From Saccharopolyspora erythraea NRRL 2338 (GTDB lineage: Bacteria > Actinomycetota > Actinomycetes > Mycobacteriales > Pseudonocardiaceae), in the NCBI RefSeq assembly GCF_000062885.1, contig NC_009142.1, positions 5,755,584 through 5,819,583 of the forward strand: DNA of 64,000 nucleotides, in the 5' to 3' direction. Both the position numbers and the translations under genes were made by a program. The notes under the pieces were generated by a model, which ran no database searches, was not told where the DNA came from, and worked only from the letters and a program-made list of their open reading frames with translations. This document shows positions 1 through 64,000 of the stretch, in pieces. Position 1 is the stretch's first letter, and every line of letters begins with the position of its first letter.

Positions 1-1778
1 AGCTCAACCGCTACAACCTGCTGTTCGCCCCGACCCCGGACGGCTCGCTGGTGCGCCGCTTCCCGGTGCTGCTGGTCATCCTGTGCCTGGCGACCTGCGG
101 TGTGATGCTGCTGCGCCGGGGCCGCATCCGCGGTGCCGCGCTCGGCCCGAGCCGCCGCCTGCTGGCGGTCACGGCGCTGTCGTTCGTGGTGCTGGTGGTG
201 ACCCCCACCAAGTGGTCGCACCACTTCGGGCTGTTCGCGGCCCTGGGCGGCGCGCTGGCCGCGCTGACGGCGCTGGCGACCAGCAGCACCGTGCTGCGTT
301 CGCGGCGCAACCGGGCGGCGTTCTTCTCCGGGCTGATGCTGATCATCGCCTTCGCCGCCACCGGCCCCAACGGCTGGTTCTACGTCTCCGGCTGGGGCGT
401 GCCGTGGTTCGACAAGCCGCCGTCGCTGAAGGGGTTCAACGCCAGCACCGCGCTGCTGGCCGTCGCCGCGGTCGCGGCCGTCGTCGCGCTCATCGAGCAC
501 CTGCGCCTCGACGAGAACAACCCGAAGGTCGTCGACGTCAGCAGCATCGAACAGCGCAGCCGGGCGCTGAAGCTGGGCACCGCGCCGCTGGCGATCGTGT
601 GCGCGCTGCTGGTGGCCGGCGAGGTCGCCACCTTCGCCAAGGTCGTCCAGAAGCAGTGGGGCAGCTACAGCATCGGCGCCGACAACGTCCAGCAGCTCAT
701 GGGCAACAGCTGCGGGCTGTCGGACTACGTCTACGTCGAGTCGCAGCCCCGCGACGGCGTCCTCGCGGTCTCCCCGCAGCAGCCGTCGGTGGCCGCGCCC
801 GGCACGAAGGTGCCCGGCCGCAAGGCGGAGCCGGAGAAGCCCAACGACTACCTGCGCGCCAAGACCGACGGGTTCGTGCAGCCGGGCGTGCCGTCCAGCG
901 ACCAGGCCTACCCTGGCCAGCCCGACTGGACGCCGCCGCACCACTTCGGCGACGCGGCCGCGCCGGTGTGGGGCAGCTACGACCCGCAGGGCCTGGGCAC
1001 CGGGGAGCTGCGCACCGACTGGTACGACATCCCCGAGCGCGCGACCAGCGGCGAGGTCCCGGTGGTCGTGGCGCTGGCCGGGATCGACGCCGAGCCCAAC
1101 TCGGCGGTCGTCGAGTTCGGCAAGGACACGCCGCGCGGGTTCGAGATCATGGACCGCCGCATCCTGCCCAAGGCGCAGGGCGCGCCCCCGAACTGGCGCG
1201 ACTCCCGGCTGATGGTCGACGGCGACGCCGAGGGCGCGACCAAGCTGCGGATCGTGGCCAAGGACCAGGCGCTGGCTCCGGAGGGCTGGCTGGCGCTGAG
1301 CGCTCCCCGCGCTCCGAAGCTGACCCGGATGACCGACTTCGTCGGCCAGGCCGGGACCTACGTGGAGTGGCCCGCGGCGCTGGTGCACCCGTGCCTGCGG
1401 ATCCCCGCGATGCGCAACGGGATCTTCGAGATGCCGAAGTTCCGCGTCGCCGGTGGTGCCGAGGTGCGCGACATCGGCCAGAGCTGGTCGTCGCCGGACA
1501 TGGGCGGGCCGTTCGGGTGGATGAACGTCAACTCCAACACCATGGAGCTGCCGACGTATCTGAAGAACGACATCTCCCGGGACTGGGGCTCGCTCTACGT
1601 CCTGGAGCCGCAGACGCCCGAGGCGCTGCCCGCGGAGGCGGCGATGCGGGTCAGCCACGAGGTCCGCTGGGGCATGTTCTCGCCCGGGCCGATCAGCCAG
1701 ACGGTGCAGTTGCCTGGTGACCTGCCGAGCTCCAGCGACCGCAGCGACATCAAGAACCAGGAAACCGCCGACCAGTAG
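1..1778 (+). CDS. Arabinosyltransferase, EmbC/A/B family (C-terminal part)
   Basis: The frame is open from the left edge (reading LNRYNLLFAP) to TAG at 1776-1778, so the 5' part is outside the window. Seen: several hydrophobic helices, the sequence TPTKWSHHFG between helices, then a long soluble C-terminal region of about 350 residues rich in Trp and Pro. This is the layout of Emb proteins: multi-helix GT-C glycosyltransferases that add arabinofuranose from decaprenyl-phosphoryl arabinose to arabinogalactan or lipoarabinomannan at the outer face of the membrane, with a C-terminal carbohydrate-binding domain. The family is a strong call; whether it is the EmbA, EmbB or EmbC equivalent cannot be told. 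A second family member starts at 63150. Confidence 0.9.
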   Translation, partial: LNRYNLLFAPTPDGSLVRRFPVLLVILCLATCGVMLLRRGRIRGAALGPSRRLLAVTALSFVVLVVTPTKWSHHFGLFAALGGALAALTALATSSTVLRSRRNRAAFFSGLMLIIAFAATGPNGWFYVSGWGVPWFDKPPSLKGFNASTALLAVAAVAAVVALIEHLRLDENNPKVVDVSSIEQRSRALKLGTAPLAIVCALLVAGEVATFAKVVQKQWGSYSIGADNVQQLMGNSCGLSDYVYVESQPRDGVLAVSPQQPSVAAPGTKVPGRKAEPEKPNDYLRAKTDGFVQPGVPSSDQAYPGQPDWTPPHHFGDAAAPVWGSYDPQGLGTGELRTDWYDIPERATSGEVPVVVALAGIDAEPNSAVVEFGKDTPRGFEIMDRRILPKAQGAPPNWRDSRLMVDGDAEGATKLRIVAKDQALAPEGWLALSAPRAPKLTRMTDFVGQAGTYVEWPAALVHPCLRIPAMRNGIFEMPKFRVAGGAEVRDIGQSWSSPDMGGPFGWMNVNSNTMELPTYLKNDISRDWGSLYVLEPQTPEALPAEAAMRVSHEVRWGMFSPGPISQTVQLPGDLPSSSDRSDIKNQETADQ

Positions 1779-1792
1779 TCCGCATCAGCGCG

Positions 1793-1826
1793 GTGGGGCC
1801 GGTCCTCTTCGGAGGGCCGGCCCCAC
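1793..1826. terminator. Bidirectional terminator hairpin
   Basis: GTGGGGCCGG (1793-1802) pairs perfectly with CCGGCCCCAC (1817-1826), and the inner CCTC/GAGG closes on a TTCG tetraloop. It lies between the convergent arabinosyltransferase and acetyltransferase genes, 15 nt after the former's stop. There is no T-run, which is usual for high-GC actinobacteria. Confidence 0.85.
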
Positions 1827-1845
1827 TGCTGTCTCCGCGCTTCGA

Positions 1846-2313
1846 TCAGGCGCTGCGTTGTGCTTCGAGCACCCGCTCGAAGCACAACGAGGTCTCAACA
1901 CCGGCGTAGGCGCCGAAGTTCGGGATGCGTTGGTAGCCCGAACGCGTGTAGAAGCGCACCGCGTCGGGCTGCGCGGTGCCGGTCTCCAGCCGGAGGGTGG
2001 TCCAGCCCTGGCCGCGCGCCCAGTCCTCCAGCGCGTCCAGGATCGCGACCGCGACGCCGCTCCCCCGCCGGGCCGGGACGACGTACATCCGCTTGACCTC
2101 GCCGACGCCGCCGCCGAGGTGGCGGAGTCCGCCGCAGCCGACGGGGATGCCGTCGTCCGCGCGAGCCACGAAGAACGCAGCGATGTCCGCTTGCGACGGC
2201 ACGAGCCCGGGTTCGCTGTCCGGTGTGCCGTACCTCGCGGCGATCTCGGCGCGCTGCAGAGCGCGCAGCGTGACGGCGTCGGCGTCCGCCCACTGCACCT
2301 GCTGGATCCTCAT
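1846..2313 (-). CDS. GNAT family N-acetyltransferase
   Basis: A 155-residue single-domain protein. The acetyl-CoA binding region reads VKRMYVVPARRGSGVAVAIL (about residues 73-92), matching the R/Q-x-x-G-x-G/A motif of GCN5-related acetyltransferases, and the C-terminal part has the usual Y-x-R-x-G-Y strand/loop (FYTRSGYQRI). The substrate cannot be read from sequence. ATG at 2313 gives the expected domain length but has no obvious ribosome site. It is monocistronic and convergent with the arabinosyltransferase. A similar GNAT (EIKRMYVAPRVRG) is encoded at 16892. Confidence 0.85.
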   Translation of the reverse strand: MRIQQVQWADADAVTLRALQRAEIAARYGTPDSEPGLVPSQADIAAFFVARADDGIPVGCGGLRHLGGGVGEVKRMYVVPARRGSGVAVAILDALEDWARGQGWTTLRLETGTAQPDAVRFYTRSGYQRIPNFGAYAGVETSLCFERVLEAQRSA

Positions 2314-2402
2314 GTGGTGGATTCTGACCAGCGGTTGTTTCCGCCGCGTGAAGCGGTTGTTGCGGCCTTCGCCCGCCGACGGCGGAGTTCAGGGTCTGTT
2401 TC

Positions 2403-2448
2403 GCGAGCGGCGTCAGCCGCTCGCGGTGCGGGACCCCGCCCGCACCGC
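2403..2448. repeat. Two adjacent GC-rich hairpins
   Basis: GCGAGCGGC (2403-2411) pairs with GCCGCTCGC (2416-2424) around GTCA. Immediately after, GCGGTGCGGG (2423-2432) pairs with CCCGCACCGC (2439-2448). They lie upstream of the acetyltransferase and could terminate transcription coming from the right, or be part of the dispersed intergenic repeat described at 2457. Confidence 0.6.
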
Positions 2449-2456
2449 TACGGGTT

Positions 2457-2534
2457 CTCAGAAGCCTTCTCGCGAGGACAGCGTCGACGTGGTGAATTGG
2501 CGGTCGGCGATCCCGGAGCGAGAAGGCTTCTGAG
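2457..2534. repeat. 17-bp perfect inverted repeat of a dispersed intergenic element
   Basis: CTCAGAAGCCTTCTCGC (2457-2473) is the exact reverse complement of GCGAGAAGGCTTCTGAG (2518-2534), with 44 nt between. The right arm and its flank (2504-2534) recur at 6691-6721 with 29 of 31 bases identical. The last base overlaps the left end of the IS remnant that follows. Confidence 0.7.
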
Positions 2535-2894
2535 TGCCTGTCTTTGATCCCCTGGCGTAGGTACAGGACAGGCCTTCGCCAGTGATCGTGACACCACATC
2601 GAGATCAACCAGCAAAGGCCCGATCCGCTTGTACCGCACGTCCACGCCACCGGCCGGACCCGCCGCGACCCCTCCGACACCACCGACGCCGAGTGCGCCC
2701 TGATCGAACCACTCCTGCCCGCCCCGGCTAGCCAGACCCGCTACGGCGGCCACCCGGAGAAACACCCGAGACGAGCCATCGTCGACGCCATCCGCGACTA
2801 CGAACGCCTCCCCGCCCACTCCGAAACCATCGTCAACTGGGCCACGCCTCATGACCCGCCAACTCACCACTTAAACAAGATCAAAGACAAGCAC
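2534..2894 (+). mobile_element. Internally deleted IS5-family element with both terminal inverted repeats
   Basis: The left end GTGCCTGTCTTTGATC (2534-2549) and the right end GATCAAAGACAAGCAC (2879-2894) are inverted repeats matching at 15 of 16 bases. Between them, only the N-terminal and C-terminal ends of an IS5-type transposase remain (2664-2870). The 361-bp element therefore keeps its ends but has lost the catalytic core, which makes it MITE-like and mobile only if a full copy supplies transposase. No clear target duplication was seen. Confidence 0.8.
2664..2870 (+). pseudogene. IS5-family transposase remnant (internal deletion plus frameshift)
   Basis: The plus frame reads DPSDTTDAECALIEPLLP, then RYGGHPEKHPRRAIVDAI, matching the start of actinobacterial IS5 transposases (PSDLTDAEWALIEPLLP...GGRPEKH-RRAIVDAI). 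It passes directly into RDYERLPAHSETIVNWAT, which is the family's C-terminal signature, so about 180 central residues including the DDE triad are gone. The terminal LMTRQLT is read only after a one-base shift near 2850. The product cannot be active. Confidence 0.8.
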
Positions 2895-2943
2895 GGAGGT
2901 TCCGCCGCCCGAACCGCTGCGCGAACCACTTCTGCAGCACTCC

Positions 2944-3624
2944 TCAGCGCTGGCGGTCGATGAAGCGGCGGGAGCGCCGCTCGATGTCGGCGAAGTGCTG
3001 GGTCATCGCCTCGGCCGCTCGCCCGGCGTCACCGGAGCGGATCGCGTCGACGATCGACTGGTGTTCGCGCCCGATCTCCTCGCGCAACCACTCCGGCGGG
3101 TCGATCTCCTCCTCGACGCGGTGGTAGACGGTCCAGAACAGGTCGATGAGCTGCACCGCGATCTCGTTGCCGACGGGCCGGTACAGCGTCTGGTGGAACC
3201 GCCGGTCGGCCTCCACGACGTCACCGGTTCTGATCTCGGCCACGCAGGACTCCAGTTCCGCCAGGAAGTCCTCGTCGGCGTGCTGCGGCACCTCGGCGAT
3301 CAGCGCGGTCTCCAGGATGCGGCGGATCTGGATGAAGTCGGCCAGCGTCGAGGCGTCCTGGCGGGCCGACTGGCGGGCCCGGAACAGCAGGCCCGGCATC
3401 AGCGCGGTCACGGGTGCCTCGCCGACGAAGGTGCCGTAGCCGTGGCGGATGTCGACGATGCCCAGGGTGTGCAGGGCGCGCAGCGTCTCGCGGATGGAGT
3501 TGCGGCTGGCGCCGAGCTGGGCCATCAGCTGCGGTTCGCTGGGCAGCGGGGAGCCTGGAGGCAGCCCGGACTCCAGGATCAGGTCCACGACTCGGTCCTG
3601 GAGCTGCCTGCCGCCACCAGCCAT
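2944..3624 (-). CDS. FadR-type GntR regulator of the sialic acid genes (NanR-like role)
   Basis: 226 residues. An N-terminal winged helix-turn-helix ([42 protein letters not shown], about 25-66) is followed by an all-helical FCD ligand domain whose metal-type residues include H in RRFHQTLY and GREHQSI. ATG at 3624 is preceded by GGAGG 11 nt upstream. It is divergent from a NanT-like transporter, and a dyad containing GGACATCCTACGTCC lies in the shared promoter. E. coli NanR is also an FCD-type GntR repressor induced by sialic acid; that this protein does the same is inferred from context. Confidence 0.85.
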
Positions 3625-3738
3625 CGATTCCCGTCCCTCCGCCTGCTCCGGTTTGCCCGGTGGTTCGGCGCCCACCGCCGATTCCGGCCACCGCTGAGAA
3701 CAACCTTGCCATCCGCGATGGCCCAGAGTAGCTTGCCT

Positions 3739-3753
3739 GGACATCCTACGTCC
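3739..3753. promoter_or_regulatory. Candidate operator of the sialic acid regulator (nanT promoter)
   Basis: GGACATCCTACGTCC, extended by TATGTCC to an imperfect dyad GGACAT-N10-ATGTCC (3739-3760). It lies 34-48 nt before the nanT start, where the core promoter is expected. The identical 15-mer in opposite orientation is at 13538-13552 before nanA; in both places the sequence reads in the direction of the controlled sugar gene, and TAGCTTGC stands a short way upstream. Confidence 0.65.
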
Positions 3754-3786
3754 TATGTCCGGGGTGTGATGAGCGAGGAGGCTCAG

Positions 3787-5235
3787 ATGGCTGCAACGAG
3801 CGACTCCGCGCGCTGGTACCGGCAGCTCTCGGCCCGCGACTGGAAGGCGTTCTTCGCCGCCTGGCTCGGCTACGCGATGGACGGCTTCGACTTCGTGCTG
3901 ATCACGCTCGTGCTCACCGAGATCAGCGACGAGTTCGGGCTCACCGACGCCGCAGCTGCCGCCCTGGTGTCGGCGGCGTTCATCTCCCGCTGGTTCGGCG
4001 GCCTGGTGCTCGGCGCGGTCGGCGACCGCTACGGCCGCCGGGGTGCGATGATCATCAGCATCGTGCTCTACTCGGTGGGCACCTTCGCCTGCGGGCTGGC
4101 GTGGGACTACTGGCCGCTGTTCGTGGCGCGGCTGGTCGTGGGCCTGGGCATGGCCGGGGAGTACAGCGCGAGCGCGACCTACGTCATCGAGAGCTGGCCG
4201 CGGCGGCTGCGCAACCGCGCCAGCGGTTTCCTGCTCTCCGGCTTCTCGCTGGGCGGTGTGCTGGCCGCCCAGGTCTACAGCTGGGTCGTGCCGTCGTTCG
4301 GCTGGCGGGCGCTGTTCTTCCTCGGGCTGGCCCCGATCGTGATCGCGCTGTGGCTGCGCCGCGGCATCCCGGAGGCCGCCGACTGGGAGCACGCCTCCCA
4401 CGACGAGCCGACCTTCGTCGACGTGCTCTACCAGGGCCGGGCGCGGCCGTGGAACGTGCTGCTGACCGCGCTGGTCGCGGTTTCGCTGTTCGCGTTGTTC
4501 ATCGGCTGGTCGTCGGGTGTGGTCTCGGTGCTGCTCGCGGTGGCGGCCGCCGGTGGTCTGCTCGCCTTCGCCGCGCAGTTCGCGCGGTCGGCGACGCCGA
4601 TGATGGTGACGCTGATCGTCGTGGTGTTCCTGGCGTTCCTGTACTCGTGGCCGATCCAGGCGTTGCTGCCGACCTACCTCAAGCAGGACCTGGGCTACGA
4701 CCCGGGCCAGGTCGCCGACGTGCTGTTCTTCGCCGGCTTCGGCACCGCGGTCGGCTGCGTGCTGGCCGGCTTCACCGGCGACCGGCTGGGCACCAAGCGC
4801 GCCTACACCTGGACGCTGCTGGCCTCGCTGGTGCCGGTGCTGCCGGTGTTCGCGCTCGGCGGCGACCAGCTCGGCTGGATCGCGGTGCTGCTGTTCTTCC
4901 AGCAGATGTTCGGCCAGGGCATCTCGGGCATCCTGCCCAAGCTGGTCGGCGGGTACTTCGAGACCTCCCGGCGCGCGGCCGGGCTGGGCTTCACCTACAA
5001 CGTCGGTGCGCTGGGCGGCGCGGTCGCCCCGGTGCTGGGCAACGCCATCGCCGAGCAGACCGGGCGCGGCGCGGCGCTGGGTGGCCTGTCGTTCGGGCTG
5101 ACCATCGTCGTGGCCGTGCTCATCGCGGTGAACGCCCCCGGGCGGGTGCAGCGGCTCTTCGGCGACGACTCGGGGATGGTCGATCGCACGGTGTCGGGCG
5201 ACGAGGTCGCGCCGGAGCTGCGGACGTCGTCGTGA
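3787..5235 (+). CDS. nanT: Sialic acid:proton symporter, NanT-like MFS transporter
   Basis: 482 residues, close to the 496 of E. coli NanT, with hydrophobic segments throughout. It shares long stretches with my recollection of Nan[16 protein letters not shown], the MFS loop [57 protein letters not shown] and [14 protein letters not shown]. These exceed generic MFS similarity, so N-acetylneuraminate is the likely substrate. ATG at 3787 follows AGGAGG by 5 nt; an upstream in-frame ATG at 3769 lacks a ribosome site. It is divergent from the FadR-type regulator and convergent with the next gene, leaving only 4 nt. Confidence 0.9.
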
Positions 5236-5239
5236 CGGG

Positions 5240-5755
5240 TCAGAACTCGAAGCCGCCGGGCCTGCCGTTGCGGTCGGCGAGCAGGCCGGCCAGCGCGGCG
5301 ATGGCGATCTCGGGCGGGCGGCGCGAGCCGATGTTGAGCCCGATCGGCCGGTGCACCTCGCCGATCGCGTCGTCCTCGACGCCCAGTTCGCGCAGCGCGG
5401 CGACGTGCGGTGCCGGGTGGCGGGGGTTGCCCAGCACTCCCACCCAGCGGACCTGGTGCGCCAGCACGTCGCGCAGCATCGGGCCCAGCTCCGGGCGGTG
5501 GTGGTCGGTCACGATGACGTCGGTGTCACCGCCGATGCCGGTCACCTTCCCGACCACGTCGGCGCCGGTGTCGCCCACCTGGGCCGCGCGCTGCGGGTCG
5601 GGCTCGACGAGCAGCGTCCGGTACCCGAGGTCCCGGCCGTACCGGAGCAGGTAGCGCGAGACCGGTGAGGCGAACACCGCGACCAGGGTCCGGTCGCCGG
5701 TTTCCACCGGTGCGTCGCTGTGCGCCACCTCGCAGGCGGCAACGTCCTCGGCCAT
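5240..5755 (-). CDS. XdhC Rossmann-domain protein (solo)
   Basis: 171 residues from ATG at 5755. The C-terminal pattern VGVLGNPRHPAPHVAALRELGV followed by RPIGLNIGSRRPPEIAIAALAGLLA is the XdhC/CoxI Rossmann-domain signature (GALGSRRT...PIGLDIGARTPAEIA). XdhC proteins bind and sulfurate molybdenum cofactor for xanthine or CO dehydrogenases. The usual N-terminal XdhC domain is missing and no molybdenum hydroxylase gene is present in the window, so its partner is unknown. A longer start (to 5836) is open but rich in Pro/Arg and lacks support. Confidence 0.75.
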   Translation of the reverse strand: MAEDVAACEVAHSDAPVETGDRTLVAVFASPVSRYLLRYGRDLGYRTLLVEPDPQRAAQVGDTGADVVGKVTGIGGDTDVIVTDHHRPELGPMLRDVLAHQVRWVGVLGNPRHPAPHVAALRELGVEDDAIGEVHRPIGLNIGSRRPPEIAIAALAGLLADRNGRPGGFEF

Positions 5756-5844
5756 GCCTGGAGTCTGGCAGGTGCGGCGGGTTCGAGCCACCACCCCGGG
5801 CGCGGGCCGCTCCGGGCCGGGCCAGGGGTTCTTCACAGGTCGTT

Positions 5845-6627
5845 TCAGGATAAGGTTCGTGGGCCCGGGGCCTGCCTATCTACTGGTACCGGCGTGCCGA
5901 ACCGGACAGGAACTCCCGGTGAGTAGAGCACGCTGACCGGCGATGTGGCCGGTGCGGACAATCCGGCCGCGGTGACGAGGCTGTCGTCCAGATCGAGCAA
6001 TTCGGCGTGGTGCAGGGGCCACTGCGGGTGTTCGTTCGGCAGATACCACGTGCGGCCGTACCAGGACACGTGCAGACCCCACCGGGCGGTCAAAAACCGT
6101 TCCAACCCACCCTGTTCGACGATCGGCGGCCCTACTCTGGCAACGACGCGACTGGTCACCTCCCGCGGTCCAGGCCACCTGCGACGGGAGGTATAGGTGA
6201 TCACATCGCCGTCGCGGTCCAGCCGCATCTTCGACCACACGTAAGGCAGCCGCACGCCGACCCGGCCCACCACGACGGGCAACAGCCGGGCCGCATCCAG
6301 AGATCGGAACACCACCCCGCGACGGCCGGCATCGTCCACCGAATACAGCCTCACGTTGGTTTCGCAGAACGACCCGAAATACGGCACTCCCGGCCCTGCC
6401 GGCAGATCCACACGGTGCATGCGGAACGGGACCAGCCCCACATAGGTAACGCCGTCCAGGACGTCCGGCCGGGTACCAGGCGGCAGCAGACCGGCCACTC
6501 GCGCCGGTTCCACCGGCCAATGCAGGAACATCAGCTCGCGCCACTCCTGCACGAGCGTTGACCTCCGCACCGGCCGCGGAGAACGCGAAGTGATCGGCTC
6601 AACCGCCATACCGCGCAGCCGTATCAC
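5845..6627 (-). CDS. DUF2071 (YqjF-like) family protein
   Basis: 260 residues from GTG at 6627, with AAGGAG placed about 10 nt upstream. It carries the DUF2071/COG3361 pattern: Q-EWRELMFLHWPVEPARVAGLLPPG near the N-terminus, GVTYVGLVPFRM, then FCETNVRLYS and GVVFRSLDAARLLPVVVGR, and a C-terminal PLHHAELL. The fold is thought to resemble acetoacetate decarboxylase, but no activity has been firmly assigned to the family. It lies 89 nt upstream of the XdhC-domain gene in the same orientation and may share its transcript. Confidence 0.8.
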   Translation of the reverse strand: MIRLRGMAVEPITSRSPRPVRRSTLVQEWRELMFLHWPVEPARVAGLLPPGTRPDVLDGVTYVGLVPFRMHRVDLPAGPGVPYFGSFCETNVRLYSVDDAGRRGVVFRSLDAARLLPVVVGRVGVRLPYVWSKMRLDRDGDVITYTSRRRWPGPREVTSRVVARVGPPIVEQGGLERFLTARWGLHVSWYGRTWYLPNEHPQWPLHHAELLDLDDSLVTAAGLSAPATSPVSVLYSPGVPVRFGTPVPVDRQAPGPRTLS

Positions 6628-6690
6628 GGCAGTGGATCTCCTTCAAGAAGCACGACAGCGGTCCACTGCGCAGCCATAGCGCCTTGCAAC

Positions 6691-6721
6691 TCGGCGAGCC
6701 CGGAGCGAGAAGGCGTCTGAG
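6691..6721. repeat. Second copy of the dispersed 31-bp intergenic repeat
   Basis: Matches 2504-2534 at 29 of 31 positions (core CGGAGCGAGAAGGC). Like the first copy it lies between genes, here between the lipoprotein stop and the DUF2071 start. Confidence 0.6.
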
Positions 6722-6751
6722 GTTCGCCGCAAGCCACTGCTGGAACATTCC

Positions 6752-7300
6752 CTATCCACCGACGGAGGTGCCCGACGTGCCGGTGCCGAAGCCGCCCCGC
6801 GGGATCGTGCCGCCCGTGGTGGGGACGCTGCCCGCCCGGCCGACCGCGGCGGTCTGGCCGGAGGGGCCGGTCTTCGGCGTGGTGTAGCTGCCGCCGCTGA
6901 CCCGGGTGCCCACCGGTGCGGCGAAGGCGCCGGCCGAGGTCGAGTAGTGGTACCAGAGGGCGGCGACGCCCACGTGCTGGCCGGAAACGTCGGTGTAGTC
7001 GGTCGGTGCGTCCTCGCAGTCCTCGTCGGGCAGCCGGACCTCGGTCTCCGGGTCGACGCACACCGCGACGTGGTCCCAGTTCTGCACGTCGTCGGTTTCG
7101 CTGGTCGTGGTCTCCGTCGTGGTGGTCTCGGCCGTGGTGGTCGGGGTCGCCGTCTCGGTCGTCGGGGCCGCCGTGGTGGGGACCGGCCCGGAGGAGGTGC
7201 TGTGCGCGCCGCCCACGCACCCGGACGCGAGGTAGAACGCCGCCACCCACGGCACCAGCCGGACCATCGGGACCGCCGTCCCGCGCAGCGACTCGGACAT
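6752..7300 (-). CDS. Secreted lipoprotein with Thr-rich linker
   Basis: 182 residues from ATG at 7300, which has GGAG about 10 nt upstream. The N-terminus carries a hydrophobic stretch ending in the lipobox YLASGC (Cys about 28), so it should be lipidated and membrane-anchored. A linker of about 35 residues is almost only Thr, Pro and Glu. The next part contains VCVDPETEVRLPDEDC and WYHYSTSAG, a short Cys-bearing segment seen in uncharacterised actinobacterial proteins, and the end is Gly/Ser/Thr-rich. Function unknown. It lies just after the GH42 gene in the same orientation, across a 124-nt gap. Confidence 0.75.
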   Translation of the reverse strand: MSESLRGTAVPMVRLVPWVAAFYLASGCVGGAHSTSSGPVPTTAAPTTETATPTTTAETTTTETTTSETDDVQNWDHVAVCVDPETEVRLPDEDCEDAPTDYTDVSGQHVGVAALWYHYSTSAGAFAAPVGTRVSGGSYTTPKTGPSGQTAAVGRAGSVPTTGGTIPRGGFGTGTSGTSVGG

Positions 7301-7424
7301 CGCCGCCTTCTCCGACGTTTCTTCCCACGTACCTGTGCCTAACCGGTCGATCATCCCGGGCAGCATAGGAACGCATCCGGCCGCCTGTACTCCATTCGGG
7401 GAAAGTCACCGCTTGACCAGCGGA

Positions 7425-9437
7425 TCACCGCTCCACGGGCTTGAGGACGGCGACTCCGCGCGGGGGCAGGGTGACCTCGGCGGCCTGTGCGCCGGTGAGC
7501 AGGTCGGCCGCGGGCCACGGCAGCCGCACCTTCACCTCGACCGCGTTGTGGTTGAGCAGGAAGAAGAACTCGCCTCGGCGGGTCGCCTGCACTCCGGCGG
7601 GCAGGTCCGCCAGCACCGGTTGGACACCGGCTTCCGCCGTCACGCGGTCGATCAGCGTGCGCATCGCCTCCGGCTCCGGGCGGGTTGCCAGGTACCAGGC
7701 CGCGCCGTCGCCGAAGGCGTGGCGGGTCAGCGCCGGGTGCCCGGCGAGCGCGCCCTCGGTGAACGTGCCGAGCACGCTCGCACCCTTGGGCTCGATCTTT
7801 TCCGACCACAGCGTCGCGCGGGCGGCGCTGCCGAGCAGTTCCACGCCGATGCCGGCGCCTTCGGCGAGCGGCTGGAACTCCGGGATCCGCAGTCCCAGCA
7901 CCTCGCGCAGCGGGGCCGGGTAGCCGCCGAGGTGCACGCGGTCGTTCTCGTCGACGATGCCGGAGAAGAACGACACCAGCAGGTGCCCGCCGCGCCGGAC
8001 GTGGTCGGTGAGGTTCGCCGCGGTCGTCTCCCGCAGCAGGTAGAGGTTCGGCACCACCACGAGCCGGTAGCCGGACAGGTCGCGGTCGGGGTGCACGACG
8101 TCGCATCCGATGCCGGCATCGAACAGCGGGCCGTAGTGGGCGAGCAACGCGTCGACCTGGCCCAGCTCCGACGGGTGGGAGTCCAGTTCGAGGGCCCACC
8201 AGCTGTCCCAGTCGAGGACGAGCGCGACGTCGTTGTCCGGGCGGGTGCCCGCCAGCTCCCCGGCGGCGGCCAGTTCGGCGCCCAGTTCGGTGACCTCGCG
8301 GAAGGTGCGGGTGTCGGTGCCGGCGTGCGGCACCATCCCGGAGTGGAACTTCTCCGCGCCGCCCGCCGACTGCCGCCACTGGAAGAACAGCACGCCGTCG
8401 GCGCCCTGGGCGACGGCCTGCCAGCTCCACAGCCGCATCTGGCCGGGGGCCTTGGCGGCGTTGCGTGGCCGCCAGTTCACCGCGTTGGGCGCCTGTTCCA
8501 TCAGCAGCCACGGCTGGCCGCCGCGCAGCGACCGGAACACGTCGTAGGACAGGCCGGCCAGCACGTGGGCGCGCGGGTCGTGCGGGTCGGGGTAGGAGTC
8601 GTAGCCGACGACGTCCACTTCGGACGACCACGCGTGCAGGTCCAGGGTCCTGGCCAGCGGAACGTGGTTGGTGGTCACCGGGATCTCCGGCGTGACGCGG
8701 CGCAGGACCGCCTTCTCCATCCGCAGCAGCTCCAGCATGGTGTCCGAGGAGAAGCGGGCGAAGTCCAGCCGTTGCGCCGGGTTGGCGAAGGTCGGCGCGG
8801 TGCGCGGCGGCAGGATCTCGTCGAAGTCGTCGTAGCGCTGGGACCAGAACTTCGTCGACCACGCCTCGTTGAGCTCGGAGACGTCGCCGTAGCGCTCGCG
8901 CAGCCAGTCGCGGAAGGCCAGCGCCGAGCTGTCGCAGTAGCAGGCGCGGACGTGGCAGCCGTACTCGTTGCCGATGTGCCACAACGCCAGCGCTGGGTGC
9001 TGGGCGTAGCGTTCGGCGAGTTTCTCGACGAGCCGCAGCGCGTGCTCGCGGTAGACCGGGCTGGACGGGCAGTACGCCTGCCGGGCGCCCGGCCACAGGA
9101 TGGTGCCGTCGGCGCGTTGCGGCAGCGTTTCCGGGAACTTCCTCGCGAGCCACGGCGGCGGCGAGGCGGTCATCGTCGCGACCGAAGCCGCGACACCGCC
9201 CTCGGCGAGGTTGTCCAGCACCTGGTCGAACCAGCCGAAGTCGAAGTCGCCGGGCCGCGGTTCCACCAGCGCCCAGCCGAAGATGCCCACCGACACCAGG
9301 GAAATCCCGGCCTCGCTCATCAATCGGATGTCTTCGCGCCACACCTCCCGCGGCCACTGCTCGGGGTTGTAGTCCCCTCCGTAGGCGATGGTGGCGATGC
9401 GCTCCCGGAATCGGCGGGCGGCCTGCGGTTCGGTCAA
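7425..9437 (-). CDS. GH42 beta-galactosidase
   Basis: 670 residues, normal for family GH42. The catalytic TIM barrel opens with YGGDYNPEQWP. The acid/base Glu is in WHIGNEYGCH (about E158) and the nucleophile in LLMEQAPNAVNW (about E314). Cysteines at about 123, 161, 166 and 168 resemble the zinc site of GH42 enzymes. A trimerisation-type domain and a small beta domain follow. There is no signal peptide, so it probably cleaves imported galactosides in the cytoplasm. The start is TTG at 9437 overlapping the permease stop as TTGA. Last gene of the nanA operon; it probably removes galactose uncovered by the sialidase. Confidence 0.92.
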   Translation of the reverse strand: MTEPQAARRFRERIATIAYGGDYNPEQWPREVWREDIRLMSEAGISLVSVGIFGWALVEPRPGDFDFGWFDQVLDNLAEGGVAASVATMTASPPPWLARKFPETLPQRADGTILWPGARQAYCPSSPVYREHALRLVEKLAERYAQHPALALWHIGNEYGCHVRACYCDSSALAFRDWLRERYGDVSELNEAWSTKFWSQRYDDFDEILPPRTAPTFANPAQRLDFARFSSDTMLELLRMEKAVLRRVTPEIPVTTNHVPLARTLDLHAWSSEVDVVGYDSYPDPHDPRAHVLAGLSYDVFRSLRGGQPWLLMEQAPNAVNWRPRNAAKAPGQMRLWSWQAVAQGADGVLFFQWRQSAGGAEKFHSGMVPHAGTDTRTFREVTELGAELAAAGELAGTRPDNDVALVLDWDSWWALELDSHPSELGQVDALLAHYGPLFDAGIGCDVVHPDRDLSGYRLVVVPNLYLLRETTAANLTDHVRRGGHLLVSFFSGIVDENDRVHLGGYPAPLREVLGLRIPEFQPLAEGAGIGVELLGSAARATLWSEKIEPKGASVLGTFTEGALAGHPALTRHAFGDGAAWYLATRPEPEAMRTLIDRVTAEAGVQPVLADLPAGVQATRRGEFFFLLNHNAVEVKVRLPWPAADLLTGAQAAEVTLPPRGVAVLKPVER

Positions 9438-10273
9438 GACTTGACGCTCCCTTCGGTGAGCCCGCCCTTCCAGTAGCGCTGCAGGAAGAGCATGGCGATC
9501 ATCAGCGGAACGACCGAGACGAACGCGCCGCCCACCGTCAGCTGGGTGAGCACCGCGTCGCGTTCGGCCGCGGTGGACCACGCCGCCAGTCCCAGCGGCA
9601 GCGAGTACAGGCTGCTGTCGGACAGCATCACCAGCGGCAGGAAGTAGTTGGTCCAGATCGCGACGAACTGGAACAGGAACACGGTCACCAGCGCCGGTTT
9701 CATCAGCCGCAGCACGAGCGTGTTGAAGATGCGGAACTCCCCCGCGCCGTCGATCCGGCCGGACTCCAGCAGCTCGTCGGGGATCGCGGCGTCGGCGTAG
9801 ATGCGCGCCAGGTAGACCCCGAAGGGGCTGACCATGCTGGGCAGCAGCACGCTGGCGTAGGTGTTGGCCAGGCCCAGCGAGCTGAAGATGAGGTAGAGCG
9901 GCAGCGCCAGCACGGTGAACGGGATCAGCACCCCGCCGAGCACCAGGTTGAACACCATTTCCCTGCCGCGGAAGGAGAACTTCGCGATGGCGTACCCGCA
10001 CGCCGCTGACAGCCACGTCCCGGCCAGCGCGCCGACCCCGGCGTAGAGCAGGGTGTTGGCGACCCAGCGCAGGTAGATCCCGCCGTCGTGGCTGAAGAGC
10101 TGCCCGAGGTTGGTCCACAGCCTCGGGTCGGAGAACCACAGCCCGCTGGAGCCGTAGAGGCCGGTGGTCGTCTTCGTGGCCGCCACGGCCAGCCAGTACA
10201 CCGGCAGCAGGAAGTACACCGCCGCGACCGCCAGCACGGCGGTCACCAGGATCTTCGACGCCCGCTCCGGCAT
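9434..10273 (-). CDS. ABC sugar transporter permease (MalG type)
   Basis: 279 residues with about six membrane helices. The cytoplasmic EAA-like loop is ELLESGRIDGAGEFRIFNTLVLRLMKP (about 185-211), which docks on the ATPase. CUT1 family permease; it pairs with the gene just upstream and with the binding protein at 11211. ATG at 10273 overlaps the preceding stop as ATGA, so translation is coupled. No ATPase gene is in the cluster, so a shared MsiK-type ATPase, common in actinobacteria, is likely used. Confidence 0.9.
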   Translation of the reverse strand: MPERASKILVTAVLAVAAVYFLLPVYWLAVAATKTTTGLYGSSGLWFSDPRLWTNLGQLFSHDGGIYLRWVANTLLYAGVGALAGTWLSAACGYAIAKFSFRGREMVFNLVLGGVLIPFTVLALPLYLIFSSLGLANTYASVLLPSMVSPFGVYLARIYADAAIPDELLESGRIDGAGEFRIFNTLVLRLMKPALVTVFLFQFVAIWTNYFLPLVMLSDSSLYSLPLGLAAWSTAAERDAVLTQLTVGGAFVSVVPLMIAMLFLQRYWKGGLTEGSVKS

Positions 10274-11163
10274 CACGCGCCCCTCCTTCCGACCAGCTTG
10301 AGGAACCCGAAGGAGAGCACGAAGCAGGTCACCGCGACGATGATCGACTGCGCGGCGGCCAGCCCGTAGTCGTTGTTGGTGAACGCCTCGGCGTAGGCGC
10401 TCATGTTCGGGGTGTACTCGACGTCGATGTAGCCGCTGAGCGGTTTGAGCAGCAGCGGTTCGGTGAACAGCTGCAGCGTGCCGATGATGCTGAACACCGT
10501 GTTGAGCACCAGGGCCGGGCGGATCAGCGGCAGCTTGATCCGGATCGCGATCTGCCACGCGTTGGCGCCGTCGATGCGCGCGGCCTCCTGCAGCGCGGGG
10601 TCGATGGCGTTGAGCTGGGCGATGATGACCAGCATGTTGTAGCCGGCGTAGGTCCAGGTGACGATGTTGGCGATGGACCACAGGATCGAGCCCGACGACA
10701 GGAAGTCGACCGGGATTCCCAGTGCGGCGAACAGCTCCGAGACCGGGCTGATGCCCGGGGTGTAGAGGAATCCCCACAGGATGGATGCGATGACGCCGGG
10801 CACGCCGTAGGGCAGGAAGTAGGCGCTGCGGAAGAAGCCCTTCCAGCGGGCGGAGGCGGTGTCCAGCAGCAGGGCGAGCACGGTCGCGCCGAGGATCATC
10901 ACCGGAACCTGCACCACGCCGAACAGCAGGATGCGGCCGAACCCGGCGATGAATCCGGGATCTTCCAGCGCCCACCGGTAGTTGGTCAGCCCGCCGAAGA
11001 CGTTATCGGCCCCGCCCAGGCCGAGCGGACCGCTGCGCTGCACCACCAGCAGGCTGCGGTGCAGCGTGTAGAGCACCGGGGCGATGAAGAACGCGAGGAA
11101 CAACAGGAGGAACGGTCCGACGAGGCCGGCGACGGCCACTCTCGTCCCCTTGGTGCGGCGCAT
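10273..11163 (-). CDS. ABC sugar transporter permease (MalF type)
   Basis: 296 residues. A short N-terminal helix (LVGPFLLLFLAFFIAPVLYTL) is followed by a periplasmic-side loop and the conserved permease core, with the EAA loop EAARIDGANAWQIAIRIKLP. It forms the CUT1 permease heterodimer with the next gene, with which it overlaps by 3 nt. Likely substrate, from the neighbouring sialidase, lyase and beta-galactosidase, is a galactosyl or sialyl oligosaccharide; that is inference. Confidence 0.9.
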   Translation of the reverse strand: MRRTKGTRVAVAGLVGPFLLLFLAFFIAPVLYTLHRSLLVVQRSGPLGLGGADNVFGGLTNYRWALEDPGFIAGFGRILLFGVVQVPVMILGATVLALLLDTASARWKGFFRSAYFLPYGVPGVIASILWGFLYTPGISPVSELFAALGIPVDFLSSGSILWSIANIVTWTYAGYNMLVIIAQLNAIDPALQEAARIDGANAWQIAIRIKLPLIRPALVLNTVFSIIGTLQLFTEPLLLKPLSGYIDVEYTPNMSAYAEAFTNNDYGLAAAQSIIVAVTCFVLSFGFLKLVGRRGA

Positions 11164-11210
11164 GCGACTCCTTTGTCAGCGCTGCTCGCGGCCACCGCGA
11201 GCGGTGGCGG

Positions 11211-12536
11211 TCAGGACCGGTGGGGCAGCCCCTTCTTCTCCAGGTCGCGGATGATCCGGGCTTCGGCGTCGACCGCGATCTCGCGCAGGCTCCGCCCGCC
11301 CGCGGCCATCCCCTGCAGCTCGGCGTTGATGTGCTCCAGCGCCTGGTTCGTGGTCGGCAGCCACTTCCAGCTGTTGTCCACCGACTCGCTGGATTCGCGG
11401 AACACGTCGTTGATCCGCTGACCGCCGAAGAAGCCGAACGCCTCGTCCATGGCCGCGACGTGGGAGAGGTCGGCCAGCGCCGGGAATCCCATGCCCTTGA
11501 CGACGAGGTCGCTGACCGTGGCGGGGTCGGTGTTGAGCCACAGCGCGAACTCCAGGGCCTGTGAGGGGAAGCGGCTGCCGCGCACCACCGAGGTGGCCGA
11601 GCCGCCGAGGTTGGTGGTGCGCACCGGACCGGCCGCGTCCCACTGCGGCATCCGCGCCACCGCCCACTTGCCCGCCGTGTTCTCGGCGTTGCCCTCCAGC
11701 ACCTCCGCGTGCCAGTGCGCACCGAGCAGGCTGACGATCCGGCCGTCCTGGACGCTCTTGTAGAAGGCGTTGCCGCTGTTGGGGATGGTGTCGACCAGGT
11801 CCCGGTCGATGAGTCGCTGCCAGAAGGCGGTGACCCGGTGGGTCGCCGGGTTGTCCACGTCGACCACCCACTGCCGCTCGTCGGCGCCGAACCAGATGGA
11901 GCCGGCCTGCCAGCACAGCGCGGACAGGACCTCGGCGTTGTTGGTCGGGAACGTGGTGAGGTAGGCGTCGTGCTCCCGCACCCGCTCGGCGACGCGCTCG
12001 AACTCCTCCCACGTCGCAGGCGGTGTCAGGCCCCATTCGTCGAAGAGGTCCTTGCGGTAGTACGTCGCGACCGGACCGGATGCCTGCGGCACCGCGTAGA
12101 CCCCGCCGCCGAAGCTGACCTGCTCGTAGGTCCAGTCGACGAACTGGTGGCGGTGTTCGCCGACACCGAGCGGGGCCAGGTCGACGAGTCCTCCGTGGAG
12201 CACGGCGTTGGGCAGCTCCATGAACTCGATCTGCACCAGGTCGGGCACGGCCCCTGCTTCCAGCGCGGCGTAGAGCTTCGGGTACGCGCCGTCAGCCCCG
12301 GCGGGGACTTCGACGTAGTGCACCTGGATGTCCGGGCGCTGCCGGTTCCAGGTGGCGACGACCTCGTCCATGCCGGGCACCCACGCCCAGAACTCCAGTT
12401 CCACCGGTTCCCCCGGCATCGCCGGTCGTCCCGGCTGGGGAGCCGGCTGCTGCGTGCACCCGGCGGCGGCGAGCCCGGCGGCCGCGCCCGCGAGCGCGCG
12501 AAGGCCCTGGCGCCTGGTCATCTTCGAGGTCCACAT
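11211..12536 (-). CDS. ABC sugar transporter solute-binding lipoprotein
   Basis: 441 residues. The signal peptide contains TRRQGLRALAG then LAAAGC, a lipobox with Cys at about 27; the twin Arg is compatible with Tat export. The mature part begins VELEFWAWVPGMDEVVATWNRQRPDIQVHYVEV and continues with PDLVQIEF, the pattern of CUT1 (family 1) carbohydrate-binding proteins. It starts 3 nt after the nanA stop, so the two are certainly one transcript, and is followed by the two permeases. The ligand is not readable from sequence. Confidence 0.9.
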   Translation of the reverse strand: MWTSKMTRRQGLRALAGAAAGLAAAGCTQQPAPQPGRPAMPGEPVELEFWAWVPGMDEVVATWNRQRPDIQVHYVEVPAGADGAYPKLYAALEAGAVPDLVQIEFMELPNAVLHGGLVDLAPLGVGEHRHQFVDWTYEQVSFGGGVYAVPQASGPVATYYRKDLFDEWGLTPPATWEEFERVAERVREHDAYLTTFPTNNAEVLSALCWQAGSIWFGADERQWVVDVDNPATHRVTAFWQRLIDRDLVDTIPNSGNAFYKSVQDGRIVSLLGAHWHAEVLEGNAENTAGKWAVARMPQWDAAGPVRTTNLGGSATSVVRGSRFPSQALEFALWLNTDPATVSDLVVKGMGFPALADLSHVAAMDEAFGFFGGQRINDVFRESSESVDNSWKWLPTTNQALEHINAELQGMAAGGRSLREIAVDAEARIIRDLEKKGLPHRS

Positions 12537-12539
12537 AGG

Positions 12540-13487
12540 TCACTCCGGGAGCAGAGCGGCCTCGACCAGGAACCGCCGCACCTCGGCGCGTTCGGCTTCG
12601 TCGAGCGGGATCATCGGGACGCTGGTCGTGCCGTGCTCGATCACTCCCCTGGCCACCAGCGCCTCCTTGAACGCCCCGATCGCCGAGGAGTACCGGCTCA
12701 TCGGACGCCGCATCCCCACCTTGATCAGGTGGAACAGCCCGCGCAGCCGCACCTGCTCGGACTCGGCCAGCGCCCAGTCGCCGGCGGTGGCCGCCCGGTG
12801 CAGCCGCAGGTAGCCGTCCGGGTCGACGTTGCCGAGCCCGGGCACCAGCCCGTGCGCACCGAGCCGCAGCCCGGTGTCGGCCATCGTCTCCGAGCCGCTG
12901 AACACCAGGAACCGGTCGGTGTCGACGGTCTCCAGCACGGTGCGGATACCGTCGAGGTCGTCGCTGGAGTCCTTGAGCCCGGCGAGCGTGCCGTCCGCGG
13001 CGAGCTCGGCGACGGTTTCCGCGGCGAGCTTCGTGCCGACCGACACCGGGATGTCGTAGGCCAGCAGCGGCAGGTCGACCGCCGCCCGGATCCGGCGGAA
13101 GTGCACCGCGATCTCCGCCGGGTGGGTCGGCACGTAGAAGGGCGCCGTCGCGACCAGGGCGTCCGCTCCGTGGCGCCGCGCGGCGCGCGCCTGCTCGACG
13201 ACCCGTGGCGTCGCGGTGTCGATGACTCCCGCCAGCACCGGGACCTGCCCCGCGCTGACCCCGGCCACGACTTCGAGAACGCGGTGGCGCGTGCTGTCCG
13301 GCAGGTAGCCGACCTCGCCGGTCGAGCCGGTGACGAACAGGCCGTGGACGCCCGCGCCGAGCAGGTGCCCGGTCAGCTTCTCCAGCGACGGCACGTCCAG
13401 CTCCCGCTCCGGGGTCAGGGGCGTGCACAGCGGCGGGACGACCCCGCCGGCGATCGGGACCTCGGTTTGCGGACCGGGCTGGGCCAT
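12540..13487 (-). CDS. nanA: N-acetylneuraminate lyase (DHDPS/NAL family)
   Basis: 315 residues forming a single TIM barrel. Family landmarks: pyruvate-carboxylate motif GSTGE (54-58), catalytic Tyr144 in YDIPVSVG, and Schiff-base Lys172 in GLKDSSDD. The family includes sialic acid lyase, dihydrodipicolinate synthase and keto-deoxy-sugar aldolases; sialate lyase (Neu5Ac to pyruvate and N-acetylmannosamine) is chosen because of the sialidase and the shared operator with the NanT-like gene. ATG at 13487 follows AGGAG closely; an in-frame ATG at 13520 is possible. First gene of a five-gene operon. Confidence 0.8.
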   Translation of the reverse strand: MAQPGPQTEVPIAGGVVPPLCTPLTPERELDVPSLEKLTGHLLGAGVHGLFVTGSTGEVGYLPDSTRHRVLEVVAGVSAGQVPVLAGVIDTATPRVVEQARAARRHGADALVATAPFYVPTHPAEIAVHFRRIRAAVDLPLLAYDIPVSVGTKLAAETVAELAADGTLAGLKDSSDDLDGIRTVLETVDTDRFLVFSGSETMADTGLRLGAHGLVPGLGNVDPDGYLRLHRAATAGDWALAESEQVRLRGLFHLIKVGMRRPMSRYSSAIGAFKEALVARGVIEHGTTSVPMIPLDEAERAEVRRFLVEAALLPE

Positions 13488-13537
13488 TGCGCTCCTCGGA
13501 CTGGTGGTCGATTCGACCATTGTGGGCATCACACGTG

Positions 13538-13552
13538 GGACGTAGGATGTCC
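13538..13552. promoter_or_regulatory. Candidate operator of the sialic acid regulator (nanA/sialidase promoter)
   Basis: GGACGTAGGATGTCC is the exact reverse complement of the 15-mer at 3739-3753. It lies in the 177-nt divergent region, about 50 nt upstream of nanA and 113 nt upstream of the sialidase start. A second small dyad, GGTCGATTCGACC, is at 13506-13518 in the nanA leader. Confidence 0.65.
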
Positions 13553-13664
13553 TGCGATGTGTGCAAGCTAGCGGGCGGGCCGGGCGATGACAAGTGGTCG
13601 TCCGAACCGGGACGCGAGTGGCCGCACCGTCGAACATCCGGCGTCAGAAGGGTTTTCGGCGTCC

Positions 13665-15599
13665 ATGAACCGATTCCGCCCCGCTCGACCGTCCGCTGAC
13701 CACCGACCGGAGCCCGCCTGCCGACCGCGCGCCGCGCACCGGCTGCGGGTGCTCGCTGCGGCCGTCGTGACCGTGACCGCGAGCAGCGTCCTGGCCGCAC
13801 CCGCCCACGCCGCCGGCCCACCCGGCGGTCCGGCGGACTTCACCGAACAGGCGCTCTACGCCCGGGGACTGGCCGGTTACGCCTGCTACCGGATCCCGGC
13901 CATCGTCCGGACGACCGCCGCCACCCTGCTGGCCTTCGCGGAGGCACGGCGCAACGACTGCGGCGACGACGGTGACGTGGACCTGGTCGTGCGGCGCTCC
14001 ACCGACGGGGGCCGGACCTGGGGCCCGGTCCAGCTCGTCGGCGACAACGGACCCCACACCTTCGGCAACCCGGTTCCGGTCGTGGACGCCGCTACCGGCC
14101 GCGTCGTCCTGGTCACCACGCACAACCCCGGCGACGTCGACCGCGACCGCACCGTCCACGTCCAGCACAGCGACGACGACGGCCGGACCTGGAGCGCGCC
14201 CCGGGACATCACCGCGCAGGTCAAGGACCCTGCGTGGGACCGCTGGTACGCGACCGGGCCGATGCACGGCATCCAGCTCACCCGCGGCGAGCACGCCGGA
14301 CGGCTCGTGGTCGGCGCATCGCACGAGTCGGCCGACGAGCGCCAGGTCGGCGGTCACCTCGTCTACAGCGACGACGGTGGGCTCAACTGGCGGGTGGGCG
14401 CCAACGCCGAGCACCGGCCCGACACCATCAAGCCGCAGGAGATGAGCGTGGTGGAGCTGGTCGACGGCCGCGTGTACGCCGCGGCGCGCGACCAGGGCGG
14501 CACCGATCCCGGGCACCGCGCCTTCGCCGTCTCCGCCGACGGCGGCGAGACGTTCGAGAAGCCGTTCCGCACGATCCCCGAGCTCCAGACGCCGATCATC
14601 CAGGGCTCGGCGCTGCGCTGGCGGGCCGTCGACGAGGGCGACGCAGGCAACCGCATCCTGTTCTCCGCACCCGCCCACCCGGCCGGGCGCGAGGCCATGA
14701 GCATCCGCTCGTCCTACGACGAGGGCGGGAGCTGGGAGAGCTGGCAGGACGGCAAGATCGTCCACTGGGGACCGTCCGGGTACTCCGACCTCACCGCGAT
14801 CGACGAGGACACGATCGGACTGCTCTACGAGCGCGGCAAGGGAAATCCGTACGAGGAGATCGTGCTCGCGCGCTTCGGCGAGGCGTACCTGGAGCAGCCC
14901 AACGGCACACCGCCGAACTTCCCGGAGCCGCCCGCGCCGGGTCCGACGACTCCGGACGTGTCGAAGAACGCGCACACGGCGTACGTGCGAGGAACGCCCG
15001 GCCTGACCGAGGGCCGGTTCGGATCCGCGTTGGCGGCCACCGGCGGGCAGCACGTGCACGTCCCGCTCACCGACGAGCTCGACCTGCGCTCCGACGACTT
15101 CACCGTCACGGCGTGGTTCTCCTACGACCAGACCGCCGGAGCGCACACCCTCCTCTGGGCCTACCGGATGGGTTCGGAGAACACCCCGCAGCTGTGGCTG
15201 CGCGCCGAGCCGGGGAGCAACCGCATCCGCGCGCACCTGGCGGCCGAGGAGGGGCACGCCACCATCGCCTCGACGTCGGCGTTCAACGACGGGCGCTGGC
15301 ACCACGTGGTCCTGCAGCGCGGCGGCGGGCGGTTCCGGATGATCGTCGACGGTGCCGAGGTCGCCGTCGCGGCGGCTCCGCTCGGCTCGGTGTCGGCCGG
15401 CGGCGCGGAGTTCGGGATCGACGGCGTCCACATCGGACAGCGGGTGGACGGTGCCGACCGCTGGCACGGCGCGCTGGACGAGGTCCGAGTCTACCGGCGG
15501 GCGCTGCCGCGGGGCCAGCTCGACGCGATCCGGGCGGTGAACCGCCCGATCGGCGCGGGCCTGGAACTGCGGCTGCCGCTGGACGGGGTGGGCCGATGA
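13665..15599 (+). CDS. nanH: Secreted exo-alpha-sialidase (GH33) with C-terminal LamG-like domain
   Basis: 644 residues. A signal peptide (RLRVLAAAVVTVTASSVLAAPAHA) is followed by the six-bladed sialidase domain: YRIP motif at 75-78, acidic segment RNDCGDDGDVD, and Asp-box copies STDGGRTW, SDDDGRTW, SDDGGLNW and SADGGETF. A Pro-rich linker (PEPPAPGPTTPD) leads to a concanavalin/LamG-type beta-sandwich (DFTVTAWFSY...DGRWHHVVLQR...ALDEVRVYRRAL). It releases terminal sialic acid outside the cell. ATG 13665 is preferred as it begins a normal signal peptide. Divergent from nanA and overlapping the next gene (ATGA). Confidence 0.93.
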   Translation: MNRFRPARPSADHRPEPACRPRAAHRLRVLAAAVVTVTASSVLAAPAHAAGPPGGPADFTEQALYARGLAGYACYRIPAIVRTTAATLLAFAEARRNDCGDDGDVDLVVRRSTDGGRTWGPVQLVGDNGPHTFGNPVPVVDAATGRVVLVTTHNPGDVDRDRTVHVQHSDDDGRTWSAPRDITAQVKDPAWDRWYATGPMHGIQLTRGEHAGRLVVGASHESADERQVGGHLVYSDDGGLNWRVGANAEHRPDTIKPQEMSVVELVDGRVYAAARDQGGTDPGHRAFAVSADGGETFEKPFRTIPELQTPIIQGSALRWRAVDEGDAGNRILFSAPAHPAGREAMSIRSSYDEGGSWESWQDGKIVHWGPSGYSDLTAIDEDTIGLLYERGKGNPYEEIVLARFGEAYLEQPNGTPPNFPEPPAPGPTTPDVSKNAHTAYVRGTPGLTEGRFGSALAATGGQHVHVPLTDELDLRSDDFTVTAWFSYDQTAGAHTLLWAYRMGSENTPQLWLRAEPGSNRIRAHLAAEEGHATIASTSAFNDGRWHHVVLQRGGGRFRMIVDGAEVAVAAAPLGSVSAGGAEFGIDGVHIGQRVDGADRWHGALDEVRVYRRALPRGQLDAIRAVNRPIGAGLELRLPLDGVGR

Positions 15600-16327
15600 G
15601 CGCGCTCGGCTGCGCGGTGGTCACGGGTGCCGCGTCGGGTATCGGCGCGGCCGTGCTGCGGTGCTTCGCCGGGGCGGGGAACCCGGTTCTGGGCGTGGAC
15701 GTCGACGACTCCGGGCGCCGGCTGGCCGCTGACCTGGCGGCCTCCGGCGCCGAAGCCACGTGGATCACCGGCGACGTGGCCGTCGAGGAGACCTGGCAGC
15801 GGGTGGCCGAACGGACTCCGCGCATGCACGTGCTGGTCAGCAACGCCTACGCGGTGGCGGTGAAGCCGCTGCACGAGACGGCGCCCGAGGAGTGGCGGCG
15901 GCAGCTCGCGGTGAACCTCGACGCCGCGTACCTGGGTTTCCGGGCGTGCCTGCCCGCCCTGCGGGCAGGTGGTGGCAGCGTCGTGCTGGTGTCGTCGGTC
16001 CACGCGCACGCGGGCATCCCCGGTCACGCGGCGTACGCGGCGAGCAAGGGCGCGCTGCTGTCGCTGACCGGTCAGCTCGCCGTCGACTACGGGCCCGGGA
16101 TCCGGGTCAACTGCGTCCTGCCGGGTCCGATCGCGACCGCCGCGTGGGACCGGGTCGACGCCGAAGGGCGCGAGCGGAGCGCGGCGAGCACCGTCATGGG
16201 CAGGCTCGGCGAGCCGGCCGAGGTCGCCGCGGCGGTGCACTTCCTGGCGTCCGCGCAGGCGTCCTACATCACCGGGAGCAGCCTGGTGGTCGACGGCGGC
16301 TGGACGGTTCGCAAGGACTCAGCCTGA
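15596..16327 (+). CDS. Short-chain dehydrogenase/reductase
   Basis: 243 residues. Cofactor motif TGAASGIG (about 10-17), D in GVDVDD favouring NAD, and catalytic Ser/Tyr/Lys in LVSSVHAHAGIPGHAAYAASKGAL. The usual NNAG is changed to SNAY. The C-terminus YITGSSLVVDGGW is typical of classical SDRs. Its ATG overlaps the sialidase stop by 4 nt, so it is co-translated with a secreted sialidase; an oxidoreductase acting on a sialic acid or other liberated sugar is a reasonable guess but not shown. It overlaps the following convergent gene by 9 nt. Confidence 0.88.
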   Translation: MSALGCAVVTGAASGIGAAVLRCFAGAGNPVLGVDVDDSGRRLAADLAASGAEATWITGDVAVEETWQRVAERTPRMHVLVSNAYAVAVKPLHETAPEEWRRQLAVNLDAAYLGFRACLPALRAGGGSVVLVSSVHAHAGIPGHAAYAASKGALLSLTGQLAVDYGPGIRVNCVLPGPIATAAWDRVDAEGRERSAASTVMGRLGEPAEVAAAVHFLASAQASYITGSSLVVDGGWTVRKDSA

Positions 16328-16759
16328 GCACGCCTTCGCGATCGCCGCGGTGTCCCAGTAGAACGGGCGCACCTCGGCGAGCCCGCGGTCGCGGATCCGG
16401 ATGTGCTGGAGGATGGGGAACTCCAGCTCGGTGCCGGTGGCTCTGGCCCGCGCCCTGATCCGGCTGAGCACGACCGCGGTCGCATCGCCGAACCAGTAGT
16501 CCTGCTCGCCGATGTCGAAGCGCTCCCACGTCCGGCTCATGGTGGCGAAGAAGCGCTCCAGGCCGTCGTGGCCGCGCCAGGTCCCCGAGTACGGCAGGCC
16601 CGGGTCCTGGTGCAGCACCACGTCCGGGTCGAGGTGCCGCGCCACTCCGGAGAAGTCGGCCCGGCCCGGGCCACCGGCGGCGAGGTATTCGGCCTCGGCC
16701 GCGTAGAAGTCATCCAGAGCGGCGGAGAGCTGGTCGGTCTCGGCGGTTCGTGGGGTCAT
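16319..16759 (-). CDS. SnoaL/NTF2-like polyketide-cyclase-fold protein
   Basis: 146 residues. Pattern LDDFYAAEAEYLAAGG...FSGVARHLDPDVVLHQDPGLPYSGTWRGHDGLERFFATMSRTWERF, with C-terminal LQHIRIRDRGLAEVRPFYWDTAAI, fits the SnoaL-like cone-shaped NTF2 fold. Members include ketosteroid isomerases, dehydratases and many proteins of unknown role, so no reaction is assigned. ATG 16759 sets an NTF2-typical length. Convergent with the SDR, with stops overlapping by 9 nt. Confidence 0.75.
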   Translation of the reverse strand: MTPRTAETDQLSAALDDFYAAEAEYLAAGGPGRADFSGVARHLDPDVVLHQDPGLPYSGTWRGHDGLERFFATMSRTWERFDIGEQDYWFGDATAVVLSRIRARARATGTELEFPILQHIRIRDRGLAEVRPFYWDTAAIAKACSG

Positions 16760-16891
16760 CGTCGTCGTCCTCGTCGTCGTGCCTCTTGCGGTGCACCTCG
16801 AGTCAATCCGCGCCGGGGAGCCGAGCCAAGCGGGTTTCGGACATCGCACTGCGAATCGGAAACCGTTGGACAGCGCCCGAATACTGTCCAC

Positions 16892-17407
16892 ATGGGCATC
16901 TCCCCCGCGGTCGGCGACCAGCACCGCATCACCGCCACCCCCGTCGACGATCCGGTCTCGGCGGTGCTGCTGCGCACCTACGTCGACGAGGTGGCGAGCC
17001 GGTACTACGGGCGGCAGGCCACCACCGAGGAGATCGACCGCGCCCTGGCCGAGGACCCCAGCGACGACCTCCGCCCGCCGCACGGCGCGTTCCTCGTCGG
17101 GTGGGACGGCGACACGTCCGTCGGCTGCGTGGCCGTCCGGCTGCTGTCACCGGAGATCGCCGAGATCAAGCGCATGTACGTCGCACCGCGGGTGCGCGGC
17201 CTGGGCTGGGGCGGCCGGCTGCTGGTGGCGGTCGAGGAGCACGCCCGCTCGCTCGGGGCGTCGCTGCTGCGGCTCGACACCCGCGCCGACCTCGTCGAGG
17301 CGCGCGGACTCTACGCCAAGCACGGCTTCGCCGAGATCCCGCCGTACGCGCGGCGCAAGTACGCCGACCACTGGTTCGAGAAGCGGATCGCGGCGGGGCA
17401 GTTCTGA
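16892..17407 (+). CDS. GNAT family N-acetyltransferase
   Basis: 171 residues. EIKRMYVAPRVRGLGWGGRLL (about 90-110) is the acetyl-CoA binding motif, followed by LRLDTRADLVEARGLYAKHGFAEIPPY. The N-terminal helices (VLLRTYVDEVASRYYGRQAT) match a common actinobacterial subfamily of unknown substrate. It resembles the GNAT at 1846 in motif A and in the PPY/IPNF-type C-terminus, so they may be distant paralogues. Convergent with the methyltransferase, 13 nt apart. Confidence 0.85.
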   Translation: MGISPAVGDQHRITATPVDDPVSAVLLRTYVDEVASRYYGRQATTEEIDRALAEDPSDDLRPPHGAFLVGWDGDTSVGCVAVRLLSPEIAEIKRMYVAPRVRGLGWGGRLLVAVEEHARSLGASLLRLDTRADLVEARGLYAKHGFAEIPPYARRKYADHWFEKRIAAGQF

Positions 17408-17420
17408 GACGCCGGTCCCG

Positions 17421-18176
17421 TCACTTCCGGCACTCGATCAGGAAGCGGGTCGTGGTGGCGACGAAGGAGCCTTCGGCCTCGATGCGTTCGTGCAGGGAGC
17501 GCAGCTGCGGGCGGTACCGGTCCACCGTGAAGCCCGGGACCATCCAGATCACCCTCCGCAGGAAGTAGACCACCGCGCCGATGTCGAAGAACTCGGTGCG
17601 CAGGGACTCCGAGCGCAGGTCGACCACCTCCAGCCCCGCTGCCTGCGCCGCCGCCCGGGCGTCGTCGGGATGGCGCTTGCGCCGCACCTCCCGCGGTTGC
17701 GGGCCCAGGAAGTGCTCGACGAGCTCGAAGACGCTGGCGGGGCCGACCTGCTGGGAGAAGTACGTGCCGCCGGGCCGCAGCACGCGGGCGATCTCGGGCC
17801 ACCACGTGGTCACCGGGTGCCTGCTGACGACCAGGTCGAACGCCTCGTCGGCGAACGGCAGCGGCGGCTCGTCGGCGTCGGCGACGACCACCACGCCGCG
17901 CGGGTGCAGCAGCCGGGTCGCCTCGGCGATGTTGGGCGGCCACGACTCGGTGGCCACCGCCAGCGGCGGCAGCTCCGGCACCCCGGCCAGGGCCTCCCCG
18001 CCGCCGGTCTGCACGTCGAGCGCTGCGCGGGCGGTGGCCATCCGCTCGCCCATCATGCGCTGGTAACCCCACGACGGCCGCTGCTCGGTGGCACGTCCCT
18101 CCAGCCACGAGAAGTCCCAGCCGTCTACGGACACGGCGGCACCCTCGGCGACCAGCTCCTCGAAACCACGGGACAT
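17421..18176 (-). CDS. SAM-dependent methyltransferase (class I)
   Basis: 251 residues from ATG 18176. Motif I is DVQTGGGEAL (about 53-62), the acidic loop is VVVADADE, and motif IV/post-I reads LPFADEAFDLVVSRHPVTTWWPEIARVLRPGGTYFSQQVG, as in Methyltransf_11 proteins. An N-terminal segment FSWLEGRATEQRPSWGYQRMM is shared with an uncharacterised actinobacterial group. The substrate is unknown. Monocistronic by position. Confidence 0.85.
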   Translation of the reverse strand: MSRGFEELVAEGAAVSVDGWDFSWLEGRATEQRPSWGYQRMMGERMATARAALDVQTGGGEALAGVPELPPLAVATESWPPNIAEATRLLHPRGVVVVADADEPPLPFADEAFDLVVSRHPVTTWWPEIARVLRPGGTYFSQQVGPASVFELVEHFLGPQPREVRRKRHPDDARAAAQAAGLEVVDLRSESLRTEFFDIGAVVYFLRRVIWMVPGFTVDRYRPQLRSLHERIEAEGSFVATTTRFLIECRK

Positions 18177-18339
18177 GCCCGGATTCTCGCAACCCCTCGA
18201 GAACGGGGGCCACCGGATTTCACCGCGGACGCCAGGGCCGCGGCCACATCGCACCGGGCCGCGGCCACCGGGCCGCGCCCGCGTCGCGGTACGGCTTTAC
18301 CGTGGTGCTGAACCGAAACTCGGAACCGATGGAGTGGGC

Positions 18340-18828
18340 ATGACGGGTAAGAACCGGACGCTGATCGTTTGCCGGCACGCCAAGGCCGACCGGCCCGACG
18401 GCGGGTCCGACTTCGAGCGCCCGCTCGCCGCCCGCGGGCGCAAGGACGCGCCCGTCGCGGGCAAGTGGATGCGCAACAACGCGCCCGGTGTCGAGCTCGT
18501 CGTCTGCTCCCCGGCGCTGCGGGCCAAGCAGACCTGGGAGCTGCTGGGCGCAGAGCTCGCGTCCGCGCCGACGGTGCGCTACGAGCAGGACGTCTACGAC
18601 GCCACCACGGGCGATCTGCTCGCGGTCGTCAACGGGCTGCCCGAGATCGTGCGCACCGTGCTGCTGGTCGGCCACAACCCGGGTTTCGAGGGGCTGGTCT
18701 CGCTGCTGACGAGGCGGACGCACGAGATGCGCACCGCCGCGGTCGCCGTCCTCAGCGGCCCCGGCGACTGGTCGGAGATCACGCCGGGATGGGCGGAGCT
18801 GGTGGGTTCGACCGTGCCTCGCGGCTGA
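18340..18828 (+). CDS. SixA-family histidine phosphatase
   Basis: 162 residues. The catalytic RHAKA (12-16) with R12 and phospho-acceptor H13, followed by DFERPLAARGRKDAP and SPALRAKQTWE, then GHNPGFEGLV with the second His, gives the full SixA signature of the histidine phosphatase superfamily. E. coli SixA removes phosphate from phosphohistidine of HPt or nitrogen-PTS proteins; the actinobacterial target is not known. ATG 18340 is preceded by GGAG at 5 nt. Single gene, 75 nt before the RidA gene. Confidence 0.88.
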   Translation: MTGKNRTLIVCRHAKADRPDGGSDFERPLAARGRKDAPVAGKWMRNNAPGVELVVCSPALRAKQTWELLGAELASAPTVRYEQDVYDATTGDLLAVVNGLPEIVRTVLLVGHNPGFEGLVSLLTRRTHEMRTAAVAVLSGPGDWSEITPGWAELVGSTVPRG

Positions 18829-18903
18829 CCACCGCGGAAGCTCCGGCGGGCATATCCTGGCGACGCTGCGACACTTTTCCCGCGACAGGAGATGGTCGGC
18901 CAG

Positions 18904-19305
18904 ATGTCTCGCATCATCACCAATCCCGCCGTGCTGCACGATCCGGTCCCGTTCGGCTACAGCCACGTCGTCGAGGCCACCGGCGGGAACCCGGTGTTCA
19001 TCGCCGGCCAGTACGGCTCCGGCGATGACGGCCAGGTCGTCTCGCCCGGCTTCGCCGAGCAGGTCGAGCGGGCCTTCGCCAATCTCGGGACCGCGCTGAC
19101 GGCCGTCGGCCTGACCTTCGAGCACGTCGTGCGCGTCGGCACCTACGTCGTCGACCACGACGCGGACAAGCTCCACGTGCTCGCCGGGCAGGTCGAGCGC
19201 ACCTGGGGTGACCGGCCGCCGGCGCAGACCCTGATCGGCGTGGCCTCCCTCGCCCTGCCGGACATGCTCTTCGAGATCGACGCCGTCGCAATCCGCCCCG
19301 CGTGA
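18904..19305 (+). CDS. RidA family protein
   Basis: 133 residues, the standard size. Begins FGYSHVVEATGGNPVFIAGQYG and ends PAQTLIGVASLALPDMLFEIDAVAI, which is the YjgF/YER057c/RidA barrel. Canonical RidA hydrolyses reactive enamine/imine intermediates from pyridoxal-phosphate enzymes and needs an Arg near position 105; here the region reads RPPAQTLIGV, where the Arg is not in the usual place, so it may be one of the non-deaminase Rid subfamilies. ATG 18904 is spaced 12 nt from AGGAG; ATG 18892 sits directly on that site and is rejected. Confidence 0.82.
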   Translation: MSRIITNPAVLHDPVPFGYSHVVEATGGNPVFIAGQYGSGDDGQVVSPGFAEQVERAFANLGTALTAVGLTFEHVVRVGTYVVDHDADKLHVLAGQVERTWGDRPPAQTLIGVASLALPDMLFEIDAVAIRPA

Positions 19306-19392
19306 CCGGCGCCCGGCGCTGACCGGATCGTTCCGCACGGCGGCGCGATGATGCCTTCCCGCCGCCGTGCCCTCCCGGCAAGACTTGCCGGC

Positions 19393-19992
19393 GTGAACAG
19401 AGCACTCCTCGTGATCGACGTCCAGGAATCCTTCCGGCAGCGCCCGAACTGGGCCGCCATCTCCGAGCCACGGATCGCTGAGCAGGTCGACCGGCTGGTG
19501 CGGATGGCCCGCGACGCGGGCGACCTCGTGGTGTGGGTCCTGCACACCGAGCCCGGCACAGGCAACGTCTTCGACCCCGAGAGCGGGTTCGTGCGCCTGC
19601 TCGACGACCTCCGGCCGCAGCCGGGTGAGCCGGTGCTGACCAAGACCTCGCACAACGCCTTCACCACCACCAACCTCCAGCAGACGCTGACCGCGCACGG
19701 CATCCGCGAGCTGGTCGTGTGCGGCATCCGCACCGAGCAGTGCTGCGAGACCACGGCGCGCGTGGCGTCGGACTACGGCTACGCCATCACCTTCGCCGTC
19801 GACGCGACGGCGACGCAGCCGATCCCGCACTGGGACGCCCCGGCGGACCGGCCGCTGGCCGAGGTCCTCGCCGACCCGCGCACCCTCGGCACCGACGAGA
19901 TCATCGCCCGCACCCGCTACGCCCTCGCGGGCCGGTTCGCCACCATCGCAACCGTCGACGAGCTCACCGGTGCGACCAACCCGGTAGGCTGA
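19393..19992 (+). CDS. Isochorismatase-like cysteine hydrolase
   Basis: 199 residues from GTG 19393. The triad is visible as D in LLVIDVQESF, K in VLTKTSHNAF and C in GIRTEQCCETTARVASDYGY. This family hydrolyses isochorismate, nicotinamide or N-carbamoyl compounds; the particular substrate cannot be read. It is followed 7 nt later by a GlxA-type regulator, a pairing often found, so the regulator probably controls this hydrolase. Confidence 0.85.
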   Translation: MNRALLVIDVQESFRQRPNWAAISEPRIAEQVDRLVRMARDAGDLVVWVLHTEPGTGNVFDPESGFVRLLDDLRPQPGEPVLTKTSHNAFTTTNLQQTLTAHGIRELVVCGIRTEQCCETTARVASDYGYAITFAVDATATQPIPHWDAPADRPLAEVLADPRTLGTDEIIARTRYALAGRFATIATVDELTGATNPVG

Positions 19993-19999
19993 CCGGTTC

Positions 20000-20914
20000 G
20001 TGACCCGCGTCGTCTTCGTACTCGTCCCCGGCGTGCACCTGCTCGACCTCGCGGGACCCGCGCAGGTGTTCTCCACCGCCGCCCGGCAGGGACTCGGCTA
20101 CACCTTGACCTACGTCGCCGAGCAGGCGTCGGTGCCGACGGCGCAGTCGCTGCCGGTGCACGCCGAGACCGGGTGGCCCGAGCTGTGCGCGGACGACCTC
20201 GTCATCGTTCCCGGCTGGCAGGGCGACTTCCTGCCGCGTACGGCCGTGCTCTCCGATGCTCAGTTGCGCGGACTGCGCGCGCACCACGCGCGTGGCGGCA
20301 CAGTGGCCAGCGTGTGCTCCGGCGCCGACGCGCTGGGCCGGGCCGGGCTGCTCGACGGCCGCCGCTGCACCACCCACCACGAGTTGCAGGACCAGCTGGC
20401 GGCGCGGTACCCGCGGGCCCACGTCGTGCGCGACGTCCTCTACACCCTCGACGACCGGGTGGTCACCTCCGCGGGCATCGCCAGCGGGATCGACGTCGCG
20501 CTGCACCTGGTCGCCACCGGCCACGGACCGGCCGCGGCGGCCCGCATCGCCCGCGCGATGGTCGTCTACGCCCGCCGCAACGGCGACGAGCCGCAGGCCA
20601 GCGCCATGCTGCGGCACCGCGGCCACCTCAGCGACGCGGTGCACCGCGTCCAGGACCTGCTCGACGCGCGGTTCGCCGAGCGGCTGCCGCTGGCCCGGCT
20701 GGCGGCCGAGGCCGGGTGCAGCGAGCGGACGCTGACGCGCGGCTTCACGCGGGCGACCGGGCTCACGCCGCTGCGCTACCAGCAGTTGCTGCGGCTGGAG
20801 CGGGCCGAACACCTCATCGGCCAGGGCGCGACGGTCGACTCGGCGGCCCGGTCCGTCGGGTTCGAGGACGGCCGCATGCTGCGGCGCCTGCGTTCACGCG
20901 CCGCGGACGCGTGA
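20000..20914 (+). CDS. GlxA-family AraC regulator with DJ-1/PfpI domain
   Basis: 304 residues from GTG 20000. The N-terminal DJ-1/PfpI-like domain (VVFVLVPGVHLLDLAGPAQVF) contains the nucleophile-elbow region ASVCSGADALGRAGLLDG with Cys. The C-terminal part has two AraC helix-turn-helix motifs (LARLAAEAGCSERTLTRGFTRATGLTPLRYQQLLRLERA and VDSAARSVGFED). Such proteins sense a ligand through the amidotransferase-like domain and activate nearby genes. Likely co-transcribed with the cysteine hydrolase. The stop codon lies inside a terminator stem. Confidence 0.88.
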   Translation: MTRVVFVLVPGVHLLDLAGPAQVFSTAARQGLGYTLTYVAEQASVPTAQSLPVHAETGWPELCADDLVIVPGWQGDFLPRTAVLSDAQLRGLRAHHARGGTVASVCSGADALGRAGLLDGRRCTTHHELQDQLAARYPRAHVVRDVLYTLDDRVVTSAGIASGIDVALHLVATGHGPAAAARIARAMVVYARRNGDEPQASAMLRHRGHLSDAVHRVQDLLDARFAERLPLARLAAEAGCSERTLTRGFTRATGLTPLRYQQLLRLERAEHLIGQGATVDSAARSVGFEDGRMLRRLRSRAADA

Positions 20915-20918
20915 ACGC
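20890..20918. terminator. Bidirectional terminator hairpin
   Basis: GCGTTCACGCG (20890-20900) pairs with CGCGTGAACGC (20908-20918) around a 7-nt loop. It overlaps the stop codon of the GlxA gene and lies 8 nt from the stop of the convergent acyl-CoA dehydrogenase. Confidence 0.75.
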
Positions 20919-20926
20919 GGGCCTGG

Positions 20927-22861
20927 TCAGTTCTGGGGTCCGGGTGGGACGATGCGCCGCTGGTCCGGTCGCGTGGTCGGGCCTGGGGTCGCGTCGGCGA
21001 TCCACGGCCCCTCGACCGACGGGTCGATCACGCCCTCGTCGAGCCAGTCGTACCTGCCGTCGAGCGCCCGCTGGGCCAGGGTGCGGTCGGCGGCGTCGGT
21101 GTTGTGCCACAGCCTGCCGAACAGCTCCTCGACGCGCCGCCGCGCCTGGCGGCAGAACGCGTCGGCCAGCTCCACGCCGGAGGCCTCCTGGTTCACCGAC
21201 GTGGCGTAGACGCAGGTCGCGCTCATCGCGAACAGCTCGGCGCCGATGTCGACGATGCGCCCGAGGAAGAGCTGGCGGTTCTCCATCGCGCCCTGCCACC
21301 GCGACATGCCGTAGAAGGTCTGGCGCGCGATGCGCCTGCCGGCGCGCTCGACGTAGCGCAGGTGGCCTGCCAGCCGCCCGTACTCGGCGAAGCCGGCCGG
21401 CAGCTGTCCCCGGCCGACCACCAGGCCCGGCAGCCAGCGGGCGTAGAAGCCGCCGGCCCTGGCCACCGCGCGGGCCTTGCGCCGCACGTCGGCCTTCGGG
21501 TCGATGATGTCCCCGGCGACCGAGAGGTGGACGTCGACGGCCTCGCGCGCGATCAGCAGGTGCATGATCTCGCTGGAGCCCTCGAAGATCCGGTTGATCC
21601 GCATGTCGCGCAGCAGCTGCTCGACCGGTACGCCGCGCTCGCCGCGCGCGACCAGTGAATCCGCGGTCTCGTAACCGCGGCCGCCGCGCACCTGCACCAG
21701 CTCGTCGGCGATCCGCCAGGCGAGCTCCGAGCTGTAGAGCTTGGCCAGCGCCGCCTCGATGCGGATGTCGTGGCGGTCGGCGTCGGCCAGCCTGCCCGAG
21801 ACCTCCAGCACGGCCTCCAGCGCGAACGCGGTGGCGGTGATGAACGAGATCTTGCTCGCGATCGCCTCGTGCGCGCCGACGGGCCGCCCCCACTGCACGC
21901 GCTGCGCCGACCACTCGCGGGCGATGCGGGCGCACCACTTGGAGGCGGCCGCGCACATCGCAGGCAACGACAGCCGCCCGGTGTTCAGCGTGGTCAGCGC
22001 GATCTTGAGGCCTTCGCCCTCGCCGCCGATGCGGTTGCGCGCCGGGACCACGACGTCGTGCAGCCGGGTCACGCCGTTCTCGATACCGCGCAGGCCGAGG
22101 AAGGAGTTGCGGTTCTCCACCGTGATGCCCGGTGCCCCGGCCTCGACGACGAACGCCGTCACGCCGCCGCGGCGCCCCTCGGACTTCGGCACCCGGGCCA
22201 TCACCACCAGCAGGTCGGCCAGCACGCCGTTGGTGGTCCACAGCTTCACGCCGTTGAGCGTGTAGCTCTCGCCGTCCTCGCTGGGCACCGCGGTGGTGGC
22301 CAGCCGCGCCGGGTCGCTGCCGACGTCGGGCTCGGTGAGCAGGAAGGCGGTGATCTCGCGGACGCAGCGGGGCAGGAACTCGCGCTTCTGCTCCTCGGTG
22401 CCGAACATCTTGACCGGCTGCGGCACGCCGATGGACTGGTGCGCCGACAGCAGCGCGCCGACGGCCGGGCTCGTGGTCCCGACCAGCATCAGCGCGCGGT
22501 GGTAGTAGACGGCGGGCAGTCCGAGGCCGCCGTAGGTGGTGGGGATCTTGATGCCGAGGGCGCCGAGGTCGCGCAGGCCGTGGATGACCTCGTCGGGCAC
22601 CCGGGCCTCGCGCTCGATGAGCGCGGCGTCGATGCGGGTCTCGCAGAACTCCCGCAGCCGGGATAGGAAGCGCTCGCCCTCGGGCAGCACGGCGCCTTCG
22701 GGCAGCGGGTCGATCAGGTCCAGCCGCAGCCTGCCCATGAACAGCTCGCGTCCGAAGCTCGGGCGGTCCCAGCGGGTCTGCCGCGCCTCTTCGGCGACCT
22801 GCCTGGCCTGCTGCGCGTCCACCTGCGGACGCTCGGTACCGGTGGAGTCCAACGTGGTCAT
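20927..22861 (-). CDS. Acyl-CoA dehydrogenase family protein, long form
   Basis: 644 residues from ATG 22861; the first 450 or so are a full acyl-CoA dehydrogenase. Seen: LTEPDVGSDPARLATTAV (FAD/substrate loop), YTLNGVKLWTTNGV, FLGLRGIENGVTRLHDVVVP, and MRINRIFEGSSEIMHLLIAREAVD at the end of the core, where the E of FEGSSE is in the usual catalytic-base region. About 180 extra helical residues follow, as in the FadE/very-long-chain type. It should oxidise a fatty acyl-CoA with FAD. A TACCC-GG-GGGTA dyad lies 52 nt upstream of the start. Confidence 0.9.
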   Translation of the reverse strand: MTTLDSTGTERPQVDAQQARQVAEEARQTRWDRPSFGRELFMGRLRLDLIDPLPEGAVLPEGERFLSRLREFCETRIDAALIEREARVPDEVIHGLRDLGALGIKIPTTYGGLGLPAVYYHRALMLVGTTSPAVGALLSAHQSIGVPQPVKMFGTEEQKREFLPRCVREITAFLLTEPDVGSDPARLATTAVPSEDGESYTLNGVKLWTTNGVLADLLVVMARVPKSEGRRGGVTAFVVEAGAPGITVENRNSFLGLRGIENGVTRLHDVVVPARNRIGGEGEGLKIALTTLNTGRLSLPAMCAAASKWCARIAREWSAQRVQWGRPVGAHEAIASKISFITATAFALEAVLEVSGRLADADRHDIRIEAALAKLYSSELAWRIADELVQVRGGRGYETADSLVARGERGVPVEQLLRDMRINRIFEGSSEIMHLLIAREAVDVHLSVAGDIIDPKADVRRKARAVARAGGFYARWLPGLVVGRGQLPAGFAEYGRLAGHLRYVERAGRRIARQTFYGMSRWQGAMENRQLFLGRIVDIGAELFAMSATCVYATSVNQEASGVELADAFCRQARRRVEELFGRLWHNTDAADRTLAQRALDGRYDWLDEGVIDPSVEGPWIADATPGPTTRPDQRRIVPPGPQN

Positions 22862-22912
22862 CACTGCCCCCGAACGACGAGCGGCCTGGTGATCTCGGAC
22901 ACACCAAGCTAC

Positions 22913-22924
22913 TACCCGGGGGTA
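22913..22924. promoter_or_regulatory. Candidate operator of the acyl-CoA dehydrogenase gene
   Basis: TACCC-GG-GGGTA, an inverted repeat in a GC-poor patch (CTACTACCCGGGGGTAAC) 52 nt upstream of the dehydrogenase ATG. The type resembles TetR operators found before fatty-acid genes; no cognate TetR gene is in the window. Confidence 0.4.
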
Positions 22925-23069
22925 ACCAGGGGAAGGACATCCGTGCCCGATTCGTCCGAGATGACCCGCCCAGGTGAGCACTGCCCCTCGACTGGACCGC
23001 AGGCCGGGCCCGGTGCGCGTAGTCGCAGAACAGATGAATGCGTCGTGTAGCCGAAATCGGCTGTCGCTT

Positions 23070-23108
23070 TTCACACATTAGAGTCCCGACCTCGTCAGTT
23101 AGTGTGAA
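23070..23108. promoter_or_regulatory. Inverted repeat before the FadR/asparagine operon
   Basis: TTCACAC (23070-23076) and GTGTGAA (23102-23108) are perfect inverted arms 25 nt apart, each next to ATTA/TTA. A TTGACA -35 candidate follows at 23122-23127. Probably an autoregulatory site of the FadR-type gene that starts at 23160. Confidence 0.4.
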
Positions 23109-23159
23109 GAAAAGCCAGGCCTTGACAACTCTGCGTGCCAGACCTGACGATTCCGCCTC

Positions 23160-23894
23160 ATGAACCTGTCGGACAGCCAGACAGCCGGACAGCCAGTCCG
23201 GCGGGTCTCGGCGATGGAAGCCGTGCTGGACCACCTGCGCGGCGCCATCGAGCGCGGTGAGTACGCCGTCGGCGACAAGCTGCCGTCGGAGGCCGCCCTC
23301 GGCAGGGAGTTCGAGGTCAGCCGCTCCGTGGTGCGCGAGGCGCTGCGCGGGCTGCAGGCCCTCGGGCTCACCGTCTCCCGCACCGGCAGGGGAACGTTCG
23401 TCACCGCGGCCGGACCGGCCGAGAACCCGGTGTTCGGGCCCTACTCGGCGCGGGACCTGATAGAGGTGCGGCGGCACGTCGAGGTCCCCGCCGCCGGCTA
23501 CGCCGCGCTGCGGCACAGCTCGGACGACCTCGACCTGCTGACCCACCTGCTGGAGCGGATGGAGCAGGAGACCGACAACACCGCCTGGGTGGCGCTGGAC
23601 TCGCTGTTCCACATCACCATCGCCCAGGCCTCGGGCAACCCGGTCTTCGGCAAGGTCATCGAGGAGATCCGGGACGCGCTGGCCAAGCAGTCCGCGCTGC
23701 TGAACCAGCTCGGCGACCGGCGCGGCGGCTCCAACACCGAGCACCGGCGGATCGTCGAGGCGATCGCCGGGGGTTCGCAGGAGGCGGCAACCGAGGCGAT
23801 GGCCTTCCACCTCGAACACGTCGAGGCGGCGCTGACCAGCATCGTCACCAACAAGAACGGGCGGCGACCCCGCGAGCAGAACGGAAAGTCCTGA
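23160..23894 (+). CDS. FadR-type GntR regulator of the asparagine operon
   Basis: 244 residues. Winged helix-turn-helix KLPSEAALGREFEVSRSVVREALRGLQALGLTVSRTGRGTFV (about 41-82), then an FCD helical domain with DSLFHITIAQASGNPVF and SNTEHRRIVEAIAGG containing the metal-type His residues. It is 4 nt upstream of the permease gene and so in the same operon; the effector is probably an amino acid such as asparagine or aspartate, which is inference from the neighbours. Confidence 0.85.
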   Translation: MNLSDSQTAGQPVRRVSAMEAVLDHLRGAIERGEYAVGDKLPSEAALGREFEVSRSVVREALRGLQALGLTVSRTGRGTFVTAAGPAENPVFGPYSARDLIEVRRHVEVPAAGYAALRHSSDDLDLLTHLLERMEQETDNTAWVALDSLFHITIAQASGNPVFGKVIEEIRDALAKQSALLNQLGDRRGGSNTEHRRIVEAIAGGSQEAATEAMAFHLEHVEAALTSIVTNKNGRRPREQNGKS

Positions 23895-23898
23895 CACC

Positions 23899-25335
23899 GT
23901 GACCGAACAAACCACCACGCGGGCCGCCGAGCGCCCGAAGTCCCCCTTCGACGCGGGCGACGCGGGCTACAGCAAGTCGCTCAAGACCCGCCACATCAAC
24001 ATGATCGCCATCGGCGGCGCGATCGGGACCGGGCTGTTCCTCGGGGCCGGCGGCAGGCTGGCCACGGCCGGGCCCGCGCTGGCCATCGTCTACGCGGTGT
24101 GCGGGCTGTTCGCCTTCTTCGTCGTGCGGTCGCTGGGCGAGCTGATCCTGTACCGCCCGTCCTCCGGCGCCTTCGTGTCCTACGCGCGCGAGTTCATGGG
24201 CGAGAAGGGTGCCTACACCGCGGGCTGGATGCACTTCCTGAACTGGTCGACCACCGGCATCGCCGACATCACCGCGATCGCGCTCTACGCCCACTTCTGG
24301 GCGGCGTTCACCCCGATCCCGCAGTGGGTGCTCGCGCTGATCGCGCTGGCCATCGTGCTCGCCATCAACCTGGTCTCGGTGAAGCTGTTCGGCGAGCTGG
24401 AGTTCTGGTTCGCCATCATCAAGGTCGCCGCGCTGGTGCTGTTCATGGTCGTCGGGATCTTCCTGCTGGTCACCCAGCACCCGATCGACGGCGCCACGCC
24501 CGGGCCGCAGCTGATCGCCGACAACGGCGGCGTCTTCCCCGCCGGCGTGCTGCCGATGGTGCTGATCATGCAGGGCGTCATCTTCGCCTACGCCGCGATC
24601 GAGCTGGTGGGCGTCGCCGCGGGCGAGACCGAGAACCCCGAGAAGGTCATGCCCAAGGCGATCAACTCCATCATGTGGCGGATCGCGCTGTTCTACGTCG
24701 GCTCGGTGGTGCTGCTGGCGATGCTCATGCCCTGGAGCGCCTACAGCAAGGCCGAGAGCCCCTTCGTCACCGTGCTCTCCCACATCGGCGTGCCGTACGC
24801 GGGCGACGTGATGAACCTGGTGGTGCTCACCGCCGCGATGTCCAGCCTCAACTCCGGGCTGTACTCCACCGGCCGCATCCTGCGCTCGATGTCGATGGCG
24901 GGTTCGGCGCCGAAGTTCACCGGCGCGATGAACAAGAACCAGGTGCCCTACGGCGGGATCATGCTCACCGCGGCGGTCTGCGTGATCGGCGTCGGCCTGA
25001 ACTACCTGGTGCCCGCCGAGGCGTTCGAGATCGTGCTGAACTTCGCCTCGCTGGGCATCCTCGGCACCTGGGCGATCATCGTGCTCTCGCACCTGCTGTT
25101 CGTGCGCAAGGCCAAGCGCGGCGAGGTGACACGGCCGAGCTACCGGCTGCCGTTCTCCCCGTACACCGAGATCGTCACCCTGGCGTTCCTGGCGTCGGTG
25201 GTGGTGCTGATGGGCTTCGACGAGGTCGGCCGGATCACCCTGATGTGCCTGCCGCTGATCGTGCTCGCCCTGGTCGTCGGCTGGTTCGGTGTGCGCAAGC
25301 GGATCAACACCGCGGTGCTGGAGAACGCCGAATGA
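23899..25335 (+). CDS. ansP: L-asparagine permease (AnsP-like, AAT family)
   Basis: 478 residues from GTG 23899, 12 predicted membrane helices. N-terminal KTRHINMIAIGGAIGTGLFLGAGG is the amino-acid transporter signature; the sequence QGVIFAYAAIELVGVAAGETENPEKVMPKAINSIMWRI marks the AAT subfamily (AnsP/GabP/CycA), and AnsP is the best guess because an asparaginase follows with an ATGA overlap. It imports the amino acid by proton symport. Operon order: regulator, permease, asparaginase. Confidence 0.85.
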   Translation: MTEQTTTRAAERPKSPFDAGDAGYSKSLKTRHINMIAIGGAIGTGLFLGAGGRLATAGPALAIVYAVCGLFAFFVVRSLGELILYRPSSGAFVSYAREFMGEKGAYTAGWMHFLNWSTTGIADITAIALYAHFWAAFTPIPQWVLALIALAIVLAINLVSVKLFGELEFWFAIIKVAALVLFMVVGIFLLVTQHPIDGATPGPQLIADNGGVFPAGVLPMVLIMQGVIFAYAAIELVGVAAGETENPEKVMPKAINSIMWRIALFYVGSVVLLAMLMPWSAYSKAESPFVTVLSHIGVPYAGDVMNLVVLTAAMSSLNSGLYSTGRILRSMSMAGSAPKFTGAMNKNQVPYGGIMLTAAVCVIGVGLNYLVPAEAFEIVLNFASLGILGTWAIIVLSHLLFVRKAKRGEVTRPSYRLPFSPYTEIVTLAFLASVVVLMGFDEVGRITLMCLPLIVLALVVGWFGVRKRINTAVLENAE

Positions 25336-26312
25336 GCGCAGCGGCGCCGATCGGGGTGCCGGGGCACGTGCCGCTGGTGCACCTGTTGCGCGACGGTCTC
25401 GTGGAGGGCGTGCACCACGGTTCGGTGGTCGTGGTCGGCCCGGACGGGTCGGTGCTGTTCCAGGCGGGCGATGCCGGCACGGCGTTCTACCCGCGCTCGA
25501 CGGCCAAGCCGGTGCAGGCGGTGGCGATGGTCCGGCTCGGGCTGTCGCTGCCGCCGGACCTGCTCGCGCTGACCGCGGCCAGCCACTCCGGGGAGCGGGT
25601 GCACCTGGAGGGGACGCGCCGCATCCTCGACGCGGGCGGGTTCGCCGAGGCCGACCTGGCCAACCCGGCCGACCTGCCCTACGACCCCGTCGAGCGGGCG
25701 AGCTGGGTGGCCGACGGGCGCTCGGCCCGCAAGCTGGCGCACAACTGCTCGGGCAAGCACGCGGCGATGCTGGACACCGCGCGCCGCAACGGCTGGTCCA
25801 CCGCGGACTACCTCGACCCGGCCCACCCGCTGCAGCGCGAGGTGGCCGCCACGGTGGAGGAGCTGACCGGCGAGCCGGTCGCGCACGTGGCCACCGACGG
25901 CTGCGGTGCGCCGCTGTTCTCGGTGTCGCTGCGCGGTCTGGCCACGGCCGCGGGCCGGATCGCCGCCGCGCCCGCGGGCAGCCCGGCCCACCGGGTCGCC
26001 GAAGCGATCCGGGCGCACCCGGAGATGGTCGCGGGCAGCAGGCGCGACGTCTCCGCCCTGATGCGGGCGGTTCCGGGACTGATCGCCAAGGACGGCTTCG
26101 AAGCGGTGCAGGTCGCGGCGCTGCCCGACGGCACCGCGGTCGCGGTCAAGATCGCCGACGGATCGGACCGGGCGCGGCCGCCGGTCACCGCCGCCGCCCT
26201 CGCCCTGGCCGGTGCCGACGCCGCCGCGCTCGCCGGCTTCGCCGGGCCGGGCGCCCCCGACGGGCTGGAAGTGGTCGGCCCCCTCGCCGGCGCGCTGCGC
26301 GCCGCCGCATGA
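25332..26312 (+). CDS. Asparaginase (PF06089, R. etli type II family)
   Basis: 326 residues. Typical landmarks: GVHHGSVVVVGPDGSVLFQAGD, FYPRSTAKPVQAVAMV with the STAKP region, ALTAASHSGE, LAHNCSGKHAAML, and VATDGCGAPLFSVSL with the conserved Cys. This family hydrolyses L-asparagine to aspartate and ammonia and is unrelated to E. coli AnsA/AnsB. ATG 25332 overlaps the permease stop by 4 nt. A strong terminator follows directly. Confidence 0.88.
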   Translation: MSAAAPIGVPGHVPLVHLLRDGLVEGVHHGSVVVVGPDGSVLFQAGDAGTAFYPRSTAKPVQAVAMVRLGLSLPPDLLALTAASHSGERVHLEGTRRILDAGGFAEADLANPADLPYDPVERASWVADGRSARKLAHNCSGKHAAMLDTARRNGWSTADYLDPAHPLQREVAATVEELTGEPVAHVATDGCGAPLFSVSLRGLATAAGRIAAAPAGSPAHRVAEAIRAHPEMVAGSRRDVSALMRAVPGLIAKDGFEAVQVAALPDGTAVAVKIADGSDRARPPVTAAALALAGADAAALAGFAGPGAPDGLEVVGPLAGALRAAA

Positions 26313-26315
26313 GCA

Positions 26316-26346
26316 CCGGTGGCGGGTCCCCGCGACCCGCCACCGG
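26316..26346 (+). terminator. Terminator hairpin
   Basis: CCGGTGGCGGGTC (26316-26328) pairs perfectly with GACCCGCCACCGG (26334-26346), loop 5 nt, 3 nt after the asparaginase stop. Thirteen GC-rich pairs without a T-run. Confidence 0.85.
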
Positions 26347-26739
26347 CCACCACCGACATCAGGCCAGGTCGCAGGGTCATTTTCGGCAGTTTGTTCTCCC
26401 GCGCCCTGGTCGTGTGCAGCGAGCGGGGGTTGTCCTCGTCCTCGCGGTCGTGCTGCTGGAAGTGCGCTTCCGATCGGGTTTCCCGTTCGGGATCACCACT
26501 TCCCTCGCACGGGCCAGGTGCGCTCTCGGGACGCGGCTGTGACCCGAGTCGGCGCACTTGCGGCGCTGTCCACCACGGGCGACGAGTCCTGCGACACATC
26601 GGCGACGTGATCTGTTCCGCGACCCACACGTCTGTCGGAGCGGCAACGAATTCCGAGATCGGGACGCCTCTGCCGCAACCACGGCGAAGCGGCTCTCTCG
26701 GTCCTGCAACGATCACCGGTGGCGGGTCGCCGGCAGGCG
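26347..26739. other. 393-nt intergenic stretch without recognisable gene
   Basis: Lower GC than its surroundings and open in several frames, but no frame has a start with ribosome site or a recognisable domain. It starts with TCATTTTCGGCAGTTTG and ends with another copy of ACCGGTGGCGGGTC (26714-26727), the left arm of the terminator at 26316. It looks like decayed or repeat-type DNA. Confidence 0.4.
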
Positions 26740-27663
26740 TCAGGACACCTCGAGCACGAGCTTGCCGCGGGTGCGCCCCTCCTGGCTGACCCGGAACGCC
26801 TCGGCCGCCGAGGACAGCGGCAGCACCCGGTCGACGTTGACCGCGAGCTTCCCGGCGTCGGCCAGCCGCGCGAGCTCGGTCAGGTCGGCCGAGTCCGGCC
26901 GCACGTAGTGGTACATGCCGCCGGCTTCCTTCACCCCGGGGTCGACGATGGAGACCACCCGCCGCGGCGACTTCAGCACCGACTGCGACACCGCCACGGC
27001 GTCGCCGCCCGCGAAGTCCAGCGCGACGTCCACCCCGTCCGGCGCGAGCTCGCGGACGCGCTCGGCCAGCCCTTCGCCGTAGGTCACCGGCTCGGCGCCC
27101 AGCTCGCGCAGGAAGTCGTGGTTGCGCTCGCTGGCCGTGCCGATGACGCGCAGGCCCTTGGCCGCGGCGATCTGCACTCCGAACGAGCCGACGCCTCCGG
27201 CCGCCGCGTGCACCAGCACCGTCTCGCCTCCGGCGGCCTCCGCCCGCGCCAGCGACTGGTACGCGGTGAGCCCGGCCAGCGGCAGGCCCGCGGCCTGGTG
27301 CCAGTCCAGCGACGCGGGCTTGCGGGCGATGGTGCGCACCGGGGCGGAGACGAGCTCGGCGAAGGTGCCGTGCTGGACCTCGTCCTTGCGCACGTACCCG
27401 ATCACCTCGTCACCTGGCTCGTACTCCCAGACCGCCAGGCCGACCTGCTCGACCACACCGGCGACGTCCCAGCCGGGGACGAGCGGGAAGTGCACGTTGA
27501 GCAACGGGTCGAGCGCGCCGCTGAGGATCTTCCAGTCGACCGGGTTCACGCCCGCGGACTTCACCCGCACCAGCACCTCGTCCGGGCCGACCTTCGGATC
27601 GGGCACGTCGGTGAACCGCAGTTCGTCAGGATCGCCGTACCGCTGCGCCGCTGTCGCCTTCAT
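26740..27663 (-). CDS. NADPH:quinone oxidoreductase-like MDR protein
   Basis: 307 residues. GroES-like N-terminal half (EVLVRVKSAGVNPVDWKILSG, FPLVPGWDVAGVVEQVG) and Rossmann half with VLVHAAAGGVGSFGVQIAAAKG (about 140-161), the AAGGVG cofactor motif. The zinc-binding Cys/His of alcohol dehydrogenases are absent, so it belongs to the zinc-free quinone oxidoreductase/enoyl reductase group of the MDR superfamily. It uses NADPH to reduce quinones or activated alkenes. Divergent from the dehydratase at 27796. Confidence 0.88.
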   Translation of the reverse strand: MKATAAQRYGDPDELRFTDVPDPKVGPDEVLVRVKSAGVNPVDWKILSGALDPLLNVHFPLVPGWDVAGVVEQVGLAVWEYEPGDEVIGYVRKDEVQHGTFAELVSAPVRTIARKPASLDWHQAAGLPLAGLTAYQSLARAEAAGGETVLVHAAAGGVGSFGVQIAAAKGLRVIGTASERNHDFLRELGAEPVTYGEGLAERVRELAPDGVDVALDFAGGDAVAVSQSVLKSPRRVVSIVDPGVKEAGGMYHYVRPDSADLTELARLADAGKLAVNVDRVLPLSSAAEAFRVSQEGRTRGKLVLEVS

Positions 27664-27769
27664 GCCCGGCACAACCTGGGGGCCGCGGCGATCATTCCCG
27701 CTCCTGGGATCGGCGTATCGACAGCCGTGGGCACCGCCCGTAGAGTCAGCGTTCACGTGATGGAAGCCG

Positions 27770-27785
27770 CTTCACGTTCGTGAAG
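27770..27785. promoter_or_regulatory. Palindromic operator before the sugar-acid dehydratase
   Basis: CTTCACGTTCGTGAAG is a perfect 7+2+7 palindrome whose last bases overlap the AAGGAG ribosome site of the gene at 27796. A half-related GTTCACGTGA lies 20 nt upstream. Position over the translation start region suggests repression. Confidence 0.6.
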
Positions 27786-27795
27786 GAGTGATCCG

Positions 27796-29340
27796 GTGGC
27801 GCTGCAGGACCTGGACGAGCTGGCATTCCGACTCCACGCCGACGACAACGTCGTGATCGCCAAAGCCGACGTCGAGCCCGGCTCGTACTCCCGCGGCGGC
27901 ACCGCCGTGGAGGTGCCCGGCGAGGTGCCGCGCGGCCACAAGCTGGCCACGGCCACCATCGAGGCAGGCGACCCGGTCCGCAAGTACGGCCAGATCATCG
28001 GATTCGCGACCCGCGCGATCCGGCCAGGGGAGCACGTGCACACCCACAACGTGCAGTACCAGGAGTTCCAGCGCGACCACGCCTTCGGCGTGGACAGCAG
28101 GCCGACCGAGTACGTGCCCGACGAGCGGCGCGCGACCTTCCAGGGCTACGTGCGGCCCGACGGCAGGGTCGGCACCCGCAACTACCTGGGTGTGATCACG
28201 TCGGTGAACTGCTCGGCCACCGCGGCCAAGATGATCGCCAGGCAGGTCGAGGCGTCCGGGATGCTCGACGACTTCCCCAACGTCGACGGGGTGTGCGCGC
28301 TGACCCACACGCTGGGGTGCGGCAGCGGCGGTCCGGGCAACGAGGGCTTCGAGGTCCTGCGCCGGGCGCTGGTCGGCTACGCCGGGCACCCGAACTTCGC
28401 CGGGCTGCTGGTGATCGGGCTGGGCTGCGAGGTCAACCAGGTCCGCGACCTCACCGAGATGCTCAAGCTGCCCGAGGGCATGCCCGTGCACGCCATGACG
28501 ATCCAGGAGCTCGGCGGCACGAGGAAGACCGTCGCCGAGGGCGTGCGGCGGATCACCGAGATGCTGCCGATCGCCGACCGCGGCCGTCGGCGCACCGTGC
28601 CGGCGTCCGAGCTGGTGATGGCCATGGAGTGCGGCGGTTCCGATGCCTACTCCGGCATCACCGCCAACCCCGCCCTGGGCGCCGCCGCCGACCTGCTGGT
28701 CCGGCACGGCGGCACCGCCGTCTTCGGCGAGACGACCGAGATCTACGGCGCCGAGCACCTGCTCACCCGGCGCGCGGTCAGCCGCGAGGTCGGCGAGAAG
28801 CTGCTGGAGCGCATCGCGTGGTGGGAGTCCTACGTCAAGCGCGACGGCAGCTCCATCAACAACAACCCCTCCCCCGGCAACAAGGCGGGCGGGCTGACCA
28901 CGATCCTGGAGAAGTCCCTGGGTGCCGCGGCCAAGGGCGGCACCACCGACCTGTGCGACGTGGTGCGCTACGCCGAGCCGGTCACCGCCAAGGGCCTGGT
29001 GTTCATGGACACCCCCGGCTACGACCCGGTCAACGCGACCGGCCTGATCGCGGGCGGGGCGCAGCTGATGTGCTTCACCACCGGACGCGGCTCGGCCTTC
29101 GGCTGCAAGCCCGCGCCGAGCCTCAAGCTCGCCACCAACACCCCGCTCTACGAACGCATGACCGACGACATGGACGTCAACTGCGGGACCATCGCCGACG
29201 GGGACTCCGACGTCGAGGAGATGGGCCGGGTGATCTTCGAGCGCGTCCTCGCGGTCGCCTCCGGCGAGGCCACCAAGAGCGAGGAGCTCGGCTACGGCGA
29301 CGAGGAGTTCGTGCCCTGGCACCTGTCCACGGTGCTCTGA
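27796..29340 (+). CDS. Altronate/galactarate dehydratase (UxaA/GarD family)
   Basis: 514 residues from GTG 27796 with AAGGAG about 8 nt before. An N-terminal SAF domain (about 15-85) is followed by the catalytic UxaA/GarD region: GYVRPDGRVGTRNYLGVI, NCSATAAKMIA, THTLGCGSGGPGNEG, LVIGLGCEVNQ, MECGGSDAYSGITANPALG and SINNNPSPGNKAGGLT. These enzymes dehydrate altronate or galactarate to keto-deoxy acids using iron. Length is nearer to GarD, so galactarate is possible. No partner dehydrogenase or aldolase is adjacent; the nanA-like lyase at 12540 belongs to another operon. Confidence 0.88.
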   Translation: MALQDLDELAFRLHADDNVVIAKADVEPGSYSRGGTAVEVPGEVPRGHKLATATIEAGDPVRKYGQIIGFATRAIRPGEHVHTHNVQYQEFQRDHAFGVDSRPTEYVPDERRATFQGYVRPDGRVGTRNYLGVITSVNCSATAAKMIARQVEASGMLDDFPNVDGVCALTHTLGCGSGGPGNEGFEVLRRALVGYAGHPNFAGLLVIGLGCEVNQVRDLTEMLKLPEGMPVHAMTIQELGGTRKTVAEGVRRITEMLPIADRGRRRTVPASELVMAMECGGSDAYSGITANPALGAAADLLVRHGGTAVFGETTEIYGAEHLLTRRAVSREVGEKLLERIAWWESYVKRDGSSINNNPSPGNKAGGLTTILEKSLGAAAKGGTTDLCDVVRYAEPVTAKGLVFMDTPGYDPVNATGLIAGGAQLMCFTTGRGSAFGCKPAPSLKLATNTPLYERMTDDMDVNCGTIADGDSDVEEMGRVIFERVLAVASGEATKSEELGYGDEEFVPWHLSTVL

Positions 29341-29342
29341 CC

Positions 29343-29435
29343 CGGCCACCGCTCCAGCGCCGGCCACGGCCCTGGGTCACTGCTCTGACCCGGTCACTGC
29401 CCTGCTCCGGCCACTGCTCTGACCTGGCACTCGAT
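29343..29435. repeat. Imperfect short tandem repeats
   Basis: Units related to GGCCACTGCTCTGACC occur about four times in 90 nt directly after the dehydratase stop. Non-coding. Could be slippage-generated repeats. Confidence 0.45.
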
Positions 29436-29544
29436 CGAGTGAGGCGGGTCAAGGGTCCCGGCGGGGATGTCGACTGCTCTGCCAAGGAGTGCCGCCGCGC
29501 GCGGCGCCTCCGGTCCGCCGACTCCCGATGGGCAGTTTGCCGAC

Positions 29545-30642
29545 ATGCGCGTCCTGTTCACCACCACGCCCGGCCGCGGTCACTTCTTCCCGATGGTTCC
29601 TCTCGCCTGGGCCCTGCGTTGCGCGGGTCACCAGGTCGTCGTCGCCGCGCCACCCCAGATCGCCGAGTCCGTGCGCGCCGCGGGGCTGGAGCACGTCCCG
29701 GTGGGTGGTGGCGCCCCGGACGCCGGGCGGTACCGGGAGTTCACCGCCGAACCATGGGCCGTGCTAGCCGAACACGCGGTCGACGCGACCACCGACCTGG
29801 TCGCGCGCTGGTGTCCTGACCTGGTGGTCTGCGGCTACGCCGAGCTCGCCGGTCCGGTCGCGGCCGCCGTGCACGAGGTCCCGGCGGTCTCGCACCACTG
29901 GGGCCTGCACCTCGCCGACGAGTCGGTGCGCCGGCTCTTCTCCGGTACCGCCGCCATCCGGTTGCGCAGGCTGCACGCGCGGTTCGGGTTATCCGACGAG
30001 GAGGCCGCGCCCGAGCTCGTCGTCGACCTGTGCCCGCCGAGCCTGGCCCGCGTCGACCGCACGGGGTGGCTGCCGATGCGCCACATCCCCTACGGCGGGG
30101 CGGGAATCCCGGCGCCGTGGCTGTGGGAGCCGCGCGACCGGCCGCGGATCTGCGTGTCCATGGGCGGTGTGCCCGCCGAGGTGGTGCACGAGACGGTGCG
30201 AGGGCTTGCCGGAGCGGATGCCGAGATCGTTCTCACCGGCTCGGACTGCCCCGCCGATCTGCCCGGCGTCCGCGCCGGCGGTCGGCTGCCGCACGACCAG
30301 CTGTTGCCGACGTGCGACGCGGTGGTGCACCACGGCGGCTCCGGCACCGCGATGAACTCCCTGCTGTGCGGGCTGCCGCAACTGGTGCTGCCGCACGCGG
30401 GCGAGCAGTTCGAGAACGCCGAGCGGCTGGTGGCGGCGGGCGTGGCCCGCCAGGTCGGCAGCGCCGAGCGCGACGCAGGGACGCTGGGCGCCGAGCTCGA
30501 GGAGCTGCTCGACGACCCGTCGTACCGCGACCGGGCCCTGCGGATCAGGTCGGAGATCGAGTCGATGCCCGCGCCCGGCGAGGTCGTGCTGGCCCTGGAG
30601 GCGTGCGCCGAGTCACCGCCGGCGCTGACACCGATCCGGTAG
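29545..30642 (+). CDS. GT1 family (MGT/EryCIII-like) glycosyltransferase
   Basis: 365 residues from ATG 29545. N-terminal MRVLFTTTPGRGHFFPMVPLAWALRCAGHQV is the acceptor-domain start of GT-B glycosyltransferases; the donor signature is CDAVVHHGGSGTAMNSLLCGLPQLVLPHAGEQFENAERL (about 266-304). Such enzymes put deoxysugars on natural products or glycosylate xenobiotics from a nucleotide sugar. It stands alone: no polyketide or deoxysugar genes are near, and it is shorter than macrolide enzymes (about 400). A longer in-frame start at 29467 adds low-complexity sequence and was not chosen. Confidence 0.85.
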   Translation: MRVLFTTTPGRGHFFPMVPLAWALRCAGHQVVVAAPPQIAESVRAAGLEHVPVGGGAPDAGRYREFTAEPWAVLAEHAVDATTDLVARWCPDLVVCGYAELAGPVAAAVHEVPAVSHHWGLHLADESVRRLFSGTAAIRLRRLHARFGLSDEEAAPELVVDLCPPSLARVDRTGWLPMRHIPYGGAGIPAPWLWEPRDRPRICVSMGGVPAEVVHETVRGLAGADAEIVLTGSDCPADLPGVRAGGRLPHDQLLPTCDAVVHHGGSGTAMNSLLCGLPQLVLPHAGEQFENAERLVAAGVARQVGSAERDAGTLGAELEELLDDPSYRDRALRIRSEIESMPAPGEVVLALEACAESPPALTPIR

Positions 30643-30692
30643 GGGCTTCTCGACATGCGGCGTGGGACCCGGCCCGCGCTCCTCCAGCATTC

Positions 30693-32021
30693 CTAACGCG
30701 ACGCGGCCGTGGTGAGCCGCGGCAGGTCCCAGCGGTGGCGCCGCAGCGACACCGGCACCTCGTCGCCGCGCGCCTGGGCCTCCAGCACGACCGCGCGGGC
30801 CCGGCGCCACCACACGAAGGTGCGCCACGACGCGAGCACGAGCATCGCGGGCAGCGCGAGCATCGCGATCCGGTAGCCGTCGACCGCGGGCATGCCCTGC
30901 ACCCCGTCGAGGACTAGTCCGACCAGTGCCACGCCGAGCGCGGTGGCCGAGTGCCCGCCGGCGTTGGCGACTCCGGTCGCGGTGCCGACCTGCTGGATGG
31001 GGTTGTAGTCGCGCACCAGGGCGAAGGCGATCGACGACACCGGGACGCCCAGGGCGAACACCGTGAACGCGACCATCACGACGGTCAGCGGCGGGGTCCC
31101 GCCGGGCCAGCCGAGCAGTGGCGCCCAGGTCAGCGCGCTGATCACCAGGTAGACGACCACGATCGGCATCCGGCACTCCGGGCGCCGCCCGATCAGCGCG
31201 CCGACCACGGGGCCGCCGACGACCTGGCCGATGATCAGCACGCTCAGCAGCGCGCTCGCGGTCGCGGGCGCGACACCGAGCCCCTCGACGAGGTACGGGA
31301 AGCCCCAGAGCAGGGTCAGCGCGCCCGCGGCGAACAGCGTGCCGAAGTGCACCCAGAACGCCAGCCGCGTGCCCGGGACGGCCCATGCCGCGCGCACCCG
31401 CGCCAGGGTCGCCGCGGCACCGCTCGGGCGTCCGGCCGTGCTCGAGGTGCGGGGGTCGCGCACGAAACCGAAGGTGATCGCGGCGTAGCCCGCGGTCAGC
31501 GCCCCCACCAGCAGGAAGGTCGGCGTCCAGCCCATGCCCTGCAGCGCCAGCGTGAGGGGGAAGGTGGCGGCCACGCCGCCCAGCGCGCCCAGCGCGCTGG
31601 AGATCGTGGCGACCAGCGCGTAGCGGCGGGCCGAGAAGCTGGTGGCCACCAGCCGCAGGATGCTCACCCAGGTCAGCGCGTCGCCGACACCCAGCACGCC
31701 GCGCGCCAGCAGCGCCATCGAGTAGGAGTCGGCGACGGCGAACAGGATCTGGCCGGCACCGAGCAGCAGCACCGCCGCCGTGACCACCCGCCGCGGCCCG
31801 AACCGGTCGGCCAGCAGACCGGTGGGGATCTGCATGCCCGCGTAGATGCTCATCTGCAGCACGGTGAAGGCGCTCAGCGCGGCGGGGCCGACGTCGAAGC
31901 GGTCGAGCGCGAGCGGGCCTGCCACCCCCAGGCTGCCCCTGTGGAACACCGCGGCGAGATAGGCGATCACCGCCGCGCCCCAGATCCACCACGCCCGACT
32001 CTCCGGTCGGTCGGCAGCCAC
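30693..32021 (-). CDS. MFS transporter
   Basis: 442 residues from GTG 32021, preceded by AAGGAGGT, the best ribosome site in the window. Twelve helices; MFS loop 2-3 motif is GLLADRFGPRRVV and the helix 5 pattern is GDALTWVSILRLV. The subfamily resembles nitrate/nitrite-type or hexuronate-type carriers, and no substrate can be fixed. Convergent with the glycosyltransferase. The 580-nt upstream region carries a dyad at 32105. Confidence 0.85.
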   Translation of the reverse strand: MAADRPESRAWWIWGAAVIAYLAAVFHRGSLGVAGPLALDRFDVGPAALSAFTVLQMSIYAGMQIPTGLLADRFGPRRVVTAAVLLLGAGQILFAVADSYSMALLARGVLGVGDALTWVSILRLVATSFSARRYALVATISSALGALGGVAATFPLTLALQGMGWTPTFLLVGALTAGYAAITFGFVRDPRTSSTAGRPSGAAATLARVRAAWAVPGTRLAFWVHFGTLFAAGALTLLWGFPYLVEGLGVAPATASALLSVLIIGQVVGGPVVGALIGRRPECRMPIVVVYLVISALTWAPLLGWPGGTPPLTVVMVAFTVFALGVPVSSIAFALVRDYNPIQQVGTATGVANAGGHSATALGVALVGLVLDGVQGMPAVDGYRIAMLALPAMLVLASWRTFVWWRRARAVVLEAQARGDEVPVSLRRHRWDLPRLTTAASR

Positions 32022-32602
32022 GGGAGACCTCCTTCTTCTGGTTCGGCAGATGTCCAGGCGGCGAGTAACCGCGGTTGTCGTTCTTCCGCCTTGTTCTTCG
32101 GTGCGGTGTCACGATCGGTTACACCATCGCGACGTGTACTGCGACACACCCGGTAGAACATTTTCCCTGGCGTGCTCCCGAGAAGCAAATCCGCGTCCAT
32201 CCACTGTGGACAACTTTTCCGCCGGGTGAAGGGAAGGTGGAATACGCGGCCGGGATTCGCGTGGGGAAAGGGCGCCGATCAGCGCGTTGACCTGCGCTTT
32301 GGCACGGCTGTGGCGCCGCCGTCCGGATCATGCCCAGGCAACAACAGCATCTGCCTGGAGGCTGCGCGCTGGGACAGCGCGCCGAGCAGTCGGGCCGATT
32401 TCGACCCGTGTCATCGGTCACTGCCGACCGAGGTCGGCTTGAGCACCACCGCGGCTGTGATGTCCGGCGACTACAGGGAGCGGGTCGGCGCGGCGGCCGG
32501 TACACCCACCCCGCGCGGCGATCGGCGGCGCGCGTAGGCCCATAGGGTCCTGGGGGAGCCCAACCCCCACTTCAATCGGGCAATGCTGCGAAAGGGAGCG
32601 CG
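32022..32602. other. Long divergent intergenic region with a dyad
   Basis: 581 nt without a supported gene, between the MFS gene (leftward) and the frameshifted gene at 32603 (rightward). GGTGT-C-AC...GT-T-ACACC at 32105-32125 is an imperfect 21-nt dyad with half-sites GGTGTnAC, about 85 nt upstream of the MFS start, a likely regulator site. TGGGGG/CCCCCA at 32551-32569 forms a small hairpin 34 nt before the rightward start. Confidence 0.5.
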
Positions 32603-33249
32603 TTGACACTGGACCGAAACTCGATCCTCGGACCGTTCCCGTTGCCGCCGGTGGACGACGCCATGCGGGAACGAGCCCGCAGGATGGCGGGCACCGCCCG
32701 ATGGCTGACCTTCGAGGACCCGACGTACCGGCAGATCCCGGTCAGCCGGTGGCGACAACGGCGATCCAGGGCGCCTACGGTGTCACCGACACCGGCGAAC
32801 TAACCGGCAAGTACCAGATCAACGCCTTCTATCGGCCGCCCCAACAGGTCACCGGAATGCCACTGGACACCACCGTGGACCTCGTACTGTGGCGAATCTT
32901 GAACGGCTACAACCCGCTGGGATTCCTGGTCGACCGGCTCTACCGGGCGGAACTGGCGCTCTACGCCTCCCACCACGGGGACCAACGCCTCCAGGTCGAC
33001 CGCGACGCGGAGGGGCTGCCGGCGTTGACCGCGTTCACCGGCCCCCGCCACCTTCCCGACAGCTGGGCGCACCACCACCTCGTACCGGGGTGGACGGTGT
33101 TCGACGCGATGGCCAATGGACCGGTGTTCCTGAACCTCAACCCCGGCACCCCGCTGTCGCTGAAGATCATGATCCGAGATCTGGCGCTCCTTCTCACCGA
33201 CCGCAGTCGACAGGGTCGGACCCTCGGTCCCATCCCGTTCGGGGAATGA
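32603..33249 (+). pseudogene. Type VII secretion-associated (SseB-like) protein, frameshifted
   Basis: Frame 1 starts at TTG 32603 after GGGAG and reads VDDAMRERARRMAGTARWLTFEDPTYRQIP. The homology then continues one frame over: GQPVATTAIQGAYGVTDTGELTGKYQINAFYRPPQQVTGMP, and ends with HHHLVPGWTVFDAMANGPVFLNLNPGTPLSLKIMIRDL. Together they give the pattern of actinobacterial type VII secretion-associated proteins (GxIGAYxVDxxGEITGxFxxNPxYRPSPxALGMP ... LNPGS). Adding one base near 32740 restores about 215 residues, so this is a one-base deletion, real or a sequencing error. No ESX genes are nearby. Confidence 0.6.
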
Positions 33250-33396
33250 ACCGCGCAAGGGCTTCCGCGCGCCGCGACCCCGCACTGCCATCGCGGTACA
33301 AGATCGTCGGATCGCGGGAATCCGGGCGATGCGATAGGTATGATCCAGGCGACATTGCGGAGCCGCTGCCCACCATCCCGCGAAGGAGACGTCGAG

Positions 33397-34215
33397 ATGA
33401 CCGATTCCGAGACGCCCCGGGTGCGGGTGTCCGGGCAGCCGGACGAGCTGGACACGACCGTTCCGCACGCGGCCAGGGTCTGGAACTACTGGCTGGACGG
33501 CAAGGACTACTACACCGTCGACCGGCAGGCCGGTGACGAGTTCCTTTCCGTGTTCCCGGGGATGAAGGCCGCCGCGCAGGCCAGTCGCGGCTGCCTGGGC
33601 CGGATGGTGCGCCACATGGTGACCGAGGGCGGTGTGCGGCAGTTCCTCGACGTCGGCACCGGTCTTCCCACCGCGGAGAACACCCACGACATCGCGCAGC
33701 GGGCCGACCCGTCGTGCCGGATCGTCTACGTGGACAACGACCCCCTCGTGCTGGCCCACGCCCGTGCGCTGCTGACCAGCACGCCCGAAGGCGCGACCTG
33801 GTACGTGCACGCCGACATCCGCGAGCCCGGCACGATCGTCGACGTGGCCGGCGACATGCTCGACCTCACCCGCCCGGTCGGGCTGATGCTGTTCGGCATC
33901 CTGGGCCTCATTCCCGAGTACGAACGCGCTCGGTCCGTTGTGGACACTCTCGTCGACGCGCTGCCCTCGGGCTCCTACCTCGCGCTGTTCGACGTCGACG
34001 ACACCGACGCGGCGGCGGTCGACGCGGCCTCGCGCTACGCGGAGTCGGGCGCGATCCCGTACAACCACCGCAGCCCCGAGCAGATCGCCGGGTATTTCTC
34101 CGGCCTGGAGCTGGTCGAGCCCGGTGTGGTGCGGTGCGGGCAGTGGCGGCCGGAGGGACCGGCACCGGCGGGGCCGGAGACCACCACGCGCGCGGGGCTC
34201 GCCCGTAAGCCCTGA
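33397..34215 (+). CDS. SAM-dependent methyltransferase, PF04672 family
   Basis: 272 residues; ATG 33397 has GAAGGAG 8 nt upstream. The hallmark N-terminal HAARVWNYWLDGKDYYTVDRQAG is followed by FLDVGTGLPTAENTHDIAQ (SAM motif I, about 92-110) and RIVYVDNDPLVLAHARALL. The family (formerly DUF574) is very common in filamentous actinomycetes, often in many copies and near regulatory systems; substrates are unknown. The Asp/Trp-rich start is diagnostic. C-terminus (about 25 residues) is disordered Pro/Ala. Confidence 0.92.
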   Translation: MTDSETPRVRVSGQPDELDTTVPHAARVWNYWLDGKDYYTVDRQAGDEFLSVFPGMKAAAQASRGCLGRMVRHMVTEGGVRQFLDVGTGLPTAENTHDIAQRADPSCRIVYVDNDPLVLAHARALLTSTPEGATWYVHADIREPGTIVDVAGDMLDLTRPVGLMLFGILGLIPEYERARSVVDTLVDALPSGSYLALFDVDDTDAAAVDAASRYAESGAIPYNHRSPEQIAGYFSGLELVEPGVVRCGQWRPEGPAPAGPETTTRAGLARKP

Positions 34216-34279
34216 GCCATCACCTGGACCAAGCGCAGACACCACCGCCTAGCCCAGCGCAGACACAGCCCAAGCAGTG

Positions 34280-35155
34280 CTATCCGCGCGACGCCGCCTC
34301 CAGGAGTTCTCGCAGGATGGCCTCGGCGTGGGTCCACAGCACCGAGCCTCCGGCGTCCGGCATGAGGTGTCGGGTGGCGCCGGGGATGCGTCCGGCCAGG
34401 CTCGCACCGAGGTCGGGTGAGTGCACCGGGCTCGTGTCGTGCTCGCCGTAGCAGAGGTGCACCGGCACGGCGATCTCCTCGACGGCGAACGGCCAGCGCC
34501 CCAGAACCAGCACCGTGTCACGGGCGTAGCCCGCGGGCCCCTGGGCGAATCCCCCGGCCATCGCTCGGCGCAGCGCCGCCTCGAATTCGGGCCGGCAGTA
34601 GACGGCGCGGTCCATCTCGGAGCTGCCCGCGATGATCATGTCCCACATCGCGTCCACGTCGCCGAAGCCCGCGAAGGTCTCCTCGGCCCTGCGGGGATCG
34701 GCGAGCACGGACCCCACGGTCTCCGCGACCTGCGGGTCGAGCCGGCCGGTGAAGCGCGGCAGCTCGTCCCCGCCTGCCACGACTGCGGCCGCCACCGCGA
34801 CGCCCCGCGCGGCGCACGCGAGCGCGAACGGCCCGCCGGTCGAGTACCCCACCACCGCCATGGCCGGCAGCTCGCGCCGCTCGGCGAAGTCCCGGACGTC
34901 TTCGGCGAAGTCGAGCAGCGTCCGGCCGGGTGCCGGGTCGGAGACCCCGAGACCGGGGCGGTCGACCGAGATCAGCCGGACTCCGAGTTCGTCGACGAGG
35001 TCGGTGCCGAACCCGAGGGTTCTGCTCTGGGCCGCTCCGGGGCACAGCAGCACCGCGGTCCCGTCCGCGGGACCCCACTCCGCCCAGCCCAGCACCCGGC
35101 CACCGCGCAGCTCGGTGCGTCCGAGCCGGGCGGGTTCGTCGATCCCGATCCGCAT
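34280..35155 (-). CDS. Alpha/beta hydrolase
   Basis: 291 residues from ATG 35155. Nucleophile elbow GYSTGG (Ser about 108), oxyanion part VLLCPGAAQSRTLGFG, acid residue in VHLCYGEHDTSPV and a late His region HLMPDAGG. It fits the alpha/beta hydrolase fold (esterase, haloperoxidase or epoxide hydrolase-like); the substrate cannot be told. Seventy nt downstream of the SsuD-like gene start-to-end orientation (same strand), so possibly co-transcribed with it. Confidence 0.82.
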   Translation of the reverse strand: MRIGIDEPARLGRTELRGGRVLGWAEWGPADGTAVLLCPGAAQSRTLGFGTDLVDELGVRLISVDRPGLGVSDPAPGRTLLDFAEDVRDFAERRELPAMAVVGYSTGGPFALACAARGVAVAAAVVAGGDELPRFTGRLDPQVAETVGSVLADPRRAEETFAGFGDVDAMWDMIIAGSSEMDRAVYCRPEFEAALRRAMAGGFAQGPAGYARDTVLVLGRWPFAVEEIAVPVHLCYGEHDTSPVHSPDLGASLAGRIPGATRHLMPDAGGSVLWTHAEAILRELLEAASRG

Positions 35156-35224
35156 CCGGCCATGCTCGCGCGGCGCGGAGCCCGGACGCACCTGATTAAC
35201 GCGCCCACCCAGCCGTGCGGCGTC

Positions 35225-36382
35225 CTACGAGCTGGCGGCGGGCGCGAAGGGAACGCTCGGCGCGTCCTGCTCGACTCCGGCCGGGTGCTGCCAGAGGCCC
35301 TTGCGGGCCAGGATCGGCAGCACGCCCTCACCGAACCAGTACGCCTCCTCCAGGTGCGGGTGGCCGGAGAGCACGAACTCGTCGATGCCGACGGCGTGGT
35401 ACTCCTCGATGCGCTCGGCGATCTCGGCGTGGCTGCCCACCAGCGCGGTCCCCGCGCCGCCGCGCACCAGCCCGACGCCGGCCCACAGGTTCGGGTAGAT
35501 CTGCAGGTTCGAGGTGGAACCGCCGTGCAGCGCCAGCATCCGCTTCTGGCCCTCGGACTCGCTGCGCCCGAGGCCGCTCTGCACGCGCTCGATGGTCTCC
35601 GGGTCCAGCGCGTCGAGCAGCCGCTGGGCCTCGGCCCAGGCTTGCTCGGAGGTGTCACGGCTGATGACGTGCAGGCGGATGCCGAAGCGCGGGCTGCGGC
35701 CCTGCTCGGCGGCGAGCTTGCGGACCCACGCGATCTTCTCGGCGACCTGCGCGGGCGGCTCGCCCCACGTCAGGTAGACGTCGGCGTGCTTGGCCGCGAC
35801 GTCGCCCGCGGCGGGTGAGGAACCGCCGAAGTACACCTGCGGCACCGGGTCCGGCGTCCGCTGGAGTTGCGCCCCCTCCACCCGCACGTGCTCGCCGGTG
35901 AAGTCGACCCGCTGCCCGCGCCACAGCTCGCGCACCACGTGCAGGAACTCGTCGGTCCTGGCGTAGCGGGCGTTCTTGTCGAGGAAGTCGCCGTAGGCGC
36001 GCTGCTCCTGGCTCTCGCCGCCGGTGACCACGTTGAGCAGCAGCCTGCCGCCGGAGTGGCGCTGGAAGGTGGCCGCCATCTGCGCGCCGAGCGTCGGCGA
36101 CAGCAGACCGGGGCGGAAGGCCACCAGGAACTTCAGCCGCTCGGTGACCTCGGTGAGCATCGCGGTCGACAGCCACGCGTCCTCGCACCACGCGCCGGTC
36201 GGCGTCAGGGCGCCGACGAAGCCGAGCTGTTCGGCGCTGCGCGCGATCTGGCCGAGGTAGGCCAGGGTGGCGGGCCGGGCGCTGGACGCGCTGTGGACGG
36301 ACACCCCGTGGCCACCACCCACGAGGTGGCGGCTGTCGCCGTAGGTGGGCAGGAACCAGTGGAAGGTGAGCGGGCTGGACAC
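35225..36382 (-). CDS. ssuD: FMNH2-dependent alkanesulfonate monooxygenase (SsuD-like)
   Basis: 385 residues, near the 380 of E. coli SsuD. GTG 36382 follows AGGAGG by 5 nt. Luciferase-like TIM barrel: FHWFLPTYGDSRHLVGGGHG, QLGFVGALTPTGAWCEDAWL (with the Cys seen in SsuD), MAATFQRHSGGRLLLNVVTGGE, and GSHAEIAERIEEYHAVGIDEFVLSGHPHLEEAYWFGEGVLP. It splits alkanesulfonates to aldehyde and sulfite for sulfur supply. No ssuABC transporter or ssuE reductase gene lies in the window, so a related luciferase-type role remains possible. Confidence 0.85.
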   Translation of the reverse strand: MSSPLTFHWFLPTYGDSRHLVGGGHGVSVHSASSARPATLAYLGQIARSAEQLGFVGALTPTGAWCEDAWLSTAMLTEVTERLKFLVAFRPGLLSPTLGAQMAATFQRHSGGRLLLNVVTGGESQEQRAYGDFLDKNARYARTDEFLHVVRELWRGQRVDFTGEHVRVEGAQLQRTPDPVPQVYFGGSSPAAGDVAAKHADVYLTWGEPPAQVAEKIAWVRKLAAEQGRSPRFGIRLHVISRDTSEQAWAEAQRLLDALDPETIERVQSGLGRSESEGQKRMLALHGGSTSNLQIYPNLWAGVGLVRGGAGTALVGSHAEIAERIEEYHAVGIDEFVLSGHPHLEEAYWFGEGVLPILARKGLWQHPAGVEQDAPSVPFAPAASS

Positions 36383-36708
36383 GCGGTCCTCCTGTGTTGT
36401 GCCGGTGCTTGGCCGCGGACATCGGCGTGCTGACTGTCCGCAGTGGACGGACGGGTACCCGGTCGCGGGCACCCGGTTCAGATCACCGGCGACACGCCTG
36501 CGTCGTGACGCGGAGGAAGTCCACGTGACGACGTTTGGTAAGCAGCGCGCTCATCACGAGTTCATCGCAACATCGGCGCGAACACCGTGTCAACGCGGTC
36601 CCAGCACGCGGACGACGCTCGCGCGTCCGGGTGGAACCGATCGCCGGGTCCCGGCGTCGGAGGCAACGCGGGACCGGGAGGGTGCCCGCGGTGAAGAGGA
36701 GATCGCCG
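36383..36708. other. Divergent intergenic region ssuD / lipoprotein
   Basis: 326 nt without a supported gene. It contains two adjacent CGGGT-CCG type dyads (36452-36476) and CGTCGTGACG near 36503, which may be regulator sites. No riboswitch consensus was recognised. Confidence 0.4.
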
Positions 36709-37221
36709 ATGCGTCGCCGTCGTGTTGCCGGGCTGTTGCTGGTCGTCCTGCCGCTCGTGGGGTGCGGCATGGCCGAACCCGTCCCGCCCGGCGAGCCGGC
36801 GGTGCACTCGCAGGCACCGGCTCCGCCGCCCGCGCCGTCGCCCGCACCCGCGCCGTTCGACCTCGACGCCGCGCTGGCGTTGATCGAGCAGCAGGGCTTC
36901 ACCCCGGACGTGCCCGAGACCGCGCTGCGGGGGCCGATCCGGGCGATCAGCTCGACGTGCACCGGTAGCGCCAACGGCCGGTGCCGGGCGGTGTTCTTCT
37001 TCGACGGGCAGGCGTTCGTGCAGAAGGTCGAGGCCGGGCTGGTGCGCATCCTCGAGCAGGACGGCACGCAGGTCCGGCTGGAGTTCCCCCAGTACGGGCC
37101 CGACGACCCCGGGTGCTGCCCGAGCGGGCAGCCGTCGGTGCACACCATCCGCGTCGACAACGGCGCGCTGGTCGCCGAGCCGCCGGTCGGCTGGAATCCG
37201 AACCGCCCGAGCGACTACTGA
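36709..37221 (+). CDS. LppP/LprE-type lipoprotein
   Basis: 170 residues from ATG 36709 (GAGGAG, 7 nt spacing). Signal peptide RRVAGLLLVVLPLVGC with lipobox Cys about 20, then a Pro/Ala linker. The mature part reads LDAALALIEQQGFTPDVPE, IRAISSTCTGSANGRCRAVFFFDGQAFVQKV and VRLEFPQYGPDDPGCCPSGQPSVHTIRVDNG, which matches the LppP/LprE lipoprotein family of mycobacteria and relatives, with paired Cys suggesting disulfides. Role in the envelope unknown. Convergent with the J-domain gene, 18 nt apart. Confidence 0.8.
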   Translation: MRRRRVAGLLLVVLPLVGCGMAEPVPPGEPAVHSQAPAPPPAPSPAPAPFDLDAALALIEQQGFTPDVPETALRGPIRAISSTCTGSANGRCRAVFFFDGQAFVQKVEAGLVRILEQDGTQVRLEFPQYGPDDPGCCPSGQPSVHTIRVDNGALVAEPPVGWNPNRPSDY

Positions 37222-37239
37222 CGACGGGCCGCCCCACCG

Positions 37240-38340
37240 TCAGTCCGAGACGACCTGCTGGAGGACCGCGCCGAAGATGTCGCGGTCGACGACCGCCGGC
37301 TCGGCCGCCAGCCACTCGCCGATCTCGCGCACGAACTGCTCCGGGGTCAGCGGCGCGGCCGCGGAGTCGGGCTGCTCGCCCGTGGTCACCTCGCCTGCCC
37401 GGCTCGGGTAGATCACCAGCGCACCGCGCACCTCGATGTCGGGCAGCAGGTCGGCGAAGGCCGCGACGCCTTCCGGCAGCCGGGTGCCGCCGCCGCGGAA
37501 CGGGTGCCCGTTGCGCCACAGGACGCCGTCCTCGTCGGCGTTGTAGTGCCCCGGCAGCCACCGCTTCGACTCGATCAGCACCAGCCTGCGCCCGCACAGC
37601 ACGGCGTGGTCGACGTCGGCGAACACCGACTCCGGCCAGGCCAGCCCGTGGAAGATCCGCACGCCCGGCAGCCGGGTCAGGTAGGTGGCCAGCAGCTCGG
37701 CGGTGAGCTGCTTGGGCGGCGCGTCGTGCTGGTCGTCGGGTTTGCCGAACACCTTGCGGCCGCGGAACTCGGCGGCGAACAGCCGGTCGGTCCTGCGGGC
37801 CTCCACGAAGCGGCGCAGCAGCAACAGCACCACGACCCCGGCGGCCACCAGCAGCGACAGCCACACCGCCATCAGCACCACGTCGAGCTCGACCGCCAGA
37901 CCGGCCAGCAGCAACAGCGTCCAGCCTCCGAGCAGCCCCATCACCGGCCCGCTCTCCGGACCGGTCACCGGCACGTACCGGATGCGCTCGTCCGGGTCGA
38001 CGAGGTCCCACCACGGGATGTCGTCGGGGCTGAGCCTGGGCAGCCCGGGCACAAAGTCCGGGTCGTCGCCGAACTCCCGCCGCGGGGCGGCGGCGCGGCG
38101 GGTCCTCGGCCTGCGCACCGGCACCGGCATCTCGGCGATGACGCCGACGCCGTCGTAGTCCGCCCGGCGCACCGGGTCGTTGAGCGTCTCGAAAGCCTCC
38201 CGCAGGAGCCGGAACGTGCCCGCCGTCCCGCCCACGTCCGGATGCATGGTCCGGGCAAGGGTCCGATACGCCGATTTGATCTCCGCTGCCGTGGCTTCGC
38301 GGTCCACACCCAAGAGCTCGTAATAGTCGACGCCGCGCAC
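37240..38340 (-). CDS. Membrane protein with N-terminal J domain and C-terminal NERD-like nuclease domain
   Basis: 366 residues from GTG 38340 (GGAGG 11 nt upstream). J domain at about 4-60: DYYELLGVDREATAAEIKSAYRTLARTMHPDVGG with HPD intact. Two hydrophobic segments follow at about 135-180, then a basic stretch, then VFADVDHAVLCGRRLVLIESKRWLPGHY (about 238-265), which resembles NERD domains (D...ExKxW) of the restriction-nuclease-like fold. HPD implies DnaK recruitment; the nuclease-like part faces the cytoplasm if both helices cross. Such an architecture is unusual, and its substrate is unknown. Confidence 0.78.
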   Translation of the reverse strand: MRGVDYYELLGVDREATAAEIKSAYRTLARTMHPDVGGTAGTFRLLREAFETLNDPVRRADYDGVGVIAEMPVPVRRPRTRRAAAPRREFGDDPDFVPGLPRLSPDDIPWWDLVDPDERIRYVPVTGPESGPVMGLLGGWTLLLLAGLAVELDVVLMAVWLSLLVAAGVVVLLLLRRFVEARRTDRLFAAEFRGRKVFGKPDDQHDAPPKQLTAELLATYLTRLPGVRIFHGLAWPESVFADVDHAVLCGRRLVLIESKRWLPGHYNADEDGVLWRNGHPFRGGGTRLPEGVAAFADLLPDIEVRGALVIYPSRAGEVTTGEQPDSAAAPLTPEQFVREIGEWLAAEPAVVDRDIFGAVLQQVVSD

Positions 38341-38419
38341 GAACTCGCCCACCTCCCAGTACCGGCGCGCACATGATATTGGGCCTTGGAAGATCAAGAT
38401 CAATCAGATGGGCGAGTGA

Positions 38420-38659
38420 TTATTCGTCGTCGACCTCCAGCAGGTTCTGCCCGGTCCGCACCTCCTCGCCGTCGTCCAGCAGGAAGCGCGCGGCGGTGCC
38501 GCTGCTCTCGGTCCTGACCTGGCTGTAGGTCTTCATGGTCTCGATCACGCCGACGGTCTGGCCCGCGTCGACGTGCCCGCCCTCGGCCACGTACGGGTCG
38601 GCGTCCGGCGCCGGCCTGCGGTAGAACACGCCTTCGCTGGTTGCTTTCACGGTTGACAT
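38420..38659 (-). CDS. Solo biotinyl/lipoyl-domain protein
   Basis: 79 residues: essentially only an attachment domain. GVFYRRPAPDADPYVAEGGHVDAGQTVGVIETMKTYSQVRTESSGTAARFLLDDGEEVRTGQNLLEV shows the hammerhead fold with Lys43 in ETMKT, comparable to EAMKM of biotin carriers. ATG 38659. There are no carboxylase, biotin ligase or transcarboxylase genes nearby, so it may serve as BCCP for an enzyme encoded elsewhere. It lies 79 nt upstream of the J-domain gene in the same orientation. Confidence 0.82.
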   Translation of the reverse strand: MSTVKATSEGVFYRRPAPDADPYVAEGGHVDAGQTVGVIETMKTYSQVRTESSGTAARFLLDDGEEVRTGQNLLEVDDE

Positions 38660-38734
38660 GCCTCGTACGGTGCCCCGGCACCGGTGGGATCGCCACCGCA
38701 GCGCCCGCCGGCGTGACACCCGGCCGCGGGCGGC

Positions 38735-39736
38735 TCACGCGGGCCGGAGCCGGACGCGGTAGCCGATCAGCCCGCCCACGACCAGCGGGATCCACATCAC
38801 CAGGATGCGGAACACGACCACTGCCGCCGCGGCGATGCCCACCGGCGTGTCGTAGGAGACCAGGACGGCCGCGGCGCCGACCTCGGCGAAGCCGACCCCG
38901 CCCGGCAGCACCCCGACGATGCCGAACAGCGTGGAGACCGCGTAGGCCACCAGCGCGACCAGCGGGCGGTCACCGGCGCCGACCGCGGCCATCGACGCCC
39001 ACAGCAGGGCCGCGCCGAGCAGGTCGACCGCCACCGCGAAGCACAGCGCGGGCACCGTGGCGCGGGGCGAGTCGCGCATCGCGGCCACCGCGTCGTAGAG
39101 CTCGTCGGCGCCCTGGGTGTCGTGCTCGCGCGCGGGGCGCCGCAGCACCCGGTCGGCCAGCCGCGCGGGCAGCGTCCACAGCCTGCGGACCACGTCCCTG
39201 CTGCGCACCGCCGCGACGATCGCAGCGACGCGGACCACCAGCCCGGCCGCGAAGATCACCAGGGCGAGCAACTCGGCACGGGTGAGCCGCCCGTCGACGC
39301 ACACGACCAGGATTCCCGCGCCCAGCGTGACGACGAAGGCGACCTCGGCGAGCTGGGCGGCGGCCAGGTACGCCGCGGTGACCCTTCCCCGCGGCAGCCC
39401 GCGCTGGCGGGCGTCGTAGGCGAAGGAGGCCAGGCCCGCGACGTTGCCGGACTTCACCGCCAGGTTCAGCGCGATCGAGGACAGCGTGACCGGCACCAGG
39501 CGGCCGAGTTCGGCATAGCCGCCCACGCCGACCACCCGCCGGGCGGCGGCGTGCAGCAACGTCCAGTTCAGCCACCAGACCAGCAGCAGGAGCACGGCCA
39601 GCGACAGCCGGTGGCCGTCGGCCGTGCGCAGCGCCCGCGCCGCCTCCGGGATGTCCTTGCGGTTGGCCCACACCAGCAGGGCCAGCGCGGCCAGCACCGC
39701 CAGCGCGGCGGCGAACCGCACCCACCGTTTCCGCAC
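38735..39736 (-). CDS. Flippase-like integral membrane protein (UPF0104/LPG synthase TM domain)
   Basis: 333 residues from GTG 39736, about eight helices. Seen: RKDIPEAARALRTADGHRLSLAVLLLLVWWLNWTLLHAAARRV at the N-terminus, and FGIVGVLPGGVGFAEVGAAAVLVSYDTPVGIAAAAVVVFRILVMWIPLVVGG at the C-terminus, the signature of UPF0104 / lysylphosphatidylglycerol synthase-type membrane regions. The family is thought to move lipids or polyprenyl-linked sugars across the membrane. In a cell with arabinogalactan it might serve envelope assembly, but no partner is next to it. Confidence 0.82.
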   Translation of the reverse strand: MRKRWVRFAAALAVLAALALLVWANRKDIPEAARALRTADGHRLSLAVLLLLVWWLNWTLLHAAARRVVGVGGYAELGRLVPVTLSSIALNLAVKSGNVAGLASFAYDARQRGLPRGRVTAAYLAAAQLAEVAFVVTLGAGILVVCVDGRLTRAELLALVIFAAGLVVRVAAIVAAVRSRDVVRRLWTLPARLADRVLRRPAREHDTQGADELYDAVAAMRDSPRATVPALCFAVAVDLLGAALLWASMAAVGAGDRPLVALVAYAVSTLFGIVGVLPGGVGFAEVGAAAVLVSYDTPVGIAAAAVVVFRILVMWIPLVVGGLIGYRVRLRPA

Positions 39737-39888
39737 CCGCCCAGCGTCGCAGGTCACCGGCGCTTGCGCGCGCACAGCGGACACGACCGCGGTCCGATGT
39801 GGACTCACTGCGGAAAACCGGGCGACCGCGCGGGCGGGCTGCGGCAGAATGCCGTCGGTGCGGCGTCGAGCGCGGAGGCGGTCTGGTG

Positions 39889-40449
39889 ATGGAGGCGTTC
39901 CTGGAAACCGAGCGGATGGTCCTGCGCAGGATCACCCAGGACGACCGCGACGAGCTGTTCGCGCTGCACAACGACCCCGAGGTGATGCGCTACCTCAACG
40001 GCGGCAGGCCGGTGCCGGCCGAGGACGTCGACGGCAGCCTCCAGCGCATGCTCGGCTGGTACGAGCGCGGGCCGTTCGGCTACTGGCCCGCCATCGAGAA
40101 GGCCACCGGTGACTTCCTGGGCTGGTTCCTGTTGCGGCCGCGGGAGGACGACGAGCCGGGCACCGTCGAGCTCGGTTACCGGCTGCACAAGGCGGCGTGG
40201 GGCCGGGGCTACGCCACCGAGGGCTCGCTCGCGCTGATCCGCAAGGGCTTCGCCGAGCTGGGCGTGCGGCGGGTGTACGCGCAGACGATGACGGTGAACA
40301 AGGGCTCCCGGCGGGTGATGGAGAAGGCCGGGCTGCGCTACGTCCGGACCTTCGACGGCGACTTCGAGGAGCCGATCGCCGGGTCCGAGCACGGGGAGGT
40401 CGAGTACGCGATCGACCTCGACCAGTGGCGGCGCGGCACCGGCGGGTGA
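39889..40449 (+). CDS. RimJ/RimL-type GNAT acetyltransferase
   Basis: 186 residues. ETERMVLRRITQDDRDELFALHNDPEVMRYLNGG begins the family, the acetyl-CoA site is ELGYRLHKAAWGRGYATEGSLALI, and the end is YAQTMTVNKGSRRVMEKAGLRYVRTF. RimJ/L-like enzymes acetylate N-termini or small amines; target unknown. ATG 39889 with GGAGG about 11 nt upstream. A terminator follows. Confidence 0.88.
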   Translation: MEAFLETERMVLRRITQDDRDELFALHNDPEVMRYLNGGRPVPAEDVDGSLQRMLGWYERGPFGYWPAIEKATGDFLGWFLLRPREDDEPGTVELGYRLHKAAWGRGYATEGSLALIRKGFAELGVRRVYAQTMTVNKGSRRVMEKAGLRYVRTFDGDFEEPIAGSEHGEVEYAIDLDQWRRGTGG

Positions 40450-40465
40450 GCCGGGCCCGGAATGC

Positions 40466-40499
40466 GAAAAACCCGCTGACCTGGTGCAGGTCAGCGGGT
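40466..40499 (-). terminator. Rho-independent terminator of the inositol operon
   Basis: ACCCGCTGACCTG (40471-40483) pairs perfectly with CAGGTCAGCGGGT (40487-40499) with a 3-nt loop. On the minus strand it is followed by TTTTT (plus AAAAA at 40467-40471), so it stops leftward transcription. The mmsA stop is 230 nt before it, leaving a long 3' untranslated part with further GC-rich dyads. It may also stop the acetyltransferase transcript. Confidence 0.85.
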
Positions 40500-40728
40500 C
40501 TCCCACGCGGACGGCCGAAACGGCCGGTGGCCGTTCCTCCCTTTTGGCCGCCCCGAAAGCCGCTCGCGGACCAGATTGGCGCCGGTACCGCCCGCGGCTA
40601 GTCTCTGCCGCCCCCCGGGTGCGCCGTAGCACGCCGGAAGGGCACCCGGATTCTATCCGTTGTCGCCGGTTTCGCCGAGTGCGACGTACGCCCGGGCGTG
40701 GCGCGACCGGCAGGACGCCGGTCCCGCC

Positions 40729-42222
40729 TCAGCTGTTGGCGGGGAAGCCGAGGTCGATGCCGCCGTCGCTGGGGTCGGGCCAGCGGGTGGTGACGACCTT
40801 GCCGCGGGTGTAGAAGTGGATGCCGTCGTTGCCGTAGATGTGGTGGTCGCCGAACAGGGAGTCCTTCCAGCCGCCGAAGGAGTGGTAGCCCACCGGGACG
40901 GGGATGGGGACGTTGATGCCGACCATGCCCGCCTCCACCTCGAGCTTGAAGCGGCGGGCGGCGCCGCCGTCGCGGGTGAACAGGGCGGTGCCGTTGCCCC
41001 ACTTCGATGAGTTGATCAGTTCCAGGGCCTGTTCGTAGCTCTCGGCGCGCATCACCGCCAGCACCGGGCCGAAGATCTCGTCGGTGTAGGCGGTCATCTC
41101 CGGGGTGACCTTGTCCAGCAGGCTGACCCCGACGAAGAACCCGTTCTCGTGACCCTCGACCTTGAGGTCGGTGCCGTCGACGACGACCTCGGCGCCCTGC
41201 TCGCGGGCCTGGGGCACGTAGGAGGCGACCTTGTCGCGGTGGGCGGCGGTGACCAGCGGGCCCATCTCGGAGGTGGGGTCGGTGCCGGGGCCGATGCGCA
41301 GGGTGCGGGCGCGTGCGGCGATCTTGTCCACCAGCTCGTCGCCGATCGGGTCGACCGCGACGACCACGGAGATGGCCATGCAGCGCTCCCCGGCCGAGCC
41401 GTAGGCGGCCGAGACCGCGGCGTCGGCGGCGTGGTCCAGGTCGGCGTCGGGCAGCACCAGCATGTGGTTCTTGGCCCCGCCCAGGGCCTGCACCCGCTTG
41501 CCGTGGGCGCCGGCGGTGTCGTGGACGTAGCGGGCGATCGGGGTCGAGCCCACGAACGACACGGCCTTGACCTCGGGGTGGGTCAGCAGCCGGTCCACGG
41601 CCTCCTTGTCGCCGTTGACCAGGTTGAGCACCCCGTCGGGCACGCCGGCCTGGGTGGCCAGCTCGACCAGCCGCGCGGTTGCCGAGGGGTCCTTCTCGCT
41701 GGGCTTGAGCACCATGGTGTTGCCGCAGGCGATCGCGACGGGGAACATCCACATCGGCACCATGGCGGGGAAGTTGAACGGGGTGATCCCGGCGACCACG
41801 CCGAGGGGCTGGCGGATCGACTCCACGTCCACCCTGCTGGAGACCTGGGTCGACAGCTCTCCCTTGAGCAGCTGCGGGATCGAGCAGGCCAGCTCGACGA
41901 TCTCCAGACCGCGGGCGACCTCGCCGAGGGCGTCGGAGTGGACCTTGCCGTGCTCGGCGGTGATCAGCGAGGCGATCTCGTCCCGGTGCTGGTGCACGAG
42001 CTCGCGGTAGTCGAACAGGATCTGGGTGCGCTTGGACAGCGACACCTGGCCCCAGTCGGTGAAGGCCTTGGCCGCGGCGGCCACGGCGTTGTCCACCTCG
42101 GCCGTGCCGGCCAGGGCGACCTGACCGGTCTGCTCACCGGTGGCGGGGTTGGTCACGACGCCGAAACGACCCGAGGTCCCCTCGACCGCCGCACCATCGA
42201 TCCAATGCTGAATGGTCTTCAA
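40729..42222 (-). CDS. mmsA: Methylmalonate-semialdehyde dehydrogenase (acylating)
   Basis: 497 residues, an aldehyde dehydrogenase with the MmsA/IolA marks: GVVAGITPFNFPAMVPMWMFPVAIACGNTMVLKPSEKDPS, ALGGAKNHMLVLPDADLD (where the usual catalytic Glu is replaced, as in acylating members), and GSAGERCMAISVVVAV with the catalytic Cys. The last steps of inositol breakdown give malonate semialdehyde, which it converts to acetyl-CoA with NAD and CoA. Last gene of the operon, 28 nt after iolD. Confidence 0.94.
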   Translation of the reverse strand: MKTIQHWIDGAAVEGTSGRFGVVTNPATGEQTGQVALAGTAEVDNAVAAAAKAFTDWGQVSLSKRTQILFDYRELVHQHRDEIASLITAEHGKVHSDALGEVARGLEIVELACSIPQLLKGELSTQVSSRVDVESIRQPLGVVAGITPFNFPAMVPMWMFPVAIACGNTMVLKPSEKDPSATARLVELATQAGVPDGVLNLVNGDKEAVDRLLTHPEVKAVSFVGSTPIARYVHDTAGAHGKRVQALGGAKNHMLVLPDADLDHAADAAVSAAYGSAGERCMAISVVVAVDPIGDELVDKIAARARTLRIGPGTDPTSEMGPLVTAAHRDKVASYVPQAREQGAEVVVDGTDLKVEGHENGFFVGVSLLDKVTPEMTAYTDEIFGPVLAVMRAESYEQALELINSSKWGNGTALFTRDGGAARRFKLEVEAGMVGINVPIPVPVGYHSFGGWKDSLFGDHHIYGNDGIHFYTRGKVVTTRWPDPSDGGIDLGFPANS

Positions 42223-42250
42223 AGCAGTTCCTTCACGTCCGTCGTGGCGG

Positions 42251-44119
42251 TTACAGGTGGTTGCGGCGTTCCCGGAGGTTCTCCTCGTAGCGCTTGCGCG
42301 CCAGCTGGGTGCTCTGCCGGGTCGACACCTCGGCGACGGGCACGTCCCACCACGCCTCCGGGGGCAGCTGCGCCTTGGCCGGGTCGGTCTCGACGTACAC
42401 GGCGGTCGGCCGGGCCGAGGCGCGGGCCGTGCGCAGCGCGTCGCGGAGCTCGTCCACGGTCGTGGCCCGCAGGACGTCCATGCCCAGGCTCGCGGCGTTG
42501 GCGGCCAGGTCGACCGGCAGCGGCTCGCCGGAGAACGCCCCGTGCTCGTCGCGGTAGCGGTAGGCGGTGCCGAACCGCTCGCCCCCGACCTTCTCCGAGA
42601 GCCCGCCGATCGAGGCGTAGCCGTGGTTCTGCACGACCACCAGGTTGATCTTGATGCCCTCCTGCACGGCGGTGACCAGCTCGGTCGGCATCATCAGGTA
42701 CGTACCGTCACCGACCAGCGCGAACACCTCGCGCTCCTGGTCGGCCAGCCGGGCGCCCAGCGCGGCGGGGATCTCGTAGCCCATGCACGAGTAGCCGTAC
42801 TCCACGTGGTACTGCCGCGGGTCCTTGGCCCGCCACAGCTTGTTCAGGTCCTCGGGCATCGACCCGGCGGCGTTGATCACCACGTCGGTGTCGGCCAGCA
42901 CCTCGTCCATGACCCCGAGCACCTCGGCCTGACCGGGGCGCTCACCGCCGTCGGCGGCCTTGGTGGTGCGCTCGACGACCTCCGCCCACCGCCGCTGACC
43001 CTCGCTGTACTCGCGCACGTAGTCGTCGGACACGCGGTGCCCGTCGAGCTCGCGGGTCAGGGCCCGCAGGCTCTCCCTGGCGTCGCCGACGACCGGGGTG
43101 GCCGCCTGCTTGACGGCGTCGTGGCCGGTGATGTTGACGTTGACGAACCGCACGTCCGGGTTGGCGAACAGGGTCCGCGAGGCGGTGGTGAAGTCCGAGT
43201 AGCGGGTGCCGACGCCGATGACCAGGTCGGCCTGCCTGGCGATGTCGTCGGAGACCGCGGTGCCGGTGTGGCCGATCGAGCCGAGCTCGGCGGGGTGGTC
43301 GTGGCGCAGCGAACCGCGCCCGGCCTGGGTCTCCGAAACCGGGATCCCGGTCGCCTCGGCGAACTCGCGCAGCGCGTCCTCGGCGGCGCTGTGGTGCACT
43401 CCCCCGCCCGCGATGACCAGCGGCCTGCGGGCCTCGCGGATGCGCTGCGCGGCGTCGGTCACCGACCGCGGGTCGGCGAGCGGCCGGTGCACGCGCCACA
43501 CCCGCTCGGCGAAGAACTCCTCCGGCCAGTCGTGGGCCTCGGCCTGCACGTCCTGCGGCAGCGCCAGCGTCACCGCGCCGGTCTCCACCGGGTCGGTGAG
43601 CACCCGCATGGCATCCAGCGCGGATGCCACCAGCGCCTCCGGCCGCCAGATGCGGTCGAAGTAGCGCGAAACCGGGCGCAGGCAGTCGTTGACGCTGACG
43701 TCGCGGGCGTGCGGCAGCTCCAGCTGCTGCAACACCGGGTCGGCGGGCCGGGTGGCGAAGACGTCACCGGGCAGCAGCAGCACGGGCAGGTGGTTGATGG
43801 TGGCCAGCGCGGCGCCGGTCACCAGGTTCGTCGCGCCCGGGCCGATCGAGGTCGTGCACGCGTAGGTCGACATCCGGCCGCTCTGGCGGGCGTAGCCGAC
43901 CGCGGCGTGCACCATCGACTGCTCGTTGCGCCCCTGCAGGTAGGGCATGTCCGGGCCCGCCTCCAGCAGGGCCTGCCCGACGCCCGCGACGTTGCCGTGG
44001 CCGAAGATCCCCCAGCAGCCGGCGATCAGCCGCTGCCGCGTCCCGTCGCGCTCGGTGTACTGGTTGGCCAGGAAGCGCACCAGCGCCTGGGCGACGGTCA
44101 GCCGTCGAGTACCGCTCAT
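42251..44119 (-). CDS. iolD: 3D-(3,5/4)-trihydroxycyclohexane-1,2-dione hydrolase
   Basis: 622 residues from ATG 44119 with GGAGG just upstream. A ThDP enzyme with three domains: N-terminal PYR (LTVAQALVRFLANQYTERDG, FGHGNVAGVGQAL, YACTTSIGPGATNLVTGAALA with the catalytic-type region), a central Rossmann-like domain, and C-terminal PP domain with GDGTYLMMPTELVTAVQEGIKINLVVVQNHG (GDG-N motif for ThDP and Mg). It opens the cyclohexanetrione ring to 5-deoxyglucuronate. 64 nt after iolB. Confidence 0.94.
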   Translation of the reverse strand: MSGTRRLTVAQALVRFLANQYTERDGTRQRLIAGCWGIFGHGNVAGVGQALLEAGPDMPYLQGRNEQSMVHAAVGYARQSGRMSTYACTTSIGPGATNLVTGAALATINHLPVLLLPGDVFATRPADPVLQQLELPHARDVSVNDCLRPVSRYFDRIWRPEALVASALDAMRVLTDPVETGAVTLALPQDVQAEAHDWPEEFFAERVWRVHRPLADPRSVTDAAQRIREARRPLVIAGGGVHHSAAEDALREFAEATGIPVSETQAGRGSLRHDHPAELGSIGHTGTAVSDDIARQADLVIGVGTRYSDFTTASRTLFANPDVRFVNVNITGHDAVKQAATPVVGDARESLRALTRELDGHRVSDDYVREYSEGQRRWAEVVERTTKAADGGERPGQAEVLGVMDEVLADTDVVINAAGSMPEDLNKLWRAKDPRQYHVEYGYSCMGYEIPAALGARLADQEREVFALVGDGTYLMMPTELVTAVQEGIKINLVVVQNHGYASIGGLSEKVGGERFGTAYRYRDEHGAFSGEPLPVDLAANAASLGMDVLRATTVDELRDALRTARASARPTAVYVETDPAKAQLPPEAWWDVPVAEVSTRQSTQLARKRYEENLRERRNHL

Positions 44120-44183
44120 CGTTCCTCCACCCCGCACAGCGGGTCGCTCGATCCCGTTCGGCCGCAAGAGAGCCCGCTCGTCG

Positions 44184-45065
44184 TCACTGGTCGCCCTCCG
44201 GGGCGGTGTAGAGGGGCAGCCGGGAGTCGACGGGCTGGTCGCCCCAGGTGCCCCTGACCCACGCGTGCGCGGGGTCGTCGCAGATCAGCCACGCCCGGTC
44301 GGGAGAAGGACCTGCCATCACGTTCAGGTAGTACATGTCGTAGCCGGGCACCGCCATCGACGGGCCGTGCCAGCCGTCGGGGATCAGCACCACGTCGCCG
44401 CCGCGCACCTCGGCGAGCACGTCGGTGGTGTGGTCGGGTCCCGAGGGGTAGACGCGCTGGTAGCCGACGCCCTCGGCGCCCGCGATCTCGAAGTAGTAGA
44501 TCTCCTCCAGCTGCGACTCCCCTTCCCGCTCGGTGTCGTGCTTGTGCGGCGGGAAGGAGGACCAGTTGCCGGACGGGGTCAGCACCTCCACGGCGATCAG
44601 CCGGTCGGCCTCGAACACGTGCGCGGCGCCGAAGTTGTTGACCTGCCTGCTGGCCTGCCCCGCGCCGCGCAGCTCGACGGGCACGCCGGAGGCGGGACCG
44701 TAGCGCGCGGGCAGCCTGTTCTCGCACTTCGCGCCGGTCAGGGCGAACCGGCCGCCCTCGGCGGAGGTGATGGCGACGTCGGCGTCGCGCGGCACGTAGG
44801 CGAAGTCGGTCACGCCCTTGAAGACGCTCTCCCGGCCGTCGAGCCGGAACGTCTCGCCGTCGCAGGAGACCTCGCAGCCGCCCGCCAGCGGCAGCACGAT
44901 CCACTCGCTGTCCCCTGTGGACAGTTCGTGCCGCTCACCCGCCGCCAGCTCCAGCACCCGCAGCGAGGAGTACCCCCAGCCGGCGGACTCCGGGTCCACG
45001 TAGGTGGTGTAGCCGTCCCGAGCCGTGGTACCGGCGGGGCGGTAGAAAGCGTTGTCGGTCACCAT
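44184..45065 (-). CDS. iolB: 5-deoxy-glucuronate isomerase
   Basis: 293 residues of double-cupin type. Landmarks: LRVLELAAGERHEL, EWIVLPLAGGCEVSCDGE, YGPASGVPVELRGAGQASRQVNNFG, NWSSFPPHKHDTEREGESQLEEIYYFEI (metal His/Glu) and VLIPDGWHGPSMAVPGYDMYYLNVMAG. It isomerises 5-deoxyglucuronate to 2-deoxy-5-keto-gluconate. ATG 45065 is only 2 nt from AGGAG, so the next codon, GTG 45062 at 5 nt, may be the true start. Third in the operon. Confidence 0.94.
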   Translation of the reverse strand: MVTDNAFYRPAGTTARDGYTTYVDPESAGWGYSSLRVLELAAGERHELSTGDSEWIVLPLAGGCEVSCDGETFRLDGRESVFKGVTDFAYVPRDADVAITSAEGGRFALTGAKCENRLPARYGPASGVPVELRGAGQASRQVNNFGAAHVFEADRLIAVEVLTPSGNWSSFPPHKHDTEREGESQLEEIYYFEIAGAEGVGYQRVYPSGPDHTTDVLAEVRGGDVVLIPDGWHGPSMAVPGYDMYYLNVMAGPSPDRAWLICDDPAHAWVRGTWGDQPVDSRLPLYTAPEGDQ

Positions 45066-45091
45066 CGCTCCTCGTTGAACTGATCCGGCTT

Positions 45092-45976
45092 TCACAGCAG
45101 CTTGACGGCCGCGTCCACCGCGCCCTCCACGTCACCGTCGCCCGGGTAGAGCAGCGTCCGCCCGACGACCAGCCCGCGCGCGTTCGGCGACTGCAGCGCC
45201 TTGTGCCACCGCTCGTAGGTGGCCTCCGGGTCGCTGGAGACCTCGCCGCCCAGCAGCACGGTCGGCAGCGTGGTCGCCTCCAGCACCTGCGGGATGCGGT
45301 CGACATCGCCGCCGGGCACCGGGATCTTCAGCCAGGTGTAGGCGGAGGTGCCGCCGAGCCCGGAGGCGATGGCGATCGACCGGGTGACCGCCTCCGGCGA
45401 GAGGTCGTTGCGCACCTTGCCGCCGACGCGGCGGGAGATGAACGGCTCGACCATCGTCATCAGCCCGCGCTCGGCCATCTCGTTGATGGCGTTGGCCGTG
45501 CCGCACATGGTGTTCAGCGAACCGGGGTCCTCCATGTCGATGCGCAGCAGCAGCTTGCCCGCGTCGAAGCGCAGCCGCTCGATGTCGGCGGCCCGGTGCC
45601 CGGTGAACCGGTCGTCGAGCTCGAACGAGGCGCCCGCCAGGCCACCTCGGTTCATCGAGCCGACGACGACCTTGCCCTCCAGCGCGCCGAGCAGCAGCAG
45701 GTCCTCCAGGACGTCGGGAGTGCCCAGCACCCCGTCCACCCCGGGCCGCTCCAGGGCCACGCACAGCCGTTCGAGCAGGTCGAAGCGGTTGGCCATCGCC
45801 AGCGGCTCGGACCCGGCACCCAGCGCGCCCCGCGCCGGGTGGTCCGCGGCCACGATCATCAGGCGGCCGCTGGAGCCCAGCAGCGGGCGCCGGGCCCGCC
45901 GGGCGGCCGCCTCCGCGATGGCCTCCGGCCTGCTCGCCCGCACTCGCGTGAGTTCGGTGATGGTCAGGTTGGACAC
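45092..45976 (-). CDS. Cgl0159-family TIM-barrel protein, candidate aldolase of inositol pathway
   Basis: 294 residues. RLMIVAADHPARGALGAG, DVLEDLLLLGALEGKVVVGSMNRGGLAGASFELDDRFTG, RLRFDAGKLLLRIDMEDPGSLNTM and STSAYTWLKIPVPGG-like C-terminal strands fit the Cgl0159 (beta/alpha)8 family named from the Corynebacterium inositol cluster. The pathway needs an aldolase for 2-deoxy-5-keto-gluconate-6-phosphate, and no class II IolJ is present; the K in TWLKIPVPGG could form a Schiff base, as in class I aldolases. The role is therefore inferred. Between iolC and iolB, gaps 24 and 26 nt. Confidence 0.85.
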   Translation of the reverse strand: MSNLTITELTRVRASRPEAIAEAAARRARRPLLGSSGRLMIVAADHPARGALGAGSEPLAMANRFDLLERLCVALERPGVDGVLGTPDVLEDLLLLGALEGKVVVGSMNRGGLAGASFELDDRFTGHRAADIERLRFDAGKLLLRIDMEDPGSLNTMCGTANAINEMAERGLMTMVEPFISRRVGGKVRNDLSPEAVTRSIAIASGLGGTSAYTWLKIPVPGGDVDRIPQVLEATTLPTVLLGGEVSSDPEATYERWHKALQSPNARGLVVGRTLLYPGDGDVEGAVDAAVKLL

Positions 45977-46000
45977 GGTTCTCGCTTTCGGGTCGGGGGC

Positions 46001-46960
46001 TCAGGCCGCGCCGAGCGGGCGGCTGGAGAGCAGGTCGTCGATCTCGTGCTCGTAGGGCATCGCCGAGGAGCACGCCAGCCGGGAGGCGACCAGCGCGCCG
46101 GCGGCGTTGGCGAAGCGCATCGTGCGTTCGAGGTCCCAGCCTGCGAGCAGGCCGTGGCACAGGGCGCCGCCGAACGCGTCGCCCGCGCCCAGGCCGTTGA
46201 CAACGTCGACCGGCACCGGGGGCGCGGTCGTGCTCTCGTCGCGGGTGCGGGCCAGTACGCCGTTGGGGCCCTGCTTGACGACCGCGAGCTCGACGCCCGC
46301 CGCCAGCAGCGCCTCGGCGGCGCCCTCGGGGTCGCGGGTGCCCACGGCGCGCTCGCACTCGTCGAGGTTGCCCACGGCGACGGTCACGTGCGGCAGCGCC
46401 TGCTGGTACCAGTGGGTGGCCTCGTCGTGGTCGGGCCAGAACATCGGCCGCCAGTCGAGGTCGAAGACCGTGGTGCCGCGCCGGGCGCGGTGGCGCAGCG
46501 CGGCCAGCGTCGCCGAGCGGCTGGGCTCCTCGGCCAGCCCGGTGCCGGTCATCCAGAAGACGCGGGCGTCGGCGATCGCGTCGTAGTCGAGCTCGTCGGC
46601 GTGGATCTCCAGGTCGGGCGCCTTGGGCTGCCGGTAGAAGTACAGCGGGAAGTCGTCGGGCGGGAACAGCTCGCAGAAGGTCACCGGCGTCGGGTACTGC
46701 TCGACCGGGGTGACCCAGCGGTCGTCGACGCCGAAGTCGCGCAGCGCCTCGTGCAGGAACTCGCCGAAGGGGTCGGCCCCGGTGCGGGTGATCACCGCGC
46801 TGCCGCGGCCGAGCCGGGCGGCGGCGACCGCGACGTTGGTCGCCGTGCCGCCGAGGTACTTGCCGAAGGACTCCACCTTGGCCAGTCCGACGCCGGTCTG
46901 CAACGGGTAGATGTCCACCCCGATCCGGCCCATCGTGATCACGTCGAACGGGCTTGTCAT
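46001..46960 (-). CDS. iolC: 5-dehydro-2-deoxygluconokinase (PfkB family)
   Basis: 319 residues. PfkB signature 1 YLGGTATNVAVAAARLGRGSAVITRTGADPFGEFL and signature 2 DVVNGLGAGDAFGGALCHGLLAGW with the catalytic Asp in GAGDAF. It phosphorylates 2-deoxy-5-keto-gluconate on O6 with ATP. First gene of the leftward operon, divergent from the GntR regulator; the 128-nt shared region holds the candidate operator at 47038 and the perfect palindrome ATTGACGTCAAT at 47055-47066. Confidence 0.93.
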   Translation of the reverse strand: MTSPFDVITMGRIGVDIYPLQTGVGLAKVESFGKYLGGTATNVAVAAARLGRGSAVITRTGADPFGEFLHEALRDFGVDDRWVTPVEQYPTPVTFCELFPPDDFPLYFYRQPKAPDLEIHADELDYDAIADARVFWMTGTGLAEEPSRSATLAALRHRARRGTTVFDLDWRPMFWPDHDEATHWYQQALPHVTVAVGNLDECERAVGTRDPEGAAEALLAAGVELAVVKQGPNGVLARTRDESTTAPPVPVDVVNGLGAGDAFGGALCHGLLAGWDLERTMRFANAAGALVASRLACSSAMPYEHEIDDLLSSRPLGAA

Positions 46961-47037
46961 CGAGGAACCTCCAGGTTCTGGTCACTGCGGCGTCGGGTTC
47001 CCTGTCTACTCCGCGACGCACCACGAGTCAATAGTTT

Positions 47038-47053
47038 GTCCGGACATGCTTAC
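47038..47053. promoter_or_regulatory. Candidate IolR operator, iolC/iolR promoter
   Basis: GTCCGGACATGCTTAC, reverse complement GTAAGCATGTCCGGAC. It agrees with GTAAGTATGTCAGGAC at 47954-47969 at 14 of 16 positions. It contains the palindrome TGTCCGGACA and lies 36-51 nt upstream of the regulator start. Confidence 0.6.
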
Positions 47054-47088
47054 TTATTGACGTCAATCATTCCTGCTAACGTGGGAGC

Positions 47089-47871
47089 GTGACGTCCATA
47101 CAGCGCAGCTCCGGCCGAAGCACGGCGTGGGACCCCGCCACGGAGATCACCGTGGACCACACCAGCCCGGTCCCGCTGTACTTCCAGGTCGCCAGCCAGA
47201 TCGAGAAGGCCATCGACACCGGCTCGCTGCCGGTCGGCACCCGGCTGGACAACGAGATCGACCTGGCCGCCCGCCTGGGCCTGTCCCGGCCCACCGTCCG
47301 GCAGGCCATCGGCTCGCTGGTGGACAAGGGGCTGGTGGTCCGCAAGCGCGGCGCCGGAACCCAGGTCGTGTTCAACCGGGTCAAGCGGCCGCTGGAGCTG
47401 ACCAGCCTCTACGACGACCTCGCCCGCATCGACCAGAAGCCGACCACGCGCGTGCTGGTCAACGAGGTGGTTCAGGCCTCGGCGGAGGTGGCCCAGCGGC
47501 TGGGCATCGGCGAGGGCGACGACGTGCTGCGCCTGGAGCGGGTGCGCGCGGCGCGCGGCGAGCCGATCGCGCGGATGCGCAACGAGCTGCCCGCGGCGCT
47601 GATCCAGCCCTCCAGCGAGACCCTGGAGGAGCGCGGGCTCTACCAGCTGCTGCGGTCGGCCGGCGTCCGGCTGCACGCCGCGCACCAGACCATCGGGGCC
47701 CGCGTGGCCACGGAGGAGGACTCCGAGCTGCTCGACGAGCCCGTGGGCGCCCCGCTGCTGACCATGGAGCGCACGACCTACGACCAGGAGGGCAAGGTCG
47801 TCGAGTACGCCTCGCACGTGTACCGGGCCTCCCGCTACAGCTTCGACCTCTCGCTCCGCGGCGAATCCTGA
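47089..47871 (+). CDS. iolR: GntR/HutC-type regulator of inositol catabolism
   Basis: 260 residues from GTG 47089 after GGGAG. Winged helix-turn-helix at about 25-85 (TRLDNEIDLAARLGLSRPTVRQAIGSLVDKGLVVRKRGAGTQVV) and a UTRA effector domain (LTSLYDDLARIDQKPTTRVL, VLRLERVRAARGEPIARMRNELP, LTMERTTYDQEGKVVEYASHVYRASRYSFDLSL). Placed between the two halves of the iol cluster, it should repress both until an inositol-derived signal binds. A GntR-type IolR is known in Corynebacterium; the match here is by context. A strong terminator follows. Confidence 0.88.
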   Translation: MTSIQRSSGRSTAWDPATEITVDHTSPVPLYFQVASQIEKAIDTGSLPVGTRLDNEIDLAARLGLSRPTVRQAIGSLVDKGLVVRKRGAGTQVVFNRVKRPLELTSLYDDLARIDQKPTTRVLVNEVVQASAEVAQRLGIGEGDDVLRLERVRAARGEPIARMRNELPAALIQPSSETLEERGLYQLLRSAGVRLHAAHQTIGARVATEEDSELLDEPVGAPLLTMERTTYDQEGKVVEYASHVYRASRYSFDLSLRGES

Positions 47872-47893
47872 GGCGCCCGCGCCGAGAAACTCC

Positions 47894-47931
47894 GGCCGCC
47901 GGATCAGCACCCGTTGACCGGCGGCCTTTTT
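47894..47931 (+). terminator. Rho-independent terminator after iolR
   Basis: GGCCGCCGG (47894-47902) pairs with CCGGCGGCC (47918-47926), followed by TTTTT. It separates iolR from the next operon, which has its own promoter region. Confidence 0.9.
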
Positions 47932-47953
47932 CGGCCCCAAAGAAACTCTGTAC

Positions 47954-47969
47954 GTAAGTATGTCAGGAC
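47954..47969. promoter_or_regulatory. Candidate IolR operator before the second iol operon
   Basis: GTAAGTATGTCAGGAC, 14 of 16 identical to the reversed site at 47038. A TTGACA -35-like hexamer lies just downstream at 47976-47981, so a bound regulator would block RNA polymerase. 150 nt before the gene at 48121. Confidence 0.6.
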
Positions 47970-48120
47970 CAAGTATTGACAAGTGTGTTGCGCCCCGGCA
48001 AAACTGCGGTCACCCGATGAGCGCTGACGGGCGTCCACGCCCCGAGCACACTTGACGGACCCCTCGCTGCACGCCGGCAGCGGCCGATCCCCCTCGCCAC
48101 GCCCGACAGAGAGGACTGCC

Positions 48121-49035
48121 ATGTCCACCGCCGACCCGGCGGCCGAGCGCCTGCGCATCGGCTCCGCCCCGGACTCGTGGGGCGTGTGGTTCCCCGAGGA
48201 CGAGCACCAGACACCGTGGCAGCGCTTCCTCGACGAGGTCGCCGAAGCCGGCTACCGCTGGATCGAGCTCGGCCCCTACGGCTACCTGCCCACCGACCCG
48301 GGCCGGCTGCTCGACGAGCTGGCCCGGCGGAACCTGGCGCTGTCGGCCGGGACCTGCTTCACCGCCTTCCACCGCGGCGACGTCTGGCAGCAGACCTGGG
48401 AGCACGTCAGCCAGGTGGCGGAGCTGACCACCGCGCTGGGTGCCGAGCACCTGGTGGTGATCCCGGAGATGTGGCGCGACCCGGCCACCGGCGAACAGCT
48501 CGAGGACCGGCTGCTCGGCGACCGGTCGTGGACCGCGCTGGGCGCCGGCGTCGACCGGCTCGCCAGGGCGCTGTTCGAGGAGTACGGGGTCCGGATGCAG
48601 TTCCACCCGCACGCCGACAGCCACGTCGACACCCAGCCCCACGTCGAACGCTTCCTGGAGATCACCGACCCCGACCTGGTGACGCTGTGCCTGGACACCG
48701 GGCACATCTCCTACTGCGGCGGCGACAACCTGGAGCTGATCCGCAAGTACCCGAGCCGCATCGGCTACCTGCACCTCAAGCAGGTCGACCCGCGGGTGCT
48801 CGAGGAGGTCGCGGCCGAGGACCTGCCGTTCGGGCCCGCGGTCCGGCGCGGCGTGATGTGCGAGCCGCCCGGCGGAGTCCCCGACCTCGCACCGATCGTC
48901 GAGGCCGCCCACGACCTCGACGCCGACATGTTCGCCATCGTCGAGCAGGACATGTACCCGTGCGCCCCGCAAGCCCCGCTGCCGATCGCCACGCGCACCC
49001 ACCAGTACCTGACCCGCTGCGGCTCCCGCCGCTGA
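48121..49035 (+). CDS. Inositol-pathway TIM-barrel isomerase/dehydratase (IolE/IolH/IolI type)
   Basis: 304 residues. A xylose-isomerase-like barrel: RIGSAPDSWGVWFPEDEHQTPWQRFLDEVAEAGYRWIELGPYGYLPTD, then MQFHPHADSHVDTQ, CLDTGHISYCGGD and GYLHLKQVDP with metal-ligand His/Asp/Glu residues. The family includes IolE (2-keto-myo-inositol dehydratase) and IolI/IolH isomerases. As no other copy exists in the cluster, it may fill the IolE step; a separate IolE elsewhere cannot be excluded. ATG 48121. Followed 15 nt later by iolG. Confidence 0.85.
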   Translation: MSTADPAAERLRIGSAPDSWGVWFPEDEHQTPWQRFLDEVAEAGYRWIELGPYGYLPTDPGRLLDELARRNLALSAGTCFTAFHRGDVWQQTWEHVSQVAELTTALGAEHLVVIPEMWRDPATGEQLEDRLLGDRSWTALGAGVDRLARALFEEYGVRMQFHPHADSHVDTQPHVERFLEITDPDLVTLCLDTGHISYCGGDNLELIRKYPSRIGYLHLKQVDPRVLEEVAAEDLPFGPAVRRGVMCEPPGGVPDLAPIVEAAHDLDADMFAIVEQDMYPCAPQAPLPIATRTHQYLTRCGSRR

Positions 49036-49050
49036 CCACAGGAGCGCCAG

Positions 49051-50067
49051 ATGAGCAACCGAGAACTCCGCGTCGGACTGGTCGGCGCCGGGCTGATGGG
49101 CTCGGACCACGCCACCCGGATCCACCGGCGCATCAGCGGAGCCTCGCTGGTCGCCGTCGGCGACCCCGACCTGGAGCGAGCCGAGCGTGCCGCCGCAGGC
49201 ATCGAGGGCTGCCAGGTCGAGACCGATCCGCTGAAGGTGATCGAGGCGTCCGATGTGGACGCCGTCGTGCTGGCCACGCCGGGCCGCACCCACGAACCGC
49301 TGCTGCTGGCCGCGATCGAGCGCGGCATCCCGGTGCTGTGCGAGAAGCCGCTGACCCCGGACTCGAAGTCGTCGCTGCGCGTGGTGGAGGCCGAGGTCGC
49401 CGCGGGTCGCCGGCTCGTCCAGGTCGGGTTCATGCGGCGCTTCGACCCCGAGTACGCCGAGCTGAAGCGCACGCTGCACGCCGGTGCGCTCGGCCGGCCG
49501 CTGCTGATGCACTGCGCGCACCGCAACGCCTCGGCCCCGCCGGGGTTCACCAGCCAGATGATGATCTTCGACTCGGTGGTGCACGAGTTCGACACGACCA
49601 GGTGGCTGCTCGGCGAGGAGATCACCGCGGTCTCGGTGCGCCATCCGCGTTCGACCGCCAACGCCCCGTCCGGGATGACCGACCCGCAGCTGGTCACGAT
49701 CGAGACCGCGAGCGGAGTCCTGGTCACCGTCGAGATCTTCGTCAACTGCGGCTTCGGCTACCAGGTGCGTTGCGAGGCGGTCTGCGAGGGCGGCACCGCG
49801 CAGGTCGGCGGCGACAGCGGCATGACCACCCACGTCCGCGGCGCGTGGGGCGGTTCCGTCGCCCCGGACTTCCGGCCCCGCTTCCAGCAGGCGTTCGACG
49901 AGGAGCTCCAGCGCTGGGCCGATGCCGCCCGCGCGGGCGGCATCGACGGCGCGAGCGCGTGGGACGGCTGCGCCGCGGCGGCGGCGTGCGAGGCCGGCGT
50001 CGCCGCCCAGACCAGCGGCGCGCGCACGCCGGTCCAGCTCGTCGAGCGGCCCGGCCTGTACGCCTGA
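49051..50067 (+). CDS. iolG: myo-Inositol 2-dehydrogenase-type oxidoreductase (Gfo/Idh/MocA)
   Basis: 338 residues. N-terminal Rossmann fold LRVGLVGAGLMGSDHATRIHRRI (GxGxxG variant GAGLMG), the family motif VLCEKPLTPD with Lys (about 98), and IFDSVVHEFDTTRWLLGEE with D/H active-site residues. It oxidises myo-inositol to 2-keto-myo-inositol with NAD, the first step. Position directly after the TIM-barrel gene in the iol locus supports iolG; related scyllo-inositol dehydrogenases cannot be excluded. Confidence 0.87.
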   Translation: MSNRELRVGLVGAGLMGSDHATRIHRRISGASLVAVGDPDLERAERAAAGIEGCQVETDPLKVIEASDVDAVVLATPGRTHEPLLLAAIERGIPVLCEKPLTPDSKSSLRVVEAEVAAGRRLVQVGFMRRFDPEYAELKRTLHAGALGRPLLMHCAHRNASAPPGFTSQMMIFDSVVHEFDTTRWLLGEEITAVSVRHPRSTANAPSGMTDPQLVTIETASGVLVTVEIFVNCGFGYQVRCEAVCEGGTAQVGGDSGMTTHVRGAWGGSVAPDFRPRFQQAFDEELQRWADAARAGGIDGASAWDGCAAAAACEAGVAAQTSGARTPVQLVERPGLYA

Positions 50068-50130
50068 CCCTTACCTGCTCCGGCAGCGTCTGCGCGGGCC
50101 GAGGCCCGGCGTCCGGGCGATGATGAGGTC

Positions 50131-50610
50131 ATGGACGTTACAGAGGTCCTGCTGCCCGGGGTCGGGCTCCGCTACGAGTTCAGCACCGAGGAGGGCCAGC
50201 GCATCGGCGTGGTCGCCCGTCGCACCGGCGACTTCGAGTTCGTCTCCTACCCCGGCGACGACCCCGACGAGGTGCGGCTGCTGTTCCGGCTCGGGCCCGA
50301 GGAGGCCGACGCGGTCACCGAGATCCTCGGCGCGCCGCGCATCGCCGAGCGCTTCGCGGACCTGACCCGCGAGGTCCCGGGCCTCAACTCCGGTCAGGTG
50401 GAGGTCACGGCGAGTTCCCGGTTCGCGGGCCGCACGCTCGGCGAGACCCGCGCCCGGACCCGCACCGGGGCCTCGATCGTGGCGATCGTGCGCGGCGAGG
50501 ACGTGATCGCCTCGCCGGGCCCCGAACAGCAGTTGCGGGCGGGCGACATCCTCGTGGTGATCGGTACGCAGCAGGGCATCACCGGTGTGGAACACATCCT
50601 CGCGAGCTGA
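50131..50610 (+). CDS. Cation:proton antiporter regulatory subunit (KhtT/RCK_C type)
   Basis: 159 residues. N-terminal LLPGVGLRYEFSTEEGQRIGVVARRTGDFEF is typical of KhtT-like subunits; the C-terminal half is a TrkA-C (RCK_C) domain: SSRFAGRTLGETRARTRTGASIVAIVRGEDVIASPGPEQQLRAGDILVVIGTQQGI. It gates the antiporter encoded 5 nt downstream in response to nucleotides or pH. Soluble. Confidence 0.88.
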   Translation: MDVTEVLLPGVGLRYEFSTEEGQRIGVVARRTGDFEFVSYPGDDPDEVRLLFRLGPEEADAVTEILGAPRIAERFADLTREVPGLNSGQVEVTASSRFAGRTLGETRARTRTGASIVAIVRGEDVIASPGPEQQLRAGDILVVIGTQQGITGVEHILAS

Positions 50611-50615
50611 GTGCC

Positions 50616-51779
50616 GTGCACACCTCGGTCGCGCTCCTGCTGGAACTCGGGATCGTGCTCGCCGTCCTCGGCGCGGCGGGCACGATCACCCGCCGGTTCG
50701 GGGTGTCGCCGGTCCCGCTGTACCTGCTGGTGGGGCTGCTGATGGGCGAGGGCGGCGTCGCGCCGCTGCCCGCCGCCGGTGAGTTCATCGAGGTCGGGGC
50801 CTCGATCGGGGTCGTGCTCCTGCTGCTGAGCCTGGGGCTGGAGTTCTCCGTGGAGGAGTTCACCGTCACCCTGCGCAGGCACGTGCCCTCCGGGCTGGTC
50901 GACATGGTCGCCAACGCCGCACCCGGTGCGCTGACCGGGTGGCTGCTGGGGCTGGACGCCACCGGGATCGTCGCGCTGGCCGGGGTCACCTGGGTGTCGT
51001 CGTCGACGATCGTGTCGCGGCTGCTGGACGACCTGCACCGGCTGGCCTACCGGGAGACGCCGGTCGTGCTGTCGATCCTGCTGCTGGAGGACTTCGCGAT
51101 GGCGGTCTACCTGCCGATCCTGGCGGTGCTGGCGGCAGGCGGCGGCCTGCTGCACGGTATGGCCAGCGTCGCGGTGGCGGTCGGCGTGCTCGCGGTCGCG
51201 CTGGCGGTCTCGCACCGCTGGGGCCACCGCGTCGGACGCCTCGTCGACGACCGCGACACCGAGCAGTTGCTCCTGCGGATCATCGGCCTGTCCCTGATCG
51301 TGGCGGCGGCCGCCGAGCTCGCCGGGACCTCGGCCGCGGTCGGGGCGTTCCTGGTCGGGCTGGCGGTCACCGGGCCGCTGGCCAGCCGGCTGCGCGTTGT
51401 CATCGCACCGCTGCGCGACCTGTTCGCGGCGGCGTTCTTCCTGGCGATCGGGCTCTCGATGCCGCCTGCCACGCTGGTGCCGCTGCTACCGGTCGCACTC
51501 GCGCTGGCCGTGGTCTCCACCGGCACCAAGATCCTCACCGGGTGGTACGCGGCGGGGCGCCACGGCGCCGGGCCGCGGGGCAGGCTGCGCGCGGGAACCG
51601 TGCTGTCCGTGCGCGGTGAGTTCTCGATCATCATCGTCGGCCTGGTCGCCCTGCCGGGAAGCCCGCTGGGGCCGCTGGCCACCGCCTACGTGCTGGTGCT
51701 GGCGATCGCGGGACCGCTGCTCACCTGGTGGGTCAGCCCACCGCCGGTCCGGCGCTTCCGCCCCGAACCGGCGGTGTGA
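50616..51779 (+). CDS. CPA2 cation:proton antiporter (KefB/KhtU-like)
   Basis: 387 residues from GTG 50616, about twelve helices. CPA2 marks: VPLYLLVGLLMGEGG, SIGVVLLLLSLGLEFSVEEF, LAGVTWVSSSTIVSRLLDD, VVLSILLLEDFAMAVYLPILAVL, and GTSAAVGAFLVGLAV. No C-terminal RCK domain; this is supplied by the preceding subunit. It exchanges K+ (or another cation) for protons. The last 294 nt are overlapped by the antisense end of the convergent amidohydrolase frame. Confidence 0.88.
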   Translation: MHTSVALLLELGIVLAVLGAAGTITRRFGVSPVPLYLLVGLLMGEGGVAPLPAAGEFIEVGASIGVVLLLLSLGLEFSVEEFTVTLRRHVPSGLVDMVANAAPGALTGWLLGLDATGIVALAGVTWVSSSTIVSRLLDDLHRLAYRETPVVLSILLLEDFAMAVYLPILAVLAAGGGLLHGMASVAVAVGVLAVALAVSHRWGHRVGRLVDDRDTEQLLLRIIGLSLIVAAAAELAGTSAAVGAFLVGLAVTGPLASRLRVVIAPLRDLFAAAFFLAIGLSMPPATLVPLLPVALALAVVSTGTKILTGWYAAGRHGAGPRGRLRAGTVLSVRGEFSIIIVGLVALPGSPLGPLATAYVLVLAIAGPLLTWWVSPPPVRRFRPEPAV

Positions 51780-53051
51780 GCGGCGGGCGCGCCGCACCGG
51801 GGCGGACAGGTTCGTCCGCCGGGTCGGCAGTCCGTGGTCACTTCGCTCGGTGCAACCCGCCTGCGACCCTGGTCCGCGCGACGAGCGGCCGCGGTGGAAC
51901 ACCGCGCGGTCCTCGCCGGCCTGCGCGACCGCCGTGCCGAGATCACCCGCCTTCACGGCCATCAGCTCCGCGGGATCGCCCGGCCGGATCCGCACCGGCG
52001 GGTGGCCGAGCACCTGCCGCGCCTTGTCCGTCACCGCCTCGTAGGCCTCGGCCGGGGTGAAGTGACCGGCGCTGACCAGCAGCGAGGCGACCTCGAAGGG
52101 GTCGGCGCGGCCGACCGCGTTGAACGGGTCGCGCCAGTTGCCGCCCCCGCCGGCCAGCACCGCGCCGGCCTCGCGCAGCGCCTCGACCGCGGTCAGCGCC
52201 CGCGGCACGCGCGTGCCGGCCTGACGCCCCTGGAGGTAGAGGTTGGTGTGCGGCAGCGCGACCACCGCGGCGGCCACCTCGGCGGAGACCCGCCGCGCGG
52301 TGGCGGGGTCCTGCTGGCCGAGGCTGACGCAGTGCGAGGCGGTGACCCTGCCGCCCATCCCCGTCCGCGCCGTCTCGGCCGCCAGCTCGCGCAGCGACAG
52401 CACGGCCGGGTCGGTGGTCTCGTCGGTGTGCAGGTCGACCAGCCTGCCGTGCTCCCGCGCCGCGACCAGGTACTCCCGCATCGCCTGCGCCGGGTCGGGG
52501 TCCACGTAGGGCACGCCGCCGACCGCGTCGGCGCCCATCCGCAGCCCGTTGCCCCTGCCGGTGTCGGCGTGGCTGCGCACGGCGGTGTAGCCGTGCCGCA
52601 CCGCCATCTCCAGGGCCGCCGAGGCACGCACGCGGATGTCCTCGTCCGGGATTCCCGCCGCAGCGGCCGTGATCGCGTCCTTCGCCCCGTCCAGCTCACC
52701 GGTCGGGTTCGGCACGCGGTCGCCGAGCAGCGCCTTGTCGAGGTGGGCGTGGGTCTCCACGGCGGAGGGCTGCGGAAGGTAGCCGGTGAGGTCCAGTTCG
52801 GGTGCCCCGTTCGCGACGGCGTCGACCGCGGCGATCCTCCCCTGCTCCAGCAGGACGTCGGTCCGCCGCCCGCCGGCCAGCCGCACCCCGCGCAGCAGCA
52901 GCGGACCACCCCTGGCTGCGACAGCGTCCGGTTCTTCCACAGTGGACTGGCTGGTCGAGACCGGCGTGCACGCGGCCGGCCCGGTGGCCGCGACCGCGCC
53001 CAGCACAGCGCGCCGCGAGACCGCGGCGGGCCCGTTCGGAGATCGGGTCAT
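51486..53051 (-). CDS. Exported cytosine-deaminase-like amidohydrolase (probable C-terminal frameshift)
   Basis: Open for 521 residues from ATG 53051. Tat-type signal SRRAVLGAVAATGPAAC: twin Arg, lipobox Cys about 28. Metal-dependent hydrolase sites: VETHAHLDKALL, VRSHADTG, LVDLHTDET, ASHCVSLGQQD and NWRDPFN, as in CodA-type deaminases. The homology ends near residue 388 (DRAVFHRGR); the last 130 residues are antisense to the antiporter gene and look like shadow translation. A one-base correction near 51892 gives GRLVARTRVAGG and a stop at 51838, a normal end. Probably a deaminase or amidase on an outside-cell cyclic substrate. Confidence 0.75.
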   Translation of the reverse strand: MTRSPNGPAAVSRRAVLGAVAATGPAACTPVSTSQSTVEEPDAVAARGGPLLLRGVRLAGGRRTDVLLEQGRIAAVDAVANGAPELDLTGYLPQPSAVETHAHLDKALLGDRVPNPTGELDGAKDAITAAAAGIPDEDIRVRASAALEMAVRHGYTAVRSHADTGRGNGLRMGADAVGGVPYVDPDPAQAMREYLVAAREHGRLVDLHTDETTDPAVLSLRELAAETARTGMGGRVTASHCVSLGQQDPATARRVSAEVAAAVVALPHTNLYLQGRQAGTRVPRALTAVEALREAGAVLAGGGGNWRDPFNAVGRADPFEVASLLVSAGHFTPAEAYEAVTDKARQVLGHPPVRIRPGDPAELMAVKAGDLGTAVAQAGEDRAVFHRGRSSRGPGSQAGCTERSDHGLPTRRTNLSAPVRRARRSHRRFGAEAPDRRWADPPGEQRSRDRQHQHVGGGQRPQRASRQGDQADDDDRELTAHGQHGSRAQPAPRPGAVAPRRVPPGEDLGAGGDHGQRECDR

Positions 53052-53150
53052 GATGTCTCCCGTACCTGAAGCGGACGCCGTCGGCCACTCGTGACGGGCG
53101 TCCCTGGGAGCGGTTCGGAGGCTCCCTCCGCTCCGGCCGGGAAGATCACG

Positions 53151-53168
53151 TTATCGCCGCGGCGATAA
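53151..53168. promoter_or_regulatory. 18-bp perfect palindrome, operator candidate
   Basis: TTATCGCCGCGGCGATAA, a perfect palindrome 100 nt upstream of the amidohydrolase start and 335 nt before the amino-acid permease. AT ends and GC core make it a typical operator for a TetR- or MarR-type dimer. No regulator gene is adjacent. Confidence 0.65.
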
Positions 53169-53335
53169 GCCTCGGCACCCCCGAACGCCCTCTCGCACCA
53201 GCGCCGCTCGGAGCACCCGGGCTACTTCCGCGGGCTTCGGCAAGCCGGACGCGCACCTCACCATCACTGGCGCTGAGAAGAAGAAATTCCCGACAGACGA
53301 CCCGAATTCGGCGTTACTTCCCGTTCACGTCCCTG

Positions 53336-53365
53336 TTGACGTCAGAATCTTGGACTCCATAGGGT
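53336..53365 (+). promoter_or_regulatory. Sigma-70-type promoter of the amino-acid permease
   Basis: TTGACG at 53336-53341 and TAGGGT at 53360-53365 with 18 nt between, in a relatively AT-rich part of the 451-nt gap. The permease start is 138 nt further, giving a leader of about 130 nt. Confidence 0.5.
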
Positions 53366-53502
53366 CTGCCCACCCGGCGTGACCCACCGCACCGGGCTGG
53401 ACCGGCGACCCGGTGTCAGACCACCGCAACCCCTCGTTCACCATCTGTCCCGCCGCGAAAACCGCTCGCCCGAGCCACGGGCGCACCCGCGAGGAGCACC
53501 GC

Positions 53503-54990
53503 ATGCCAAGGCAGGCACTCGACGCAAGCAGGCTGCTGCGCCGCAAGCCGATCAGCACCCTGCACGCCGAGACCGGAACCGAGACCGGCGGCGGCGAGCT
53601 CCGCCGTTCGCTGGGCGTGGTCCGGCTGACCATGATCGGCGTCGGCTCCACCGTGGGCACCGGCATCTTCTTCGTCCTCAACGAGGCGGTGCCGAAGGCG
53701 GGACCGGCCGTGGTGCTCTCGTTCATCATCGCCGGCATCACCGCGGCCCTGACCGCGCTGTGCTACGCCGAGCTGGCCTCGGCGATCCCGGTCTCGGGGG
53801 CGTCCTACACCTACGCCTACGCGACGCTGGGCGAGCTCATCGCCTACGTCGTCGGGGCGTGCCTGATCCTGGAGTACGGGGTGGCCGCGTCGGCGGTCGC
53901 GGTCGGGTGGGGCGAGTACCTCAACCGCCTGCTGGGCGACACCGTCGGCTGGCAGATCCCGGAAGCGCTCAGCGCCCCTCCGGGCGAGGGCGGCGTGCTC
54001 AACGTGCCGTCGGCGGTGCTGGTGATGCTGTGCTGCTTCCTGCTGGTGCGCGGCGCCAAGGAGTCGGCGACGATCAACGCGATCACGGTGTTCATCAAGC
54101 TCGGGGTGCTGCTGCTGTTCGTGGTGGTGGCGATGATGGCCTTCAACGACGCCAACGCCCAGCCCTTCGCGCCCTTCGGTTTCGCAGGCGTCGGCACGGC
54201 CGCCTCCATGGTCTTCTTCTCCTACATCGGCATGGACACCGTGTCCACGGCGGGCGAGGAGGTCCGCAACCCGCGGCGCACGCTGCCGCTGGCGCTGTTC
54301 TGGTCGATCGTCATCGTCACCACCATCTACATCCTGGTGGCCGTGGCCGGCGTCGGCGCCCAGTCGTGGCGGGCGTTCGAGGGCCAGGACGCCGGTCTGG
54401 CGGCGATCCTGAGCAACCTCACCGGCTCGGGCTGGGCGGCGGTCGTGCTCGCGCTCGGCGGCGTCATCTCGATCTTCGGCGTCACCCTGACCACGATCTA
54501 CGGCCAGACCCGCGTGCTGTTCTCGATGGGCCGCGACGGCATGCTGCCGGAGAGCTTCCACAAGGTGAACCCGCGCAGCCGCACGCCCGTGCGCAACACC
54601 GTCATCGTGTCGGCCTTCGTCGGGCTGCTGGCCGCGGTGGTGCCGCTGAGCACGCTGTCCAACCTCACCAGCATGGGCACCCTGGTGGCGTTCGCCGTCG
54701 TGTCGGCGGGCGTGCTGGTGCTGCGCCGCACCCGCCCGGACCTCGAGCGCGGCTTCCGGGTGCCGGGCGGGCCGGTCATCCCGGTGCTGAGCATCGCGGC
54801 GTGCCTGTACCTGATCTACGAGTTGCCGCTGGAGACCTACCTGATGTTCGCGGTGTGGATCGCGGTGGCGCTGGTCTGGTACTTCACCTACAGCGTGAAG
54901 CACTCCCGGCTCAACGACACGGCCGCGGCGGGGCCAGAATTGGCCGATGACGGACGAGCGAGCGACGCTGCGAGTCCGGATCGACCCTGA
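53503..54990 (+). CDS. APC family amino-acid permease
   Basis: 495 residues from ATG 53503 (GAGGAG, about 7 nt). LRRSLGVVRLTMIGVGSTVGTGIFFVLNEAVPKAGPAVVLSFIIAG starts the transporter; then YAELASAIPVSGASYTYAYATLGELIAYVVGACLILEYGV and FSYIGMDTVSTAGEEVRNPRRTLPLALFWSI, characteristic of the cationic amino-acid (YfnA/CAT-like) branch. Twelve or more helices. It probably takes up a basic or neutral amino acid. Its last 44 nt overlap the next gene in another frame. Confidence 0.87.
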   Translation: MPRQALDASRLLRRKPISTLHAETGTETGGGELRRSLGVVRLTMIGVGSTVGTGIFFVLNEAVPKAGPAVVLSFIIAGITAALTALCYAELASAIPVSGASYTYAYATLGELIAYVVGACLILEYGVAASAVAVGWGEYLNRLLGDTVGWQIPEALSAPPGEGGVLNVPSAVLVMLCCFLLVRGAKESATINAITVFIKLGVLLLFVVVAMMAFNDANAQPFAPFGFAGVGTAASMVFFSYIGMDTVSTAGEEVRNPRRTLPLALFWSIVIVTTIYILVAVAGVGAQSWRAFEGQDAGLAAILSNLTGSGWAAVVLALGGVISIFGVTLTTIYGQTRVLFSMGRDGMLPESFHKVNPRSRTPVRNTVIVSAFVGLLAAVVPLSTLSNLTSMGTLVAFAVVSAGVLVLRRTRPDLERGFRVPGGPVIPVLSIAACLYLIYELPLETYLMFAVWIAVALVWYFTYSVKHSRLNDTAAAGPELADDGRASDAASPDRP

Positions 54991-55675
54991 CCTGTGGCTG
55001 TTCGTGGCACCGCGGCACCGGGTCGGGCAGGTCGCGGTGCCCCACGACGGGACGGCGACCCTCGGCCACGTCACCGAGTCGCTCGGGGTGCCGCTGACCG
55101 AGGTCGGCGAACTGCTCGTGGACGGCACCGCGCGGGAGTCCGGTCGCCGGGCGGAGGCGGGGACGACGGTGGAGGTCCGGCCGGTGCGGCGACCGCAGCC
55201 CGCCCCGCCGCGCTTCCTGCTCGACGTCCACCTCGGCAAGCTGGCACGGCGCCTGCGGCTGCTGGGGGTCGACACGGCCTACCGCAACGACGCCGATGAC
55301 GACGAGCTGATCGAACGCGCGGCCCGCGAGCACCGGGTGCTGCTCACCCAGGACCGCGGGCTGCTCCGCCGCCGTGCGCTGCGCGCCGGCGCCTACGTGC
55401 GCGGGACCGATCCGGCCGGGCAGCTCACCGACGTGCTCGACCGCTTCGCTCCCCCGCTGGCGCCGTGGACGCGCTGCACCTCCTGCAACGGCGAGCTGGC
55501 CGCCGTGCCCAAGCAGGAGGTGCTGCCGGAGATCCAGCCGGGCACGCGGCGCTACTACGACGACTACGCGCGCTGCCGCGACTGCGGGCGCGTCTATTGG
55601 CGCGGGGCGCACTCGCGGCGCATCGACGGGATCATCCGCGCCGCGCGGTCGGTGCACCCCGACGGGTTCAGCTGA
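54947..55675 (+). CDS. Mut7-C RNase-domain protein with ubiquitin-like N-terminus
   Basis: 242 residues. N-terminal half is a ThiS/MoaD-like beta-grasp domain (LRVRIDPDLWLFVAPRHR...VGELLVDGTARESGRR). The C-terminal half, PRFLLDVHLGKLARRLRLLGVDTAYRNDADDDELIERAAREHRVLLTQDRGLLRR, is the PIN-like Mut7-C nuclease fold with conserved Asp residues, followed by a zinc ribbon CTSCNGEL...CRDCGRVYWRG. Probable RNase or RNA-binding protein. Overlaps the permease end by 44 nt and the convergent lipase by 8 nt. Confidence 0.9.
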   Translation: MTDERATLRVRIDPDLWLFVAPRHRVGQVAVPHDGTATLGHVTESLGVPLTEVGELLVDGTARESGRRAEAGTTVEVRPVRRPQPAPPRFLLDVHLGKLARRLRLLGVDTAYRNDADDDELIERAAREHRVLLTQDRGLLRRRALRAGAYVRGTDPAGQLTDVLDRFAPPLAPWTRCTSCNGELAAVPKQEVLPEIQPGTRRYYDDYARCRDCGRVYWRGAHSRRIDGIIRAARSVHPDGFS

Positions 55676-56348
55676 CGAAAGCGGCGACCTGGTCGTAGAC
55701 CTCGCGGTTGCGAACCAGGTCCACGTGGTGCACGCAGCCGACCCGGACGTTGGTCGCGCCCTCCAGCACCGCCGACCGCGCGGGCTGGACCACTCCGTCG
55801 CAGTCGGACCAGAAGTTGCCGTAGTTGGCCGCACCGTGCGTCTCGTCGTCGGCGTTGAGCGCGTTGAGGAACTCCGAGCCGGGGCGCATCTCCTGGCAGG
55901 CCACGTCCGCGCACAGCCGCGCCGTGTCGGTGCCGTGGTTGGGCGCGCCGAGGCCGACCCAGTCGTCGACCACGTCGGCACCGCCGAGGAATTTCATCCA
56001 GTGCCGGGAGTTCAAGGCCCCCATCGAGTGACTGACGACGTCGACCTTGCTCGCGCGCGTCTTGGCCAGCACGTCGCCGACGTAGGCGTCCAGGCGTTCG
56101 GCGGCTTGGGCGTTGGAGATGCCGGCGGGGTACTCGAAGGCGTGCAGCCGGTCCTGGGCGTAGCCGCTCGCGGCGAACTTGGACTTCATGTCGTCCCACG
56201 TCGCGGCCTGGCCCCGGTAGCCGTGCACGAAAACGATCGGATCGCCCGCCTGCGCCATCGCCGGCTGGGGCGCGACCACCGCGGCCACCGTCGTCAGCAC
56301 CACCGCCGAAGCGATCCGAACCAGCGACCTCACAACTGCCTCCCGCAC
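55668..56348 (-). CDS. Secreted lipase/esterase, alpha/beta hydrolase (LipA/EstA type)
   Basis: 226 residues. Signal peptide of about 33 residues ends APQPAMAQA. The mature enzyme reads DPIVFVHGYRGQAATWDDMKSKF, nucleophile elbow VSHSMGALNSR (Ser108), GLGAPNHGTDTARL, the acid in DCDGVVQPARSAVL and final His in VHHVDLVRN, as in small secreted triacylglycerol lipases. Several Cys (C146, C150 region, C183) could form disulfides. It acts outside the cell. The stop overlaps Mut7-C by 8 nt. Confidence 0.88.
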   Translation of the reverse strand: MREAVVRSLVRIASAVVLTTVAAVVAPQPAMAQAGDPIVFVHGYRGQAATWDDMKSKFAASGYAQDRLHAFEYPAGISNAQAAERLDAYVGDVLAKTRASKVDVVSHSMGALNSRHWMKFLGGADVVDDWVGLGAPNHGTDTARLCADVACQEMRPGSEFLNALNADDETHGAANYGNFWSDCDGVVQPARSAVLEGATNVRVGCVHHVDLVRNREVYDQVAAFVS

Positions 56349-56487
56349 TCTCGATCACCACATCGAGCTCAAACTAGGCCGGAGGGGTGCGGGGTGCAGC
56401 TCCTTCGGGGGCCTGGTCCCCGTACGGTGGTGGCGCTTCCCCCCAACGTGGACGGTCGGCGCCCCGGAGATCACCCGAAGCGGTGAC

Positions 56488-56498
56488 GAAACGCTTTC
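56488..56498. promoter_or_regulatory. LacI-like dyad between lipase and small ORF
   Basis: GAAACGCTTTC within GGTGA...TCACC (56482-56501). The GAAA-CGC-TTTC form is like LacI-family sites. It lies 140 nt upstream of the lipase and about 83 nt before the small reading frame at 56581. Confidence 0.35.
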
Positions 56499-56580
56499 AC
56501 CAGCGGGAATTTCACTGTAGCGCGATACCGTGCTCGCGAACGCACACCCGCTGCCGAATCCGGGAGGCATGGGCGAAGTG

Positions 56581-56745
56581 ATGCGACGACTCGTACCGGT
56601 GGCGGGGCTGCTCGCCGCCGCGATCGCCGGGTACCTGGGCGTGTACCGGCTCGGGCGCTGGCTGGACGAGCCCGTCCAGTTCTCCCCGCGGGAGCGGGAC
56701 GAAACCGGCTCCGGGCAACGGACTCCCGCGCGGGACACCGCCTGA
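56581..56745 (+). CDS. Small single-helix membrane protein (uncertain)
   Basis: 54 residues: MRRLVPVAGLLAAAIAGYLGVYRLGRWLDEP, a positive start and one helix, then a polar tail. GGGAGG is 13 nt before ATG 56581 (or 10 nt before GTG 56578); the in-frame ATG 56569 sits too close to that site. No family recognised. It may be a small membrane subunit or a chance frame. Confidence 0.4.
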   Translation: MRRLVPVAGLLAAAIAGYLGVYRLGRWLDEPVQFSPRERDETGSGQRTPARDTA

Positions 56746-56818
56746 GGAATCTGGGTTCGGAGCGGCGCAGCCGCCGAAACCGCTACCAAGGCGAGTGCAC
56801 AGACTCAGCCCCTGACAT

Positions 56819-56854
56819 GTCGTGGGCCCGGCGGCGCACCGGCGGGCCCACGAC
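56819..56854 (-). terminator. Terminator of the SGNH lipase gene
   Basis: GTCGTGGGCCCG (56819-56830) pairs with CGGGCCCACGAC (56843-56854). The inner GCGGCGCACCGG is partly self-pairing. Starts 10 nt after the lipase stop on the minus strand. Confidence 0.8.
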
Positions 56855-56863
56855 GTCGTGCCG

Positions 56864-57670
56864 TCAGCCGGTGACCGAGTTCAGCACCGGCAGGTAGCCC
56901 TCCGCGTAGCCGGAGGTGTTCGGGTGGAACGACTCCTGCAGCGGGTTGCTCGGCCCGTTGATCCATTCCGAGCTGCTGCACACGCCGTGGCCCTCGAAGG
57001 CGTCGCGCGTGTCGGCGTAGGTGAAGCCCGCCGCCGAGGCGCGCTCGCTGATGACCTCGGCGAGCACGTCGGCCCCGGCGTTGATCCGCTGCCGCTTGGC
57101 CTCGGAGAAGCCGGGAATGCCGCAACCGCCGGTCGGCTGGTTCAGCCGGGGGTAGCCGAGCACGACGACCTCGGCGTTGGGCGCGGCCTGCTTGATGTTG
57201 GCGTAGGTGGTGTCGAGCTTGCCGGGCAGCTCGCTGCGGCCCTTCTCCTCGGCTGCGCTGACCGCGTTGTCGCAGCCCTCGTCGTTGCCGAGCAGGCAGT
57301 CCTGCACGACGCTGGAGAACCCGACATCGTTGCCGCCGACCGAGATGGTCACCAGGGTGGTGTCGGCGCCGAGCCCGTCGAGCTGGCCGGAGTTGACGTC
57401 GTCGGTGGTCGCGCCGGAGCAGGCGTTGAAGGTGAAGCTGTCCACGCCGTGGGCGTCGGCCCACAGCTGGGCGTAGGACTTGGGGCTGCGCAGGCAGTCC
57501 CCGCTGTCCTCGAAGTATTCCCGGCTGCCCACCCCGGAGGAGTAGGAGTCGCCGAGTGCGACGTAGTTGGTTGCCGCGTCGGCCGCGAACGCCGGCGCCG
57601 CGATGACGGTGGTCGCGAGGGTCATGGCGGTCGCCGCGGTGACGCACGCGGCCTGCCGTAAGTAGTGCAT
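56864..57670 (-). CDS. Secreted SGNH-hydrolase lipase (Streptomyces-type)
   Basis: 268 residues from ATG 57670 with GGAGG 9 nt upstream. Signal peptide to AFAADA. Block I GDSYSSG (40-46, Ser42), GGND (112-115), and SFHPNTSGYAEGYLP with catalytic His. Six Cys including FNACSGATTD and QDCLLGNDEGC agree with three disulfides as in S. rimosus / S. coelicolor extracellular lipases of the same length. It hydrolyses acyl esters outside the cell. Upstream 198 nt hold the promoter, no recognised operator. Confidence 0.92.
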   Translation of the reverse strand: MHYLRQAACVTAATAMTLATTVIAAPAFAADAATNYVALGDSYSSGVGSREYFEDSGDCLRSPKSYAQLWADAHGVDSFTFNACSGATTDDVNSGQLDGLGADTTLVTISVGGNDVGFSSVVQDCLLGNDEGCDNAVSAAEEKGRSELPGKLDTTYANIKQAAPNAEVVVLGYPRLNQPTGGCGIPGFSEAKRQRINAGADVLAEVISERASAAGFTYADTRDAFEGHGVCSSSEWINGPSNPLQESFHPNTSGYAEGYLPVLNSVTG

Positions 57671-57868
57671 GCAGCTGCCTCCGGAATCGAAGAGCTCGGA
57701 CAAAGCAGGCGGACCGCATCGATTGAACGAGACTTTTCGATCACGCAGGAGAACTTGGCGTATACCCGCCAGTAACGCTGGTTTCCGCGCAGGAAACGTC
57801 GTAGCGCCAAGGCATTCCGGTGCGCCCGTTCATGCGAGCCGGATTCGGCCGAACGGGGGCTCCAGGCG

Positions 57869-59164
57869 TCAGGTCCGCTGTGGACTGCCGGAGGGCCGGT
57901 GCGCGGTGTCGAGCTCGCCCAGCGACCTGCCCGCAGAGTCCGGCATGAACACCACGCCGATCACGCCGAACAGGACCAGCATTCCCATCATGATCGCCGA
58001 CATGCCCCGCAGCCCGAAGGCCGACGAGAGCATCACCGGCACCAGGAAGCTCCACACCCCGAGCACGACGCGCGAGACCGCGAAGGTGATGCCCTGGGCG
58101 GTGCCGCGCAGCACCGTCGGGAACATCTCCTGCGACCAGAGCTTGTAGAACGACTCCCCCGCGCAGGCCGCACCGATGCCGAACAGGACCACGTTGACCA
58201 GCGCCGCGCCGATGCCGACCGGCAGCACCACGAACGCCGCCAGCGCCGCGACCTGCATCAGCGCGCCCACGGCGAACACCGGGCGCCGGTAGCGGGTGTC
58301 GCTGAGCGGCATGAACAGCAGCAGCACCGCGAACGTGGTCAGCACGAAGCTCAGGCTCTGGACCGCGACGCTGGTGGCCTGGTCGGCACCACCCTGCCGT
58401 TGCAGGATGTAGGGCAGGAAGGCGCCGTTGGTCCCGGCCGCGATGTTCCACAGCAGGTACACCGATCCGGTGAACAGCAAGGCCCTGCGGTTGGCGGGCG
58501 TGGCGAGGTCGCGGAGCCTGCTCGCCGCCATCGGGTTCGGGCCGCTCGCGCGCTGCCAGCGCGCGGACTCCACGATGGAGCGCCGCAGCAGCCAGGTGAC
58601 GATCGCGACCACGAACAGGTGCGCGAAGACGATGCGGACGCCCAGCACCCCGAGCGGGGCGAGCGCGAACGCCAGCAGCAGCGTCACCAGCGGCCCGACG
58701 CACCAGGCGATCTGGCTCAGCCCCAGCAACCTGCCGCGCGATCGCGCCGGGGAGAACTCGGCGACCAGCGCCAGCGACGTCGGCAGGTCGGCCCCGACCG
58801 CCAGTCCCACGATCACGTATCCGGCGAACAGCATCGGCAGGTTGACGGCGAAGACGATCCACGCGATGCCGAAGGCGAAGACCAGCAGGTCCCATGCGTA
58901 GATGCGCTTGCGCCCGAACAGGTCGCCGAGCCTGCCGCCGACCAACGCGCCGACCGCGGCCGAGATCGCGTTGCTGCTGAACGCCGTCAGCAAACCCACC
59001 GTCGTGGACCCCAGACCGAGGTAGGACTCCCACAGCGGCAGTCCGGCCGCGGCGGCCACGATCGAGCCCGCGTCGATGTAGGAGGCCATGGCCGCCAGCG
59101 CCGCCCACCGCCACTGGCGCCGGGAAGGTCTGCCGTCCTCGGATCCGTCCGCCGCAGCGACCAT
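57869..59164 (-). CDS. MFS transporter, sugar-porter-like
   Basis: 431 residues, twelve helices. GGRLGDLFGRKRIYAWDLL is the MFS loop; AVGADLPTSLALVAEFSPARSRGRLLGLSQIAWCVGPL and EMFPTVLRGTAQGITFAVSRV are close to the PESPR/PETKG-type signatures of sugar porters. It has the LacI regulator gene 111 nt upstream on the same strand and a LacI operator at 59193, so a sugar or polyol, possibly inositol as the iol locus lacks its own carrier, is the likely substrate. That link is inference. Confidence 0.83.
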   Translation of the reverse strand: MVAAADGSEDGRPSRRQWRWAALAAMASYIDAGSIVAAAAGLPLWESYLGLGSTTVGLLTAFSSNAISAAVGALVGGRLGDLFGRKRIYAWDLLVFAFGIAWIVFAVNLPMLFAGYVIVGLAVGADLPTSLALVAEFSPARSRGRLLGLSQIAWCVGPLVTLLLAFALAPLGVLGVRIVFAHLFVVAIVTWLLRRSIVESARWQRASGPNPMAASRLRDLATPANRRALLFTGSVYLLWNIAAGTNGAFLPYILQRQGGADQATSVAVQSLSFVLTTFAVLLLFMPLSDTRYRRPVFAVGALMQVAALAAFVVLPVGIGAALVNVVLFGIGAACAGESFYKLWSQEMFPTVLRGTAQGITFAVSRVVLGVWSFLVPVMLSSAFGLRGMSAIMMGMLVLFGVIGVVFMPDSAGRSLGELDTAHRPSGSPQRT

Positions 59165-59192
59165 CCCGCGCTCCGTTCGTGAACGACTGGAT

Positions 59193-59204
59193 GAAACGTT
59201 ACAG
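59193..59204. promoter_or_regulatory. LacI-type operator before the MFS gene
   Basis: TGAAACGTTACA, a near-perfect palindrome with central CG (TGwAACGTTwCA), 29 nt upstream of the MFS start. It resembles the site at 60369 upstream of the lacI-family gene. CGTTCGTGAACG (59175-59186) is a second palindrome beside it. Confidence 0.6.
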
Positions 59205-59275
59205 GCACGTCGAGACGACGTTACGAGCCGCGTTGCCGCAGGACAAGGCCCGGAGCGGGGGAACGTGGCGCCGCG

Positions 59276-60316
59276 TCAGCCCTGGCGCGCGAGGGTCGAG
59301 CGCCGGACGACGAGCTCGGGGTCGAACACCACGCGCTGGTGGGTGTGGAAGTCGCCGGAGGTCTCGTCGAGCAGCAACTCGGCCGCGGTGCGGCCGATGC
59401 GGAACGCCGGCTGGCGCACCGAGGTCAGAGGGACCGCCGCGGCCGCCGCGAACTCGATGTCGTCGTATCCGACCAGCGCCATCTGCTCGGGCACCCGCAC
59501 CCCGGCGGCGAACATGGCCTGCAGGACGCCCAGCGCGAGCAGGTCGTTGGCGCAGAACACCGCGGTCGGACGGGAACGGAGGCCCAGCAGCCGGGAACCG
59601 GCGTCGCGCCCGGAGACCACGTCCAGCGACGGCACTTCCAGCACCGACAGCGCCGAGTCGTCCAGCCCCGCCTCGCGAACCGCGTTGAGCGCGCCGGCGT
59701 GCCGGTCGCGGCACTGGTTCAGCCGCGACGGCCCGCTGATGTAGGCGATGCGGGTGTGCCCGGTCTCGATCAGGTGGCCGACGGCCAGTGCGCCGCCGGT
59801 GACGTCGTCGACCGACACCGAGCAACCGTCCTCGACGTCGAGCGTGCGGTCGACCAGCACGTGCGGGATGCCGTGCCTGCGGAAGGAGTCCAGGTTGTGC
59901 CCGGCCACGTCGGAGGGCGTCACCAGCACGCCGCGCACTCGCTGCTCGGCGAACAGCGACAGGTACAGCGCCTCGGCGTCCTCGTCCTGGCCGCTGTTGC
60001 ACATCATCAGGCCGAGGTCCTGGGCGCGGGTGGCGTCCTCGACGCCGCGGGCGACGTCGACGAAGAACGGGTTGGCCATGTCCAGCACGAGCAGGGCGAC
60101 CATCCGGCTGTGCCCGGTGCGCAGCTGGCGGGCCGACTCGCTGCGGACGTAGCCGAGCTCGTCGATGACCGACAGCACGCGGTCCCTGGTCGGCGCCGAC
60201 ACCCGGTCGGGCCGGTTGATGGAGTTGGAGACCGTGGCGACCGAGACCCCGGCCCGTTCGGCGACGTCCTTGATGCTCACCATCCCGCCGGGATGGTTGT
60301 TGCTCCCTGCTCGCAT
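59276..60316 (-). CDS. LacI-family transcriptional regulator
   Basis: 346 residues from ATG 60316. Helix-turn-helix and hinge: VSIKDVAERAGVSVATVSNSINRPDRVSAPTRDRVLSVIDELGYVRSESARQLRTG (about 13-68). The periplasmic-binding-like ligand domain contains MVALLVLDMANPFFVDVARGVEDATR, PTAVFCANDLLALGVLQAMFAAGVRVPEQMALVGYDDIEFA. It should repress the MFS gene and itself by the sites at 59193 and 60369 until a sugar binds. Confidence 0.92.
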   Translation of the reverse strand: MRAGSNNHPGGMVSIKDVAERAGVSVATVSNSINRPDRVSAPTRDRVLSVIDELGYVRSESARQLRTGHSRMVALLVLDMANPFFVDVARGVEDATRAQDLGLMMCNSGQDEDAEALYLSLFAEQRVRGVLVTPSDVAGHNLDSFRRHGIPHVLVDRTLDVEDGCSVSVDDVTGGALAVGHLIETGHTRIAYISGPSRLNQCRDRHAGALNAVREAGLDDSALSVLEVPSLDVVSGRDAGSRLLGLRSRPTAVFCANDLLALGVLQAMFAAGVRVPEQMALVGYDDIEFAAAAAVPLTSVRQPAFRIGRTAAELLLDETSGDFHTHQRVVFDPELVVRRSTLARQG

Positions 60317-60368
60317 CGCACCGCCCTCTTGCCCGCACATCTTGCGGCAGAACAATAACCTATCGGAT

Positions 60369-60382
60369 GTAAAACGATTCAC
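60369..60382. promoter_or_regulatory. LacI-type autoregulatory operator
   Basis: GTAAAACGATTCAC, a GTnAAnCGnTTnAC palindrome, about 53 nt upstream of the lacI-family start, in an AT-rich promoter patch. Confidence 0.6.
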
Positions 60383-60437
60383 GACAGATCCGGGCGGGTC
60401 ACGGCACGGCAACCGGCGGGACACGTCGCGGGCAGCG

Positions 60438-60474
60438 CGAGGCCCGCGCGCCGACCTGTGGCGCGCGGGCCTCG
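60438..60474 (-). terminator. Terminator of the aminopeptidase gene
   Basis: CGAGGCCCGCGCGCC (60438-60452) pairs perfectly over 15 bp with GGCGCGCGGGCCTCG (60460-60474), loop 7 nt; 8 nt after the stop at 60483. Confidence 0.85.
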
Positions 60475-60482
60475 ATCCGGGG

Positions 60483-61643
<1,161 letters not shown>

Positions 61644-61724
61644 TCACCCGGACGAACTATTGCGTCGAGACGGGGTCGACTCCGCACCGCAACCGGTGTG
61701 CTCGACGAGGAAGGAAGGGGCGGC

Positions 61725-63050
61725 GTGCAGGTCCTGTGGGGAATCGGCGGCATGCTCGTGCTGCTGCTGATCGCGTTCGCGATGTCCACGAACCGCCGGG
61801 CGATCAAGCCGCGCACCGTGCTCGGCGCGCTGGCCATCCAGATCGTCTTCGCCTTCGCGGTGCTGCGCTGGGAGACGGGCAGGCAGACGCTGGCGGCCAC
61901 CGCCGGCGGCGTGCAGCGGGTCATCGACTCCTCCAAGGAGGGCATCGACTTCCTGTTCGGGCCGATCCTGCCCGCGACGGGCACCGTCGTGGCCTTCCAG
62001 GTGCTGCCGCTGATCGTGTTCGTCGCGTCGCTGACCGCGGTGCTCTACCACCTCAACATCCTTCAGTGGGTGGTGCGCATCATCGGCGGCGGACTGCAGA
62101 AGGTGCTTGGCACCAGCAAGGCGGAGTCGCTCAACGCCACCGCCAACATCTTCCTCGGCCAGACCGAGTCGCCCCTGGTCATCCGCCCGTACCTGGCGCG
62201 GATGTCGGAGTCGGAGTTCTTCGCGGTGATGGTCGGCGGGCTGGCCACCGTGGCGGGAACCGTCATGGTCGGCTACGCCGCGCTCGGCGCCGACCTGCAG
62301 AACCTGATCGCAGCGAGCTTCATGGCCGCACCGGCCGCCCTGCTCATGGCCAAGATCATGAGGCCGGAGACCGAACCCACCTCCAGCGACCGCGCCACCG
62401 CGGTCGCCCAGGCCGCGGGCACCACGGCGACGGAGTCCACCGAGGACGGCGAGGCCGACGGTGACGACTCCGAGAAGGCGAGTGAGGCCGCCCGGACCGA
62501 GGAACCTGACGAGGCGCGGGGCGGGGACTACAAGCCGCGCAACGTCATCGACGCCGCGGCCAGCGGCGCGAGCGACGGCCTCAAGCTCGCGCTCAACGTC
62601 GGCGCGATGCTGTTCGCGTTCGTCTCGCTGGTGGCCCTGATCAACCTGTTCGTCGGACTGGTGGGCGGCTGGTTCGGGCTGCCGGACCTGACGCTGGAGC
62701 AGATCCTCGGCTACGTCTTCGCGCCCGTCATGTACATCACCGGCGTGCCGTGGCACGAGGCCGTCGCCGCGGGCGGGTTCCTCGGCCAGAAGCTGGTCAT
62801 CAACGAGTTCGTGGCCTTCGCCGACTTCGGGCCGCAGACCGGGGCGTTCAGCGAGAAGAGCGCCACCATCATCACCTTCGCGCTGTGCGGTTTCGCCAAC
62901 CTCGGTTCGCTGGCCATCCTGCTGGGCGGGCTGGGCGGCATGGTCCCCGCCCGCAGGCCGCTGATCGCCCGCTACGGCCTGCGCGCGATCGCGGCGGGCA
63001 CGCTGGCCAACCTGCTCAGCGCGACCATCGCGGGCATCCTCGTCGCCTGA
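61725..63050 (+). CDS. NupC-type concentrative nucleoside transporter
   Basis: 441 residues from GTG 61725. CNT family sequence: VQVLWGIGGMLVLLLIAFAMSTNRRAIKPRTVLGALAIQI, TAVLYHLNILQWVVRIIGGGLQKVLGTSKAESLNATANIFLGQTESPLVIRPYLARMSESEFFAVMVGGLATVAGTVMVGYAALG, and NEFVAFADFG...CGFANLGSLAILLGGLG. Both QTESPL and FANL nucleoside-site motifs are present. An acidic, Ser/Thr-rich insert of about 55 residues (after KIMRPETEP to EARGGDY) breaks the middle, more than in usual members. Imports nucleosides with H+ or Na+. Confidence 0.9.
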   Translation: MQVLWGIGGMLVLLLIAFAMSTNRRAIKPRTVLGALAIQIVFAFAVLRWETGRQTLAATAGGVQRVIDSSKEGIDFLFGPILPATGTVVAFQVLPLIVFVASLTAVLYHLNILQWVVRIIGGGLQKVLGTSKAESLNATANIFLGQTESPLVIRPYLARMSESEFFAVMVGGLATVAGTVMVGYAALGADLQNLIAASFMAAPAALLMAKIMRPETEPTSSDRATAVAQAAGTTATESTEDGEADGDDSEKASEAARTEEPDEARGGDYKPRNVIDAAASGASDGLKLALNVGAMLFAFVSLVALINLFVGLVGGWFGLPDLTLEQILGYVFAPVMYITGVPWHEAVAAGGFLGQKLVINEFVAFADFGPQTGAFSEKSATIITFALCGFANLGSLAILLGGLGGMVPARRPLIARYGLRAIAAGTLANLLSATIAGILVA

Positions 63051-63149
63051 CCGGCGCGCGCCGGGGCCTGTCCGCGGGCCTCGGCGCACTCGCCGAAGTC
63101 CCCCGTCGGGGCGATTGCAGGGTCCACCACCGATGGGAAGCCCGCGCAT

Positions 63150-64000
63150 ATGCTCGCCACCGTGCGTGATGGGGACGAGCTAGTACCCGGCGAACGAACC
63201 GCTCACGGCCAGGGAGTTTCGAGGCACTGGCTCGGACGCCTCGCGCCCGGCCGGCTGAAACTCCTCGCGGTGGTCTCCGGCGTGCTCGCCGCCGCGCTCT
63301 CGCTGGCGGTGCCGTTCCTGCCGGTGCACCACGACATCACCACCCTGAAGTGGCCGACCGCCCACGGCACCAAGCCGATTTCGGCGCCGCTGAGCGGGTA
63401 CTCCCCGATCCGGCTCGACTTCGACGTGCCGTGCCGCACGGCGCTCGCACTCGACGCCCGCCACCCGGGTCCCGCCACGCTGGTCGCGACGAACTCGCCG
63501 TCGTCGCACTACGGCGCCCTCACCGGGATGACTCTGCAAGTCCACGAAGGACAGTTGAGCCTGCTCTCGCGCGGCCGCCAGCTCGGCAGCACCCCGATCG
63601 CCGGCGACTGCTCGATCGCGGTCCGCTCCGACGGCCGCGCCACCACCGCCGAGGCCGGCGGCAAGCCGTTCGCCCAGGCCGACGGCGACGCGCGCCCGCA
63701 GCTCACCGGCGTGTACTCCGACCTCGACGCCCGCGCCGACGACGTGCGCGAGGTGTCCTTCCGCGCCGAGGTCGACAACCGCTACCAGAGCCATGCGACC
63801 CCGCTCAAGACCGCCGCCATCGCGCTGGCCGTGCTGGCGTTCCTGGGCTCGCTGCTGGCCCTGCGCGGGATCGACGCCCGAGCGGCGCGGCGGCCCCGCA
63901 GGCTCACCGCCGCGGCCTGGTGGCGGCCCACCGCACGCGACGCCGCGGTGGCGGGAGCACTGGTGGTGTGGTGGCTGATCGGCGCGATGACCGCCGACGA
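63150..64000 (+). CDS. Arabinosyltransferase, EmbC/A/B family (N-terminal part)
   Basis: Open from ATG 63150 (GTG 63162 also possible) to the right edge, 283 residues seen. An N-terminal helix LKLLAVVSGVLAAALSLAVPFLPV is followed by an extracytoplasmic domain with ITTLKWPTAHGTKPISAPLSGYSPIRLDFDVPC and C-C pair around GDCSI, then the second helix LKTAAIALAVLAFLGSLLALRGIDARA, the layout of Emb proteins. It would complete a paralogue of the gene at the left edge. The promoter follows the NupC gene stop by 99 nt. Confidence 0.88.
   Translation, partial: MLATVRDGDELVPGERTAHGQGVSRHWLGRLAPGRLKLLAVVSGVLAAALSLAVPFLPVHHDITTLKWPTAHGTKPISAPLSGYSPIRLDFDVPCRTALALDARHPGPATLVATNSPSSHYGALTGMTLQVHEGQLSLLSRGRQLGSTPIAGDCSIAVRSDGRATTAEAGGKPFAQADGDARPQLTGVYSDLDARADDVREVSFRAEVDNRYQSHATPLKTAAIALAVLAFLGSLLALRGIDARAARRPRRLTAAAWWRPTARDAAVAGALVVWWLIGAMTAD

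Follow-up and report, generated by a model that had tools for sequence, protein, structure and literature searches.

The question raised by this stretch of the Saccharopolyspora erythraea NRRL 2338 genome is whether two blocks of genes, a regulator/NanT block at 2944-5235 and a GH42-permeases-binding protein-NanA/sialidase-SDR block at 7425-16327, form one system for sialylated glycans, and what would become of the sugars it released. We believe they quite probably do, and the sequence points to a regulon under NanR control that serves the Sia-Gal ends of such glycans. The parts are known; the assembly is new. An earlier note on this DNA listed a regulator, NanT, GH42, permeases, a binding protein, a lyase and a divergent sialidase-SDR pair; family profile searches give the same gene content, and the two-block observation overall is confirmed. 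The features are listed here by position in the window, the whole 64-kb stretch analysed.

2944..3624, (-), NanR-type GntR/FCD regulator (PF07729, PF00392)
3706..3734, (+), promoter-like site of nanT, TTGCCA-N17-TAGCTT (pattern search)
3739..3753, (+), predicted operator GGACATCCTACGTCC, 4 bases 3' of the -10 and 33 bases 5' of the nanT start
3787..5235, (+), NanT, predicted sialate:H+ MFS symporter (NCBIfam NF003024)
7425..9437, (-), GH42 beta-galactosidase (PF02449/PF08532/PF08533); TTG start overlaps the permease stop
9434..10273, (-), ABC permease, CUT1, MalG/UgpE-like (PF00528); start set by comparison with locus L051
10273..11163, (-), ABC permease, UgpA/MalF-like (PF00528)
11211..12536, (-), sugar-binding lipoprotein, GNB/LNB-binding-protein-like (PF01547, SBP_bac_1); Tat-like RR and lipobox by eye
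12540..13487, (-), NanA, C. glutamicum-type N-acetylneuraminate lyase (5c54 match); start is the ATG preceded by AGGAG
13538..13552, (-), second predicted operator GGACATCCTACGTCC, 12 bases 3' of the nanA -10
13565..13593, (-), promoter-like site of nanA, TTGTCA-N17-TAGCTT (pattern search)
13665..15599, (+), secreted GH33-type sialidase with C-terminal LamG domain (PF13088, PF13385); signal peptide by eye
15596..16327, (+), SDR, probable D-galactose 1-dehydrogenase; ATGA overlap with the sialidase stop

What ties the blocks together is the exact 15-base operator common to both. The earlier note claimed a shared DNA motif, and the claim is borne out: the exact pair is found only at those two places genome-wide. 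With R at position 5 the pattern has 2 exact, 0 one-mismatch and 24 two-mismatch matches in the 8.2-Mb genome; the reversed control pattern gives 33 matches over the whole genome, so the two-mismatch matches are at chance level. A matrix made from 19 sites of other genera ranks the window operators first (29.3 and 29.2 bits), and its best score beyond the two regulatory regions is 8.2 bits. TTGNCA-N16-18-TAGCTT occurs at only two sites in the 64 kb, before nanT and nanA, both N17, and the nanT site has the same form at L051, L131 and L132. In 79 named loci of relatives (L156 left out), the motif at >=14 bits stands upstream of 65/73 NanR, 47/78 NanA, 16/48 sialidase and 5/11 GH42 genes, against 54/938 other genes. 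In these loci it is not enriched before SBP genes (0/6) nor, by rank test, before NanT (6/33 at >=14 bits), and the enrichment before GH42 is not significant (rank test p 0.10, n=11). Saccharopolyspora shandongensis (L154) has the exact operator before a nanA-GH42 pair, at 27.4 bits. No operator above 7 bits is present at two loci that lie outside it, namely L052 (GH42-ABC-SDR-dgoD) and our organism's own dgo locus (L127), neither of which belongs to the regulon.

The regulator can be called NanR-type by its position and operator only; its best NCBIfam NanR model, PRK03837, gives 101.6 bits, under the cut-off of 260, and the gene is divergent from nanT in many relatives. NanT scores 741 bits against NF003024 (cut-off 604), so that a curated cut-off predicts a sialate:H+ symporter; against TIGR00891 it scores 418.5, under 552.9. 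Two Allokutzneria genomes (L131, the same genome as L156, and L132) have the same genes, without the SDR, in one contiguous cluster ordered sialidase-nanR-nanT-nanA-sialidase-SBP-permeases-GH42. The combination was earlier called uncommon, which stands only in part: of the best 80 loci, from at least 566 NanA relatives, 10 have both a sialidase and a GH42.

The scheme that we infer from the gene families, operators, promoter-like sites, conserved clustering and dgo genes is as follows. With no inducer, NanR would sit on GGACATCCTACGTCC just 3' of the two matching promoters and keep nanT and the divergent block, nanA-ABC-GH42 on one side and sialidase-SDR on the other, switched off. Upon induction the secreted sialidase would release sialic acid, NanT would take it up and NanA would split it into pyruvate and ManNAc. 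The desialylated beta-galactoside would enter through the lipoprotein ABC importer, whose ATPase is presumably a shared one (no ATPase gene lies inside the cluster), and GH42 would cleave it. The SDR would then oxidise galactose to galactono-lactone for the dgo genes at 2.88 Mb. Much of this logic (sialidase outside, NanT, a galactoside ABC, NanA and GH42 inside, one regulator) was put forward in the earlier note. It gains support because the operator is unique and shared, because Allokutzneria has the contiguous version and S. shandongensis the operator before nanA-GH42, and because the solved relatives of the binding protein and the lyase, a GNB/LNB protein and 5c54, fit it. Two points are added here: a proposed role for the SDR in oxidising galactose, and the absence of both NanE and AGE from the whole genome.

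That absence is the main difficulty. A search for nanK and nanE elsewhere in the genome had been proposed, and the complete genome has 0 matches to NanE (PF04131), a family matched in 8/14 controls, and 0 to AGE (PF07221, GlcNAc 2-epimerase/NanE-II). It does hold seven ROK-kinase relatives, the best 37% identical to the nanK-position protein of a relative; nanK was not found within the locus. There is neither the E. coli-type set of clustered nanA, nanK and nanE nor the AGE/NanE-II epimerase of the Bacteroidetes type, and known enzymes therefore leave the sialic acid branch incomplete. In 28/50 genomes, picked for a nanA locus without nanE, neither epimerase exceeds its cut-off.

It could be argued that the lyase does not belong to sialic acid at all. 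The protein is of the DHDPS/NanA family and falls under the NCBIfam E. coli-type NanA cut-offs (TIGR00683, 94 against 382 bits; NF003164, 106.8 against 281); dapA at 136.8 outscores nanA at 94, neither reaching its cut-off. Together with the DHDPS fold and the SDR-dgo link, this would suit a DHDPS or a 2-keto-3-deoxy-sugar-acid aldolase of galactose oxidation, with the sialidase incidental. We consider this extremely unlikely. Among solved structures its best match is 5c54 (242 bits), whose Tyr138, Ser143 and Lys166 agree with the residue numbers that the available part of PMC5380162 gives for C. glutamicum CgNal, and our lyase aligns the Tyr, the Lys and a Ser replacing DHDPS Arg138, the C. 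glutamicum-type NAL residue set. Its relatives at L135, L138 and L139 (51-55% identity) belong to nanR-nanT-nanA clusters in which nanE follows two genes later, and the genome already has a DgoA aldolase elsewhere. CgNal is an assayed NAL, although that same part of the paper reports weaker Neu5Ac cleavage than by E. coli NanA and DHDPS activity as well. The importer, for its part, might carry 2,7-anhydro-Neu5Ac (ST7-like, SBP_bac_1) instead of a galactoside, as SBP_bac_1 importers of that kind are reported from the actinobacterial nan clusters of six species in what is available of PMC8754123. This too is very unlikely. The best solved relative of the binding protein is 2z8d, a galacto-N-biose/lacto-N-biose protein (163 bits, E 9e-47). 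The importer genes are co-oriented with GH42, whose product has all three GH42 domains (catalytic, trimerisation, C-terminal) and 9ta3 as best solved structure (701 bits), and L052 combines importer, GH42 and dgoD with no nanA in the stretch. The sialidase, with BNR (PF13088) and Laminin_G_3 (PF13385) domains, scores 140.8 bits against the sialidase 1eur and only 75.7 and 56.5 against anhydro- and trans-sialidases. It shows the GH33 Arg triad, Glu/Tyr pair and BNR matches for Asp-boxes; the triad and pair align with 1eur, and the acid/base Asp is one column off by eye.

The harder question is what happens to ManNAc. An N-acylmannosamine 1-dehydrogenase is known from Flavobacterium, and the SDR might be such an enzyme, taking NanA's ManNAc into an oxidative, epimerase-free branch. 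Alone among the regulon's catabolic enzymes, the SDR has been given no partner in the sialic acid branch; its gene overlaps that of the sialidase, and the genome lacks NanE and AGE. It also sits on a long stem (0.73 changes per column) and departs from 34 relatives at 6 of the 90 columns with >=90% conservation; at 179 (start Met uncounted), in the GP...AWD stretch, Ala replaces a conserved Leu. We nevertheless judge this role unlikely, and moved the SDR from ManNAc to galactose because of its relatives' dgoD neighbourhoods. Galactonate dehydratase (dgoD) lies <=2 kb from the SDR relative in 33/38 loci, on the same strand in all 32 of those with an SDR called, and a GH27, GH36 or GH42 galactosidase is found in 16/38; this linkage is seen at relatives' loci, not at the window SDR's own. 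At L052, a stretch free of nan genes, the SDR stands beside GH42, ABC and dgoD, and nanA is near this SDR in only 1/80 named loci. The window SDR falls inside a 38-row clade (support 100/98). The SDR is therefore probably a D-galactose 1-dehydrogenase. The genome's own dgo genes, ~2.9 Mb from the regulon, encode a DgoD of 687.5 bits (cut-off 311) and a DgoA of 259.6 (cut-off 207). A second dgoD-like stretch (4516344-4517139) matches in pieces. Since the genome has GalK, oxidation is not the only route open to galactose, and both Allokutzneria genomes, although they belong to the set searched, are absent from the 40 SDR matches (E<=1e-40, with 18 candidates per genome scored). No paper came up in a literature search for N-acylmannosamine dehydrogenase as a phrase. 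Another answer is that sialic acid is half used: NanA takes the pyruvate, ManNAc is excreted or left, and desialylation mainly opens galactosides. GH42 is near nanA in 15/69 nanE-less loci against 0/29 nanE loci (Fisher p 0.0045), or 12/51 against 0/27 (p 0.006) where loci are complete for 8 kb each side, although the p values are only indicative because the loci are related. The recount drops the duplicate genome L156 and the 19/98 loci cut within 8 kb of nanA; in it the SBP comparison (6/51 against 0/27, p 0.087) is no longer below 0.05. Seven loci (L135-L141) were hand-labelled nanE, and NanE coordinates fall in all seven stretches. Genes of relatives were called by a purpose-made codon-bias caller, which missed the L054 SDR that tblastn detects. 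Among families in >=5 loci near nanA, the nanE-less loci show no obvious ManNAc enzyme by eye, and the families confined to them include GH42, its permeases and binding protein. Histidine-kinase-like, RND-type, LeuA-like and other genes confined there, among them an F420/NADP-reductase-like gene (six loci), resemble what flanks the locus in related strains, and a NAGPA-type gene is present in five nanE-less loci; judged by eye, none of these families was taken as a candidate. Half use would be wasteful, though, and accumulating ManNAc would oppose a lyase of a type that favours synthesis more strongly than other NALs do (PMC5380162, available part). A reductase-like gene also lies beside the permeases in six related Streptomyces loci. 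We find half use somewhat doubtful.

Several of these points weigh against the regulon reading itself: the missing epimerases, the regulator and lyase under their cut-offs, the CgNal traits, GalK, the SDR's stem and deviations, its absence from the Allokutzneria matches and the weak motif statistics before SBP, NanT and GH42. We still believe that one compact regulon with a predicted operator probably handles the Sia-Gal glycan tip as a single nutrient. What comes to light is a gap: there are genomes that combine lyase, transporter, sialidase and NanR operator and yet have neither known epimerase. They would be missed by surveys that recognise sialic acid catabolism by nanE (PMC8754123, PMC10570557, as far as their available text goes). 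If ManNAc is used there is a new enzyme to be found; if not, there is a partial-use strategy. Tentatively, many actinobacteria may catabolise sialic acid without NanE or AGE, through another ManNAc enzyme or through the regulon's SDR turned to ManNAc oxidation, and NanR sialic acid-galactoside regulons could then be the half that shows of a third pathway overlooked by nanE-based surveys. Our search of the literature recognised nothing on this locus, which is no proof of absence in print; matches for S. erythraea and sialidase appear to concern other subjects.

Among known systems, the sialic acid cluster of Corynebacterium glutamicum (cg2929-cg2940; PMC4974736, seen in part) shares a GntR-family regulator with this one. 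Its NanA is of the same type as the window lyase, but its genome, one of our controls, matches the NanE family and that of S. erythraea does not; the S. erythraea regulon adds sialidase, GH42, a galactoside-type ABC and the SDR. Presumably C. glutamicum uses an ABC uptake system where S. erythraea has NanT. The canonical actinobacterial nan clusters are defined as nanA/K/E within 10 ORFs in the available part of Li and Huang 2022 (PMC8754123), where a word-start search of the main text for galactosidase found none. The nanE-bearing relatives of our locus share the nanR-nanT-nanA order and the operator; since nanE is absent from the S. erythraea genome, that definition, as given there, would not count this locus. 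The GNB/LNB importer's binding protein (GL-BP, 2z8d) is related to ours, which is coupled instead to GH42 and sialic acid genes. GL-BP is, we assume, bifidobacterial and coupled to GNB/LNB phosphorylase. The likeness to De Ley-Doudoroff galactose oxidation lies in the SDR relatives beside galactonate dehydratase and in the organism's own dgo genes, but here the probable dehydrogenase sits in a sialic acid regulon, far from those genes.

We believe, from comparison of sequences, that this is a real and conserved sialoglycan-use locus. The window (5755584-5819583) comes from a genome assembled as a single contig of 8,212,805 bases (completeness 100), and domain and NCBIfam scans found in it all the genes that the earlier note had named. 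NanT lies above the cut-off of the NCBIfam sialate symporter model NF003024 and below that of TIGR00891. The lyase (the window NanA) misses the E. coli-type NanA cut-offs; its top solved relatives are 5c54 (242 bits) and 5c55 (240 bits). Aligned with it, Tyr138, Ser143 and Lys166 of 5c54 agree with the CgNal numbering in the excerpted text of PMC5380162, which describes a C. glutamicum Neu5Ac lyase with additional DHDPS activity, where Ser replaces Arg138 of DHDPS. The window lyase also has Ser at that position. For the binding protein the nearest solved relative is the galacto-N-biose/lacto-N-biose binding protein. Sialidase and SDR may be a co-translated pair since their genes overlap by ATGA, and so may permease and GH42, by TTGA. 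The entire locus is present in one same-genus genome at 92-98% identity per gene (one permease 99%). Among the matches listed, from which very near records may be omitted, the lyase's closest named relative is in Saccharopolyspora shandongensis (82% identity).

There are strong signs that the two blocks would be under shared control. The common DNA motif claimed previously was borne out by a whole-genome pattern search: the operator GGACATCCTACGTCC is present at both blocks (window 3739-3753, + strand, and 13538-13552, - strand), with no other genome copy at 0 or 1 mismatch. A promoter-like TTGNCA-N17-TAGCTT lies immediately 5' of each, and TTGNCA-N16-18-TAGCTT has only these two matches in 64 kb. 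The nanR-nanT gaps of relatives hold related sites with 11 to 15 of 15 bases identical. A matrix built from 19 such gaps, own genus excluded, gives the two operators 29.3 and 29.2 bits; scores from 17.2 down to 8.6 come next, at positions that overlap or neighbour the operators in these two regions, and the best elsewhere is 8.2. At a threshold of at least 14 bits, in 79 named loci from the best 80 of at least 566 NanA relatives (L156, one of these loci, excluded), the motif lies 5' of NanR in 65/73, NanA in 47/78, sialidase in 16/48, GH42 in 5/11 and NanT in 6/33, of SBP (the sugar-binding lipoprotein of the ABC importer) in 0/6, NanK in 0/27 and NanE in 0/22, and of other genes in 54/938. 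S. shandongensis carries an exact operator copy 5' of a nanA-GH42 pair.

The same genes cluster in relatives. Two Allokutzneria genomes (G067, whose loci L131 and L156 are one and the same, and G034, locus L132) have a contiguous sialidase-nanR-nanT-nanA-sialidase-SBP-permeases-GH42 cluster, from which SDR is absent. Since the corresponding nan genes are contiguous there, the two-block split may be a Saccharopolyspora rearrangement. XdhC-like and DUF2071 genes (window 5240-6627, - strand) separate the blocks. Among the named loci (best 80 of at least 566), in six from Streptomyces the genes next to nanR-nanA include the same permeases and binding protein; L172, L198, L220 and L225 also have sialidase and nanT, L194 has sialidase, and in L195 neither was called. 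Genes at most 8 kb from nanA include GH42 in 15/69 nanE-less vs 0/29 nanE loci (Fisher p 0.0045), a galactoside SBP in 10/69 vs 0/29 (p 0.031) and sialidase in 36/69 vs 12/29 (p 0.38); recounted without cut loci and a duplicate genome, GH42 stands at 12/51 vs 0/27 (p 0.006) and SBP at 6/51 vs 0/27 (p 0.087), all p values being indicative only because the loci are related to one another.

Two observations on these loci stand by themselves. In four loci of two other genera (L129, L130, L133, L143) nanR-nanT-nanA adjoins a gene for a protein of about 1119-1145 aa; a domain scan of the L133 protein gave NAGPA phosphodiester glycosidase and metallophosphatase domains, and the L143 protein reads alike. 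A record titled Rhodococcus rhodnii NRRL B-16535, with a 12.4-Mb genome, is almost identical to a Kibdelosporangium aridum record in gene order and lengths (L157/L168), and its label may be wrong.

The SDR is quite probably a D-galactose 1-dehydrogenase, because of the dgo (galactonate gene) neighbourhoods of its relatives and the genome's own dgo genes. With 18 candidates scored per genome, a relative (E<=1e-40) was found in 40/150 family genomes, own included, and neighbourhoods were taken for 38 of the other 39 (G060 left out). In 33/38 a galactonate dehydratase gene is no more than 2 kb away, the exceptions being L051 (same genus), L069, L071, L072 and L088; DgoA occurs in 20/38 stretches, and 16/38 have a galactosidase of GH27, GH36 or GH42. 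In one stretch, L052, which lacks nan genes, the SDR and GH42-ABC-SBP are divergent, and the SDR is followed by a DgoR-like regulator and dgoD. The dgo genes of the own genome lie at 2.88 Mb (L127) and include DgoD, DgoA and a DgoK-like gene, the kinase being identified by reading the sequence, with no NCBIfam match at the threshold used. No motif score above 7 bits was found in L052 or L127. Against the galactose dehydrogenase reading, GalK is present in the genome, and the window SDR sits on a long stem in the tree and deviates at 6/90 conserved columns.

In L071 and L072 the SDR adjoins nanR-nanT-nanA and a GH59 galactocerebrosidase-like gene (L071:15095-16924, L072:10519-12435; assigned by domain scan of the L071 copy), which is divergent from SDR/DgoR. 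Here galactose release is paired with sialic acid genes a second time, which suggests ganglioside use. A second dgoD-like stretch (L128, genome 4516344-4517139), matched in separate pieces with one stop, is probably a decayed copy. Two other window features were read from sequence only:

27796-29340, + strand, UxaA/GarD-like sugar-acid dehydratase
40729-44167, - strand, methylmalonate-semialdehyde dehydrogenase-like and IolD-like genes, inositol catabolism block

One step is missing. The earlier note had proposed a search for nanE elsewhere in the genome; this was run, and profiles of the two known ManNAc epimerase families, NanE (PF04131) and AGE (PF07221), gave no match in the complete genome. 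NanT was detected in 59/390 family genomes (E<=1e-80), 46 of which have no NanE above cut-off and 38 of which have both NanE and AGE below it or absent. All 8 with NanT at 72% identity or more, own included, are without NanE; all 10 at 58-63% over most of the protein have it above cut-off, as does G346, a genome with a partial match (58%), and so do 2 of the remaining 40. Fifty genomes were picked for a nanA locus without nanE (50 of 58 such loci, among the best 80 of at least 566). NanE is above cut-off elsewhere in 16 and not in 34, and 28 have neither NanE nor AGE above cut-off (1 of the 28 with a sub-cut-off NanE match); completeness of the 50 is unstated, and part of these absences may be assembly gaps.

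The components are, as we read them, already known and their assembly new, with one role proposed, that of the SDR. The excerpted text of PMC10570557 uses nanE as a marker and allows that a way of their own might exist in microorganisms with a partial pathway. Li and Huang 2022 (PMC8754123), in its excerpted text, takes clustered nanA/K/E, or else nanA plus nanE-II and rokA, as the definition of the sialic acid pathway and reports it in 9/247 Pseudonocardiales strains; by that definition a locus of the window type would escape the count.
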